A stretch of 64,000 nucleotides of DNA, from NCBI RefSeq assembly GCF_001653235.2, contig NC_035795.1, forward strand, positions 186,001 to 250,000, read 5' to 3'. Below, piece after piece: positions 1 to 64,000 of the stretch. A program made the translations under genes and the position numbers. The notes under the pieces are model-generated. The model saw only the letters and a list, made by a program, of their open reading frames with translations. It was not told the origin of the DNA and made no database searches. Each line of letters starts with the position of its first letter. Position 1 is the first letter of the stretch. This DNA is from Pochonia chlamydosporia 170. Lineage: Eukaryota > Ascomycota > Sordariomycetes > Hypocreales > Clavicipitaceae.

Positions 1-147
1 TCCCAGAAGTTCACAGGCAAACGTGGGATGTAGTGGAATGATTTTCAGGTTGAATTTGGGGCTGTAGTATGGTTCTGGGATCACGCCCTCAATCTTCAAC
101 GGCACCCAAGTGGCAGTAGGCGTAACCGTAATGGTTTCTGTAGACAT
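1..147 (-). CDS. TauD/TfdA-type 2-oxoglutarate dioxygenase, N-terminal part (cut by window edge)
   Basis: Only the first 49 codons lie in the window; the ATG is at 147 and the frame is open to base 1. The visible end reads NLKIIPLHPTFACELLG, which matches the first conserved strand of fungal TauD/TfdA dioxygenases (usually followed by a V-D-L/F). Family members are cytosolic Fe(II)/2-oxoglutarate enzymes that hydroxylate taurine, alkyl sulfates or aryloxyacetates; the substrate here cannot be told because the HxD...H iron site lies outside the window. It is divergent from the sugar transporter at 707 with about 560 bp between, so shared control is possible. The call rests on a short N-terminal motif. 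Confidence 0.6.
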   Translation of the reverse strand, partial: MSTETITVTPTATWVPLKIEGVIPEPYYSPKFNLKIIPLHPTFACELLG

Positions 148-706
148 GGTACAAGTTTTGGATAATTCAGACGCGTATTGTAGGTGGAGATGTTGCCAGT
201 GGTGGCTTGTAAGTTATTCTGAGCTACAGCAAGAGTACTAGTTAATATGATAGTTGAAGATTTGGCGAATATCAAGACCCGTGACAACAGCTCTATTCCA
301 CGCTTCGGAAGTAAATGCAAATGGCTTCTTCTTTGTTAGCCTACATCACACTACCTGTGCGCGCCACTTCAAGAGATGCTCAAGCCCAATCCACCAGGGC
401 AGCACTACGAAGCAATCCCCTTCCGAGGGATGATCGCCGAGCTCGGAAACGTATTGTTTTTACACCTGTAAGCCACACACACTAGTTACACTACAACGCG
501 GGGAAGCTGTTGCCGAACCCCAACATGGATGGGATCCTTGCACCTCTGAAATGGGTTTTGGCCCCAAGTTCCGAATATGCATGTCCCGCATTCGGAATCA
601 ACATCGCTGGATTCAGTATATCCATAGTTAAGTGGGCATCGTAAATCCTCGGTTTCACCATCAATGCTTCACTTTGCAAGGATCTGTATCATACATTGCC
701 TTGACG
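148..706. promoter_or_regulatory. Divergent intergenic region, dioxygenase / MFS transporter
   Basis: About 560 bp between two divergent start codons. No convincing exon is present on either strand. It must contain both promoters; I did not identify a specific binding site. Confidence 0.4.
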
Positions 707-3225
707 ATGGCAGGTCCAACGACCGAACCAGCTTTCACACGATATCGCAATAACACCAATCCACGGTGGTGGAAAGATGCAGGCTTGAGAGTCAACGTGC
801 TGCATTGCGCTGGCTTGTACTTTTGTGTCTTCTATCTTGGGTGCGAAACTCATTTCTCATGCCTCATGTCTTGAACTGCAACAAAGGACAGCCTGCTAAC
901 TAGAACTCTGCTTAGCTATGATGCCTCGCTGCTAAATGGTCTTCAGACCATTCCCCAATGGCAGACATACTTTCATCATCCCGATAGCAACCTCTTGGGT
1001 CTTATATCTGCTAGCATGTTTCTGCGTAAGTCCTAGCTCTCTACAGTACATGGCAATCATTCTTACCTGCATTTCATAGCTGCGATCATGTAAGTCACCA
1101 TTATGGGCACCGGCTAGAGGAAAGGAAGCGAAGCTGACGGAAGCTGTGCACACTCTTCTACAGAACCCCATATATTAGTTCCATCATCAATTCCAGATGG
1201 GGCCGTAAAGTTGCCATCTTAATCGGATCGTTACTTTTAGTATGACGCTCCCTCTTAGCGTTTGGATAGCTTGAAGCATGTCCTAACCATCCCGTTTTCA
1301 GATCCTCGGGGCCTTTATCAACGCCTTCGCCAAGAACATTGGTACTTTTATCGCCGGCAGGGTTCTCGTTGGGTACGTTTATAAGGACGCATCTAACTCC
1401 ACGAGATGAAAACTGATAGATTTCCGAAAAGTGCGGCGGGCCCGTTCGGGAAGATCACTGCCGTTGCACTACTGCAGGAAATTGCTCACCCACGACTTCG
1501 ACCGTTCGTGCTTCTGTTCCCCCTTCTTGTTTCTGGGACCTAACTCATGATCAGCCTGCTTTCCACATCGTTCTACCCGAATTACTATTTTGGGTCCATC
1601 GCTGCAGCGTGGTTTTGCTGTAAGTAGACTCTCAATGCGGTCAGAGTTGTCAAGGAGGTCCCATGCTCATGGGTGTATTTAGTTGGGTCGCTTCGTTGGG
1701 GAGACACGTCCTGGTCTTGGCGTGCACCATGCTTGTTCCAAATTATGGCTCCTCTCGTCGTCTTAGTTTTTCTCATCTTCATACCAGAAAGTCCTAGGGT
1801 AAGACCGCAACCCTTGTCGATCTGGCCACATGCTCGGGATGCAACTAACATTTTCCCACAGTGGCTCGTTCATCATGGGCAAAAGGATAAAGCCATTCGT
1901 ATTCTTGCCAAATATCACGCCAACGGTGACGCGAATGATGAGCTTGTGCTGCATGAATACAACGAGATTTGCTACGCAATTCAACTTGAAGAGGAAAACT
2001 CTAAAACGAGCTTCCGGGATTTTGTTAAAACGCCTGGAAATAGGAGACGTCTTCTTGTGCTTTTAACTATGGCAACCGGTACTGTAAGTTTGACACTGAG
2101 CCATAATTGCAAATCTGCTTTGTCGGTAGTGTTCCACTAACGTTTTTTGGGACAGAACTGGGTTGGAAACGGCATAATAACTTACTATCTTGCCCCCGTC
2201 TTGAAGATTGCTGGAATCACGGATAGCACACAAATTTGTAAGCTGCAGTATCTCAGAATACTTGCCCATTCCTAACAATGTTCAGCTGGAATAAATGGTG
2301 GTTTGGCAGTGTGGAACTTGTTTCTTTCGTATTTCGGCGCTTTCAATGCCGAACGAGTTGGCCGTCGAAAATTGTGGATGGCCTCTACAATTGGAATGTT
2401 GCTTTCATATGTTGTTATGACTGGTCTATCAGTACGTCGCCTTTGTTATTGGAGTGGTGTGAGTGCACGCGTCTAACGGCGGGTGATAGGGCTCGTTTGC
2501 ATCGGATCATAACCGATCTGTGGGGATTGCCATTGTGCCTATGCTTTTCATCTATTACGGATTCTACGATATTGGATGGACGCCTCTGCCTTGTGAGTTT
2601 ACCAGGTCTCTGAATGTTCAACTCGATGTGCTAACTTTACGTCGCACAGTCGCGTATGGTGCAGAGATTCTACCATATCACATGCGCCTGAAAGGTCTCA
2701 GTATAATGCTCTCAGTGCAGAGTGTAGCGCAAGCATTTGTAAGACAAGTTCCTGCAATTACTGTCAAGTTGTTAGCTCTGGATTCAAAAACTGACTCCTG
2801 TGATTACAATGCCACAGAACCAATGGGTCAACCCTGTTGCCCTGTCTTCCATTTCGTGGAAATAGTAAGTAAGGAATAGAAGTCTTCAAGGTACTTTACT
2901 TACATGCAAGCAGTTACATTGTCTATATTTGTCTTCTCTGTGTTTATCTAGTTATTATTTACTTCTTCTTTCCCGAAACCCGGTACGTTGCTACCCCCAG
3001 CACACCATAGTCAAGCGACCTTGAATCATACTAACACCTAACTTTAGGAAACTTACCATCGAAGAAGTGTCCTTGATTTTTGACACTGGTCGGCTGGGTG
3101 ATTCTGCTGCTGTGACAGCAGAGCTCAGTGGTGGATCCAAGGTTGTGATGGACATGGAAGATAAGAACAGTCAGCGCCAGCCTATCGAGGTAACCCGGGA
3201 CCATGTCGAGCACAAGAGAATCTAA
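707..3225 (+). CDS. MFS sugar transporter (lactose permease / hexose transporter-like)
   Basis: A plasma-membrane sugar porter with 12 predicted membrane helices. Sixteen exons join in phase to 533 aa: 707-840, 916-1025, 1080-1089, 1164-1239, 1302-1372, 1420-1503, 1555-1619, 1683-1798, 1862-2083, 2156-2237, 2286-2431, 2490-2592, 2650-2738, 2818-2864, 2914-2982 and 3048-3225. Sugar-porter landmarks are visible: YDASLLNGLQ in helix 1, the loop R-W-G-R-K after helix 2, G-R-V-L-V-G, the P-E-S-P-R motif at the end of the first half, E-R-V-G-R-R-K in the second half and F-P-E-T-R before the C-terminal tail. Exon 3 is only 10 nt but is needed for phase. The N-terminus has W-K-D-x-G-L-R as in fungal lactose permease-like proteins. 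The substrate cannot be read from sequence. The gene looks intact. Confidence 0.9.
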
Positions 3226-3919
3226 TCACGCCGGCGCAAGTACCTAGATCTAGTATACTCCACATAGTTGAAATGTTAACGGCACGGGTACTCCGCTACT
3301 GGCTGGATGTTGGCATAACAAAGTTACATTGGGTTCCTGGTACAAAGGCATCAAATCCAGCCGAACGGAAAGTGCACTGAAACTGGCCGCAAGCTCTAAT
3401 CGCGACAGAAATTGAACGTTGCTAGCGTATTGTAGGATTAAATGAAGTCGGTGAATAACACCAAAAATGCTGGATAGGATCGATCCTCCTGGTAAACTAA
3501 CGCTGAGTCATCGGCGCCATTAGATCCTGTTCCTGAATCCTTTGTTCCCGACACTAGGTTAACTCCTCTGACACATGATTATGGTTCCATTGTTATCCAA
3601 TCCTAAAACGACTTTTAAGAAGAACAGGCGTTTTATTGGACCACAGTACTCGGTAAATTAGATAACAATATGTGCCACCTACCAGATTCAGCGTACTGTA
3701 CCTGCATGCCTTGTGATCCTATGTGTAACGCCTGTAAAGGCGACAAGAAAATGTTGGCAATACTCTTGTATAAATATCAGCATAGGGAACGTGAATTATC
3801 AGTAGAAGAAATTTCGAATTTCGTACTACACTCTTCAATTCAGACGCAAGACAGGATACATCGCTTCGCTCTTCACTCCTTTTCAATCAAGTATTAATTA
3901 GACCAACACGCCAATCAAC
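3226..3919. other. Intergenic, no gene seen
   Basis: About 690 bp between the transporter stop and the GH128 start. Short open frames (for example around 3670-3897) show no family motif. The 3' half must hold the GH128 promoter. Confidence 0.5.
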
Positions 3920-4764
3920 ATGGTTAACATCAGCTCTTTGGCTTTGGCAGTGTTGGCAACAACGGCTGTTGCTGGTAACAACCCAAAACGTGGCCTGGCT
4001 GCCAATGACGGTATTCCCATCACAAACTTCGGCGGCTCTTTCAAGGGCAAAAAGTCCCAAGTTAACTGGCAGTATAACTGGGACAGCACCACCAAGAATA
4101 AGATGGGTTTTACTGAGTTCGTCCCCATGCTCTGGGGCACTCAGAGCTACCACACCAACCAGTGGCATAACAACGTCGTAAGCTGGACGAAGAAGGGAAC
4201 CAAGCATATTCTCGGATTCAACGAGCCCGACCGCCCAGATCAGGCTAACATGTCTCCTGCTGCTGCTGTGGCTGCATGGAAAAAGTACATGGAGCCTTTT
4301 GCTGGTCAGGTGAAACTTGGTGCACCTGCGGTCTCTAACGGTGGTTTTGACTGGCTCAGCAAATTCCTTGACCAGTGCAAAGGCTGCCATATTGACTTTG
4401 TCCCGGTCCACTGGTACAATGACCATAGCTTGGAAAAGGATTTGGAAAACTGGGTTAACAAAGTTTGCAAATTGGTCAAAGGTCGCAAAGTGTGGATTAC
4501 CGAGGTGAGTGGGATATATTGGTAACAAAGTTCATACAAATGAGTCTAACAGCATCGCAGTTTCAAGGCTTTGGTTCCCCCGCTGATCAGAGTGCGTTCC
4601 TCAAGAAGGCGATGCCCTTCCTTGACAAGAACGGCTGTGTAGACCGATATGCCTACTTTGGTACTGCCAACCCCAGCAAAGTTCTCCTTCAAAATGGCGG
4701 ACCAAATCTTTCTGCGCTGGGCACTCAGTTTGCTTTCAGCCCATTTGGATCGGGAAGCGTTTAG
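3920..4764 (+). CDS. Secreted GH128 (Asl1-like) beta-1,3-glucanase
   Basis: Predicted secreted cell-wall glycosidase of the Asl1/GH128 family, a small (beta/alpha)8 enzyme acting on beta-1,3-glucan. Two exons, 3920-4504 and 4561-4764, give 262 aa, typical for the single-domain form. Residues 1-19 are a clear signal peptide (hydrophobic core, cut near AVA-G). The region with K-R-G-L-A, the segment G-F-N-E-P-D (Glu102, likely acid/base) and W-I-T-E at the end of exon 1 (Glu195, likely nucleophile) are the family hallmarks. The intron falls right after the nucleophile codon, in phase 0. The second exon carries the A-F-L-K-K-A...V-D-R-Y-A-Y-F-G end of the barrel. No membrane anchor or linker is seen. 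Confidence 0.9.
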
Positions 4765-5603
4765 ATGTCGCCTTCACTTGAACCGTATGGACCATCACCT
4801 TTGGGCCACAAAAGAAGAAGAAGTTGCATGATAGAGTTCTTTTGCTTGATGTGTATAATCCTTGCAGGCAAGGATGCGGTATCCTGTACGTCATAAAATG
4901 TTAGAGGAAAGTTTTCGTTTCATTCACTGGAAGATGCATCATTTTGGGAAGAAATCTTGAAAGTCAAGCCTGATAGCGCCCAAGTTGTCCCCAGAGCTCA
5001 GGGCGCCTTGAGGTCCTCTAAATATATGCATGAAATTTTGTGCTGTAGGGCTCCGTTCCGCCATGGGTGTGCCTTCGCAAGCGAAGCGGCCATGCTAGCT
5101 TACTGTCCGTGTGTTGTGGTAGACCATCTCTTTGGCAGTTGTCGCAGGGCGTTATCACCTACCAGCAGACGGGCAATATGTAATATAAACCCATGCGTCG
5201 AAGAAGAGTGCGTGCCTTCTCTAGGCAGGGATCTTGCTGTGACGATTTAGTACTTGATGGTGACTGGCTCTGCTAAAGCCTTTGTAGCTGTTGGCGTCGT
5301 GGGGTAACAAATGACAGCGTCAGATGCTCAGGGGCATGCGAGACTTTTGATCGGTCGGGTGACACTAGCCAGGAATGGTGTAGATGGAGGGACATGGGAT
5401 GCTCTGTGTACTTTCATTTGCGAGTAGCGTGAGGGATTGATATTATTCGAGTCTGGTTGCATGAATACTAATAACACAACCCATGCGATCTTCCTGCAGA
5501 CCAAAACTGTAAACTCCTCTTCCTCAACACCCGGATCGCAGGTTGCCAGAAGCCTCAACGGCACCATCTACGTTCTGTCAACCTCATCCTCGTCCGCACC
5601 ACC
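4765..5603. other. Intergenic, no gene seen
   Basis: About 840 bp with no open frame showing recognisable motifs. It should contain the glucanase terminator and the esterase promoter. Confidence 0.5.
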
Positions 5604-6731
5604 ATGGCGTATGTATTGGCGGTTCGCTCCCTGGCTGTCCTCTCCGCCATTTTCTCCACTGTTGCCGCTGCTCCAGGGGTAACAAGAAGCTTGAGCCCAT
5701 ACACGGGCGGGGACACATCAGGATGCGGAAAGACTCATATCTTCCAAGGCATTGGCCTCCCAATCTATCGTGGGGTTAAGTCTAGCAATATCGATCGCAG
5801 TTACAGTGTGCATCTACCCTCCAATTACGACAAAAACCATCAATATCCCACTATTCTCGGCTTTCATGGCTCTAGCAGCGTTGGGCTTTTCTTTCAGGCG
5901 GATACCAAGCTCGATGAGGCACGGTTCACAGGAGACAAAATCATGGTGTACCCCAATGGCTTGGGAGGTGCTTGGGCCGGTGCCAACTACTCCAAGGCCA
6001 CCGTGAGCCAGGACTTGCAATTCGTTTGGGATCTCCTCACCGACTTGCGACGGAATTTCTGTGTTGATAGTGCACGAATATACGCCACGGGTTTGTCCAT
6101 TGGCGGCGGGTTCGTGGACACAATAGCATGTAACAGCACTGTGGGAGGCGAGTTTGCCGCGTTTGCGCCAGCATCTGGATCCTTTTACACCAATAACGAC
6201 GCCAACCATGATCTCTGCAAACCTGCGCGGGTTCCAACACCTATACTGGAGTTTCATGGTGGAGCGGACACGGATGTTAAATACGAGGGTGGCCAAGGCG
6301 AGGGTGGTGGTGAGCCATCCATCGTGAACTGGTACGTTTCACCAATGCCTTCACATTTCCGTGAAAATTAACACTGACAAAGAAACCCGTGTAGGCTTAG
6401 TAGGTGGGCGACACGGAACTCTTGCGACACGCCAAACAACCAAGAGGATTTGTTTGGCGGTGATGTGCACCATCTTAGCTGGACATGCCAAGGGCAGGAC
6501 GGAGTAGTTCAACATTACAAAACTGATGATCAAAGTATGTCACAGTATTTTATTCAGAGATATAAGCTTATGATACAACTACAATGCTAACAATCGGCAA
6601 TTTCAGAGCACGACTGGCCGTCAACCGAGCCCAACTTCTCACAGTTGGCTGCTGGCGATAAACCCACGCACATTGACGCCAGCGCGATTATTCAGGACTT
6701 TTTTATGCGATTCACGCGCCCTGGAAGCTGA
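5604..6731 (+). CDS. Secreted CE1/LpqC-type esterase (feruloyl esterase / PHB depolymerase-like)
   Basis: A secreted alpha/beta hydrolase of the feruloyl esterase / polyhydroxybutyrate depolymerase (LpqC) group, expected to cut ester links on plant polysaccharides or polyesters. Exons 5604-6331, 6395-6534 and 6607-6731 join in phase to 330 aa. A signal peptide covers about residues 1-22. The chain has F-H-G-S (residues 87-90), the nucleophile elbow G-L-S-I-G (Ser165), an H-G-G-A-D-T-D segment (likely catalytic Asp near 222-224) and a V-H-H-L-S-W segment in exon 2 that supplies the likely catalytic His. Cysteines such as C41 and C153 suggest disulfides. Exact substrate is not readable; feruloyl esterase is the commoner annotation for fungal members. 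Confidence 0.85.
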
Positions 6732-7984
6732 AAAATGAGGTCGAAAGTAAGGCGCTCATATGCAATTAACATCTTAAATATTAAGTGGCGGGCTCATTGC
6801 ATCTAACATGCATGATGTGGTCTTGAAGAGGGGGGGATATCACAGGATTTTCGCGTAGTTAGCCCAGCAGTAACAGAACTATTTCTCAGCCTCAATAGTA
6901 AAACAAGAAATACATAATACCACAGCCACTTGCCTCACGAATCAAGAACGGATCAAGTCTTCTTGCTTCAGGACCCAACTCCCGCCTCTGCTGTCCTGCA
7001 AGAGTCAAGTGACTGAAGCTGTCGGGGATCTCTGCTTGCCAAAACATGTCAGCGTTCATCATTACTCAGTTCCTGGAGCCCAATTTATTTTGTTGATGCT
7101 CTTCCTTCATTCTTGCAAGCATATTCACTTCGACTATTTCCAAGAAATATGCCCGATACACTCTTGCTTTGTTTCGTCCAACGAGCCTCCTGCGGCCAGA
7201 AGATGGCAATATTCCCAAAGGCAAGCCACTGTTACAACAGGTAACACTGCATAAACTACCAACCAGCAACACAATGTTACATTACTCCGGCAGTTGTTCT
7301 TGGCAATCGAAGTCTGAACGCCTCTCACCCGGATTCCCTTACGTGCTCATGTGTCTTTTCGGCGAGGGCCGTGTGGGTCATCAGTTTACAGGGATCGGGT
7401 CAGAATCCGATGGCATCCCGATATCGTAGCAGCGGAGTAGTTTTAACGTAAAATAAACCAAGTCGACTCGTGCTATCAACCCTAAACCTGCTTGTGGCTG
7501 GGTCGCTTGGTTTCTTCGTTTTCTAGTGAATGATTCACACATGCCAGCACGGTGACAAAACGGGGATGGAGCACGTATTTGGGGTGTTGGGTTCGTGTAT
7601 GGTCAGGGTTGAGCCGAAATTTGTATTACTATCTTGAGAGGCATAAAGCAAAGCAACTTATGAAAAAAGCCTGTAGCAGAGTATAGGTTCGGTACAACCG
7701 GGTAAAACTGTTGCAGGTAGTCTTGCAGCGAAACGATAGACAATGACCACCACGTCGAGGTGTCTCAAGTAACATGACGCAATCACACGGGGCAAATAAA
7801 TGAGGCTTCAGATGCCTTGAAGGATAAGATATAAATTAGCCACACTTCTATTTTTTCGTCTATGTATTATGGAAATAAACTCCAGTATGTCATTTGCAAT
7901 TGCTTTTAACACTAGGCTGCTCCCGTGCGACCACGTTCTGTTGAAGATCTTGCGGTAGCAACACATCTTGCCGCTGTCATCTTG
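6732..7984. other. Intergenic, no gene seen
   Basis: About 1.25 kb between convergent genes (esterase on +, acetate transporter on -). Open frames around 7009-7430 lack motifs and overlap each other in several frames, so I do not call a gene. Confidence 0.5.
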
Positions 7985-8990
7985 TTATGCTTCGCAGTCT
8001 TTGAGAGAGTTCGACTTCTTCCACAGTGATTTTGCTGACAAGTCGCCGACTGGTAGCTCAAATCCCAATGCATCTTCACAAAGATAATGGGCTGTGCAGT
8101 AGTACCCGAGCAAACTGGCAACGAAGCCAAATGCCCCTGCGGCCTTCTGCATGTTCGTATAAGTCTGGTCATAACCATCCGCTTTCATGAATTGCGACAC
8201 GCCATCGAGAACAAGGCAAAGTTCTATAGCGCTGAACACTAGAATATACAGGATGCTTCTGTATGAAAGTCAGTGATTCGCCCATCAATACATTCGTGCA
8301 CTAGCCCAACAGCAACGACTGTCGGGAGTTGTTGGGAAAAGCTCACATCCTGATTGAAGCCAGAAGGAAAAAAATGTTCAGCACCCCCCAGACTATTGAA
8401 GTGGATTATCGTCAGTGGCTCTTGTCGGTTGATTACATTTCTTGGCAAGCCTGTACTCACTCAAAATAAAGAAGCCAAATGCATTGTAAAACTCTGGAGT
8501 GTAACCCCCGTAGGCATCAGCGATGCCGAATGAAGGTATCATAACTGCACCATAACCGCCGTAAAATAGCCCTTTACATATCTGAGTTAGATTCCATTGC
8601 AGACACCAAGCCAATTATGATGCGAGGGTGGGATCGTACCAAACGCAGTCAAAACGGTATAAGTAAACGTATCTCCTTTTACCATTGACCATTGTGCGCT
8701 GATCAATAACCCGATGCATGCTACGAAGCACAAGTCACCAACAAACATTGTTTGAACGGAAACTCCTCGGAAGTTCATCATGGCCAAAGATACACTCAGC
8801 AAGGTGGTAGCAAAGCCCCCCATTGCCAAAGGCGCCTGACATTTATTGTTAGAGGACCCAAAAATGCTTCATTGGGCTTGGCAAATTCTCGTACCGGGTC
8901 GGCCAGCCCTGAACCAGGCAGCCTTGCCATGGAATGATGTGTCGTACTGGGTAGCATTGAACTCTCTTGCCTAATTTTGATGGAACCCAT
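7985..8990 (-). CDS. GPR1/FUN34/YaaH (AceTr) acetate transporter
   Basis: A six-helix membrane protein of the acetate/succinate transporter family. Five exons on the minus strand, 8895-8990, 8640-8835, 8461-8571, 8347-8392 and 7985-8258, join in phase to 240 aa, the usual size. The family signature N-P-x-P-L-G-L is present in variant form as D-P-A-P-L-A-M across the first splice junction, followed by G-G-F-A-T-T. The F-Y-G-G-Y-G and Y-N-A-F-G-F-F segments match helices 3-4 of characterised members. The N-terminus is short and hydrophilic. The replacement of the signature Asn by Asp and of the final Gly-Leu by Ala-Met is unusual and could affect substrate choice, since this motif is important for uptake in yeast Ato1/Ady2. 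Confidence 0.85.
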
Positions 8991-10989
8991 GGCTAAGCAG
9001 TTGGGTTGCTGGTGCGTTGGAGGGGTTGTAAGTTAAGAAGCATACAACAATGGCAAGCTTGAAAACCACCGACTTTCAATAACCCAGGAGCATATTATAT
9101 TTCTTGCGGTCCCTGGTACAACCATTTGCTCACGTTCAAGTATACACTAACATATCTCAATATGTGTTAGCACACACTGCGATATGCGATACCTTTTACG
9201 AGGCCAATTCCGTTTAACCGCCCACTGTAGTAAATCTCTTGACAACTCCGATAGCGCTGCCGCGGTTAACATGGGTTCGTGACTAACGAGGAAATGGAGT
9301 TTGCAAGAGCAATTCTTCGGAAGAACTTGGAGATCCTATTGGGAGGTACCTGGGCTGTAGTGAAGAAAGGTTCCACAAAGGCTTGAACTTTGCACTAGTG
9401 ACGGGGCGAAAGTTGAAGTGCCCAACTGTCTCGCGGTATTGCAAGTTGGCTTGACCTACATGCTAATGTTAGAAACTTGTTCCGTACTATGGTCAAAAAA
9501 AGGCATTGATCGGAAACTCACGGATTAGAAAGTGGTAGAGGCGCTTCCTGCTCCGCATTGTCTGTCACCCATCACCCTGCTCGCGAGAGGTAAAGCCCAC
9601 AGAAACACCATCCGACACCTGTTTAGTCTTGATGTTTCGGTTTTTTCCTTTCCATAGACACTAAGAGGTATATATACTGCTAAAGTACTTAAATTTGGGT
9701 GTTATTCCTGCGTATTGCTTCAAGTCCTGTGATGCGTACTTTCTATTGACAGGACTCATCAGAACCGCGGTTGCGCTCTGGTCGTTTTCATTCCACGCCA
9801 ACGCGTGGATAGTGTTATCAGGCGAAATCTAGGAGACCTCAATAATCTCGGAAGCGAGAATATGTACTGCGAAGCATCCTCTGTTGTTGTTGTTGTTGTC
9901 TGGAAAGCTCCCCTCACACTTGGAGAACTTGGATATGAGTCAGGAGTCCAGATATACTGTTTTGTTGAGAGTTTGAATGATGCACAGTACATCATCACGG
10001 TTGTGGAATTAACGGAACATATGGACATGCGTTGTATTTAATTAGAGCCAGGTAGGAGTACACTAATTCTTGCCTTAGAAGTTGGTGGTGTCAGCCTGGT
10101 TCTAGTGTTAATATGTTGTGATATTGTTCGCTTTTTAACCATAGAGACGGGCCTCCAGACTTATACACAGATACCCACCGCATAACCTACTTTTGAGATA
10201 TCGTTGTAGTTTCCAATGGATTACCCCCCGGCGGATAATCTTACTGTCTAATTTTGTGGTTCGACGGCCTGCTTGGTATTGGCGGTCTGGTGGTTGTAGA
10301 TATGGACAAGTGCCATTGACGTCAACGTACGATGTGGCCAAGAGCTTGGTGAAACTAATCTATCAGTTATACCTAAAGCTATAGATTTACCTATTTGGAG
10401 CCTAACTCCTCTACTCGAGAGTCCCAGTCCCCGATGACTCGAGTACGCGATGACACTGGATGACCTGATAGTTGGTAATCCGGTTGGTAGAGGGCGATGA
10501 GAATAATGACTGCGAGGTGCCTACACTCGAAGGAAAGAGGCATCATCTAGCCGAAAATGAGGCCGTTGTGAATATTACTTCCATAGAGCCCAGATGATCT
10601 CATTAAAGTTCACCGATACTACTGCATCAGCTGGATTACATCCGCCCAGCGACTTCACTTGGACACTTTAACATTCACACTTCAACATTCTGCATACTTT
10701 GCCTAGCCTATATTGTAACCGTAAGCAGGAGTCTTAAGCGTGTGCTACTTATTACAGAGTCGGGGAGCATGGAAAAGATTGCTGGAAGTGGGATGGCCGA
10801 TGGCAGCCCAAATAGGAAAGAACGACTGACCAGCTGTCACAGCACTTGAGGCACTTCCTTCCCAGTTTACACCATCTGGCGACAGGATTTAGGGCAAGTC
10901 ACGAGGCCAGTTTACATTACTTTCGTTTTAATATTTCTCCCCAGTGCCTTCCTTCTTCTTTCTTTCTTTCTCTGCAGAAAGCAAGAGCA
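8991..10989. other. Long intergenic stretch with repeat copy A and a short trinucleotide tract
   Basis: About 2 kb without a supportable gene. It contains one copy of the dispersed repeat (9113-9234) and a short TTG tract near 9882-9899. Open frames at 9759-10041 and 10135-10384 overlap on both strands and show no motif. Confidence 0.5.
9113..9234 (+). repeat. Dispersed repeat of about 120 bp, copy A
   Basis: Shares the order tttgc(t/c)cac...aagtatacactaa...atctc...cacactg(c/t)gatatg(c/t)gat followed by cctttacgag with 35968-36090, and in reverse with 47957-48068. Ends are estimated by eye. Confidence 0.6.
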
Positions 10990-11526
10990 ATGAACCAGCA
11001 CCACCATCAACACCAACAACAACAACAACATCAGCAACAAAAAGTGCGTGGAACCAGCTCACATACCTCTTATTCCATATACAACACTTACATGTATGCT
11101 AATTTGCATGTGCTCAGATGCCGTTAAATGCTGCCCAAATTCGGGCTGCTGGGGGGGCCTTGGCCGCGGTGGTCTGGAGGGGCGGTGGTCGCAGCCTCGC
11201 AGGGGTGGTCGCGGCAGCGGCGGCGGTGGAAAGCGTGGTGGGGGTGGGAAGGGGGGGGTGGCCAAACGGCCCAAGAAGGAAGTAAAATGCTTCCTGGTAA
11301 GTTATTCTATGCCTAGCTTTTAATATTTTATTTAGGATGATTCTTATTTATTCGGCAGTGCAAAAAGGATGGCCACTTTGTGGCCAATTGTCCACACCTG
11401 GCGGCCGCGGCGGACACAGTCCGCGTAAAAGAAGAGCCCGACTCTGATGGGGCCCCAGGTCCCATTGAGGAAATCGTGAAGGTGGAGAAGGGGGAGATGG
11501 AGAAGCAGAAGGAGGTGAAGAAGTAA
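10990..11526 (+). CDS. Small RGG-box / CCHC zinc-knuckle protein (frame uncertain)
   Basis: A probable nucleic-acid-binding protein. Exon 1 (10990-11043) encodes a His/Gln-rich start. Exon 2 (11118-11296) encodes, in one frame, R-G-G and G-G-G-K repeats followed by a basic K-R-P-K-K stretch. Exon 3 (11359-11526) ends with an acidic Lys/Glu tail. The intron at 11297-11358 splits a perfect CX2CX4HX4C knuckle: C-F-L before it and C-K-K-D-G-H-F-V-A-N-C after it. With the best donor (gtgcgt at 11044) exon 2 is one base short, so the frame changes inside a run of seven G at 11151-11157. A weaker donor (gtggaa at 11048) keeps all three exons in frame with 134 residues. Which is right cannot be decided here. 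No close family is recognised beyond the knuckle. Confidence 0.6.
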
Positions 11527-12184
11527 TGTTTAATGTTTAATTTTTTGGGGACGTTTGATACATTTTTTTGCCACCGATGACCGAGTAGAATGTTTTCTGG
11601 TGAGATATTTTGCGCCTGCTGTTTTATTTAGCAAGTTGCTTGCTCTTTCGTTGGTGCCGTGGAGTTGGCCACAAGCTGAAAGCAACTGGACTTGGTGCTA
11701 CCAGTTGACCACAATTGTCATTGGATTACTTTCAATGTTGACAAGTCTGCACGCCAGTCCCATCATCAGCTTAGTTCAGCTTGGGACATGTCTCCTATTC
11801 TGTCTAAGGGAAATCAATGTCAACTTGTAGAGGCAGCGTCTCTTAGCGTCTCTTAACCCATTTGCCGAGTTTGCACTTCGCGGGAACGGAATTCTCTCGT
11901 ACATAGGAAACATGCTTAGAAGGGCACTTTTCTCTGAGGTGATTAGTGCAAATGAGGTGATTGAAGCACTTCGACATACTTGTCCTTCATCTACTTATTG
12001 TGCTGAACATTAGTACATAAAATAGCGAGCACGATACCTATACAAAAGCATGTGTGCGTGAATCGTGCCAGGTAAGCCGTCTCAAAAAAAAAAGTACTAT
12101 TCAATGCTGTCTAATTCGTGAATCGTATAAAGGTTTAAAATACAACTGTGGCTCCCTTGGACGACACAGGATTTTCACACCGTC
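11527..12184. other. Intergenic, holds a partial duplication of the zinc-knuckle exon-intron junction
   Basis: About 660 bp. Bases 11576-11631 resemble 11275-11334 (end of the zinc-knuckle exon 2 and the following intron) but carry no intact knuckle. A poly-A run and a twice-repeated ccgtctcaaaaaa motif (near 12079 and 12180) lie toward the right end. No gene called. Confidence 0.4.
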
Positions 12185-13585
12185 TCAAAAAAGTATCCAT
12201 ACCACAATCATCCAGATTGCAAGGTAGCTAAGCGCTGCTGGCATGCCACGCCCAATCTTACTATGCAATCCTGGCGCCGAAGACTCAGACAGAAACACGT
12301 CAACATTGCCGCCCGAGACCTTATCCATATAAGTCAACTGGTTCGGCGTGGCCGGATAGTAATCGGTGTTAAAGGTTGAGTTTAGCGACACAGCACCCAC
12401 TACTTCGCCGGATTCAAGACGAATGTGAGTGTCAAAGGCGAGGTCCTTGAGTTTGGATTCCGTCACAACGATTTGGCGAGCGCCTCGGATCCAATCGCCG
12501 TACCCGCCGTATCCTGAATGCTGTCCATAACAAAGGTTGATTCCGTTCCCAGCAACAGTCATTCCGGGCAGTAATGAATCCCACTTATAGCACCAGCTCT
12601 GGCCGTGGTCGTGCCCATAGAAAAGTCCCATCAGGCCTGTCGTGCTGACCAAAGCCTCCATAAATGGGACATCTTGACCGCCGTAGTTACAAGTCTCGTA
12701 TAGACTGTTGTTGCTACACCATCCTTCTCCTTGTTGAGCAACAGCAGGCTCGTCATTGATACCGGGTTGGTAGTGAGGCTTCGGCCCGGCCTCTGTTTGT
12801 ATCGCCCAGGTGGCATTGATAGGGACGTGAACGAATGCCAGCGAAGGAATCATCTTGTCGTATTTCTTGAACAATGACGCCTTGGTTTCGTTGAACCAAG
12901 TCACGACGCTGGTGTCAACCCAGTTTTCTTGGGCGACACCCTCGCGGTAAAACCCCCCACGAGAATCAAAGAAATAGAGGACGAGTGTAGGAGAGCAGCT
13001 GTCGTCACTACAGTCTGCCGAATACACCAGCAAGTAATAGTTTGTGGTTCCGCTGGTTTCTGTATCCACCATTTTCTGAGTTCGGGCGCCGGTCCACATC
13101 TGTTCCCGCTTCAAAATGTCATCTCCATCCATGTAGTAACTGTGGTCGTGATTGCCATATGTGGATGCCCAGGTCAGGTTTCTTTGTATTATCGGGGCGA
13201 CAATTTGGTCAATGTAGTGTGTGCTGTTGTGTTCCCAAGTGGTGTCGCCGTTGATTAAGTCGCCATTCAGCACCACAAGCTCCGGGGGATCAAAGTCCAG
13301 TACATCTCCGATAACACGAACCGTGTTGCGATCTTGTTCTGGGCCAGTGCTGGACTCGTCTGCAGGTCATTGGGTTAGCAAGGTGAAAACATAGGAGATG
13401 CGTCACCATTGGTGATGCTACGCACATTGCCCAAAATGCATATCCGAGAAGACGGAGATCTGAAAGGTCCCATTGGCGTTGAACTTTAACGACGGTAATT
13501 CATCATTGCTTGCTTGACGAGCTGTTGGTGCTTGCAGAGACCACCGCGCTGCAGAACACCACAGAAGCAACACCTCCCGCAGCAT
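12185..13585 (-). CDS. Calcineurin-like phosphoesterase, DCR2 type, GPI-anchored (apparent frame break)
   Basis: A metallophosphoesterase predicted to enter the secretory path. Exon 1 (13426-13585) carries a hydrophobic start and the D-x-H motif in S-D-M-H-F-G. Exon 2 carries G-D-L-I-N-G-D, G-N-H-D, and G-H-D-H-G, all metal-binding signatures, in the usual order. The C-terminus ends in a hydrophobic stretch (YLAIWMIVVWILF) after small residues, as in a GPI-anchor signal. With the best acceptor (exon 2 from 13360) the family-conserved Q-D-x-N-T-V segment is read, but a T3 run at 13319-13321 then puts the rest out of frame. A second acceptor 10 bp downstream (exon 2 from 13350) keeps one frame but loses that conserved segment. 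So either the sequence has one extra base or the splice site has changed. Confidence 0.75.
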
Positions 13586-15033
13586 GGCGATAATCGCAAC
13601 TCTAGGTTGGATTGAGAAGGCGGGTGTAAATGAGGTCCGAGGTGCCCAATTGATGAACTTTATTCTCGTTTATCTCAGACTACCTTGCTCTCTTCATCGT
13701 GATGCCGGAAGCGGGCCAAGCTCTTAATAAAGTTTCTTCTGGAAAAGGCATCTTCCAACGCAAGAGGCTAGGCTTGCCGCAACTACACTGCGACTCATCA
13801 TCGTGGTGAGTCCGACACAAAGAAAAAGCGGCATTTACAACGGCAAGCTTTGAATAGAATGTCTGTGGCTCAGAAATTGGGAATGACGACGATTGTGCCA
13901 CGCGTCGACAAGACACTATCGACTGTGCGGCCATTTTCAACCATTCTGGTCAACAAGTTGCTTCAAACCATTGGCGCGGGTGATTGTGGGTGGTTATTTG
14001 AACTCTGAACACCAAAACCCAAACAAGTTTCATGGGCTACGATGCTCCATGATCAAGCAATGCCCTGACAATCTTTGCCACCGGCAGTATTGACTGGATG
14101 TGAAAATCCGCGTCATCTCGCGAACTATAGAAGGCTTGAGGCTGTCTTGGGTAAGGCCTCACGCGACTTTAAGCCACCATACCTCCCGAGGCGCATTTTT
14201 TTTGCTTGGCACCATCAAAATGCAGACAGTGTGTCAGTCTAGACTGCACCAGACCAAACTTGACTGTTTGACTAGCTTCGGCCGCGTTACGGAATGTGGG
14301 GGATCGATCAATGCCGCAAAAATTGTCAAGCACGAACCCGTAGCCAAATCCGGTAATACACCTTGACGAGGCGAGATGCGTGAGCTTGAATAAGACTATC
14401 CAACTCGGCCAGTCTTATAAATAGCGTAAGTTTCAAGGATAAATCATGCTTTGCATTAAACTTGTCGTATTATGCGGCCGAGTCAACATGCGAGCCTAAC
14501 TATTGCTGAAAGTTTTGACCAGTGGCGACTGGAATCAACCGGATATCTCACCTTTCTTGTTGCACTAGGGTCTTTCTGGAACTTGAGGAGTTATGATCGC
14601 TTCGAACGATTGCGATGTCGCTAAACTCACATTGTAGTCGACAATATTTGATTTCCGAGTTAGTTGCAGGGACAGTTAGAAGTGCCTCGATGATTGGTTT
14701 GCCGGAACTTGTCGAAGTTGTGGAAAACTTGCGGCCATACGCTGCGGCTTATGAGACGGCAGTAACAGAAGTCAACAAAAGAAGAATGAGAGAGAAGAAA
14801 AAAAATTAGACAATTTATATCTACCTAAAAGAAGTGCTAATTCTTCTCGTCGGTCTCTTCGCACGAATGGATCTGGACACGAAATTGTCGTGCCTGAATA
14901 GGGTAGCGCACGGAATTTGATGCTTGCGGTGACGTGCTTACAGCTCAGAATCAGGACATTTAAACCCCACATTCACATCAATCCGGACTCGGCTTCTCTT
15001 CAAAGCATCATCAGACGGATTCATTGTTCCAAA
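13586..15033. other. Intergenic, no gene seen
   Basis: About 1.45 kb between divergent genes. A Lys/Arg-rich 64-codon open frame at 14615-14809 has no recognisable domain or flanking exons, so it is not called. Confidence 0.5.
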
Positions 15034-15840
15034 ATGACGAGCGACTCCCCTTCCTTGCCATTACTTGATCATTTGGTGATTCTTGTATCACAAGCGACGC
15101 TTTTGGGGCTCCCTGAACGACTGCAGGATGTGTTAGTTGTTGCACCAGGTGGAACCCACGCAGATGGTGTGACGATGAACAAGTTGATTCTGTTCGAGGA
15201 CGGCTTCTACATTGAGCTCATTGCCTTTGTGGATGGCAAAGAGCCAGAACATCGGCAAAAGCATCGCTGGGGGCATCAGAAGGAAAATAGCGTCATCGAT
15301 TGGGCCTATACTTTTCCGTCGGAAGATGACTTCTACCCCGTGAAGCAACGTCTTCAGAGGGCGGCAACTTCTTCTCGATACTCCGATCCGATACCAGGAG
15401 GTAGAATAAGGGAAGATGGAACCGTGCTCAAGTGGGCAGTGGCAGTTGCTCAGGATGATCTCGGCGATGCGTTACAACCGGGAATACTGCCGTTCTGGTG
15501 TCTGGATCGTACTCCACGAAGGCTTCGAGTCCCGTACCAAGAAGATTCTCACCAAACCCAACATCCATCTGGTGTGCGAGGCATCTCTTCCATTACTGTC
15601 ACTGTTCCCACTGAGCAGCTCAAAGACCTTGCTGAAGCTTACAGCGCTATTCATGACCGCACTACATCGACACATAGCTGGCACTTTGGCGTCCCAAACA
15701 AGGAATTTACGACAAACAATTTGGTTTCGCTACTGGGGAGTGACCGCACGACGGGGATTTATGTCAAGCTTAAGGGATCTCCAGGCGGTGCAAGCAGTGT
15801 GGAACTACTACCCGGGGTGGTTTTCGACATAGAGCAATAA
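15034..15840 (+). CDS. Glyoxalase-like domain protein
   Basis: A single-exon 268-aa protein of the glyoxalase-like (Glyoxalase_3, VOC-fold related) group common in fungi; no reaction is established for most members. The start at 15034 is chosen because L-L-D-H-L-V-I-L-V follows within 20 residues, as in the family; an upstream ATG at 14917 in the same frame adds 39 residues without motif. Other landmarks are G-G-T-H-A-D-G, E-L-I-A-F and the central N-S-V-I-D-W-A-Y segment, then R-G-I-S-S-I-T-V-T-V which begins the second half. The His of the first motif and Glu of E-L-I-A would be metal ligands in a VOC fold. It lies tail to tail with the ABC transporter gene, 165 bp apart. Confidence 0.8.
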   Translation: MTSDSPSLPLLDHLVILVSQATLLGLPERLQDVLVVAPGGTHADGVTMNKLILFEDGFYIELIAFVDGKEPEHRQKHRWGHQKENSVIDWAYTFPSEDDFYPVKQRLQRAATSSRYSDPIPGGRIREDGTVLKWAVAVAQDDLGDALQPGILPFWCLDRTPRRLRVPYQEDSHQTQHPSGVRGISSITVTVPTEQLKDLAEAYSAIHDRTTSTHSWHFGVPNKEFTTNNLVSLLGSDRTTGIYVKLKGSPGGASSVELLPGVVFDIEQ

Positions 15841-16005
15841 TAAACAACAATTCATGTGCTGTAAATCAACCACCAGTCTGTCTAATGAATGAAGTTGATT
15901 TGAATCGCCCCAATACACACTGTGGGAAAAACTTATCCAAACCTGTAATGCAACCCCAAGATATATCACAATCTTTTCTCCGCTTCGTTGACGTCTTTAC
16001 TAACA

Positions 16006-19000
16006 TCACACCCTCTTGGCTTGGGTCTTCTTCTGGCTCGGCACTCGAAAGACCCAGTAGAGTGTCAAAGCGATGCCAATGTTCGCAACAACATAGACCC
16101 AAACAAGTCCAAAATCTCTCCATCTGGTATCATAAGATATCCCAAAACGAGCCAAGAAGTCATTCGTGGTCGCGACAGGGCAGTAGCCACATATACCAAG
16201 CGCAGCCTCATCTAGCACGCGGCCGCCCATCTTGCTAGCGAATGGTCCGAGGAATTTGCCACAACTCATTCCATCTGCAGGTGGTGCAATGCGCAATACC
16301 TCGTAGTCAGCACAAGTAATGTTATTGTGTGCGACGGCGGTGGACATGATGCCTCCCACCAAGTACGTAGCAGGAGAAGCCCGGTACATGAAGGTCCAGA
16401 ATCTGGGGAGGTCAACCTGCGGTACACTGATGCCACAACAAAGGATGCAGAGTGTCCATAAAAATGTTATGAGAACACCAGCAGTCTCTGGAAGATCCAT
16501 CCACATAATGGCTGCATGCGTAATGGTGCTGGTAAACAGCAAGTAGACCCAGAGAAAGAGGAACACGAGGAAGCCTCGGACTGTCTGGTCATCGCTTGTG
16601 GTATTTCGGAAGAAGCCCACGGGATAGTACCAACAAAAGTACATGATGACCGCCATGAGCGAATTCCAGAAGATCTCAATCAAGATGTTGGCAAGCACGT
16701 ACGTGGCCCATCGGTAGATCTTGGACGGCCTCTCCCGTGCCTCGTAGAGGTTGCGTTGCGGCACAAACATGGGCATGATCTGCTCACTGATGTTGAGGAA
16801 GAGCACAAGAAACATGAAAACGGCCCATAGCTGGTTCTGCAAACCTTGGATAGAGTTGTTTGCGCTATAACTGAAGCCGAGATACAAAGACTGTCACAAA
16901 TAGCATTAGTTGTGGGTTTCAGACTGCAGAACAAGAAAAAAAAAGGCTTCTACACCAATACTGACCGATAGTGTGATCAAACCAATCTTGGACCACATGT
17001 ACACGGGGGACCTCCAAAAATGCTTCGCTGTTCGAATCAAGACTTCTCGAAACTGAGTAGCGAAGGAAGCAACGAACTCTTGATGCTGCGACTTTTCGCT
17101 GCTACGTCCTGCTGCATTAGTTTCTGTCAAGCGTAAACCTCGCAGACGGGCCAGCTCTGTCTTTACACCCTGATATTCTGGAGAATTTCTCCATGTTGCA
17201 TGCCAATCTACACCTTCGGACAGATTTTTTTGCGGCTCAATGACTTTCAGCATCCATTCAGCAGGGTTCGCACCAGGTAGGATTGGCGTGGCACCACTTC
17301 GTTCAAAATAGTCAATCAACGTGGATGAATGCTCGCCCAAGTCTGCGTTTCAGGTCAGCAGCAGAAATATCCCGTGGGCAGACTGCCTCGCCACTTACCA
17401 CCAAAATAAACAGTTTTACCGCCCGGCGCAATGAGAAGTAACCGATCAAACTGATTAAAAAGCATCGCTGAGGGCTGATGGACGGTGCAGAGGACTGCCT
17501 GCCCGGAGTTGGCTAGTTTTCTGATGAGCACGGAAATGGCCCATGATGTTTGCGCATCAAGACCTGAAGTCGGCTCGTCAAAGAAGATGAGTAGCTGAGG
17601 ACGAGCAGCAAGCTCCACGCCGATTGTGAACCGCTTTCTCTGTTCGATGTTGAGCCCTTGGCCGGGGATGCCAATGATGGCTTCTGCAAAGTCTTGCATT
17701 TCCAGTACTTCAATGACGTGGTCGACATATCGAAGCTTGTCACTGCGCGGCACTTCGGCTGGTTGTCGTAGCACCGCACTGAACGTCAGAGCCTCACGTA
17801 CCGACATTGTAGCCATGTGAAGATCTTGCTGCTGTACGTAGCCGACTTGGTGCTGGAAAGTAGCGTCGGTGGGTGTCCCGTTGACCAAGACGTCGCCAGA
17901 CACGACACCCAAGGAAACACGACATGCCAAGGTGTCCAGTAGTGTGGTCTTTCCAGCTCCAGAAACACCCTAAAAAAAATGAACAAACGAGTCAATCAGC
18001 AATGAATCAACGACAAGCTGACCCGAGGCAGCAAAGCTTCAGTCCAGACACGAACTCTAAGCAGCAATAGGATAATACATACCATCAGAACAGTGGAAAC
18101 TCCAGGCTTGACCCAGCCGTCGACATGATCGAGCAACTGGCGTTCTTCCCCTTTGACCTTGATGGAATAGCAGAGGTCCTCCCAATGGAAAGCTTGTGTG
18201 GTGGCGGCGAGGGGCTTGGTTACATTCCCATCAGAGCTGGCCTCATGGTTGACAATGTTGCTCTTCTCTAGTCGGGAAGATTGGCTGCCCCTGGATGACT
18301 GAGCAGTCTCCAGATCAGACCGAGGCAGAAAAGAATCCATCAAGCTACTACGGGATGTTCTATGACTTCGTCGGAAGACAAGGACCTCGCCCTTTGTCTT
18401 TGGTGGCCGTGCCAACTCTGCGGCCAGGAGATAGGCTGCAAAGAAAACGACGGTGAATGCACAGAGTATGCCAACATTCCTCCACTTGTGATCATTCCAG
18501 TAATCGAACGACAGGTTTATATACCGGTCGCCATTGACAACAGTTGACCCGGGTTTGGCCCCCACGACGGCGCAAATCCGGGATCTCGCAGGCAGCCGTT
18601 CGTATCCACGACCCCGAGGCACTATGCTTGAACATGCAAACTCCCTACCATGAAACTCGTTCGCCATGAGCGCCTCAAAGGAATAGGCCAACGGATTGAT
18701 ATAGGTCATCCATCGCGACCAGCCAGGCATGTAAGCAGTAGGGATGGTGAAGCCCGTGTAGATCATAAGACCGAAGCTGATCACAGCGCTAGGTATCATA
18801 GCCTGGGCAGATGTTCTCGCGATGCTGGCGAGGGTTCGAAAGATGGCCGACAGGGAGAGAGTCGCCAGCAGAGAGACCAGGCAGAAGAAGAAGAAGGCGC
18901 CGGGCCCACGCCGCAAATGAGCCATGAAATAGACAAGAATGTTGAACACAAACATGTTGACAATCTTGTAGGGAATGTCGCACAAATAGCTGGCTATTGC

Positions 19001-20829
19001 CTGTGCTGATTGACGGTGGAAGGCGTACCGGTTATGTTTCTCTACAACTGGACGCTCGGCGTAGAGAGTGAGTACCTCTAGCTGGCTGGCAAATGCATTG
19101 AATAGGAGCGAGAAGAATATAGTTCCTCCACGGTAGTAGAAGCTGGAGGAGTTGTTGGGGAGGTTGTAAAACATGCTGCCCAGAATGAGAGCTACGATGA
19201 GGTTGAACACCAAAGATACGATTGTGAAGCCAGGGTCAGCCAAAAGCCTCCTCCAAGCACGCCAAAAGGTCAGAGAAACCTGACGGTAGTAGGAGATGGT
19301 GTAAGGGGAGCTGTGGCTCTGGGACTTTGCCTGCTCAGCATGGCGAGACTCTAGATACTCGCTTAGCCTGTGCTGCACAGGATGCTTGTTTTCATAGCTG
19401 TTCAGTCTGTGCTGCAATTCCCGCCGCAACTTGCTGGAGCGCCACCACAGTGCAAAATCGTCGGCCGTGCGAGGCGCCAGATTCTCAAACCCGGCTTTGA
19501 CAGTACGCTCCAGCGGACTTGTCATGGAGGTCAAGAAGTCCGGAACGGTCTGGCGTTCCGGGCAAAGAAACCCCAGGTCTTCAAAGTATGTCTTGGCCTC
19601 GGAGCACTTCCCAAAGAAAATCTGCCTGCCTTCGTAAATGACGGTAACGAGATCGAACAAGTCGTATGCTGACTGGGGAACTTGGTAGAGCGTCACCGCT
19701 GACGTGGTGCCCAAAAGGTCGGCCTGCCGGCGTAAATTCTGACAAAAGTTGACGGCGTTGGCACTATCCAGACCGCGAGTAGAGTTGTCCCAGCATTGGA
19801 ACTTGGCGTTTGTGAGCGCTGCTTCGGCGATACTGACTCTCTTGCGCTCTCCGCCGCTTACACCGCGAACAACATCGTCGCCCACTCGAGTGTTGGCGGT
19901 ATGCGTCAATCCGAATGTGGCCATCATGGCATCGCGTCGGAGAACATCGAACTGTTGGCGGGTGAAGCCTTGGGGAACATGTCGAACGGAACGAGCACAA
20001 CTTGCGAAGAGTAATGTTTCGTTGACTGTGAGGTGGGCAAGGTGCGAGTCGAGTTCTGCATTGTAGAGAACATCGCCGCGGAGAGAGGAACGAATCAGTT
20101 TCGGATCGATTCCTAATCCATCACATTGACATCACGCTAATCAGCTTTTCTTGAGTCATTCCCCGGAATGAGCGCACGTAAAGGAACAAACATACCACGG
20201 TAGTTGATATAAGCGTCTGGGGATAGTTCTAGGTCTGCCGTTTGCGAAGACAATGTCTTCAGAAATGTTGAGCAGCCAGAGCCAGGAGGGCCAAGAACAA
20301 GCAGCATTTCACCATCCTCAACGATGCCTTCAAAATTTTGTAAGATATCTACTCGTCTGCCTCTGAAGCCGCTGCCGGAAGCCAACCTGGCCAGTGATTT
20401 TGCAATGCCAATCAAAACGTTTCCGGTCGATTTTTGAAACTGTGCTTCAGTTATCCAGCCAAACACGGTCAAATTTCTAAACGCTACACCTAGAGATCGC
20501 TGCGAAGCAGACCTCCGGCCTGACTCTGTGAGCGCTGCAACCCTCTTCATCCATGCCGTCGGGTCAAAGTTTGGTGACTTGGGATCCAGGTTGCTGCCCT
20601 TATGAGGTGCGGTGTTGCTTTCGGTAGTGTAATTCGACAAAGAAGGCGCAATGGATCTTTGGACTGGAGTTTGCTGGGGAGGGCTCTGGCCTGAAGAAGC
20701 TCTCTGGTTCACATCCTTGTCTCGATCAACTAAAGTAGAATGTGAACCCTGGGAGCTAGACATTAATGTCATATCTGCTACTTTGCCATCAAAAATGTGT
20801 TCTATATGTTTGTTACTGAACTTGTACAT
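16006..20829 (-). CDS. PDR-type (ABC-G) multidrug ABC transporter
   Basis: A full-size plasma-membrane exporter with the (NBD-TMD)2 layout. Exons 20196-20829, 18083-20112, 17399-17969, 16966-17342 and 16006-16890 join in phase to 1498 aa, the usual length. NBD1 has the PDR-type degenerate Walker A with Cys in place of Lys (G-P-P-G-S-G-C-S-T, about residue 180), a good signature V-S-G-G-E-R-K-R and Walker B ending [12 protein letters not shown]2 has a canonical Walker A (G-V-S-G-A-G-K-T-T, residue 889), a degenerate signature L-N-I-E-Q-R-K-R and Walker [11 protein letters not shown]. Each half ends in six helices. The start could also be Met20 or Met23. Its place beside a polyketide locus suggests export or self-protection, though PDR genes also occur alone. 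Confidence 0.92.
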
Positions 20830-22313
20830 GGCGGATTGGAAGTATCAATGGGTTCCTGGATACGTTATACGACGCGGCGGAAAAATACATGTGCATATAA
20901 ATACATATATCAGGATATGACGTCGTCGAGGGCTACAAATTGAGACGCGGAGTTTATCAGTGTAACCGTGCTGGAATTTGGATTGTGCACTGATATAGAT
21001 GCAGTCCCTGTCCACTTGCTTATATGCTTCTCTCATTGTGGCTATGACATCCTCCCTTTTTGTATATGTATTGTTGACACCTTAATGACATACATACACC
21101 TGTCTTATTGTATTCAACTGTGGTAGGAGGTCACAAGTATTTGTCTACCATATTACGGATTAATCGCTTCAATATGGCAAATACTTCTGATCATAGGTTG
21201 TAAGTATATAGCTTTCTCCACGAGTCGAAGTAACAGAAATACAGAGAGAGCAAGGCCATAGAGAGAGAGAGAGAGAGAGAGAGAGAGGCCTAGCATACTT
21301 TCCTGACGTCTCAGTGGAAGGCACGGATCCTGTGTCTCTCGGGCTAGCTTCTGTGAACTTCCGCCTTCAGACCCCAAGGCGGTGGCGCCAGCAGTTAAAG
21401 CCCGATTGGTCTTTGGATGTGCAAAGGATCTTGGACCACATCGTATGTCAACTCATGTCATCAGACCATCTTCCTGCATCAGCGGAGTGTTGCATTTGCT
21501 GGTTAAGTGACCTAACGGACATTTTCCTTTGCCAAAGTACATGATCTGAAGAATTATGTGAGGTAAACATATGGACATGGTTGAGTTACGTGCCCCCTAC
21601 ATTTTTACGACGGACCATTTGATCGGAACTCGGCTGCAGTGGGGATCGAACTGGTCATTTATCAAAGAACGTGACCACTAGATCATTTCAGTAAAGGGCT
21701 ACGCTCGGTCGATGTGGGGAGATCGTACAGGTTATATTCTGTTGACATCATTGCTTCATGTTGCACACAATACAACCAGAATAATCCACTCTTAAATCGG
21801 AGTTGTCCCTTTTTGGCCGAGTGATGTATTGTCTGTGACACTTCATGCTGGCACTACCCAACGCATCAGACTTAAGAAGACTTGAATGACTTCAAATGGC
21901 GGTCTTACTCAATGAGTGGATGCAGTTAGAGACTTGACGTTTAAGGAACATTGACATGTCAACTACCACGAGGCACGGACTTGGTGGGGATTTCCAACAG
22001 GGAGGCAACATTGCAGCCTGTCAATTTTGTGACGTATGTAAGTTAAGTTTCAAAATGACAGACCGGACTTATTAGCACAACAGACTTGAGTCATCACACT
22101 CCGCAAGACTGTGCTGCAGCTCTCTGAAGTGCGGACTTACAGACGTCAACCCCAAATAGCGGCGTTAACTTATCACGCCTGGATGATGATACGAAGAAGA
22201 TGCGGTGAGTGTGCAATGACAGATATAAATACGATGGTGGGCAGTCAAGCTATAATGGTGAACAAAAAGACAATCAAAAGCACATGTCGTATCTCAAAGT
22301 CTGAATCATCCGG
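20830..22313. other. Intergenic with an AG microsatellite
   Basis: About 1.5 kb upstream of the ABC transporter and downstream of the alpha-oxoamine synthase relic. Apart from the AG tract at 21260-21287 I see no gene or motif. Confidence 0.5.
21260..21287. repeat. (AG)14 microsatellite
   Basis: Uninterrupted alternating AG/GA tract of 28 bp about 430 bp upstream of the ABC transporter start. Confidence 0.95.
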
Positions 22314-23511
22314 CTACTGTCCCCAATTCATGTTCACTTTGGCAACCACGGAATTTGTAATGTGCGCCACCGCGCAGAGCTTGACTTCATAGCCTGGTCT
22401 ATTCAGGCGGTTTTGTGCTTCGCATTCCATTGTCTCTTTTGCCAAGTTGCAAATGGATTCGTCCAGACTTTTCACCTCATCATCCGTATTGTGCACATGA
22501 AAGACGAGGGCGAATTCTGTTTGTGCCCTTTGGGACGACAGGGGCGCACACGCAGAAGCCGTCTATCTACAAATGAACGGCGAGATAGAGATTGTGCTTG
22601 GGCTTTATAAAAACAGGGCAAATATGAGTCACAAAAGGAAAACGGTTCCAATCATCTTTTGAAAGGGGAATACGCACGGTATCATAATCGCTAGCCTTCT
22701 CCCAGACCGGGTTCTCAGTGATGATGTACAGAAATAGCTTCACCAGGTGCTGCATCTTTTTCTTGTCCCCAAGGTGCACCGTGTACGTTGTCCAAGACAT
22801 CATCTTTAGTTTACTATTGGTCAGAAAGGAGCTTACTTGTTAAGCTCTGAGTAGGTAAGCCACATGGGTGAATACGGCGGCAAGGAACCCTGGGCTCTCG
22901 AGTAAAGCACAGATCTTGTGTTGTTCATGAACATGCTTCTTACTGTTACATTGGACGGAATGGCAGCTTACGTTCCGGTCATTACGGAGTAGTACGATCC
23001 GGTTTTAGGAAGCATGGACCAGCCAGGGGTAACAGGAACACACACCTCTAGAGCCATCTACAGAGTTCCCGCACGTGTGGTTTCGGGCGGTGAGTGCTAG
23101 CATGAGTTAGTTCATCGTAGACGCTGGCCTCACCTGGCCGTACAGTGGTAGTAAAGACCGCATCGTTAGCCACAGCACCAGAGCCACGAAGCAGAGCCGA
23201 TTCTGCCCCAATATAGATAGATATACATATATATATCTATCTATATCGGGAACTCGGCGGTTTTCCTTTCCACCATATCGAGATCCGCAGAGTCTCCACC
23301 CAGCTGCCGTGCTCCATGCGATTCTAGCTGGAAGTCCGGATTTGCAGCGAGCTCCTCGAGAACGGCGGTTCTCACAGCCCCCGACTTTCCAAGACACACG
23401 GCGTCGCTCGATGAGAAGCTAATCAATGTGGTAAATGGCACAGAGAGACCTTGATCGGGCGGCGTCGAGCTCGTCTTCCATGATCCGATAGGAGATCGTG
23501 TCGTTTTTCAT
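22314..23511 (-). pseudogene. Relic of an alpha-oxoamine synthase (class II PLP aminotransferase; BioF/SPT/FUM8 family)
   Basis: Pieces of one family appear in order on the minus strand but in changing frames. Near 23511 a start-like segment reads M-K-N-D-T-I-S-Y-R. From about 23440, F-S-S-S-D...P-D-F-Q-L-E-S-H-G-A-R-Q-L-G-G matches the substrate-loop start of the family. After a palindromic insertion, G-S-G-A-V-A-N-D...R-P-G...V-Y-D-E-L-T-H-A-S matches the nucleotide/PLP region. The stretch that should carry the PLP lysine is missing or unrecognisable. From about 22880 come Y-S-R...S-L-P-P-Y-S and, in 22567-22803, T-E-N-P-V-W-E-K and F-V-T-H-I-C-P-V-F. A TAG (22567-22569) follows A-V-H-L, then V-P-K-G-T-N-R-I-R, an extra base in CCC (22508-22510) and H-V-H-N-T-D, the C-terminal hallmark. 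Intact members condense an amino acid with an acyl-CoA or acyl-ACP. It cannot make a working enzyme as read. Confidence 0.75.
23211..23246. repeat. 36-bp near-perfect AT-rich palindrome inside the relic
   Basis: Two 18-bp arms built of atag/ctat units pair at 17 of 18 positions. It interrupts the alpha-oxoamine synthase relic exactly between two conserved blocks and adds an in-frame TAG. Confidence 0.9.
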
Positions 23512-24458
23512 GCTGGGCACAGAACTTGCGCATTCGCCCACACTTCCACAAATGATCGAGATGCAACAGACATGTTTCTCTTATAGGTAATATTTCGGAG
23601 CCCTCAAACATCAAAGGTGAAGAGTAGAGAAACAAGAGAAAAAAGAACATTTTGACGAGCCTCGGGGGAAAGACGTAGGAGACGAATTCATCACTCTACG
23701 TTCTAGGATCACCAACTAGACAAGCAAATACCCTGAGTAATTGCTGATGCAGCATTCGTTCTTTCGTACGAACTCAGTCACAGTCGTGCGATTGGGATAC
23801 GATGACTCCTCAGAAATATCATCTCACACGAAAGCAACGTGTCCTTCGAAACTAGTCACACTATGCCGTCAACTGACTTGCTAATTCCCATTGTTCGCTC
23901 GCCGAGTGTTCGTGATGATGTTTGCCCTTATGCAGTTTGTTGTTTGTGTTTTCTTGTTGCTCTTGTTGCCGGCGCCCGAGACTGTCTCAGACATATTCAT
24001 CGAGAGTCTATGTGCAAGACACCGCGGAGCTTGGTCTGCGGTGGTTTGTTCAGAGTAATTTGCCGGGGATTCTCTCCAATACGACCTTTGCGCTCGGCCC
24101 GGATATTTGGTCAGTCTTATTCCGCATGTGATCTATCACAACATTACGTAGTTTGACAAACTAGACTTATATGCAACTTATAATAGCTCTAGACTGCTAT
24201 TGTAACAGCTTGCACACTGACTAAATACTTGCGGTGTGTGATAGTGGCCCAGGCGTTTGAGTTAATGTGTATTTGTATGACGTCTATGTACTTGTGCAGC
24301 ATATAGACGTATATATTGGCATTCTGTTGGATTTTTCTGCCCTGGATGTAGAAATGTATACCAAAATCCTTGGCTAGGACTGATCAGGTCACTGTATTGA
24401 ACAGTAGACAGATTTCAATTTTACCTTGTTCCAACATCACTTCCTTTAGCTCTCAAAC
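23512..24458 (+). promoter_or_regulatory. Upstream region of the polyketide synthase, with a possible transporter fragment
   Basis: Contains the PKS promoter. A 47-codon open frame at 23915-24058 reads a hydrophobic run followed by P-A-P-E-T and a charged tail, similar in shape to the end of MFS transporter proteins (x-P-E-T...). It has no other exon and is too short to call; it may be a relic or chance. Confidence 0.35.
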
Positions 24459-27400
24459 ATGTCTTTACTCCTACAGCCGTCCGGTGGGATTGCCTTCCCG
24501 CAAAATGATATAATGTTGGAGGATTTACCCTCGGCCCAAGATCCAAACGGGCTTCTCAGTGGCGGTGCTACTGTCAGTGATGATGCTGGTGCTCACTCAA
24601 TCGACGCCAGCAGCCACGCTAGAATCAATGATAATGAAACAAGCTGGCGTATAAACGGCCAAGCTAATATTACCAGTAATGACACTGATATTCACTCCAA
24701 CGGCGCCGACGGCCACGCCAGCGTCTATCACAATGGTACAACCATGAGCCCATCTTCTTCCACCAACATCCCTCCCAATCCTGGCTCACTACCCAGACCC
24801 GTGGCCATCTGTGGAATGGCTCTTCGGCTACCCGGCGGGCTGGAGAGCCCCCAAGAGCTCTGGGAGTTTCTCCTGGAAAAGGGCGATGCTCGATGCCAAG
24901 TTCCCAAGTCTCGCTACAATATCGATGCATATCACTCCAAATCTGGCCGGACCGGAACTATTGCCACCCAGTACGGTTACTTCCTTGATGAGAGCATCAA
25001 GCTGGGAGGTCTGGATACGTCTCGCTTTTCCCTGAGCCGAGCCGAACTTGAGGTCGCAGACCCGCAGCACCGACGGATGCTGGAGGTAGTGCGAGAAGTC
25101 TTTGATGACGCCGGCGAAATCGACTTCAAAGTGAGTTTCAAAGTATCGTTTCTTGACTTCATACAAGTATTGATCAACCGACTTAGTCCAAAAACATTGG
25201 CTGCTACATGGGGAGCTATGGTGAAGACTGGATGGAGATGCAAAACAGGGACCACCAACAGACTGGCATCAACAGGGCGGATGGCTACAGCGATTTCATG
25301 CTCTCCAGTCGAATATCATACGAGATGGATCTCAAGGGCCCATGGTACGAAGCCCTTCCCTTCTCATCCAGAAATACCACCGTTTCCCACTGGTCTCTCT
25401 ATATTGCGACTTTGGCCGCTGACTGAAACCCCTTTGTAGCATGACCATACGCACAGCCTGCTCAGCGGCTCTCATCTGCGTGAACGAGGCGTTCCACGCC
25501 ATTCAAACCGGGCTTTGTGATGGGGCCATCGTCGGAGGCTCCAACCTGATAATGGCACCGGGAATGACCTCCTTCATGACGGAAAAGGGCATCCTCTCGC
25601 CAGATGGCCACTGCAAGACCTTCTCTGCCGACGCAGACGGCTATGCCAGAGGCGAGGCCGTCACGGCCGTTTACATCAAGCCCCTAGACGCCGCCTTGCG
25701 CGATGGCAACCCGATCCGCGCCGTAATCCGCAACATCGTATCCAATAGCGACGGCAAGACGCAAGGCATCACTAAACCGAGCACCGAGAGCCAGGAGGCG
25801 CTGATGAGGAAGGCGTACCGCGATGCCGGCATTTCGGACTATTCCAAGACGGCCTTTGTGGAATGCCATGGCACTGGAACGCCTGTCGGAGATCCCATCG
25901 AAACCAACGCCGTCGCCAATGTCTTTGGCGACGCGGGCGTCTACATTGGCTCTGTCAAGCCCAATCTGGGTCACTCAGAGGGAGCATCAGGGTTAACGTC
26001 TCTGATCAAGGGGGTTCTAACCCTGGAAAACCGCATCATCCCTCCCAACATCAAGTTCACCAAAGGGAACCCGGATATTCCATTCGAGAAGAGAAAGCTG
26101 ACTGTTCCGCTGGAACCGACACCATGGCCACAGGACCGCTTGGATCGAGTGAGCATCAACTCTTTTGGCATAGGAGGATCAAACGCCCATGCCATTTTGG
26201 AATCGGCACAGGCGTATAATGTGCCAGAGCGATTTGCTCCTCTACATCAAGGTTCGCTTGATTCCCGGCCGCATCTGCTTCTCTTCTCGGCTGCGTCATC
26301 GTCATCTCTCAAGAGCATGACGGACCAGTTTAGGCCGTGGATGGAAAGGAACCCCGACAAGATGGACGATCTTGCATACACCCTTGCCATGAGAAGAGAG
26401 AATCTCCCCCACCGTTCATTCATGGTGGCAAGCCCGGGCCAGATTCCCGAGACGGCGTCTCAGGGCCGGCGGATAGGGAACAGTACACCTAATCTTGTCA
26501 TGGTCTTCACCGGCCAGGGTGCTCAGTGGCCTCGTATGGGTCGTGAGCTGCTCTTGCGCCAAGATTCCGTCTTCCAAAGCAGCATCAGGGCTCTCGACGA
26601 GTTTCTTGGCAAACTCCCTGATGCCCCTGAATGGACAATCGAAGAGGAGCTGCTCAAGCTGCCCAGGAAATCAAGGGTGCAAAGTGCAGAGCTATCGCAG
26701 CCGCTCTGCACTGCTGTCCAGATCGGTCTAGTCGATCTCTTCAAATCTCTCGGCGTTGAGCCGTACGCCGTGGTAGGTCACAGTAGTGGTGAAGTCGCGG
26801 CTGCGTATGCAGCAGGCGTGATCACGGCGAGAGAAGCCATCATCATCGCCTGGCAGAGAGGTCTTGCCGCCAAGCAACAGAGCCGCCTTGGTGCAATGGC
26901 AGCGATTGGTCTGGGCAGGACAGATGTCGAGAAGTTCTTGTCGCCGCCTTCCGTGGTCATTGCCTGCGAGAACTCTCCGGGCAGCGTCACCATCTCCGGA
27001 GACGCAGATGCCATCGAGACAACCCTCCGACGTATACACGAGGAGCTTCCCGACATTACGGCTCGTCTTCTCAAGGTCGATAAGGCATATCACTCCAACC
27101 ACATGGCTGAAGTGGGCGAGTTCTACACCACAGCCCTGCGAAGATATGTCCCCGACTTGTTTGACAACACGTCCACGTTGAAATCTCCCGAAACGAGATC
27201 CAAACGGCAGGCACTCTTCTTTTCCAGTGTCAGCGGCGCCGAGGAGCCAGCTCAGCTGAGTGAACTACGTGGCACCTACTGGCAGCGGAATCTCGAGTCC
27301 CCGGTGCTGTTCAGAAGCGCCATCCAGGCCGTTCTCAACAAGGTTTCCGATGCTGCCTTCTTGGAGATCGGCCCTCACACCGCCCTGGCTGGACCAGTAA

Positions 27401-30400
27401 GACAGACCGTGGCAGAGTCACCCAGTTCTTCAGACGGCGAGATTCCATACTTTGGAGCCATGAGCCGCGGTGAGAACTGTGAGGAGTCCTTCCTCGCCTC
27501 AGTCGGTCAACTATTTGAGCTCAACATACCTGTCGACTACAGCCGTCTTGTCCGAAAGACCACCTCACTCCCAGGACTTCCTCATTATCCGTGGGACCAT
27601 ACAGCAGCGAGCCTCTGGCGCGAGTCGAGGATTTCGCACGAATGGCGGCATCGCCAATTTCCTGCTCATCCGCTGCTTGGCATTCGCCAGCTCGAAAGCA
27701 CGACGCTGGAACCTAGCTTCCGTAACATGCTTCTCCTGAAAGATACGCCCTGGCTGCGGGATCACTGCATCGAGGGCAGCATCATTTTCCCTTGCGCGGG
27801 ATACATTGCCATGATCGGCGAAGGCATCAGGCAGATCACCGCAAGTCAGCCGCAGAAGCCGGCAGGCAAGGACTCAGACTCCTTTGTGATTCGCAACATG
27901 TTGCTCAATACAGCCCTCATCTTGCGAGAGGATACGACGATAGAGATTGTCACTACGTTCCGTCCTGTGCGACTTACCGACTCCTTGGACAGCACTTGGT
28001 GGCAATGGATGATTTCTTCGTATAACGGCAGCATCTGGACAAAGCATTGCAGCGGAGAGGTTACTGTCTCAAGCACCGAACCGGAGACTGCCCCTGATCC
28101 GAATATCGCCATGCTGCCGCGCAAGGTCGATCGTCGCAAGTATTACGACGTGCTGAACCGGGCCGGAATCTCGTACGGCGCAACGTTCCAGCGGTTGAAC
28201 GATCTCAGAACCGGAACTCTGGAAGGTATCGCTGCGGCATCATTAGATAACATTTCCTGTGGTGATGAAGAGCACTATAATCTGCACCCGGCCATTATTG
28301 ACGCCTGTATTCAGTCCGGGCCGGTGGCTGCAATGATGGGCAAGATTGAGGAGAAACACTACAGGAGAGTGCCTACGAAAATCGGTCGTATCGTAGTACA
28401 TCGCGTCGATCCAGATATGAATATGAACTTCAGGGCCGCTGCCTTTGCGTCCTTCGTTAAGGGTAGCAGCCAAGTCTCAAGCAGAATCCAGTGCATCAGT
28501 AATGGCAAAATCTTGCTCGATATGCAAGGCGCAATACTGTCTATGCTGGAAACAGACGATGCCGAAACCGCAGCCATTGCCGCCGAAGGCGAGGCGGACG
28601 AAACCATGAGAGGCTCTGACGCAGCACCAAAGGCATTGGCCGAGGATTTAATCACCAGCCGCTTTACTTGGGCGCCTCATATCGACTTCCTAGATTGTCA
28701 TAAGCTCATCCGGCCATCGATGCCATGGCATATTTACACACCCATGCTGGATGAGATGGCCCGCCTGTGCTTTGTCCTTACCAAGAGACGCCTGGGACTT
28801 ATGAAAGAAAGCAGCCGTATGAAGGAGACGCTTCCGGAGCAGCTGGTCAAATACATGACCTGGATCGATACACAAGTTCAAAAGGAACAAGATACTGCGT
28901 TGAAAGGACTTGACGACGCGGCGGCTTTGGATAGAATTGACGTCCTGCTCGGCCAAATGAGAGACACTCCCGTGGAAGACTGCGCTACCGCAATAGAGAA
29001 GGTGCTCAAAAACATCGACAACATCTTCACGGGCAGTACCGACGGGCTTGAGATGCTGCTAGCTGACAACACTCTTACCAACATCTACACCGCGACGGAT
29101 GCCAGCAACAGATCCGGGTTCATCAGCCACTTGGCTCACAGTAAGCCGAATCTACGTATCCTTGAGATTGGTGCTGGTACTGGCGCGTCCACGGCCAGTT
29201 TTCTGAAGCACTTGATATTACCAGTCGGGCATCCGTTGTACAGCAAGTATACCTTTACCGACATCTCGTCCGGCTTCTTTGTCGGGGCCAAGGAGCGGTT
29301 AGAGGGTACAAAAACTTCGAATATCGTGTTTTAGACATCAGTCGAGACCCCATAGAGCAGGGCTTTAAGGAGGACGAAAAGTATGACCTCATTATCGCGA
29401 CCAATGTGCTCCACGCCACCAAGAGTCTGCACGATGCGTTGTGCAACGCGCGTAAACTGCTCGACCACCGCGACGGGCGGCTGCTATTGCACGAGCTTAA
29501 CAGTCCTTCCAAGTGGCCAAACTACATATTTGGACTCCTTGCCGGGTGGTGGTACGGCGCTGCAGACGGAAGACCAGACGAGCCGTACGTGACTCCTGAG
29601 CGATGGGGGGAGGAGATGGAAAAGGCTGGCTTCGATGGCTTAGAGGCCGTAGTTCGGGATGCAGAGCAGCCGTACCAGCTAAATGCCACGATTCTCGCAA
29701 GAGCGAAGCCTCGTGTAAGCAGATATGAAAAAGAGGTCATCCTGCTACAAGATGACGAGAGCCTTGCATCGAATGCAATAGTACAGCGGCTCAACGAGAG
29801 AGGATATGGTGTGACGAGCCTGCGACTCGGCGACACATTGCCCGAGCAGCCACACGATATCATATCTCTTGTCGACACCACCCATCCAGTCTTTGAAGAC
29901 ATTGATAGCGGTCGCTTCGCAGCCTTCCAGAGCATTGTTCAGGCACTGAGCTCCTCCGGCGCCGGAATGCTCTGGGTGACGCATCTCTGTCAAGTCAACT
30001 GCAAAGACCCGCGGTACGCCCAAACCATTGGAACTGCTCGCACAGTTCGTACAGAGTCGCTCATCGACTTTGCTACTTGCGAAGTGGATGATGTTCACTC
30101 GTCGCTGGACAGGATTGTGGATGTGTTCGAGCGGTTCCGTGCCCGCCCCCGAGTTACCGACGAGCTGGATGAAGGAGATGCGCTTGATTTGCGCCCAGAT
30201 TACGAATACGCCATTGTGAACGGCATCGTCAGCGTTGGCCGGATGTTCCCCGTTTCGATCAGGGACGAGCTGTCGAAACCCCTCGTCAAGGAAGAGGTGG
30301 AACATGGGCATAGAGCCTCACACGAGGAGGCCAGGGTCGCTCTTGACATGACGAAGCCTGGCCGACTGAACACCTTGCACTGGAGAAGTGCTGCTGATGA

Positions 30401-32661
30401 TGGGGATGATGGTGGTGCGAAGGTTTTGAAGCCGGACGAGGTAGAGGTGAAGATTTTCGCCGCAGGTCTCAACTTCAAAGACGTACTTGGCGCTCTTGGA
30501 GTGATTCCGTATCCCGAAGATGGCCTGGGCCTGGAAGGTGCTGGAATTATTACCCGCGTTGGCGTTGATGTTACGGATCTCCAACCCGGAAACAGGGTTA
30601 TGTTCCTCGCAGACGGCTCCTTTGCCAGCCACGTCACCACTCCGGCGAAGCTCTGCGAAAGGATCCCATTGCACATGTCCTATGAAGATGCAGCATCCAT
30701 GCCGGCTGTATTCTCGACCGCCTTCGCCTGCCTGCTCAACATTGGTCAGCTGAAGAAAGGGCAGTCGATACTCATTCACAGCGCAGCCGGTGGTGTTGGT
30801 CTTGCGGCTGTTCAACTGGCGAAGATGGTGGGAGCAGAGATCTACGCGACAGTCGGCAACGACGACAAGGCCAACTACCTGGTACAGACCTTCGCAATAC
30901 CCAGGAACCACATCTTCAACTCTCGTAACACCAGCTTCGTAGAAGGTCTCATGAGAGAAACAGGCGGAAGAGGCGTGGATTTGGCCTTGAACTCGCTATC
31001 CGGAGAACTCCTACACGCGACCTGGCGCTGCGTGGCTGAGTTCGGCAAGCTCGTCGAGATTGGAAAGCGAGACTTTCTTGGCGGAGGAAAACTGGACATG
31101 GACGTCTTCCTCGGTAGCCGCAGCTATTCCGGCTTCTACCTGGACGCCGAAATGGCAAGGAGGCACGATGTCGTCAAGGAGTACGTTTTCTTTCTTCTCC
31201 ATTCTCGCTGTGTTTCGCTTCAATTTGCATGGAAAACGCGTTGCTTGCTGCTGACTGACTGACCTGGATAGTTTGCTTCATGACATAGTTGCCCATTTTG
31301 AACGTGGCCTGATTTCTTCGTTGTCGCCAAAGAAGGTCTTTCCCATGTCTTCCATCCAGGATGGATTCCGGCACCTTCAGCAAGGAACGCATATCGGTAA
31401 GATTGTCTTTTCTGTTCGCCAGCCCGATGGCAGTCTCAATCTCGACATCAAGAGGGTTGTCAGAAATAGAATGAGAAGGCTGCAGCTCGATCCTTCGGCT
31501 TCGTATCTTCTCGTGGGAGGTCTTGGAGGTCTTGGAAGGTCCGTAGCCAGACACCTCGTTGAGCAAGGTGCTCGCTCCCTGGTATTCTTGTCCCGAAGCG
31601 CAGGTTCTGGCGCCGAAGATGCCGACACAGTCCGCGAGCTCGAGGGCATGGGCTCCAAAGTACAGCTCATCAAGGGCAGTGTCGTGAGCGAGGAGGACGT
31701 AGTTGGCGCAGTCCAACAGGCGACCAACTTGAAAGGTATCATCCAGGCTTCCATGGTCCTCCGCGACGAAAATATTACGCGCATGAGTCTTGAACAATGG
31801 AACCAGGCTGTGGCGCCCAAGGTTCGGGGTACATGGAACCTTCACAACGCAACGGTCAAGGCCGGCATCGAGCTTGACTTCTTCGTACTCTTTTCGTCCA
31901 TGTCGGGCGTCACTGGTCAGGCCGGCCAGGCCAACTACGCAGGCGCGAATACCTTCCTCGACTCGTTCGTGCAGTACAGGACCAGCCTACAAATGCTCTG
32001 CTCTGCGATCGACATCGGTGCCGTACAGGACATCGGGTACGTATCACAAGACGAGGCTCTTCTCAAGAGAATGAAGGCTACCAGCGCGCATGGCATAACG
32101 GAAGAAGAACTCATGGAAACGCTGTCCGCTGCCATTCTCCTCCCGCGGTCAAAGGACGCAACGGACCAGGATCACACATACAGTGATAGGAACACCATCG
32201 GCCTCGGACTCTCGCTGAATGTCTCGCTCAGCGACAAGGATAGCCGCGCGTTCTGGCGCCAGGATAGGCGTCTGGCCGTGTATCACAACAACTCCAACAA
32301 GGCCAATGCCGATGGTGATGCAACGGCGAGCGGGGGCGACTGGTTGAAAACGTTTCTTGCGCGAGCTCGATCCGATACATCATTGTTAAAAACGGAAGAG
32401 TCGGCCAATCTGTTGGCCATCGAGATTGGGAAGAAGCTTTTCGGGTTCCTACTCAAGCCGGTTGACGAATTGAATACGTCTGCTCCGCTGTCGCAGCTGG
32501 GTTTGGACTCTTTGGTCAGCGTAGAAATGCGCAGCTGGTGGAGGCAGGCGTTTGGGTTCGACATTAGGCTTTTGGAGCTGTTGGGAATGGGGACTCTTGA
32601 TGAGCTCGGTAGGCATGCTGTGAAGGGCCTGCTGAAGTTGTTTGGTGATGATTCTTCGTAG
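24459..32661 (+). CDS. Highly reducing type I polyketide synthase, KS-AT-DH-MT-ER-KR-ACP (one frame break)
   Basis: An iterative PKS that would build a reduced, C-methylated chain; no release domain follows the ACP. Exons are 24459-25130, 25187-25344, 25440-31180 and 31272-32661. KS has C-M-T-I-R-T-A-C-S with the active Cys at residue 284 (R replaces the more common D), then H420 (E-C-H-G-T-G-T) and H455 (N-L-G-H-S). AT has G-Q-G-A-Q-W and G-H-S-S-G-E (Ser725). DH has H-C-I-E-G-S-I-I-F-P (His1052). MT has L-E-I-G-A-G-T-G-A (about 1518). ER has H-S-A-A-G-G-V-G-L-A (near 30778). KR has V-G-G-L-G-G-L-G-R and S-S-M-S-G...G-Q-A-N-Y-A-G-A-N. ACP has L-G-L-D-S-L, its Ser codon at 32509. All domains keep catalytic residues, but the frame changes by one base at about 29304 (GGG), 45 residues into MT; without correction the protein stops at 29334. 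The exons sum to one base short of a whole number of codons. The N-terminal 110 residues are low-complexity. Confidence 0.93.
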
Positions 32662-34403
32662 AAGAGTGCTATGTCAATCGAGTACCAGCATGTGCATCCC
32701 GGGGCCGTCCCATTACGCCCAACAATAATGTGTCAAGAAATGGCCCGAGCCAATTCGAGAGGCAAGTACGAGGCAGTAATGTCGAGATCATACGCTCAAC
32801 TAGGCTTAGGCAACTGGTTACATTCAGGCGAAGCAGTTCGTGAGGTAAGGCTCAAGCCTCAGTGACGTCTCCGTGACACCTCATGATGTCAATCGACTGC
32901 TGCATATTTGTGATTTCGCGAGAATAGTTGCGTCCTGCGTGCTTGCGTTTACGCCAGGGAGATATACAAAGCATACTGAGTCATAGAGCTGAGAATATTA
33001 GCCAGCATCGTAGTAGTGAAAATACACATTCGACTTGCTAGCGCGAACCTGTGGGCATTAAAAAAATGAGAAGTCAAGGTTAATATTTGTAAGGTTATTC
33101 GTTGCAGCAAACTAGAGCCATGGTATTTCCTTTTAAAAGCCGGACGTTGATCCATTGATGCTGACTGGCAAATTATTATCTGAGAGGGTTCATCGCCGTT
33201 TATACAAGCCCCAATTTAACTGTGGATGCAGGTTCTCCTTGCAATAATTTCCTGTTTCTTGAGTCGAAGGCATCGCCGCCATGATCATATTCTAGATTGT
33301 ATGACTGGTTATTTTGGGTCCAGTCACCCATGCTCCTGGTTAGGAGACGTCGTAGGCCATGTGAGCAGGATAGTTGATGAGAAATATGAATGAGCTTATG
33401 GACGGCCAGTCATTGATTGCCCGACTATATGTCATGCGTAGTGTGAGATTCGTCGATTCCTAGTGCCTGTGCATAAGATGGAATCATCTGGATTCAGGTC
33501 TTGGGACAGATTCCTGGCCTTGTGCTCGATCATTTAGCACATCGCGTTTGCTTCCCATGGGGTTGCAAAGTCTAGATTAATCTCAGCAATGGAGAGTAGA
33601 GCCATCGGAAGAACGCCTCAGGTGATGCAACTTTCGGGCAACTATCGTCTGTGAGTCTCGAATGCCTTCAATGTTGGTCAAAACATTTGCCAGGAAAAGG
33701 GGAAAGAGCACCAGACTTTGACATCAAATAGCACGGGTCAGGGCTGCAAATTGACCCGCTGGTCTGCACTCCGCAAAAAGGAACCCTTCCAGAACAGAGG
33801 GGAACGTGGCATGACGTCATAAACCACGATGGAGGAAGGATGGCGGTCAAATTAATCCCATTGTATCTTATTGAGCATCAACACTGGATGAAATTAGTGT
33901 CCAATAGATCAGTAAACGGAACTAGTGGCCATGGGTAGAAGTTCATTATCTTGAGCACACATCCTAGCCATTTCAAGGCGCGGAATGTTTTCGACTTGTA
34001 GCTGGCAAGGAAGAGAGTTTGCACACTCCATATCTCTCTCACCTTGAAAAGCAGTAACGACTTTGATTGCATTCGAGTATATCAGCTTCGGCTCCAACAT
34101 GCTCGACGGCAGATCAACCAAGCTACCCCATTATTCTTTTCGAGTTTCGGTGCTTGTGCGCGGGTCTGTGGCATTTGATTCGATCGGTAGCTCCAATCCA
34201 TACCCACCACCCCTAATGCTTCTATTCCCAGAATGGGAACCAGACAACCAGAATGAATGACGGCTCCAGTTTTGTGCTACGGCCACTAGAGTCGGGGGGA
34301 AAGTGTTAGTAACACCAGACCCGGAGAAACTTCACACCCTTCACCGTGACCTCAAATTGTGAGACAAAGCCGGATTTTGTCTCAGCTGTGCAGTGCGGCG
34401 GCC
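32662..34403. other. Intergenic, no gene seen
   Basis: About 1.7 kb between the PKS and the DHA1 transporter. No open frame shows a family motif on either strand. Confidence 0.5.
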
Positions 34404-35956
34404 ATGGTACGGGAAAAGGCCCTAGAACGGGAGTCGGGCACTCAATCGCACTCGGTTTCAACGCATCTTACATCAGGGAATGCGCCGGAATGGTCTCGGC
34501 ACCCTTCCAATCCATTTAATTGGCCGCCGTGGCAAAAATGGGCAACCATGAGCGTAGCCGTTTGGGTTACATTTATTATAGGACTGAATGCGACCTCCAT
34601 CACAACAGCCTCTACCGAAATATCCTCCGAATTTGACTTATCGAATGACGTTATCGAAGTCAGCTTTTTACCTTCGACTGCGTGGAATGCAGCGGCAGCC
34701 CTCGGCCCTTTGGTCACCTTGCCGTTGATGGATACATATGGTGTGAGGGTTGGATATGTGGTATGCTTGACCTTATTTCATACCAAAACGGCTATATGCT
34801 TACGCTTCAGACCGCCTTTGCTCTATTTTGCATATTCCTCATACCACAAGCTCTGGCGAAAAACTTTGCAACTCTGGTGATATGCCGCGTGTTTGCTGGC
34901 GTTCTTGGCGGTACGCTGCAGAATGCTGCCGACGGTATTGCTGCTAATATGTTTCCATCTCACTCCGAGCGCATATTACCTTTGACTCTATATGTGATTT
35001 CCCTCCTCTTGGGTATTACTATGGGCCCTGTCTTGGGCGCTGTTGGTGATCCAATGACATGGCGCTGGTAAGTTGACTTGGGATGCATCGTCAAAGCAGA
35101 TTATACTAATCCGACCAGGATCATCTGGATTCAACTCATCGTTTGTGGTGCTTCTATACCTCTTGTCGTCATTTTCATGCGAGAGAATCGGGGTCCTGTT
35201 ATCCGTGATCGCTTGTGTCGGGCTGGCAAATTGCCTAATGAAACTGCGGAAGAGAAATCACCCGTTAAGCTTCTCACACAGACAATATCACGTAGTGCTA
35301 AACTTCTCACCACAGAACCAACCATCATATCCATGACCACTTGGTCTTCATTCACATTTGGCCTCATTTTCATCTCGACTCAGTCAGTACCCCTCGTCTT
35401 CACTGACACTTACGGCTGGTCCGAGACCAGTGGTGGTCTTGTGCAAGCCAGCATTGGGATCGGACAACTTTTGGGCTTCATGGCCTGTTTGGTACAAAAC
35501 AGAGTATACATAAAGAGTGCCGCTTCCAACAAGGCAGCTCCAGGGTCGCCAATCCCCGAGTCTATCTTACACCTATCGATCCCGAGCACAGCCTTTGCTC
35601 TTGCAGGCGGCCTTTTCATGTACGGTTGGGGAATCTTTCAGCCACATTGGATTGTGCTGGCGATAGGGCTGGGTCTTACTGGGTTTGCAATCATGACGGT
35701 TGTGCATGCTGCTACGATATACGTCACTGATGAGTATGCAGCTTGTGCCGCCAGCGCCATTGCAGCCGTGGCATTTGGAGAAAACCTCTTTGCGGCGTTT
35801 CTTCCTCTAGCAGCGAAGCCTATGTACTTACGGCTGGACTTTCAGTGGGCGAGCACGTTACTGGCTTTAGTTGCTTTGCTGCTGACACTGGCGCCTGTTG
35901 TGCTCTTGTGGAGAGGAAAGGTCAGGCATAACCGTATATCTGCTAGAGTAGCGTAA
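34404..35956 (+). CDS. MFS transporter, DHA1-like drug/metabolite exporter
   Basis: A 12-helix drug:H+ antiporter-type protein. Exons 34404-34760, 34811-35067 and 35119-35956 join in phase to 483 aa. N-P-F-N-W-P-x-W-x-K before helix 1 is the usual start of fungal DHA1 proteins, followed by the helix-1 S-S-E-F and the helix-2 P-L...D-T-Y-G loop, where the canonical D-R-x-G-R-R is reduced to D-T-Y-G-V-R. R-V-F-A-G-V-L-G-G and the antiporter motif region G-P-V-L-G-A in helix 5, then W-R-W, are present. An upstream in-frame ATG is not supported by motif. It follows the PKS and precedes the P450/regulator pair, so it may export the product. The degenerate loop after helix 2 is unusual because that loop normally gates transport. 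Confidence 0.88.
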
Positions 35957-36627
35957 CTACAGTCTGTGGTAGAAAGTATTTGCCCACATGCAAGTATACA
36001 CTAATGCATCTCAGTATATATCGGCATACACTGTGATATGTGATGCCCTTTACGAGTTTAAATACTTCTGAACCCCGTACTGTAGAAATGGAGATGTTTT
36101 ATGATATTCAGTCAAATTTCATCCAGAAAATGTCTGTCTTCCCGGCAACTTTGTACAATGTCCCCCAATTCTGATATCTCGGGTCGTTGAAGTGTCCACG
36201 CACGCCATGGACGCATTTGTGTTGCCAGACAATGACACTCGCTTTGACCAATATGATGAATAACGATGTCTTTTGAAGCCATGAAATCGGTGTCCTAAGT
36301 TTACGGAATAGAAGGTTACTCTGTCCCATTCTGCTACTTAAAGAGGTTGAGGTCGTTTAACTGGGCAAGTTGATATGGCAACGTCACGCAACACGGCTAC
36401 GTCAGAGTCAGTGAGTTGGCTGTCTGATATATTCAGTCGCCAGGAGGCGAGGAAAAAACTCCAAATTTCTTTATCAGCCCGACAGTAGCAGACGCAACAG
36501 ATGTGAGTAACATGTATTCGACTCTACGATCATATCTTGGTTGAGGCCTAGACACATAGGCGTTTTTCAACTTCATGAGCCAGTTTGCTTCCTGTCTCTT
36601 GAACCAGAGTTCTTCATGCCGGCATGC
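35957..36627. other. Intergenic between convergent genes, mostly a repeat copy
   Basis: Contains dispersed-repeat copy B starting within 15 bp of the transporter stop. A minus-strand open frame at 36108-36329 shows no motif and is not called. Confidence 0.5.
35968..36090 (+). repeat. Dispersed repeat of about 120 bp, copy B
   Basis: Same block order as copy A at 9113; its tail (atacttctgaaccccgta then ctgtag) also matches copy C at 47957-48068 in reverse. It overlaps the 3' UTR of the DHA1 gene. Confidence 0.65.
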
Positions 36628-38371
36628 TCACGCCGAAATGGTATCATCCATGCGTTCCATTGCTTTCGTCTCCTCCATTGCCTTTCTTAGCGCGCCCTGA
36701 TTTCGTGGAACGAAAAGGGCGCGGTATCGATGAGGCAGAGCAACGAGGCTCGTTGGGTCTGAGTTACCGGTGATGGGGTGACAGTCAACCGCATCGTATT
36801 TCTCAATACGAAAGCTGTTCAGGAGTCGCATGTACACGAGATATAACTCTCGGTTTGCCAACAAGGATCCCGCACACATGCGGTATCCAACTCCATATGT
36901 AAATAGAGGCGCATCTGGTTGCTCAAACCATCGCTCAGGGCGGAAGACATCTGGATCGTGCCACACTTCGCTATCTGCAATGGACTACGTTAACCTTTGG
37001 GTTTCCATGAAGCAAGGGGAAGAAAAAAGGAGGCAGTAGGGCCTTGGAGTTGTGTCACTCACCCATATTGCAAGCCCAAGCGTTCAGAAACACAACAGAC
37101 CCCTTAGGGATTGTGAATCCGTTATATGTTACAGCCTTCGTTGATGCACGCGGCAGGGCGAGCCTCAACACGGTAAAATATCGCAGCGACTCTTTGACCA
37201 GCGCGACGACGTAGGCGCACTTTTGATCATCCTCTTGATCACACATGGGGTGCTGCTCGTCATAGAATTTGCGTATTTCTGACACCGCCTTATCCTGAAT
37301 GTCCTGGTTTTGAGATAAAAAGGCTACAAACCAGGCCACTTGCGTGGTGACTGTGTCGAGGCCACCGGACAACATCGTAAGGCTTATAGAAGTAAGCTCA
37401 GCTTTGTTTAGTTTGGCATCCTCATCTAAGATGACGTTTGCTTGAATGCAAGGCTTGTAGGTGCCATTGGCGATGCGCTCATCAAGCCCGGTGTTTAACC
37501 TAGTCAAGTAGATGTCTCGTCGGCTGCGCATGTCTTTGGCTTTGGATGAATGCGTGTTGATCGGATTGAGTCGCAGCACGGGTATGTAGTCCTGAAGGTT
37601 TCCAGTCGTAGACCTGAATTTGCTGATTTCCTCCTCGACATGTGTTATTTCGTCAAACAGGTTGTCCTTTTGACTCTTGAGCCTGACGCCCCAGTTCAAT
37701 GTCAGGGCGAGCGAGAGAGACAGCCTCTGAATCATGGGCATCGGATCCGTAGGGGTCTTGCCCGCATTTCCGTACTCATACAACTCTTTGATAAAGTCAC
37801 GAGACTCAATATCGAGGTGTGATATGTAAGTTTGAATAGAAGGTTTGTTAAGTGCGGAGGCAGCACCTTTGCGCCGCCGTTTGAGAGAGTCGCTGTATGG
37901 CGACGTGCCAATTGTAGTTCCCGCCGTGTCGGAGAGAACCTGTCATTTATGTCAACGCTAAATGGTGAAATGCGATTCACGGATACAGAAAAAGCCTACC
38001 TTGTGAAACGTATAAAACTCTGGCCTAGAACTCATCGCCTGTGCGTTTTGTCCAAAGATGGATTTTGCGGCTGCTGCGGAATTCACCACAACAACGGGGA
38101 CATTTCCAAGTTGTATTTGGTATACATCACCAAACCGACGAGCCCATTCGCGATACTTTTCCGCTGCATTCACGCGAATATCCCAGAGATTTCCAATCAG
38201 TGGCAGCCCAGTAGGCCCCTTCAGTCCTCTAATCCGAGCATGGTATCGAATAACCTCGTTAACAATGATGTACAGGAGTGGCGCGAAGAAAAGTGTAATC
38301 GCAAGTCTGCCTAGGGTAAGATCTTGTTGCTGATGTTGGATGAAGGCAATCAGACCGGTAATCGACAGCAT
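36628..38371 (-). CDS. Cytochrome P450, CYP504-like
   Basis: A microsomal P450 monooxygenase. Exons 38000-38371, 37063-37939 and 36628-36974 join in phase to 531 aa. An N-terminal membrane helix (residues about 20-40) precedes the P-T-G-L-P-L-I-G-N hinge. Helix I has G-G-L-D-T-V, helix K E-S-L-R, the P-E-R-W segment follows, and the heme loop is F-T-Y-G-V-G-Y-R-M-C-A-G. The L-A-N-R-E-L-Y tail after the heme loop and the R-L-L-N-S-F-R-I segment resemble the phenylacetate hydroxylase group (CYP504). This family oxidises small aromatic acids, so it could be catabolic; next to a PKS and divergent from a regulator it could as well tailor a metabolite. The gene is intact. Confidence 0.88.
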
Positions 38372-38984
38372 GGCGACAATAATTCCTTGCGGCGAGGTAA
38401 CTTCGAAAGGCTTTGTGGAATTGATTACTCTGACTCTTAAGAGAAGATCCCTTTATATTAAGTGATAGCACAGTGGTTGTGCGGTTTCTGTCGGTCCCAG
38501 CTTTTACAATCTCCTCTGGGGATCGGGATGTGGCTCTTCTCTTACCCGAACTAAGAGCTCTAGCGTCCACCAACAGCTTGTATTGATCCCGGCTTGATAA
38601 GTTAGCTCAGTGGTCCTTAGAACAGGAGTGTTGACGTTAGGTAGTATCGGCAAGGTGGACTGAGTGGGTTGTTCGCAAAGGATGTGAAGATTTCCGACGA
38701 CACCTCATGCTGCCATTTTGTCCAGCCATTTCAATATTGATCACTGTCAACTTCACCCCGCACCTACAGTAACACTGGCTTGGCTCCTGTAATTCATGTT
38801 GTGTGACACTGTGGTTTGTCACACCCACCGAACTGGCGTCGGAACCTCGGAAATATTTCCGACTCCAGCTCCATAACTTCGCCCTTCACCCATTCCACCA
38901 ACTCGGCCACATCGTGCTGTCTGTTTTCTATCGGAAAGCAGCTGTGGTCGCAGACTGTGTTCCGGAAAGACAGAGACGGTCAGT
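38372..38984. promoter_or_regulatory. Divergent promoter, P450 / Zn2Cys6 regulator
   Basis: 613 bp between the two start codons with no exon. Holds the palindrome listed separately at 38847-38862, about 125 bp upstream of the regulator ATG and 475 bp from the P450 ATG. Confidence 0.6.
38847..38862. promoter_or_regulatory. Perfect 16-bp palindrome with CGG/CCG ends (candidate Zn2Cys6 site)
   Basis: The bases read tcggaaatatttccga, identical on both strands, giving CGG-N8-CCG. Gal4-type dimers bind such inverted CGG triplets. Its place beside a Zn2Cys6 gene suggests autoregulation; this is inference. Confidence 0.55.
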
Positions 38985-41453
38985 ATGGATGAGGACTCAT
39001 CGCCGGTATGCAGCCCGACGTTGGACGCAGACCCTCCCAAACGACCAGCACCCAGCTCAGGCTCCGAGGCTGCTCCAAGGCCCAAGCGTGGAAAATACAC
39101 CTCTGTTGCTTGGTATGTGATTTTCGACGTTGCCTTGACTTAATTTGTACCGATCGATGTTTTTTGTGATAGGCATTTGCTGATTGATTCTGAAGCAACG
39201 AGTGTAAAAAGAAAAAACTGAAATGCATTCCGGTAGACGCCTCAAATTGCGAGCGATGCATAGCCAGTGGCGTCGAATGCGTGTTTGCAGCTGCGCCGCA
39301 GCAAAGCAACAAGAAGAAGGACGAAAGGTAGTAGAACCTATGCAGCATTAGAAAAACATGGTAAAACACATGCTAACTATTTAATTATAATGCGTTAGCC
39401 ATCAGATTCAAGCTCTTGGTGATGAATTGGCAAAACTACGACAACAAGTCAATGATCTCTCCTCAATAGTTGACGAGTTGAAACACCAGTCATCTGGAGC
39501 TCGAATCACAACTACTAGCCAGCTGGATGCGCTACTAGCTCAATCACCTTCGAATACATCCAAGGACAATGTACCGAAACACCCCCAGTTCGTGGGACCG
39601 ACGCGACCATCGTACGGGCTTGTCATCGCTGAGCGCTCACTTACACGCATGGGAATACCTGCTTCCCCGTCCCCATCTCCTAGCGGCGCGCCGTCACCAA
39701 TAGAGCCCGAACAAGCGGAAACAACTGATCTGGAATTCTGGGCTCAGTGCTCCCCTGACGAGATGGCCAGGTTGCTGGCCGTCTTTGAGGAAGAGGTCGA
39801 GTCCGTGTATCCCTTCATCGACATACTCGAGCTCGCTTCGAAATCAGAGCAGCTTCTAGGAGTCATTCGTGATCCGGCATCACTTGATGACATTCCCAAG
39901 AATGCCCTTGAACCACCATTGACTGCCACCGACGTGGAATTGGCCAAACTTGCTGTAGCCACTGGAATTGCGATTGAAGCCCATGGCAAAAACGACCTTT
40001 GTACAGCAATCTCTGGCTCCGTTGAGGCTCGAGCGGCGAGGATTTCCAGAAGTGAGGTAGATCTCAAGGGTATACAGTTGCTCATGATGCTGGTGAGTGC
40101 TCTCACGCTGTTTATGCCATTGTCTTCCACCTAACATCCAAAACAGAGCATATACTACTTCCACTGCGACGATGAGTTACTAGCATGGAGGACAATCGGC
40201 ATTGCAGCCCGCGAGGCTCTTGAAATGGGGCTTCACCGACGAAAAAGTCTTGTAGACAACTTTCCAGATGCAAAATCACGCCATGAAGCACTAAGAGTCT
40301 TTTGGTGCTGCTATGTACTCGATCGACGATGGAGTTTCGGCACAAGTCTGTCCTTCGCACTGGCGGACAGGGACATAGATCCCGCGCTCCTAGAACCGGT
40401 AAATAACACAACAGCCATCGTATTCTCGCCAATATCTGACTAACTGCGTCGTAGGACATTGATTCATCGTATCTGAAATGTATGGTTGGGTATGCCCGGC
40501 TGTGCTCAAAACTATGGGACGCAATACCTCCTTTTGGTGCCTCGTGCCAGTCGATACCCTCCGACGTGGTGAATGATTTGGACTCTAGCACTCAAACATG
40601 GCTAGAATCCATCCCACCCCATCTTCAGATGCGACATCCAAGGGCGTTTTATTCCACCCGCTCGCAACCTAGGGTCCTTCACAGACTTCGAGCGCTTCTC
40701 TACCTTCGCGGCAACCTTACCAGAATATCTATATACCAACACCATCTCATGAGTGCGGCTACTATCAGAGCTGATCTGCCGCGTGCAAAAATTGCCGTCG
40801 ACTTGGCTCAAGACACGGTCCAAGTTCTTGTCCACCTGAATGCCACGTCGGATATCTATTCTCGACAGCAAAATGCTTTCAATTACTTTCTGCTGAGTGC
40901 ATTTGCAGTGATCTCACTGGCCATATGCCACGCGCCGAATCTGTTCGCTGCAGGATGTACACAGAGCTTCATCGACGCCATTGGGCTAGTAAGGGGGTTT
41001 AGTCGCCACAGTATTGCAAGCCGACGATTGTGGAAGAGCATTCGAGGCCTGCTGCCGCGGCTGAAAAGTCTTGGTGTCCAAGACTGCGATGCTCAACCTC
41101 GAGACATGGCTTTGACATCGCAAAGACGCAGCCCTTCTTCGCCATTTGAACCGACAAACCTGAGTGGTCATGGACAACCCTACAGCCGTATTGGGCAAAC
41201 TGTTCGCTATCAAGACAACTGGGCCATCAATCGCCAAGAACTCAGCGGTCAGGTCGAAAACCAAGGGTTTGGCAGTGAGCTCCCTGGTGTGACGGAATTG
41301 AGTAATGATATTATGAACCTCTTTGATACGCTTGGCCAAGGAAATCAGTTCCAGGACGAGATTGATCCTGGGATATACAATGCATTGGATGTTGATTTCG
41401 GTAGTCAAGACGGGCTGGGTATTTCCCGCCGCTTTCTGCAGGGGCTGATGTAA
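38985..41453 (+). CDS. Zn2Cys6 transcription factor with fungal-specific regulatory domain
   Basis: A nuclear regulator. Exons 38985-39112, 39196-39327, 39399-40092, 40147-40398 and 40455-41453 join in phase to 734 aa. The binuclear cluster is C43-x2-C46-x6-C53-x7-C61-x2-C64-x6-C71, with its first Cys codon split by intron 1, and a K-K-K-K run inside it as usual. A leucine-containing coiled coil follows (residues about 85-110). The middle has the fungal transcription-factor domain: E-E-V-E-S-V-Y-P-F, then A-A-R-E-A-L-E-M-G-L-H and R-V-F-W-C-C-Y-V-L-D-R. Tail to tail with the Dabb gene and divergent from the P450, it is the best local candidate regulator of the P450 and perhaps of the PKS locus. 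Confidence 0.9.
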
Positions 41454-41679
41454 GACGATGAACGAGAAGGAATCGCTAAGATGTGCACATAGTGAATTTC
41501 TTACTTTAATCTCTTAGTGGCTACAAATAATACCACACAGTGTTGGAGGTTGAGTATTTGACACGCTAAAGGTTCCTCTATCTATGCATTATCGTGCAGT
41601 ATATCATTGCATATTGCAGTATGTTCCGGTGTACTTGGCTGTGGCTAGATGCTCTTGGCCACCTGTTGTATGTATGCTC

Positions 41680-42046
41680 TCAAAAATAGACCATCAATGC
41701 CCCATTATGTACACTTTTCGCAAAAGCCTTCAACTCTGCATGTGCAGTGCACTCATTGTCATAGTAGGTCATATCATCCTCGGAGCTAAACACCGAGATT
41801 GCAGCAAAGGTGTATCCCTGTGCCCGCTGATCCGGCTTTGTAGGACCAGCTGTAACAGACTGGATGTACGGTTTGCCATTCTGAGGATTATCCGTGAGAA
41901 ACCTGTACATGTGTTGCGAGCAGGGAAAGAACTGGACTCACTTTTAAGGCAGTCTGTTTCATCTGCTTGTAAAGCTGTAGCAAGCGATTTTGATCTTCTT
42001 CACTGCTAATTTTGAACAACGTAACACGGTGAATTGGAGATGCCAT
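41680..42046 (-). CDS. Dabb (stress-responsive A/B barrel) protein
   Basis: A small cytosolic dimeric alpha/beta-barrel protein. Exons 41942-42046 and 41680-41880 give 101 aa, the normal single-domain length. M-A-S-P-I-H-R-V-T-L-F-K at the start is the first strand (I-x-H/R-V-V-L-F-K in the family); the second exon has Y-T-F-A-A-I-S-V-F and the Y-Y-D-N-E-C-T-A-H segment (Y-x-x-H-P-x-H-x-x-F in many relatives; here A-H-A-E-L-K-A-F). Fungal members have no firm role; the plant relative olivetolic acid cyclase acts on polyketides, so its nearness to a PKS is suggestive only. Upstream in-frame Met at 42094 is possible but gives no extra motif. Confidence 0.8.
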
Positions 42047-42864
42047 GATGCGTTTATGAATGTAAAGATGAGAGAGAGTACAACGAGTGCGCACAGAGCT
42101 ATGGCCAGCGAATCATGAGCTAGGGTCTTAATCAACACTCGTCTTAAGTACCTAGATATGTAACTAGCTGTCTTAGATTTGTTCTAGTGTTGATTGTTTG
42201 GCGGAGAAGCATACGCAAGAATTGGGGATCAGCCAATGCTCGGAATTCGGAATCAGGTGGCTGCCCAGCGCCTTGTTAGCAGCAAGCGGTGCGTCGGAAA
42301 TTCCCGTTTGTTTCACCCTGCTGTTTCTTCCGTGACTTCTGACTTGTATTTCGTAATAGGGATATGGAAAGCGGTAACAGTCAATGACATGTAGCTATGT
42401 CGATAGTCAGAAACAGTAGTTGCACGTAGTGGTGACAATACGAGTATGTGAGACTCTAGTTTCTAATTGAGGCGGACCTTCTACAATCTTCCAGTGCACC
42501 GACGATCAAATGTAGGTTATTGTAAGGTACTAGAAGACAAGACCAAGATATTTCATGGCAGAACTAGACATGCAATTAGACTACTCGGCGGCAAGCACCC
42601 TTGTTCGCGATGAACCTCCCAATGCCACAGTAAATCAAGAGGCTACTTTTGCCAAATGTTTGAACAGTTGGTTTGCACGACATAGACGTGTGGTCACAGA
42701 GTAAATTTATGGATTTCAATTTTTATGGCTCGGACTACTGTAGGAGACCTGTTTAGCCAGTGGCACCAGAGTTCCGTATAGTCCTCTCTCTTCAGAGACA
42801 CAGTGATTTCTACCGCATGTGTTGGCCCTATATTCTCTGGCCAACTACCCTGGTTAATATGGCC
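42047..42864. other. Intergenic, no gene seen
   Basis: About 820 bp holding the Dabb promoter and the 3' end of the amine oxidase gene. No motif-bearing open frame. Confidence 0.5.
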
Positions 42865-45119
42865 TTATGCATCTGTCCCGTTAATAGAAGTCTCGCAGCA
42901 GTCTCCATTGGCCAGTTTGGATCCAATATCCTTATTCGATGGAACGTCTATAGCGGGGTTCCCAGTGAAAAAGTCTGAAGGAGTAATGTGTACTTGTAAC
43001 ATCTCTACCGGCCTAGTTTCAAATGTTAGTCAGGGTTCTCAATACGGAAAGATACAAGGGCTCATACATGACCGGCCAATCCTCAACTCGGGGGTTGTGT
43101 GTTAGCCCAAACACGGACCAGATGACAATATCCTCATCAGCAACTTTATCCTTCCTAGCTGCGGCATCAGCGAGACCACCCTTCTCGTTTCGGCTTTGCA
43201 AGGTATATCGACCACCAGCGTACAACTCGTCGTCTTTATATTTCGTAACCCAGAGGTGATGCCTAGCGAAGAGTGCACGATTCGACTGAATGCTATTAGG
43301 CGCAGCCAGAAGTAGCTGCGTTGGCGGCGTGGTGATCTTGTACCCAACAGGCTTTCCGCTGACCGGGTTGCGTTTTGAGATGTTTTGGACTTTGAAAACT
43401 CTGTTTTTGAAAGGATCCAGATTAAGTCCTGAGGAGGTTGTAATGGCGGTGGACTGAACTTCGTAAAGATTACCGTTAGGGTTTGTGTCTGGGTTCGTCT
43501 CAACTGGGACACTTTCTTCTTGGACCAGGGTGTTGTTATGCCCATCCACAGCTGGGTCTATCCGCAGGCAGAATATGTGCTGGTGATTTTGCGCCAGTGT
43601 GCCCGGATTGACAACATTCCCCCACGGCGCGGTTTTCCCTTCATCAATGTTGACCACAGACACAATCCCAGTGGCCCTCGCCTCTATTTTGATGCCTGCG
43701 GCCTGATCAAATACCGCCTGGAACGCATATTCGTAGTTTGCAAGCGTGATCAGCCAATTCACTACGAGTTCTCTCCGTCGTGTAACAACAGCTCTGCCAG
43801 TACGCCAGTTCGTGTGTTTCCAATTAATGCCATTATCCTGCTCATGTAGACAGATTACGTTTTTGGTGACTTCCGCGGAGCCGTCGGAATTTGTGACGAG
43901 ACCGTCAAAGTACTAGCATGGAAGGTTAGACCCAGGAGCGGATCAATAGCAAACAGACCCATTGAAACCATGTCTCTTACCTTGATGACACCAAGGCAAT
44001 CGCACCCGAGGGTAAGATTATTCACGCAGTTTCCTAACCCACCATCGCCAAAGTCAAATGCCTGCTTACGATGGAACGGTGCTCTGGGATCGGCATATGG
44101 TACGGTCTTCATTGAGTCAGTGGTGCATCAAAATGGGGCAGCTATAGTCTTACCATGTCACTAAGGCTCAGCCTGTACAGAACGTCTCGGCCATCATATC
44201 GAATATCATGCAACACGGCTCCCTCGCGCGGGTTAAACGTAAGTCGGAATCGCCACTTCTGCCACTCAATGAGATTAGGCTCAGGAACCTTGAAGCTTGG
44301 TCCTTCGGGCTGGACGACTGTGAGAGGTTTGACGTCGGTTCTGGTGCCGCCTGGAATCAGTTCGGGAACGTATTCGGCAGGGCGACAATGATCCAAAACT
44401 CGCGTTTTGTGGGAGACACCGGTCAGCGGTTCCCCCTTTCCGCCGGTTGCGGGTTGGTCGATACGAACAACTTCCATCTTTCTTGCGTCTACAATGGGGA
44501 TGAATGGTAAAGGATAAGCGTAAAAGTTGGAGTCTGGATTTCCGCTCCTCGTATCTCGTCCAAAGCATAAGGTTTGGAAGAATCGTGTCTGGCCGTCAGC
44601 CTCATCCGGACCCCCGTATGGCCACGGTTCCAAGACAACCTCGAAGCCCTCAGGCAGCTCGATAGACTTCATCTTCTCCTGGAACATTGAAGATTTCTGG
44701 ACACATTCCAGTACCCTCTCAAACTCGAAGCTAGATTCACACATTAGCCAGTGTCCTTACAGCATGGGTCGCTATACATACATGGATAGACTGGCATGGT
44801 ATTCCTGGTCGACAACGGTATGTCGGACTCTTTCGACTTTGACAACATCGATGATGGACTCGTGATATCGCGTGGGTTCTGAGCCGCCGATGACATCGTA
44901 CTTCACCTGTGCAAGTCGAGGTGGTCTTGGGGTGTCAGGCGTCAGTTTACCCGCGTGCTCAATATTCAAGAATTGTACAACGTCTTCTTTGTTTGGCTCT
45001 AACAGATAAATCGCACGAAAGTCAATGACTGTGCCAGGATGAAGCTTGAGGACGACATCTCTGGCAAGGTTCGACTCTTCGACTGAGAGGTCAGAGAGGG
45101 GGTGTGGAACCTCAGGCAT
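42865..45119 (-). CDS. Copper amine oxidase (primary amine oxidase)
   Basis: Oxidises primary amines to aldehydes with release of ammonia and H2O2, using copper and a self-made topaquinone. Exons 44782-45119, 44154-44730, 43981-44106, 43068-43912 and 42865-43012 join in phase to 677 aa, the family length. The topaquinone site T-L-A-N-Y-E is intact (Tyr407), the copper-binding H-Q-H-I-F follows, and the catalytic-base segment D-F-G-D-G-G-L-G lies upstream. The C-terminus has G-L-T-H-N-P-R-V-E-D-W-P-V-M-P with the third copper His. I start at 45119 (M-P-E-V-P-H-P-L); an in-frame Met at 45194 would add 25 residues. It is divergent from an amine/amino-acid permease, so the pair likely takes up and oxidises amines as a nitrogen source. 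It ends in C-C-E-T..., with no clear peroxisomal signal. Confidence 0.92.
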
Positions 45120-45893
45120 GGTCACTGCTTTGCTGGGAAGGTGTAGCTGAAGAATAGATCGGTCAAGGGAAAGCCAGGCCTGGTTAAATGGCACTGGGCA
45201 CTTGCCAACTCAGGATCAAATAATCAGAGACCTTGGCCAACCTTGGAAAGAAAGATGGAAGCGGAGGAAGAGCAACCTCGTTTATTCGGAACACGGCGTG
45301 GGTTTCCGAGCTGGACGAAGCCACTGGGTTTTGTGGAAGGCGCTAGTTTATCTTTGGGGAAGGAAAGACCCACCTGCCGGCAATCATTGCAGGCGCGGCC
45401 TGTGAGGAGGGAGTGGTCATGGACATGGACTTCAGAGGCCTGGTCTGTTCTGGTTGAACGCCCTTTCTTCAGCATATTATCCGGCACATGGATGGCTTGT
45501 TTGTGAATCCGGGGACCCTGCCTTTCCAAGTTGATGAGGCGTCTGCCGTCCCAATCTCAACACATGGTTCCCCGCGAAAGCGGAACGGGGCATGATTTCC
45601 GTCTATTCCGTGAAGCTGATAATCCCCTGCTGACATCTACCCCAAGAAATGCAATGTGGGTGATTGGTGACTTCCTCCGGCTTGATCCAAATTGGTACAC
45701 ACTATGGTAGGCTATGGCTGCGAGGGGGTTCAATGAGGCGTAACAGACAAATTACCACAACAAGATTGCAACCCGTGCCATAGCCGAACACATCTTATTA
45801 TAGTCTTTAATAAGAGACGCACTTCCAAATCTAGTCGGTCGCCTGTTTGTGACTCCTCAAAGTTGACATTGAAGTTGTCACCCATCAGCAATC
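45120..45893. promoter_or_regulatory. Divergent promoter, amine oxidase / permease
   Basis: 774 bp between divergent starts. No exon is seen; GATA-like sites are present but such short motifs occur everywhere, so none is singled out. Confidence 0.45.
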
Positions 45894-47644
45894 ATGGCGA
45901 CCGCCAACCTCACTGACGAGCAGCGACTCGCCCAGCTGGGCCATCGACAAGAGCTAAAGCGTCGATTCTCACTGCCTGCCTTGCTCTCTCTTTGCGTATG
46001 TCTCATGGCAACATGGGAAGCAGCGTCAACAGTTATCGCGACTGCACTGATGAGCGGTGGATCACCATGCCTCTTTTATAACTAGTAAGATGCCCAGACC
46101 CGTCAAGAAATGTACCCGAGCGCTAATACACAGCAGTGTGCTCTCCTTCTTGTTTTCAATGTGCATTGCTGCATCATTGGGAGAGATTGCATCCATCTAC
46201 CCAACAGCTGGAGGTAAAGCATCTACCTAGCAACACATAATAACTGTAATGGTTGCCAACATTACGATATCCTCACAGGTCAATATCATTGGGTTGCTGC
46301 CCTTTGCCCTGGGTCAAGCAAGACCGTTGCCGCGTATACGACCGGCTGGATCTCCGTGGGTGGCCAAATAGTTTTCACGGCTTCGGCTGCGTTTGCTGCG
46401 GGCCTCCAGATCCAGGCTTTGATTGTCCTGAATAACGCCAGCTATGTTCCCACCAGATGGCAAGGCATGCTCTTGTATTGGGCAGTGTTGACGTACGCGT
46501 TCGTACTCAACGTCTATGGCATGAAGGTAATGCCGCACGTAAACATTGTGTCAGGTAAGTCCACTGCCACTCGACTAGAAACGCATGTATTGACAGCCCT
46601 AGGTGTGATTCACGTCGCTGGTTTCGTCGGCATTATTGTGACCCTCGGTGTAATGTCTGAAAAGGCCTCAGCAGAGAATGTCTTTGTTGATTTTGTCAAC
46701 AGCAGCGGCTGGACGAACGATGGAGTATCTTGGCTGATTGGGCTCATCAGTGCGGTGTATCCGTTCCTTGGGTAAGGGGAGACAACTGCAACAAACATGG
46801 CACTCGCTTACTGTTTTATAGTTATGATGCTGCTTGCCATATTGCAGAGGAGCTACCAAATGCTAGCCGAAACGTGCCACTTGCCATGGTAGGCAGTGTT
46901 TTTATCAACGGCATCATGGGCCTTGCCTACATCATCGTGCTTCTGTACGCGGCTGGGTCAACAGATTTAGCAAGTGCTCCGCTAGGGTTCCCATTTATGC
47001 AAATCTACCTCGATGCAACCAACTCGCACGCCGGTACGACTGTCATGTCCGTCATGATCATACTGATCGCTATTGCAGCGACGATTGCTGGCATCATATC
47101 AACTTCGAGAACTCTTTGGGCATTTGCTCGCGATCAGGCAACCCCTTTTCACGATTTCTTGTCCCATATTAACCCCCGACTGCAGATACCCTTTCGATCG
47201 GTTGCTCTCGTGACAGCCTTGCAGTTCTTACTGGGTTTCATCTACCTGGGTAACGACACAGCATTTAATGCTATTCTGTCAATGGCAATCATCGGACTTT
47301 ATTTGTCGTACCTCCTGCCTATTGTATACATGCTTTTGTATGGACGATGGACCTTGAAGTCTCATCAGTACGGTGCATTCCGCCTTGGATTTGTGCCGGG
47401 TATCGTTCTCAACGTCTTGAGTATTATTTGGATGATCACTGTCATGATATTCAGTCTGTTCCCGACAACAATGCCAGTCACAGCCAAGAACATGAACTAC
47501 TCGGTTGTCGTCTTTGGTGGCTGGATGGTGTTTGGCTTCGTCTACTATGCATTCTGGGCTAGGCACAAATTCTGTGTCCCAATGGTTGACGCCGACGTCA
47601 TCCCTGCGTTGGATATGGTGTCTTCCGAAGTTGAGAAGGAATAG
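45894..47644 (+). CDS. APC-family amino acid / amine (GABA or choline-type) permease
   Basis: A plasma-membrane permease. Exons 45894-46084, 46134-46213, 46279-46554, 46597-46771 and 46822-47644 join in phase to 514 aa with about 12 helices. Helix 1 starts after L-K-R-R-F-S; A-S-L-G-E-I-A-S-I-Y-P-T-A-G-G-Q-Y-H-W-V-A is the family signature of fungal GABA/choline permeases, and the consensus helix 6-7 segment has Y-D-A-A-C-H-I-A-E-E-L-P-N-A-S-R-N-V-P. T-S-R-T-L-W-A-F-A-R-D follows in the loop after helix 8. The neighbouring copper amine oxidase, divergent from it, makes amine uptake the likely role, but amino acids or choline are equally possible from sequence alone. No disruption seen. Confidence 0.9.
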
Positions 47645-48785
47645 GCAATTTGTACGATTGTGTTTGGTAGCGGTTGTATTAATGTTTGCTGTGATGGATA
47701 TCATCATGTTAATAGCAGGGTTTGATTAGGATCTAACTGAGACTTTCCTTTTCTCTAATTGTTCCATTTCACTCTACATGGCGAAGTATACCAATGTCTG
47801 GTCGCTCTACACCCCAGCAATTGAGACACCTTGGCTTCAATGCTTTGTTGTGATTTCACTCTGCCTAGTTCGCATACTGACAGAAATGATAACATAACGC
47901 AACGGGCTCATTTTGTCAACTTGGGCAGTCTCTTGGCAGCGTCCACAAAGCTCATGCTGCAGCGCGGGTTCAAAAGTATGTGGTCTCTCAAAAGGTATCA
48001 CATGTCGCAGTGTGAGCTACGACATGTCGAGATGTATTAGTGTATACTTAGACATGAGCAAACACGTTTTACGACAGACTGTATATCGTCATGTTCTTTA
48101 TTTTCTTCGCCTAGAAACAGTGAAGCTGAAAGCTCATTTTCTTAGGTGGGTCTTGAATCGTTGATTCTTGTCTTGTTCAGAGTCTAGACTCATTCAACAT
48201 CTCTTCCAATGCCCTGCATCGACAAGGGTCCGCTTTCTAACTGCAATGACGCTTTTCACGGTGCTCGCCATTTGACTCATAATGCCACAACGTAACTCAC
48301 GGTCAAGCACTTGCGAAGCGCTCAAACGGCGATACCGAGCCAAGGCGAAGACTATTCTAACTTTTGTCCCGTGTTCTGTTCATCGTTCATTCCATGACTT
48401 CATTTAAGCCACGCTCGCACCTCGCTCATTGAGCAACCGTTATGCTATCGGGGTTCGGCCCACCTGCGCCTCCGACTGGGATCAGTGAGTTATGCTTGAC
48501 GTAAGGTTATCCAGATTATCGGCAGAACAGCCCCGAAACAGTAGAGCTGAATTGAGATGTTCGCTTCTCGCTCTCAAACTTCCGACCCCGACGGTGGAAC
48601 TTCACAGTTAATGTGGCAGGGAGTTTTGGGCTGCGAGCGATATAAAGTTGAGATCGCAGCCTCTCTGGGAAACGTTACAGCTTCCTAGCATCTTACATCT
48701 CTCACACAGCATATAAGACCCTTTTAAAGCATCACAAGCCAACCTCACAACCTCTCTACGCAGCTCATCCTCTACTCGACGCAGA
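47645..48785. other. Intergenic with repeat copy C and the promoter of the downstream oxidoreductase
   Basis: About 1.1 kb. The repeat occupies 47957-48068. A TATAAAG at 48641 lies about 145 bp before the next ATG and is a plausible core promoter. Confidence 0.5.
47957..48068 (-). repeat. Dispersed repeat of about 120 bp, copy C (inverted)
   Basis: On the minus strand it reads gtttgctcatg, aagtatacactaatacatctc, cacactgcgacatgtgatacctttt, then atacttttgaaccc and gctgcag, the same order as copies A and B. Confidence 0.6.
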
Positions 48786-49811
48786 ATGGCATCACCAGCT
48801 CTACCCGCAACCATGCGCGCCGTCCATCAACCAGACAAGCACTCGCCAGACCTCAAGCTTGTTGAAACCCCAGTTCCCAAACTGTCTCAGCCTTCCGAAG
48901 TCCTCATCAAGGTGGCCGCCACTGCACCTTGCTACAGCGAGCTTACCTGGGTTGGCCAGAATCCCGAATTTTTCCCTCCTGACAAGGAGCCCGTACCCGG
49001 CCAGGATGTTTCCGGCACGGTTGTGCAAGCAGATGCAAACTCTGCCTTCAAACCTGGCGATGAAGTCTTCTGCCGCATCGATGCAACGCGACCAGGCGGC
49101 TTGCGCGAATACACTGTGGCACTGGAGTCTGAGCTCGCTATCAAGCCAAAATCCTTGGATTGGATTTCCGCGACGGCAACGCCCCTCAGCGCACTCACGG
49201 CTTGGCAAGCCCTGTTTGTGAATGGAAGTTTGGAATCGAGTGCCCTCTTTGACGATGCCGAAGCCCGGGAAAGAAACTCCAAGCGCAAAGTACTGATCAC
49301 AGCAGCTGGTGGCAGCGTCGGCGGCTTTGCTATCCAACTTGCTGCTGCGGCTGGTGCCGGCGCTGTTGTTGGTGTTTGCAGCGGCGACAAGGCGGAGCAA
49401 GTTTACGGTCTCGGTGCCTCGGCTGTGGTCGATTACAAGAAGCAGAGCATTGATTCTTGGGTGACGGAAAGTGCAGCAGACAGAGAATTTGATCTCATCG
49501 TGGATTGCGTTGGTGGCGATGCGATGCGTGCCTTTTTCACGGCTGTCAAGGATGGCGGCGAGATCATCAGTGTCAGCGATTTCCCCGACAGAATGCGCCC
49601 AGAAGGAAACAACAAGAAGCTGAAGAAGAGCGAGTTCTTCATCGTCAAATCCCTGGGCAGCCAACTATCGGAGATTGGGCGATTGATTGAGCAGGGGCGC
49701 ATCAAGGCTCTCGTTGACAGTGTATATGACTTTGACGACTTTGAAGCAGCCTTTACCAAGCTCGACCAACGAACTGCCAAAGGAAAGATTGTTATCAAGG
49801 TTAACGTCTAG
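48786..49811 (+). CDS. MDR oxidoreductase, zinc-less quinone reductase / alcohol dehydrogenase-like
   Basis: A single-exon 341-aa medium-chain dehydrogenase/reductase using NAD(P)H. The N-terminal GroES-like half has V-P-G-Q-D-V-S-G-T-V, the position where zinc enzymes carry G-H-E; the Cys/His zinc ligands and the structural-zinc cysteine loop are absent, so this is the zinc-less quinone/enone reductase type. The Rossmann half has I-T-A-A-G-G-S-V-G-G-F-A-I-Q-L-A, then V-V-D-Y-K and F-D-L-I-V-D-C-V-G-G-D. Residues G-K-I-V-I-K-V at the end are standard. It converges on the Baeyer-Villiger-type gene with only 84 bp between stops. Reduction of an enone or quinone, or handling of an aldehyde/alcohol step next to that enzyme, would fit. 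A second Met ten residues in is an alternative start. Confidence 0.88.
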   Translation: MASPALPATMRAVHQPDKHSPDLKLVETPVPKLSQPSEVLIKVAATAPCYSELTWVGQNPEFFPPDKEPVPGQDVSGTVVQADANSAFKPGDEVFCRIDATRPGGLREYTVALESELAIKPKSLDWISATATPLSALTAWQALFVNGSLESSALFDDAEARERNSKRKVLITAAGGSVGGFAIQLAAAAGAGAVVGVCSGDKAEQVYGLGASAVVDYKKQSIDSWVTESAADREFDLIVDCVGGDAMRAFFTAVKDGGEIISVSDFPDRMRPEGNNKKLKKSEFFIVKSLGSQLSEIGRLIEQGRIKALVDSVYDFDDFEAAFTKLDQRTAKGKIVIKVNV

Positions 49812-49895
49812 AATGTTAGACTTAGAATATTGTATAGCGCGAGTTATAATTGTCTGATTGTGGACATAATTCTAGACTTGTATATAGCGAGTAAT

Positions 49896-51741
49896 CTACA
49901 CAAGCACAAATGGATCGTCAAAGTACCACACAGGGTCCCCATCAGGACTGCATTCACAGTGAGTGTACCCATTGCCCATGAATTGAAACCGATTATCCGT
50001 TTTATAGGTCAAGTCATAATCCTCCCATCGAACATTTCGTAGCATTTCAAAGAAATGTAGTCTCGATCCAGGGTATATAGCCGTAACTGGGCCGTGAGTC
50101 TTGCCATTCTTAAACCAGGATCGGCAGGCTACTCAATGTTAGAAATGATGATCTGTAAATACATGGCATAGTATGCTCTCTGTAAAGTATGACCAGAAAG
50201 AGGTGCTGGTCTAGCAGACAATACGTACCTGAACTCCATGCAAGACGCTTCATAAGCTCGTGAGTATGGTTATACAAGTCGGCAACCGCACCCTTCTTGG
50301 GTTCAAACGATTTGATATTCTCAGTCTGAACCTTGTCAATGACCTGGAATATATACCTCGTGTACCACTCCATGATAGGCAAAATTGAGCTGTGGCTAGA
50401 AGGGCTGTTGGGTCCCGTTAAAAGGAACATGTTTGGGAAGTTTTCAGCGGTTATACCAAGATAACCTTTAGGAAAGTCCCCAAATTGCTCTTTGATATTG
50501 GCCCCCTTTCTTCCCAGCACTTTGAAATGCGGCGTAAATGATGTATCGAATCCAGTCGCGCATATGACCACATCCACCTTGTGCTCGACGCCGGATTCAT
50601 CAACCACACCAGTTTCCGTCAGGCGCATAACACTTTCATGCACTACCTTGACGTTTTCTTTAGAAAGACTCTCTAGATACCCTGATCCAGGTGTCATTCG
50701 CCGGCAGCCGAGTGCAAATTCCGGAATCATCTTCTTGGCGAGCTTTTCGTCGTTTAGCTTGTCGCGCATGATACCCGCGATGAGCTCTCTCGAATTCTTT
50801 TGGTCTTTAGAGTGAAGATGCATCAGGTTAAACCGCTTATTCAGTTCACCCTCAATAGCCCGGCAGTACTTGTTGTATTCTTCTTTGTCAGAGGTGAACC
50901 CGTCAATTTGGTCAGACGAGTATTGGAAGTTTGTTCCACCAGGCGCTGCATATTTGGCACCAAACCCGGTCGTAACCCAAACTGGGGAGCGTAGAAAAGC
51001 AGTCATATGCTTCACATGCGGTTGGATATTGGGAACAATTTGTACAGCAGAGCTGCCGCCGCCAATGACGGCGACTGTTTTCCCAGTCAGATCAAAGTCT
51101 GTATCCCACTTGGCTGAGTGCATCAACTTCCCCTTGTAGAGGTCCAATCCGGGGATGGCAGGGTATTTCCAGGAATTCAAGACACCAGAGGCGGATATAA
51201 GAATGTCACACCAGTCATCGATGTGTTGTCCCTCGGGGCTCAAAAGTTTGAGGCTCCAGTGCCCAGTCGCCTCTTCCCAGCTTGCGCTCTCCACCGTGGT
51301 GTTGAATTGGACGTACTTTTCCAGATCGTATTTTGTCGCAACGTCTTTGAAGTATTGCCAGATCTCTTTGGACGATGAATAATAGGATGACCAATTTGGA
51401 TTGCGTGCCCAGGTAAACTGATAGGAATGACTGGGGATATCACAGGTGCAGCCCGGGTATCGATTCTCGAGCCATGTGCCACCTATGTCGGAGTTCTTTT
51501 CGTAGATTTGGAGATCGACATTGTCAAGCAGACGCTCTGATTTGTACGCAATCTGTAGTCCCGCAGCGCCTGCGCCCACGCAGACGATTCGCAGCTGTCT
51601 CTTGGTGAACAAAGGCTCCTCGCTGATGCGGTATCCATCAAAATCTTGGTTGTACCATGAGTTCTCATGAAGTGCGTCGGATGCTGGCACAAGACCTGGG
51701 TCTGGGACGCCACTTATTTCCATGATTCTTCCCGGAGCCAT
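49896..51741 (-). CDS. Baeyer-Villiger-type FAD monooxygenase
   Basis: A class B flavoprotein that would insert oxygen next to a ketone, giving an ester or lactone with NADPH and O2. Exons 50229-51741 and 49896-50128 join in phase to 581 aa. The FAD site V-G-A-G-A-A-G-L is at residues 55-62, G-G-T-W-L-E-N-R-Y-P-G at 88-97, and the NADPH site G-G-G-S-S-A-V-Q at 227-234. The fingerprint F/Y-x-G-x-x-x-H-x-x-x-W is present as Y-K-G-K-L-M-H-S-A-K-W-D (202-213), supporting a Baeyer-Villiger enzyme over a simple N-oxidising FMO. The C-terminal exon has S-W-F-K-N-G-K...Y-P-G-S-R-L-H-F, typical of fungal members. Without that exon the protein would read into a short unrelated tail. It is divergent from the Fe-ADH gene. 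Confidence 0.9.
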
Positions 51742-52358
51742 GATTACTATTGAAGATTTGATGACCTGGAGTTTGGTAAGAGCAGAGGCATTTAGCTACT
51801 TGTCACAACTTGATGGCCGTGGGATGACTTTGCAGCGACTACGTAGTTATAGGAAAGGTGGTGCATGAACGTCGTCTGAGTAATTTGTGAAACCTCATGC
51901 TTGGGAGCACAACATCGGAGTCCCATTTGCCGACGCCCGAGAGGTCGTTAAGTGATAAAGTCCATGGACTTCTTTGCAGTCGACGGGAGCAATCCCGAAT
52001 GGTGACACCCCATTAACCCCCATGGCGACCTGCGTGTTGCCGACAGATGCGACATACGCGATACGTCCGACACAACAGCAAACAATTTGGGGGAGTGGAT
52101 TATTAGTGCTTATCAACCTCTTTAGCAGGTTAATAGTGAGCCGAAACTACTCCACAACTCCAAAAGCTCAACATTACGCAACTGAGAAGCATCATGGATG
52201 CGGGGCATTTGTACGACCAAGCGACTTCATCTTAAAAGACAGTACTACATCCGACGCCTGTACTCTAGCCAAACAGTTTCATATAAGGTGATACACTTTT
52301 TTACACTACAAAGCTAATTACTGGCCCGTCGAAGATTGGACTAATAGTGAGGGTTAGG
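51742..52358. promoter_or_regulatory. Divergent promoter, monooxygenase / Fe-ADH
   Basis: 617 bp between two divergent starts, no exon. Probably holds sites for the regulator at 53785-56049; I found no convincing paired CGG motif. Confidence 0.45.
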
Positions 52359-53756
52359 ATGGATAGCCCAGAGACATACAAGCCAGCTTTCACTGAGCCT
52401 CCAGGAACAAACTTGGCTGGGATTCCTATTCAAGGGCTCGTTCTACCCTCCCCGTATGTATCATACGGACTGCCGTATCAAGTATCATGCGCCAGGCATG
52501 TTAAAGACACATTTAATGCGTCAAAAGTATACATTATCGCATCAGGTTCACTTGCGAGAAACACAGACCGGCTGGATCGTCTAGTCGAAGCTTTGGGGAA
52601 AGATGCAGTAGTGGGAATTCGTCGGGGAATCACGCCTCATACGCCCTGGAGCGAGATCTTGAGTATAACTCAGGAATGCCAACTCTGGAGCAGATTGTGT
52701 GGTGACCCTAGGAGCGGGGAGTGTCACGGACGGAGCCAAACTCGTCGTATTGGTGAGTTTGCCCCCAAATATGACAACACTTATTCCATACTAATATTCT
52801 GCGAAGTGCTTGGCAAACGATATCACAGAACCTGCTCAGCTTGCTCGGTATTCGGTTGAAAGCAACGATATTCCTGCAAACGTCAGAGCCCCAACTGTGC
52901 CGTTGATAAACATCCCGACCAGTCTGTCGGGCGGCGAATACTTTAGTCTTGCAGGTGGCACGGATGACTCAACACATCATAAACAGGGCTTTCTGCACTC
53001 TGGCATGGGATCAAAGTTGATCATCCTCGATCCAGAGCTTTGTACTCTCACGCCCGAGTACCACTGGCTGAGTACCGGTGTGAGAAGCATCGATCACTGC
53101 GTGGAAGCCCTTTGCTGCCTGACTGCCACTCCGGCTTCTGATGAAAGGGCGGAACGTGGATTGAAGTTGCTCGTGCCAAATCTGTTAAGGTGCAAGGCTG
53201 ATCCAAGCAATGTAAAAGCCAGGCACGAATGCCAGATGGCTGTCAATCTCGCCATGTGGAACGTTCGAGCCGGTATTCCAATGGGCGGAAGTCATGCCAT
53301 TGGCCATCAATTGGGTACGTCATGAATGCTTTTATTTCTCTTTCCCTTTCCGAAACGTTTTGCTTACTCTGAAAAGGACCGCTTGGGGTTCCTCACGGGG
53401 TCACTAGTTGTATAATGTGTCCCGCCGTTATGAAGTACAATATTCAGCATGGCTCAGGAACTCCCGAGATTGAAGCTCGCCAATCAAAGGTTAGAGATAT
53501 CTTGTGGTCAGAAGAAGAGGTAGCCAAAACTCTGAGAGCTGCCGGGCTATCTCCAGAGTCCTCGGATCTTGGCGATTTACTAGATGTAATCATCCGAGCC
53601 CTCGGCCTGCCAAGGACTTTGAGTGAGCTCAAAATAGCCAAGGATTTGCTCCCTGCACTATCCCGACGTGCTCTTGATGACTTTTGGGCGCCGACAAATC
53701 CGGTTCCATTACTAAAGTCAGAGCAAGTCCAGGAGATATTAGAAGCCGTAGCGTAA
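52359..53756 (+). CDS. Iron-containing alcohol dehydrogenase, maleylacetate reductase-like (one frame break)
   Basis: A group III Fe-ADH family protein. Exons 52359-52752, 52807-53314 and 53377-53756. The N-terminal half has R-R-G-I-T-P-H-T-P-W-S-E, then the nucleotide site L-G-A-G-S-V-T-D-G-A-K. Metal-binding histidines appear in G-G-S-H-A-I-G-H-Q-L-G and, across intron 2, G-V-P-H-G-V-T-S, as in maleylacetate reductases. Exon 1 has one base too many: the frame upstream of T-Q-E-C (52676) does not match the frame reading G-A-D-C...L-G-A-G-S, and the shift lies at about 52679-52680 (CC). Without correction exon 1 enters a wrong frame. The coding sum is 427 codons plus one base, the right size apart from this. 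Reduction of maleylacetate to 3-oxoadipate, or of a related aldehyde/ketone, is the family reaction. Confidence 0.82.
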
Positions 53757-53784
53757 ATGAGACGTGATATTGTTTTAAGGCTAT

Positions 53785-56049
53785 CTAGACGATTGAGAAA
53801 TAGCAGCCAAACATTTTCATCGACAAGTCTCGATCATCAACCCGCATATTCTTCTCGTCTTGTTCCTTTATAAGCTCTCTCAATAAAGTGGCAGCTCTCT
53901 GGGCGTTTCTAGTCGCACCGGAACCAAGCTTAAATGGCGGCAATGTTTGCGTATCGTCTACGTCACATCGAAGCGTTGCTTTGGCTTCACCAAGGGCTTC
54001 AAGCTGTTCAATGGCCCAAGACCTCTGCACAGGATCAGGACACTCGCATCCAAACAAGAACAACGGCCACAACAGACTTGGATGAATGATTCGGCGCAGC
54101 GGTCCGTTTACTTCCTCTCCATATGCCCTCTGAAGATGTAGCCAAACTTCACCTAGTGCGCGGGTAGTGAGAGTGGAATGTGGAAAGTTCCACCAACTTA
54201 CACGATGCAGATACACAAAAAGAATCCAAAAGCTAGCTAGATATACACTGAAAACCTCTTCCAATCTCGTTGCAACGTCGGGTGAAACTATCGCTTTTAG
54301 TTGCTCCGCCGCAATTGAAATGATCGCAGGTCGGTAGTCCCAAAGCTCGAAAAGCTCCAGTTCCAGCTGCTTGCATGCTGTAATCACTTCGTACTCGTCG
54401 TCGCTGGTCAATCGTTTGCGGTGGTGTTTATCATGAGCACTTATGCGCCGACAGTAGGCTTGTGAGGTGAGGTACCACTCTAATGCTGGCTGTAACATGG
54501 TGTTGAGCATTATTTGCTTGACCTTTCCAAGCTTCAACATCGGCGCATGTAGTGAAACATCGTCTGGTGAGTGGTGCGAAGTATGGGAATCCTCAGGCGA
54601 CATGTCGTCCCATGAGAGCTCCGAATCATTGGGATCTCTACATTGCAAATCGTCGTGACATTGCTCCGACGTAATTTGTGGTTGGTAGTGAGAGACAATC
54701 TCAAGTGATCTCGGTAGCAGGAGGTGTTGGCCACCCAGATGTGTGGCTTTGCTATCCAACGTGTTCAACCATGACAATAGTTGTTGTGAATGTCGGTTCC
54801 AATTCGTGTCAGCGGTAATAATGATTTCAGCAAGATCACGCGGGAAGAGACTGGATTGAGAGTCCTGGTCACGAATGACTTCAAACCACGAGAGCAAAAA
54901 CACTGCAGCGAGGAGATGTTCCCTAGTCTTTGGGTTCAAATCGGGGTGCTTGGCCAACTTCCTGGAAATCTCGTGGCAAGCATCAGCATGTCGCTCCATG
55001 ATTCTTTCTATCAAGGCGTCTCTGCTCTGGCCAGGCTCAGCCGCCAAGTCTTCAATCATGAGAAGCTCAACAACACAAAGTAGAGAGCTGCTCACGGCGC
55101 GCGACTGGTCGCTAAGTTTGCATAGATAGCGCTGCAATCGACGCCAACGCTCGATCCCGCCTATGAGAATAGCGGCAGGAGGTTGAACAATCTTTTGGAA
55201 GAGATGAATTAGTTTTGTGGATTCATCAGAGGATGTTCTCCCGGTCTCGAGCTCGGGATGACCCGGTGATAGGCTCGTGGTTCTTATGCCGCCTTTGGCT
55301 GGTGATTTTGGTTCCCAAGACTCAGCGCCGCTGTTCAACTGCGTGGTTGAGTGAGCAGAGTTCTGTAACACTGCTTGTTGCAAATTGGACGTCGCTTCAT
55401 TGGGCGGACCATTCACTGATATACCAGAATAAGGGGCTGCTGTCCGCGTCTGTGTTTCCAACGACGTGTTCATAGGGCTGGCCATGTCTGTCAACATGCA
55501 AGAAAATTCGCCAGCCCATGATGTGTTTAGGTCTGACAGTATGTCGTTTGCATCAAATCTTCTGGAATACGCCCACGAGAACCCAGCAGGCAGATACTGA
55601 GAAGGAGTAGCGTTGCCACTGCGAGAAATACCGTCCAGAGGGCCAGTCACATTATTATTCTCTGTCCCGTTATATGTCCTCTGCGCACGGTGGAATGCTG
55701 ACAACGTCGAAACGTCTATGCCGTCACCTGGAAGTACTTCGCCGGATGGCCGAGACGGGTTTGGGCGACTTGATGGTTCCCGCTCCATTGAGTTTTCATC
55801 AGGCTGTTCTGGGGCCAACCTCCATCTCTTGGACTCAGGTCTGTAGTAACAATCCAGCCTCAATCTATCGCAGTGGCCGCAAACTGGATGTACTTCATCA
55901 CACCGAACACGCCTTTGTTTGCATATCACACAACCAGCTCGAGACCTTGGTCCGGATCGTCCTATGCGAGGTCTGCTAGCATTCGTCGTTCCCCTCGTCA
56001 TGGCTGTAGCCGCAGTTTGTGACGGCGAAGCTTGGTGTGATGCTCGCAT
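53785..56049 (-). CDS. Zn2Cys6 transcription factor
   Basis: A single-exon 754-aa regulator. The N-terminal cluster is C40-x2-C43-x6-C50-x6-C57-x2-C60-x6-C67 with the K-Q-R-R-V-R-C-D-E spacing of the Gal4 family, preceded by a basic R-S-G-P-R-S-R stretch. A long Ser/Asn/Thr-rich linker follows, and the C-terminal half has the alpha-helical region of the fungal-specific type (W-x-R-L-Q-R-Y-L, E-L-L-M-I-E-D-L, W-F-E-V-I-R-D). No classic PF04082 motif set is obvious, so it may be of the acriflavine-sensitivity / PF11951 type. It ends 28 bp from the Fe-ADH stop and is divergent from the MFS gene, placing it in the centre of the cluster it probably controls. Confidence 0.9.
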   Translation of the reverse strand: MRASHQASPSQTAATAMTRGTTNASRPRIGRSGPRSRAGCVICKQRRVRCDEVHPVCGHCDRLRLDCYYRPESKRWRLAPEQPDENSMEREPSSRPNPSRPSGEVLPGDGIDVSTLSAFHRAQRTYNGTENNNVTGPLDGISRSGNATPSQYLPAGFSWAYSRRFDANDILSDLNTSWAGEFSCMLTDMASPMNTSLETQTRTAAPYSGISVNGPPNEATSNLQQAVLQNSAHSTTQLNSGAESWEPKSPAKGGIRTTSLSPGHPELETGRTSSDESTKLIHLFQKIVQPPAAILIGGIERWRRLQRYLCKLSDQSRAVSSSLLCVVELLMIEDLAAEPGQSRDALIERIMERHADACHEISRKLAKHPDLNPKTREHLLAAVFLLSWFEVIRDQDSQSSLFPRDLAEIIITADTNWNRHSQQLLSWLNTLDSKATHLGGQHLLLPRSLEIVSHYQPQITSEQCHDDLQCRDPNDSELSWDDMSPEDSHTSHHSPDDVSLHAPMLKLGKVKQIMLNTMLQPALEWYLTSQAYCRRISAHDKHHRKRLTSDDEYEVITACKQLELELFELWDYRPAIISIAAEQLKAIVSPDVATRLEEVFSVYLASFWILFVYLHRVSWWNFPHSTLTTRALGEVWLHLQRAYGEEVNGPLRRIIHPSLLWPLFLFGCECPDPVQRSWAIEQLEALGEAKATLRCDVDDTQTLPPFKLGSGATRNAQRAATLLRELIKEQDEKNMRVDDRDLSMKMFGCYFSIV

Positions 56050-56857
56050 GACAGCCAGAATTAGATCAGCTCATTAGCCAAGTTGTCGGTTTGACCCAAG
56101 CAGACACCAGATCAAAGGATATAGGAAACACGTTGAGCTTAGGATAGTGGTGTTCATCACGCGAAGCACATGAGGTAGTTCTCACGCATCCCCGTGGAGG
56201 GGGATTTCTTCATCCAAAACTCCGTTCTACATCCGGTCTCAAGTTGGGGTAACCCCACGACATGGCCCAAAGTCTGGGGAACAAAACGTGGCGATCGAAA
56301 GGGCTGTGGGGAATAGCCCCGGATATTATCAACTGGTCTGACGGATTCCATGACTATTGGTCTATAGTGCCAAATAAATCTGCGGAGAACCATGCACTCC
56401 GTAGTCTCCGGGCGATGTCGTCTTCGACCAGTTTGTCCGACAAATCGGAGCTGACAAGCTGGTGCAATGCCCGACTATTCAACCGCCACCCGACTGGTGC
56501 TGTGTCTCAAGCGACGAATTGGTCGGGGTGGTCGCATCTGTCGCGTAATAGCTCACAGATGATGATACGGGCATCTCATGGCAACTCTACTGTCAGGCAT
56601 ATGATGGGTCATGCAAGAATTGTACATTGAGTTTTACTGCAACGCAAATAAACATCAAGTACTTGATTTTAAACACATAAAGTGACAGGTCTCGGATCCT
56701 TACGCGAGCCTCGACCCATAAAAGTATGCCGGCAGATGTGTCAAAACCGATGTTAGTTTGCCATTTCTGAGTTATCACCAACTCCACAACCTCAGAACAA
56801 AAGGAGTCATAGAATACCACACAATTTGCATTGTCTAAACATTGTCGATAATCGGCC
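56050..56857. promoter_or_regulatory. Divergent promoter, regulator / MFS transporter, with paired CGG sites
   Basis: 808 bp between divergent starts. Two CGG-pair motifs lie in the middle: CGG-N13-CCG at 56383-56401 (inverted, with five-base arms cggag/ctccg) and CCG-N6-CGG at 56437-56448 (everted, arms tccga/tcgga). Both arrangements are bound by Zn2Cys6 dimers; identity of the binder is inference. Confidence 0.5.
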
Positions 56858-58667
56858 ATGACAGACACAGAAATGGAGTACAACATTGGCGGCAATCATA
56901 CTGCGAAGAGACAGTTCCGAGCTTACAATGTTCTTGTCATTCTGGCAATGAGCTTCGGCTCGATCGCCATGGGCTACAGCGGCAGCGTCATTGGCGTCAC
57001 ATTGGGCCAGCCTTCGTTTGTTGAATACTTTGAACTGGAGACTCGGTCGAATGGTACGTCCCTGATTTCTGCTATGAACGGGTTGTTCCAGGCAGGAGCC
57101 TTTTTCGGCGCCCTTTTCATCTCCTACGTTGGCGACCGATTTGGTCGTAAAATGAGCATTACTGTTCCTGCCCTGTTGGTGGTAATCTCAGGTGCTTTAC
57201 TTGCTGGCTCAGTTCATATCGGAATGTTCTTGACATTTCGTTTCTTCTCGGGCATGGGATCCTTTTGGTTGCTTGGCGCTATTCCCGTCTGGATGACAGA
57301 GATTGTGCCGCCAAAGAACAGAGGCTTGCTCGTTGATATTCACTCATGCGCCCTCTTGCTCGGATACGCTTCAGCCAGTTGGATGGGATATGCATTCTTC
57401 TTTGTCAAAAGTGTATGTTCTACTCCTTGTCAAATTCTGCAGCAACCAGCGGAAGAGATGACTAACAACCAATTTAGAGCAGTTCATGGCGTGGGCCATT
57501 GGCAATTCAATGCCTCCCAGCTCTAATTGTTTTGTCCGCAATGAGATGGCTACCGGAATCACCCCGATACCTGATTATGAAGGACAAAACAGAGGAAGCT
57601 CGCAAGGTTCTCGGCCGCCTTCACGAGGAGGAGGAAGCCAATTTTGAGTTCAACCAGATCGCAGCGCAGATCAAACTGGACAATGCGCTTCCGCATTCGT
57701 GGTCGTCCTTGATCACAAAGAAAAGTTACCGGATTAGAACATTCTATGCACTCGGGCTGGCTTGCGGTATTCAGTTTACTGGTGTGCTCGTGATCAATAG
57801 TATGGCGTAGTCCCGTTCCCGGAGCCATTAGCTGCTCGAACCGTACGCACATGCAACTGACAAGCGAACAGATTACTCGGCCATTATTTACAGTAGCCTC
57901 GGATTCAATGGTCCTACGATTCTCATCTACGCGGCGGGCTACAACACGCTTGCCTTTGGCTGCGGCTTCATCGCGATATGGCTCATTGACCTGTTCCCTC
58001 GAAACAAGCTCGTCTCATTTGGTACTGCCATAGTTACGTCTTGTCTGGCTGTCGAAGCGGCGCTTGTGGCCAATTTTCCTACTGGACCAGGCCAGAATAA
58101 CGATGCGCTACGAGCAGCCGCGGCTATGACATTCCTCTACGTCGTAAGTTACATCTGCTGATATACGTCCATACTTGGAAATAGTGACTTATACTGACTA
58201 CCTATTGCAGGGCTTTGCTCAATTGTTCCTTGACGGCACCCAGTGAGTACCGGAATTTTACTCAAATCTGTGCATGACTAACGGTCCCTAGATACGTCTA
58301 CTTTGCAGAATTGTTCCCTAACCACTTGCGGAATAAGGGAATGACCATCGGAATGGCTGCCATTTCTCTGATGAACATCATGTGGCTTCAAGCTGCACCA
58401 ACTGCATTTAAAAATATCTCTTGGAAGTTCTATCTCTGCTTCATCATCCCAGCATACCTATTTGCCATAGTATGCTGGTTCTTCTATCCCAATACCAAGG
58501 GACTAGCATTAGAAGAGATTGCCGCCTTATTCGGCGATGATGTGCAGCAAGACGCGTACCCTTCCGCAATTCATGCAGGCCCAGAGCACCACAACATGGA
58601 AAAAGACTCCCAAAACACCAGCGTTGGTACTGTGCATCGGGAGGATGCGAAAACTCACGGGGCTTAG
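56858..58667 (+). CDS. MFS sugar-porter-type transporter
   Basis: A 12-helix membrane transporter. Exons 56858-57412, 57478-57799, 57872-58143, 58211-58242 and 58292-58667 join in phase to 518 aa. Sugar-porter signatures are G-D-R-F-G-R-K after helix 2, F-R-F-F-S-G-M-G, the P-E-S-P-R-Y motif at the start of the middle loop, and F-A-E-L-F-P-N-H-L-R-N-K-G in helix 10-11. The D-F-P-R-N-K loop replaces the usual second G-R-R. Exon 4 is only 32 nt. In the cluster it would bring in the substrate; the sugar-porter fold in fungi also carries quinate, inositol and aromatic compounds, so sugar transport is not implied. The C-terminal tail is long and hydrophilic. Confidence 0.9.
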
Positions 58668-59320
58668 CTATTGTCGTAATGCAATTACAGTTGGTCATGC
58701 AAAGTGCAGGTGGATTGGGTTGGGATTATAAGATCTTCTTAGAATAGTCCGGGATGGTATTATAAGTATAATAACTATGAGTTTTGTCACCAGATATTAG
58801 TTGTCATAACGGCGGAGTTGGTCTGCGACGCCGAAACTCGTACAAGCCAATTTGAAACCATGCCCAGGCTAAGTGAGGAAGTTGCTTCGAGAAATTTTAA
58901 TTTAGAAACATCAGACGAATACTACGTGACCTGATTGCACATAATATGCATTTCAAGGAATTGGCTGCCCATATGAGGGGTGACGATTCATAACCTCCAC
59001 CAAACAAACCAAACAAACACGTTTCTGCGCAGATTTAACCAAGTTGGGTAAAATATTAGTGCGTCTCCACTAGCACAGGACTGAACGGACATTAATTATT
59101 AATGCCATGCGATGTTTCCGACCAGTGGGCAGATTGATTTCCATGTAACCCCGACGCCATGACAGGAACTGACCCATCCAAGATTCCACACCCCCCAAAG
59201 CTTCAGATCATCCCCTCACTGTATAATTAGGAGCTGCCTCGGCATCAACAGGACCCTTAAGCACACCATACCTATACGCTGCCTTCTCACTTATTAACCG
59301 CAAACCCTGCCCTTTCCAAG
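58668..59320. other. Intergenic, no gene seen
   Basis: About 650 bp between the MFS gene and the esterase, same strand. No motif-bearing open frame. Confidence 0.5.
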
Positions 59321-60443
59321 ATGTTGATGGAATTGATGAAAACTCCGGGCTACATTGACCCAGAACTGGAGAAGGTACGTGAAATAGACGTTCGGCATTG
59401 TACACGACCACTGCTTACGAGTTGGTAGATACTAGCCGAGAGCGGACCCGTCAGCTCGTTGAACGAGACTACTGATATCCATGCTCTCCGTGAAACACTT
59501 CTCAAGAAGAAACTGGCGCTCACAGCCTCAGCTGAGCCTCCCAGTGCAAGTATCCAAGAAACGGACCATATAGTCGCAACTCGAGATGGCTCGCAAATCA
59601 CCGTTCGAACATATCACGGTCCAAAGTCAAAGAACGGCCCCGTACTTGTCGTCTTCCACGGGGGAGGTTGGGTCTTGGGCGGCCTGGAAAACGAAGCACT
59701 CTTGTGCCGAAAGTGGTGTACCACGTTTGATGGTGTGAGCATCAACGTTGACTATAGACTTGCACCAGAGCACAAGTTTCCCACAGCTGTTCACGATTGT
59801 TATGATACGATCTTATGGACGGCTCGCAACCCAAACAAACACGGCGGTGATTTAACCAAAGGCTTTATTGTCGCAGGAATATCCGCCGGCGCAAATATGG
59901 CAGCTTCATGTAGTCATCTTGCCAGGGATGATGACCTGAAACCAGAAATCACGGGGTTATACTTGGGCATACCCAGCTTGCTGGCCCCAGAAGCAGTTCC
60001 CGAGAGATGGAAGTCGGAATATAAAAGTCGTGAGGAGAATAAGGATGCGCCAATTCTCAACGCAGGAGCCATTGCGCTATTTAGAAGTACGTTTGCATTT
60101 ACTCCGACAATTGATGCCGATACTACGTACACTTTGCTGAACTAATGGCACAGAACTGTATGAGGACCAACCCCTATCACCGCTCATGTCGCCAGCGGCT
60201 TGGCCATCCGGGCACCAACGACAACCTCCAACCTATCTTCAGGTTGCCGGAATGGACCCCTTGCGAGATGAAGGGCTAATCTACGAGCGGATGTTGAGTG
60301 ACTCCGGCGTTGCGACTAGACTTGACATGTATCCGGGCTTGCCACATGGGTTTTCGTCTTGGTGGCCAAACTCTGGGTTCGGGAAGAAGCAGCAAGCAGA
60401 CACTATTGACGGTCTAAGATGGTTGATGGAAGCGAAGGCATGA
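59321..60443 (+). CDS. Alpha/beta hydrolase, HSL (fold-3) esterase or lactonase
   Basis: A cytosolic esterase of the hormone-sensitive-lipase group. Exons 59321-59374, 59429-60086 and 60154-60443 join in phase to 333 aa. The oxyanion-hole H-G-G-G-W is at 95-99, the nucleophile elbow G-I-S-A-G-A-N at 168-174 (Ser170), the Asp in M-D-P-L-R-D-E and the His in G-L-P-H-G-F complete the triad. V-D-Y-R-L-A-P-E-H is the family block after the oxyanion hole. No signal peptide is seen. Next to a Baeyer-Villiger-type enzyme it would hydrolyse the ester or lactone product; HSL enzymes also act on many other small esters. Confidence 0.9.
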
Positions 60444-60919
60444 TAGTAGCGCTAGTAGCAGCAATGATTACTTGCATCCTCTAAAGGGTTTTACTTTGCA
60501 CACGTAGCCAGTCAGCACGCCACGTCGGATAAATGCAGCATGCCATGGAAGATGTTCCCAAGTTACTCCCGCGTTTGCCAAAGAGTTACAGCCGTCTTGA
60601 TGGAGACGACGGACAGAGAACAATCGGTGTTAGTGGGGAGCTTTTTGCGACACCCGACACGACACACGACAATGTCCGACCGCGCAGTATCACTGGGATG
60701 TATGGCACGAATATTGGTAGATACCGCTTTTGGAACCTATAGTCCGGCTGAGAGCTATGTTAATGCGGCACCTGCGTTTCCAGTGCTCCGTTGTTGACGG
60801 CACTCATAGCCAAGCTGGCTGAAACGACCCTTCATTGCCAAGGTTCGCTGCTAATTAAATGTAATTTCAGCTCTTCTGTAAACTTGTCAAGCACCATCAT
60901 CTCTACCTTGCAAATACCA
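60444..60919. other. Intergenic, no gene seen
   Basis: 476 bp between the esterase stop and the acyl-CoA synthetase start, same strand. Several short frames overlap but show no motif. Confidence 0.5.
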
Positions 60920-62962
60920 ATGGATACGAAGCAAAATATGTCTGTTGAAAGCAGACAAAGGCTCTCCGTCATCAGCGGGCCAACTGAGCCAGCACTTCTC
61001 AATTGGACTTTTAATGACTTACTCCAACAACGGCTCATACAACATCCAAAACAAGTCGCAGTGCGTTCCAAACATCAGAATTCACATCTCACTTACACAG
61101 AATTACACCAATATGCCGAGAACCTTGCTGCAGGGCTATACAATCTGGGTATTAGGAACGGTGACCGTGTTGGTGTATTGCTCGGCAATCGACTCGAGTA
61201 CGCAATTGTAAGTTAATATCTCTGCTTTCTTGTTTGAAACATGACCACTGAGATACTAACATATCAGCAGATTCTGTTTGCATGTTCCAAGCTCGGAGCT
61301 TACTTCACCTTGTACAACTACGCATACACGCCGTCAGAACTCGTCAACGCAATACAAGCCACAACGCCGAAAGTACTCTTCACAACTCTGAAAACTTGCC
61401 GCTACAACTACGAAGCCGTTTTAGAAGACTTAGGCCAGTCGGCGGCGTGCCTGCGTCGAATTATTTTGCTTGATGATATTACAGGGACGAAAGTGAGCTC
61501 TGTATTGCCACAAAACTTTACTAACTACAAGGATCTACTAAAAAAAGCATCAGACGCCGACATTTTGAAAGTCAAAAGAGCACAACAGTTTGTACGGCCT
61601 GAAAATATCCTCAATTTGCAGTTCACTTCAGGAAGTACGGGACTGCCCAAGGCCGCGGCTTTGACACACTATGGCATGCTGAATAGCGCAAGATACATTG
61701 GATTGCAAATGAAGATACGGCCAACTGATAGAATCAACGTTCCTGTGCCGTTGTTTCACGCCTTTGGGCTCGTAATTGGTTCGTATTCACAACATGAACT
61801 TCTGATATGGCTGAAAACTTACACAAACTGTAGGTCTTTGTACGGCTTTCATGTATGGCAGCACTATTGTACTACCTTCAGAATACTTTGACGCGGCAGA
61901 AACTATTGTGGCAATCGATCAATACCAATGTACTGGATTATATGGTGTAAGCACCATGTTTGTGGACATGTTATCTCACCCCCAATTTAATTCCACGAAG
62001 CGAACATCGTTGCGGTGAGCCAAAAAGATCTCTTAACCCGGTTGCCAGGTATTTGATACGGAGGCTAACCAGATAGGTTCGGTTTAATGGCAGGTTCTGC
62101 TATGCCCGATGGGCTACTCAACCGTGTTATGAGCCAGTTTCCAATTCGGGATATTTACACCAACTGGGGCATGACGGAATTGTCGTCCATCGCCACAATG
62201 ACCACAGCTGAGGATCCATTGGAAAAGAAGATGAAGTCAGCCGGGCGGCTACTGCCAGGATTCGTTGCCAAAATTGTAGATTCGGCAGCCTGTCCCGTTC
62301 CTTGGGGTCACCGTGGTGAAATCGTCGTCAGTGGCTTTGGAGTAATGCATTCCTATTATAACCAGCCAGAGCAAACAGCTCAAGCGGTTCGTCAACATGA
62401 CGATGATTCTTCAAGTTCCCTCGATAAAATTGAAAAGACACCACCCGGCAATAGAAGATGGATGCATACGGGCGATGAGGGTTATCTTGACAGTGAGGGG
62501 TACTTCGTGATCACAGGAAGAATTAAAGATCTCATCATCCGAGGAGGAGAAAACATTTCGCCCCTTGAAATTGAGGCTCAACTCTACCAGCATCCGTGGA
62601 TAAAGCAATGCGCCGTTTTTGGCGTTCCAAGCCCAAGGTACGGGGAGGAAGTTGCAGCTATTTTGGAGCTGAATGACACGGCCAAGAGACGGCTTTCGGA
62701 CGACGAGGTTAGGGAATGGGTTCGGAAAGACCTTAGTCGGTATAAAGCACCGATATATATCTGGTGGTTGGGGGATGCTGTTGCCGGTGTGCCGGACGAG
62801 TGGCCGAAAACCGCAAATGGCAAGTTGAAGAAAGATGACATCAAGAACATTGGCAAAGGTATGGAAGAAGTTATGGCAAGTTGTCAATTCATGCTAACAG
62901 AGTTGTTAGACCTACTGAATCGTTGTGTTTTGTCTCCGGGGGTGTTGCGGGCTATGTTGTAA
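60920..62962 (+). CDS. AMP-binding acyl-CoA synthetase
   Basis: Activates a carboxylic acid with ATP and CoA. Exons 60920-61207, 61271-61778, 61834-62014, 62077-62858 and 62910-62962 give 603 aa. Signatures are Q-F-T-S-G-S-T-G-L-P-K (P-loop), Y-T-N-W-G-M-T-E, H-T-G-D-E-G-Y and G-R-I-K-D-L-I-I-R-G-G-E-N, and the N-G-K-L-K-K at the catalytic Lys. The final intron (62859-62909, 51 bp) could be read through in frame, adding 17 residues. The intron before exon 2 ends in cagcag, so two acceptors three bases apart are possible (61268 or 61271). The acid is unknown; medium-chain or aromatic acids are usual for this clade. No clear peroxisomal signal: it ends A-M-L. Confidence 0.9.
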
Positions 62963-63250
62963 ATGGACCTTGACGTAATATACATTCAAAAACATCAAAT
63001 AGAGTCACAAGAGGTAGAAATAAAGTTGAATCCTGCATCTTCTTGAAATGGCCCATCCATGTTAAGAGTACTAGTGTAGCTGTTTTAATTTGCCTCTAAT
63101 TTCATATTATGAAGAAAAGTTAACTCAAACGGAACGCGCCTAGATGCAGAGAAAGAGTCTAAGTTATATCCGTTGTCACATGCCTCAAGTAGCTGGCTCA
63201 ATTGAGATTCACCGTACAGAAAACGATTTAATAACGGCCAAACACAAGCA

Positions 63251-64000
63251 TCATTTCCTAGACTTTACATCAGAGTGTCGTACTCTTTGAACAATCATGG
63301 CACTCGCCGCTCCGCCACCATTACACAATGCAACAACTCCATATTCACCAACCTTCAACTGGTGAACTAGCGTCGTGACAAGCCGCGAACCCGAACTCCC
63401 AAGGGCATGTCCCAATGCAATTGCACCCCCCAGCACATTTACTTTGCTGTTACTACCAAGCTTCAGCAGCTTCTGCGTAATCTGAACCACAGACGCAAAT
63501 GCCTCATTAATCTCCCACAGAGTGATATCCTCCACGATTAAATTAGCTCGGTCCAGGGCAATCTGAATAGCTTTTGCTGGAGCTACCGAAAAGTCAATCG
63601 GATCGACAGCTGCATCGGCATATGAGATTATTTCTGAGAGAACTCGACTCGATTGCCCGTATTGAGCGGCAAGCTCCGTCGATACAAGGACGACAGCGCT
63701 GGCACCGTCATTCATACTACTTGCATTGGCCGCCGTAATAGTTCCAGTGCCATCAGTTAAGAAAGCTGGAGGTAGCCGCGAGACTTTGGCTTCGTTCAAG
63801 CTGCGATATCCTTCATCCTCTGAAAGTTCAGAGGTACTGCCTCCCTTCCCCGTAATTTGTACGGGCTCAATTTCTTCATCAAATTTGCGCTCAGCCCAAG
63901 CGTTTTGCGCTCTTTTGAAGCTTCGTATAGCATAGTCGTCCTGCTCTTGTCTGGTAATGTTGAACTGTTTGATAGAATGCTCTGCACAATTGCCCATGTG
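63251..64000 (-). CDS. Thiolase (acetyl-CoA C-acyltransferase), C-terminal part, cut by window edge
   Basis: The window holds 249 codons up to the stop at 63251; the 5' part with the nucleophile Cys lies outside. Visible family blocks are H-M-G-N-C-A-E, the D-G-T-G-T-I-T-A-A-N-A-S block, I-N-E-A-F-A with the catalytic His position in the next block G-G-A-I-A-L-G-H-A-L-G-S-S-G-S-R, and the final C-N-G-G-G-A-A-S-A-M holding the second active Cys. These suit the acetyl-CoA acetyltransferase or 3-oxoacyl-CoA thiolase type. It is convergent with the acyl-CoA synthetase (288 bp apart). Cleaving a 3-oxoacyl-CoA such as 3-oxoadipyl-CoA would fit the rest of the cluster. No peroxisomal signal is seen at the C-terminus (V-K-S-R-K). 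Confidence 0.92.
   Translation of the reverse strand, partial: HMGNCAEHSIKQFNITRQEQDDYAIRSFKRAQNAWAERKFDEEIEPVQITGKGGSTSELSEDEGYRSLNEAKVSRLPPAFLTDGTGTITAANASSMNDGASAVVLVSTELAAQYGQSSRVLSEIISYADAAVDPIDFSVAPAKAIQIALDRANLIVEDITLWEINEAFASVVQITQKLLKLGSNSKVNVLGGAIALGHALGSSGSRLVTTLVHQLKVGEYGVVALCNGGGAASAMIVQRVRHSDVKSRK

What the first reader, a model, noticed from the sequence alone, without database searches (positions are those of the whole stretch)
22314..32661. A polyketide synthase next to the relic of an alpha-oxoamine synthase, the enzyme pair of sphinganine-like metabolites
The minus-strand stretch upstream of the HR-PKS holds family blocks of an alpha-oxoamine synthase in the right order but in broken frames. 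In fumonisin and sphingofungin loci an HR-PKS with a methyltransferase domain and no release domain works with such an enzyme, which offloads the chain by joining it to an amino acid. Here a PKS of the same architecture, a PDR ABC exporter, a P450 and a DHA1 exporter remain. This suggests a locus that once made a sphinganine-like amino polyol and lost the off-loading enzyme, or now uses another. The link is by family and neighbourhood.
Basis: partly seen in the sequence, partly recalled or inferred. Interest (0 to 1): 0.85.

Follow-up and report, generated by a model that had tools for sequence, protein, structure and literature searches.

The report
Polyketide synthase outliving its partner enzyme
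In the nematode-egg fungus Pochonia chlamydosporia, a large polyketide synthase sits beside the wreck of the enzyme that in related fungi takes its chain off by joining it to an amino acid, so a pathway to a sphinganine-like compound seems to have been lost here while the big enzyme stayed almost whole.

Summary
On the minus strand, 22326-23573, lie the pieces of one single-chain alpha-oxoamine synthase (AOS), in order and nearly end to end; the closest intact AOS found (Moelleriella libera) matches with Expect 4e-50 and 3e-33 for its two halves. The relic has at least five frame changes, stops, about 105 missing codons and no PLP lysine. It is the partner of the neighbouring HR-PKS: of 165 AOSs compared, the three closest come from species whose PKSs are among the nearest to this one, on contigs of equal length, once with consecutive locus tags. 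The KS groups with those PKSs. From published work it is best called a SAM3-like sphinganine-analogue pair, not fumonisin or sphingofungin. No second copy of this AOS was found in the genome. The PKS (24459-32661) is itself flawed: its frame breaks once near 29,305, where the public annotation puts a 50-base intron over residues kept in 12 of 12 aligned relatives. Lesions are far rarer in the PKS than in the AOS, so it seems to have outlived its partner; substitution tests support this only in part. A new, decaying member of a known cluster kind.

The parts
22326..23573 (-). Relic of a single-chain alpha-oxoamine synthase, nearly full length, start at 23573
   Evidence: tblastn with P0268: residues 1-154 and 260-473 of 476, Expect 3e-33 and 4e-50; SphA hits
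23250..23573 (-). N-terminal pieces of the relic (residues 1-113), in two frames
23207..23250 (.). AT-rich palindrome (two 22-base arms) at a frame change inside the relic
23090..23224 (-). Relic piece, residues 110-154, 69% identical to Moelleriella AOS; about 105 codons missing after it
22510..23094 (-). Relic pieces, residues 260-412, in two frames with stops; no lysine at the PLP-lysine position
22326..22508 (-). C-terminal relic piece, residues 413-473, 61% identical, frame changed against the previous piece
24459..32661 (+). HR-PKS (KS-AT-DH-MT-ER-KR-ACP, no release domain); introns about 25131-25186, 25343-25440 and 31181-31271
29305..29354 (+). Place of the frame break in the MT domain; the public model P0001 calls these 50 bases an intron
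16009..20844 (-). PDR-type ABC transporter, four intron-like junctions, no break seen; membership in the pathway untested
34350..35953 (+). MFS transporter (Pfam hit on 35072-35953); membership untested
36631..38452 (-). Cytochrome P450, N-terminal, middle and C-terminal parts present; membership untested

Best explanation
The locus is a decayed sphinganine-analogue (SAM3-like) gene pair: a PKS and an AOS transcribed away from each other across 885 bases. In the ancestor the PKS built a linear, reduced, methylated chain on its ACP, and the AOS, a PLP enzyme, released it by decarboxylative condensation with an amino acid, giving a 2-amino-3-keto backbone. In this lineage the AOS gene died by frame changes, stops, loss of about 105 codons (which in intact relatives hold the invariant aspartate and histidine) and loss of the PLP lysine. 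Shown: the homology and its order, the lesions, the orthology of the pair, the KS placement, and no second copy found. Inferred: the chemistry (from SphA/SphB and Fum8), the SAM3 label, and that the PKS stayed under selection for some time after the AOS died. Open: whether the PKS is now also dead or still works with another release route.
For: Relic homology. The three AOSs closest to the relic among 165 belong to Moelleriella, Byssothecium and Fusarium sp. NRRL 66182, whose PKSs rank 2, 11 and 8 in the PKS list (rank 1 is this PKS itself) and share contig lengths with them. Consecutive locus tags of PKS and AOS in three species: F66182_8712/8711, DL769_000149/000150, diail_5804/5803. KS tree: window with Moelleriella (85), 5-row group 99, 11-row group 98, 15-row group 98. 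Own genome: only the relic pieces match the SAM-type AOS closely. Lesions: at least five to seven frame changes in 1,248 bases against one in about 7.9 kb.
Against: The SAM3 label rests on species lists in Kim et al., not on sequences of that paper. No SDR was seen in the window (not a full search). The AOS pieces keep nearly the expected identity (67.2% against 69.4% expected with Moelleriella), so the loss is fairly recent. The AOS/PKS substitution contrast is significant with one outgroup pair (P 0.0009) but not with two others (P 0.87 and 0.17), and the PKS N piece shows a slight Pochonia excess with 9 of 9 outgroups.
Confidence: 0.85

Rival explanations
1. The PKS is still used: after the AOS was lost its chain is released another way (a hydrolase, another transferase, or another AOS in trans), giving a product that is not the ancestral sphinganine analogue.
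For: One lesion in about 7.9 kb of PKS against at least five to seven frame changes in 1.25 kb of AOS. Unique changes at otherwise invariant columns: Pochonia 10 and 12 in the two PKS pieces, Moelleriella 9 and 9. The splice model annotated for the public protein would keep an open frame.
Against: The frame break, or the annotated intron, destroys or removes part of the MT domain. No release enzyme stands next to the PKS: the nearest hydrolase Pfam hit among the ORFs scanned is at 59429. The other AOSs of the genome are distant (27-47%). The substitution tests are mixed.
Confidence: 0.2
2. The whole locus is dead: AOS first, PKS later by its frame break, and the rest of the PKS has not had time to decay.
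For: Frame break near 29,305 over residues kept in 12 of 12 aligned relatives. Pseudogenised SAM and fumonisin clusters are reported in Fusarium (Kim et al.). Recent AOS loss.
Against: A single frame break can be an assembly error; no reads were available. PKS catalytic motifs look normal by eye.
Confidence: 0.5
3. The breaks are sequencing or assembly errors and the AOS is intact in the living fungus.
For: Single frame breaks are typical of errors; this may well hold for the one PKS break.
Against: For the AOS: about 105 missing codons, no PLP lysine, and 9 unique changes at columns invariant in ten of the eleven intact AOSs aligned or all of them, against 0-4 in each intact one, are not read errors.
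Confidence: 0.04
4. The relic belongs to a biotin AOS (BioF) or other housekeeping AOS copied there by chance.
For: BioF-like enzymes are the nearest primary relatives (47% for the genome's own one).
Against: The pieces are 50-67% identical to the Moelleriella SAM-type AOS in the genome search, and the three best of 165 AOSs are PKS-linked ones.
Confidence: 0.02

Closest known systems
SAM3 sphinganine-analogue clusters of Fusarium and others (Kim et al. 2020, PMC7376913)
   Same: PKS of the same KS group as F. denticulatum and Fusarium sp. 66182, which the paper names as SAM3 holders; single-chain AOS next to the PKS; no other cluster enzyme needed.
   Different: Here the AOS is a relic and the PKS frame breaks once; no SDR was seen; SAM3 identity is inferred from species lists.
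SAM1 / sphingofungin cluster (SphA, SphB)
   Same: Single-chain AOS takes the chain from a PKS without thioesterase (PMC10936153, passages).
   Different: SphA-like AOSs rank lower against the relic (P0121 rank 83 and P0123 rank 112 by summed bits), and the A. fumigatus PKS P0113 lies in another branch with Hypoxylon and Myotisia PKSs (that P0113 is SphB is my guess).
Fumonisin cluster (FUM1, FUM8)
   Same: HR-PKS released by an AOS.
   Different: Fum8 is an Lcb1-Lcb2 fusion and FUM1 lies outside the SAM1-SAM5 PKS clade (Kim et al.); the relic matches single-chain enzymes.
Pseudogenised SAM and fumonisin clusters in Fusarium
   Same: Loss of AT and PKS by lesions is reported, for example SAM4 in F. 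babinda and fumonisin in F. bulbicola strains.
   Different: Another genus; here the AOS is far more damaged than the PKS.

Membership tests
SAM cluster (Kim et al. 2020) | HR-PKS of the SAM-type clade | tested here: met
   KS tree, 15-row group (98) with three AOS-paired PKSs; the paper's 'Reducing Clade III' label itself was not tested
SAM cluster (Kim et al. 2020) | AT (alpha-oxoamine synthase) gene next to the PKS | tested here: met
   Present as a sequence, divergent from the PKS
SAM cluster (Kim et al. 2020) | AT gene functional | tested here: not met
   Frame changes, stops, about 105 codons missing, no PLP lysine
SAM cluster (Kim et al. 2020) | SDR gene in the cluster | tested here: inconclusive
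   No SDR family among the 31 window ORFs scanned with Pfam (smaller ORFs not scanned); the genome search scored 19 of 214 candidates. Eight SAM3 homologues lack it too
SAM3 | PKS orthologous to SAM3 PKSs | tested here: met
   Groups with F. denticulatum and Fusarium sp. 66182 PKSs; that these are the SAM3 ones is inferred from the paper's species lists
SAM3 | Glycine-type residue at the ALAS-83 position | tested here: inconclusive
   Ala in the relic and Byssothecium, Thr in Moelleriella; my pattern found the site in 3 of 13 AOSs
Fumonisin cluster | Fused Lcb1-Lcb2 AT (Fum8) | tested here: not met
   The relic fits a single-chain AOS of 476 residues end to end
Sphingofungin cluster (SAM1) | AOS and PKS nearest to the SphA-type branch | tested here: not met
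Any SAM producer | Makes a sphinganine-like product | not testable with these tools
   No chemistry available

The most novel reading that the evidence does not exclude
The PKS was kept by selection after its off-loading enzyme died, and now releases its chain by a different route: a natural switch from an aminated product to another one in a nematode-parasitic fungus.
Probability: 0.2. Interest if true: 0.6.

Novelty: new member of a known kind. Interest (0 to 1): 0.38.

Why it matters
It places one loss of a sphinganine-analogue pathway within Clavicipitaceae: Moelleriella has an AOS without breaks in its record, Pochonia does not. It shows that the off-loading enzyme can go well before the synthase, which gives a clear test case for whether an orphan reducing PKS can be reused. 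It also suggests that the public model of this PKS contains a false intron, so a survey of annotated proteins would miss both defects.

Tried and rejected
Pfam and NCBIfam scans of the relic pieces were too weak to settle the question. RIP as the cause: rejected, TpA/ApT 0.32-0.85 and (CpA+TpG)/(ApC+GpT) 1.14-1.67 in 25 windows of 1 kb over 15-40 kb (the usual thresholds are recalled). A long-dead AOS: rejected, the pieces keep nearly the expected identity. An intron as the cause of the PKS frame change: judged unlikely, the annotated one covers residues present in 12 of 12 aligned relatives, and an earlier GT..AG stretch that I saw by eye would remove a conserved motif. The strict P450 heme pattern that I searched for found nothing in the window; Pfam does match the C-terminal part of the P450. 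A search of the genome for PKS paralogues with P0002 did not complete. The amino-acid substrate from the residue named by Kim et al. was not settled.
Full report
What was checked. The finding claims a relic of an alpha-oxoamine synthase (AOS) on the minus strand beside a highly reducing PKS. The window is contig C6:186001-250000 of a genome of 44.2 Mb in 49 contigs. The public protein that matches the PKS at 100% is 'polyketide synthase [Pochonia chlamydosporia 170]', on a contig whose length (3,224,313) equals that of C6.

The relic. Two open pieces, 23244-23507 and 23051-23236, match PDB 9pep 'Aminoacyl transferase sphA' at E 1.4e-8 and 3.3e-9, at consecutive chain positions. Pfam alone reached E 0.11. 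Two protein searches gave 165 different AOS proteins: the 120 listed of 5573 hits, and 45 new ones among the 120 listed of 5301 hits. tblastn of the first 120 found nothing at E below 0.01 in the window outside 21500-24460. Of all 165 given to tblastn, the best chains of pieces, by summed bits, came from P0268 (Moelleriella libera), P0264 (Byssothecium circinans) and P0276 (Fusarium sp. NRRL 66182). The Moelleriella alignment runs from residue 1 at 23573 to residue 473 at 22326, with Expect 3e-33 for one half and 4e-50 for the other.

How it is broken. The pieces change frame five times with one query (P0193), six times with another (P0153), and seven times if the matches of several queries are combined by eye. 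Four stop codons lie inside the aligned stretches, two of them in poorly aligned parts. About 105 codons (residues 155-259) are missing; in intact AOSs that stretch holds the invariant aspartate and histidine (D234 and H237 of P0193; their catalytic role is recalled). The position of the PLP lysine does not hold a lysine (the identity of that lysine is recalled from the family). An AT-rich palindrome lies at 23207-23250, where one frame changes. There is no RIP signal. The genome search with P0268 found six relic pieces (50-67% identity); all other matches were weaker: the AOS beside bioB (47% and 34%), and those that I read as LCB2 (30%), HEM1 (31%), LCB1 (27%) and the fused AOS on C4 (28%, 21.9 bits) (names by my reading). 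So no intact SAM-type AOS was found elsewhere; the tool scores only its best candidates.

Why it is the partner of this PKS. Among the 120 listed of 6531 hits, the PKS is 75% identical to that of Moelleriella, 73-75% to three Claviceps species, 67-69% to four Fusarium species and 59% to A. niger group proteins. P0002 and P0268 share a contig length (71,904), as do P0008 and P0276 (43,240; tags F66182_8712 and F66182_8711) and P0011 and P0264 (195,929). Consecutive tags also occur in Monosporascus (DL769_000149/000150) and Diaporthe (diail_5804/5803). I keyed the contig length of 99 of the 119 PKS hits other than P0001; five had none and 15 environmental ones were left out. Of the 99, 16 share a length with a listed AOS. 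On contigs of megabases that is weak evidence of adjacency, and a missing label means nothing, because the AOS lists are cut at 120. The KS tree held 94 of the 119 hits (over 2000 residues with a KS match over 380 columns), the window, and 11 of 12 other KSs fetched from this genome out of the 51 exon-level matches. The window pairs with Moelleriella (85), in a 5-row group with three Claviceps (99), an 11-row group (98) and a 15-row group (98) that holds three AOS-paired PKSs. The genome's other KSs fall outside, on long branches whose exact place is unsure.

Which known kind. Of Kim et al. 2020 (PMC7376913) I read the abstract, sections 5-9 and 14, and passages found by term. They define SAM clusters by PKS, AT and SDR genes, list F. 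denticulatum as a SAM3 and SAM5 holder and Fusarium sp. 66182 as a SAM1, SAM3 and fumonisin holder, say that SAM3 has no further known enzyme genes and that eight SAM3 homologues lack the SDR, and report pseudogenised SAM and fumonisin clusters. Proteins of SAM5 holders (F. mangiferae P0108, Fusarium sp. NRRL 52700 P0100) lie in another branch, so P0007 of F. denticulatum, and with it this PKS, is best called SAM3-like. That is an inference; the paper's supplements were not open to me. Of Proctor et al. 2026 (PMC12821873, fumonisin and AAL clusters) I saw the abstract and passages; its main text has no mention of Pochonia, Moelleriella or Claviceps. Searches that joined Pochonia with polyketide, sphinganine-analogue or pseudogene terms (listings only) showed no title or abstract on this locus; they cover only the open library. 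Passages of PMC10936153 support the release chemistry: SphB has no recognisable thioesterase, and SphA condenses the chain with aminomalonate.

State of the PKS. Three GT-AG introns fit. Near 29,305, in the methyltransferase domain, the frame changes. The public model P0001 bridges it by an intron at 29305-29354 that removes about 17 residues, which 12 of 12 aligned relatives possess. I judge this a frame break (mutation or assembly error) with a false intron in the annotation; reads would decide.

Did the PKS outlive the AOS? Lesions: seven frame changes in 1,248 bases of relic would predict about 44 in 7.9 kb of PKS, where one is seen (P of at most one 2.6e-18); with five the prediction would still be about 32. 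Several lesions may stem from one event, so these figures overstate the contrast. Substitutions: against Moelleriella, the PKS N piece shows a slight Pochonia excess with 9 of 9 outgroups, chi-square over 3.84 in one (4.47); the C piece shows one with 5 of 8 (largest 1.2). The AOS pieces show an excess in 10 of 10 comparisons, chi-square 2.28 to 15.51, over 3.84 in 9. Compared directly, AOS and PKS differ at P 0.0009 with one outgroup pair but P 0.87 and 0.17 with the two others tried. Unique changes at otherwise invariant columns: PKS pieces, Pochonia 10 and 12, Moelleriella 9 and 9; AOS pieces, relic 9, intact rows 0-4. As a control, C. sorghi's PKS evolves faster than Moelleriella's (chi-square 7.09-23.82), so a mild PKS excess need not mean decay. 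Against a long-dead AOS: over 15 of the 16 co-located pairs (105 comparisons, not independent), the relic keeps 67.2% identity to Moelleriella where 69.4% is expected (z -0.36); for the other 14 species z runs from -2.13 to +0.48. So the AOS died fairly recently, and the PKS has been hit much less.

Neighbours. A PDR ABC transporter (16009-20844 minus; four intron-like junctions, no break seen), an MFS transporter and a P450 flank the pair. Nothing here shows that they belong to the pathway.

Verdict. This is a decayed SAM3-like gene pair in Pochonia chlamydosporia: new as a locus, ordinary in kind. The surprising part is that the PKS appears to have outlasted its off-loading enzyme.

Noticed in passing
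G000:C4:922973-930694 (L035, L016, L017, L020): A second sphingolipid-like gene group on another contig: fatty acid hydroxylase, short-chain dehydrogenase, a two-part AOS (LCB2-like part then LCB1-like part, by my reading) and an NRPS condensation domain. The fused AOS recalls Fum8, but no KS match lies near it.
   Followed up: partly
window 29305-29354: The public protein model P0001 splices out 50 bases that code for residues conserved in the 12 aligned relatives; probably an annotation artefact over a frame break.
   Followed up: partly
window 23207-23250: AT-rich near-perfect palindrome of two 22-base arms inside the AOS relic.
   Followed up: no
window 43022-64000: Copper amine oxidase, amino acid permease, zinc alcohol dehydrogenase, FMO, Zn2Cys6 regulator, sugar transporter, alpha/beta hydrolase, AMP-binding enzyme and thiolase: looks like catabolic genes rather than the PKS cluster.
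   Followed up: no
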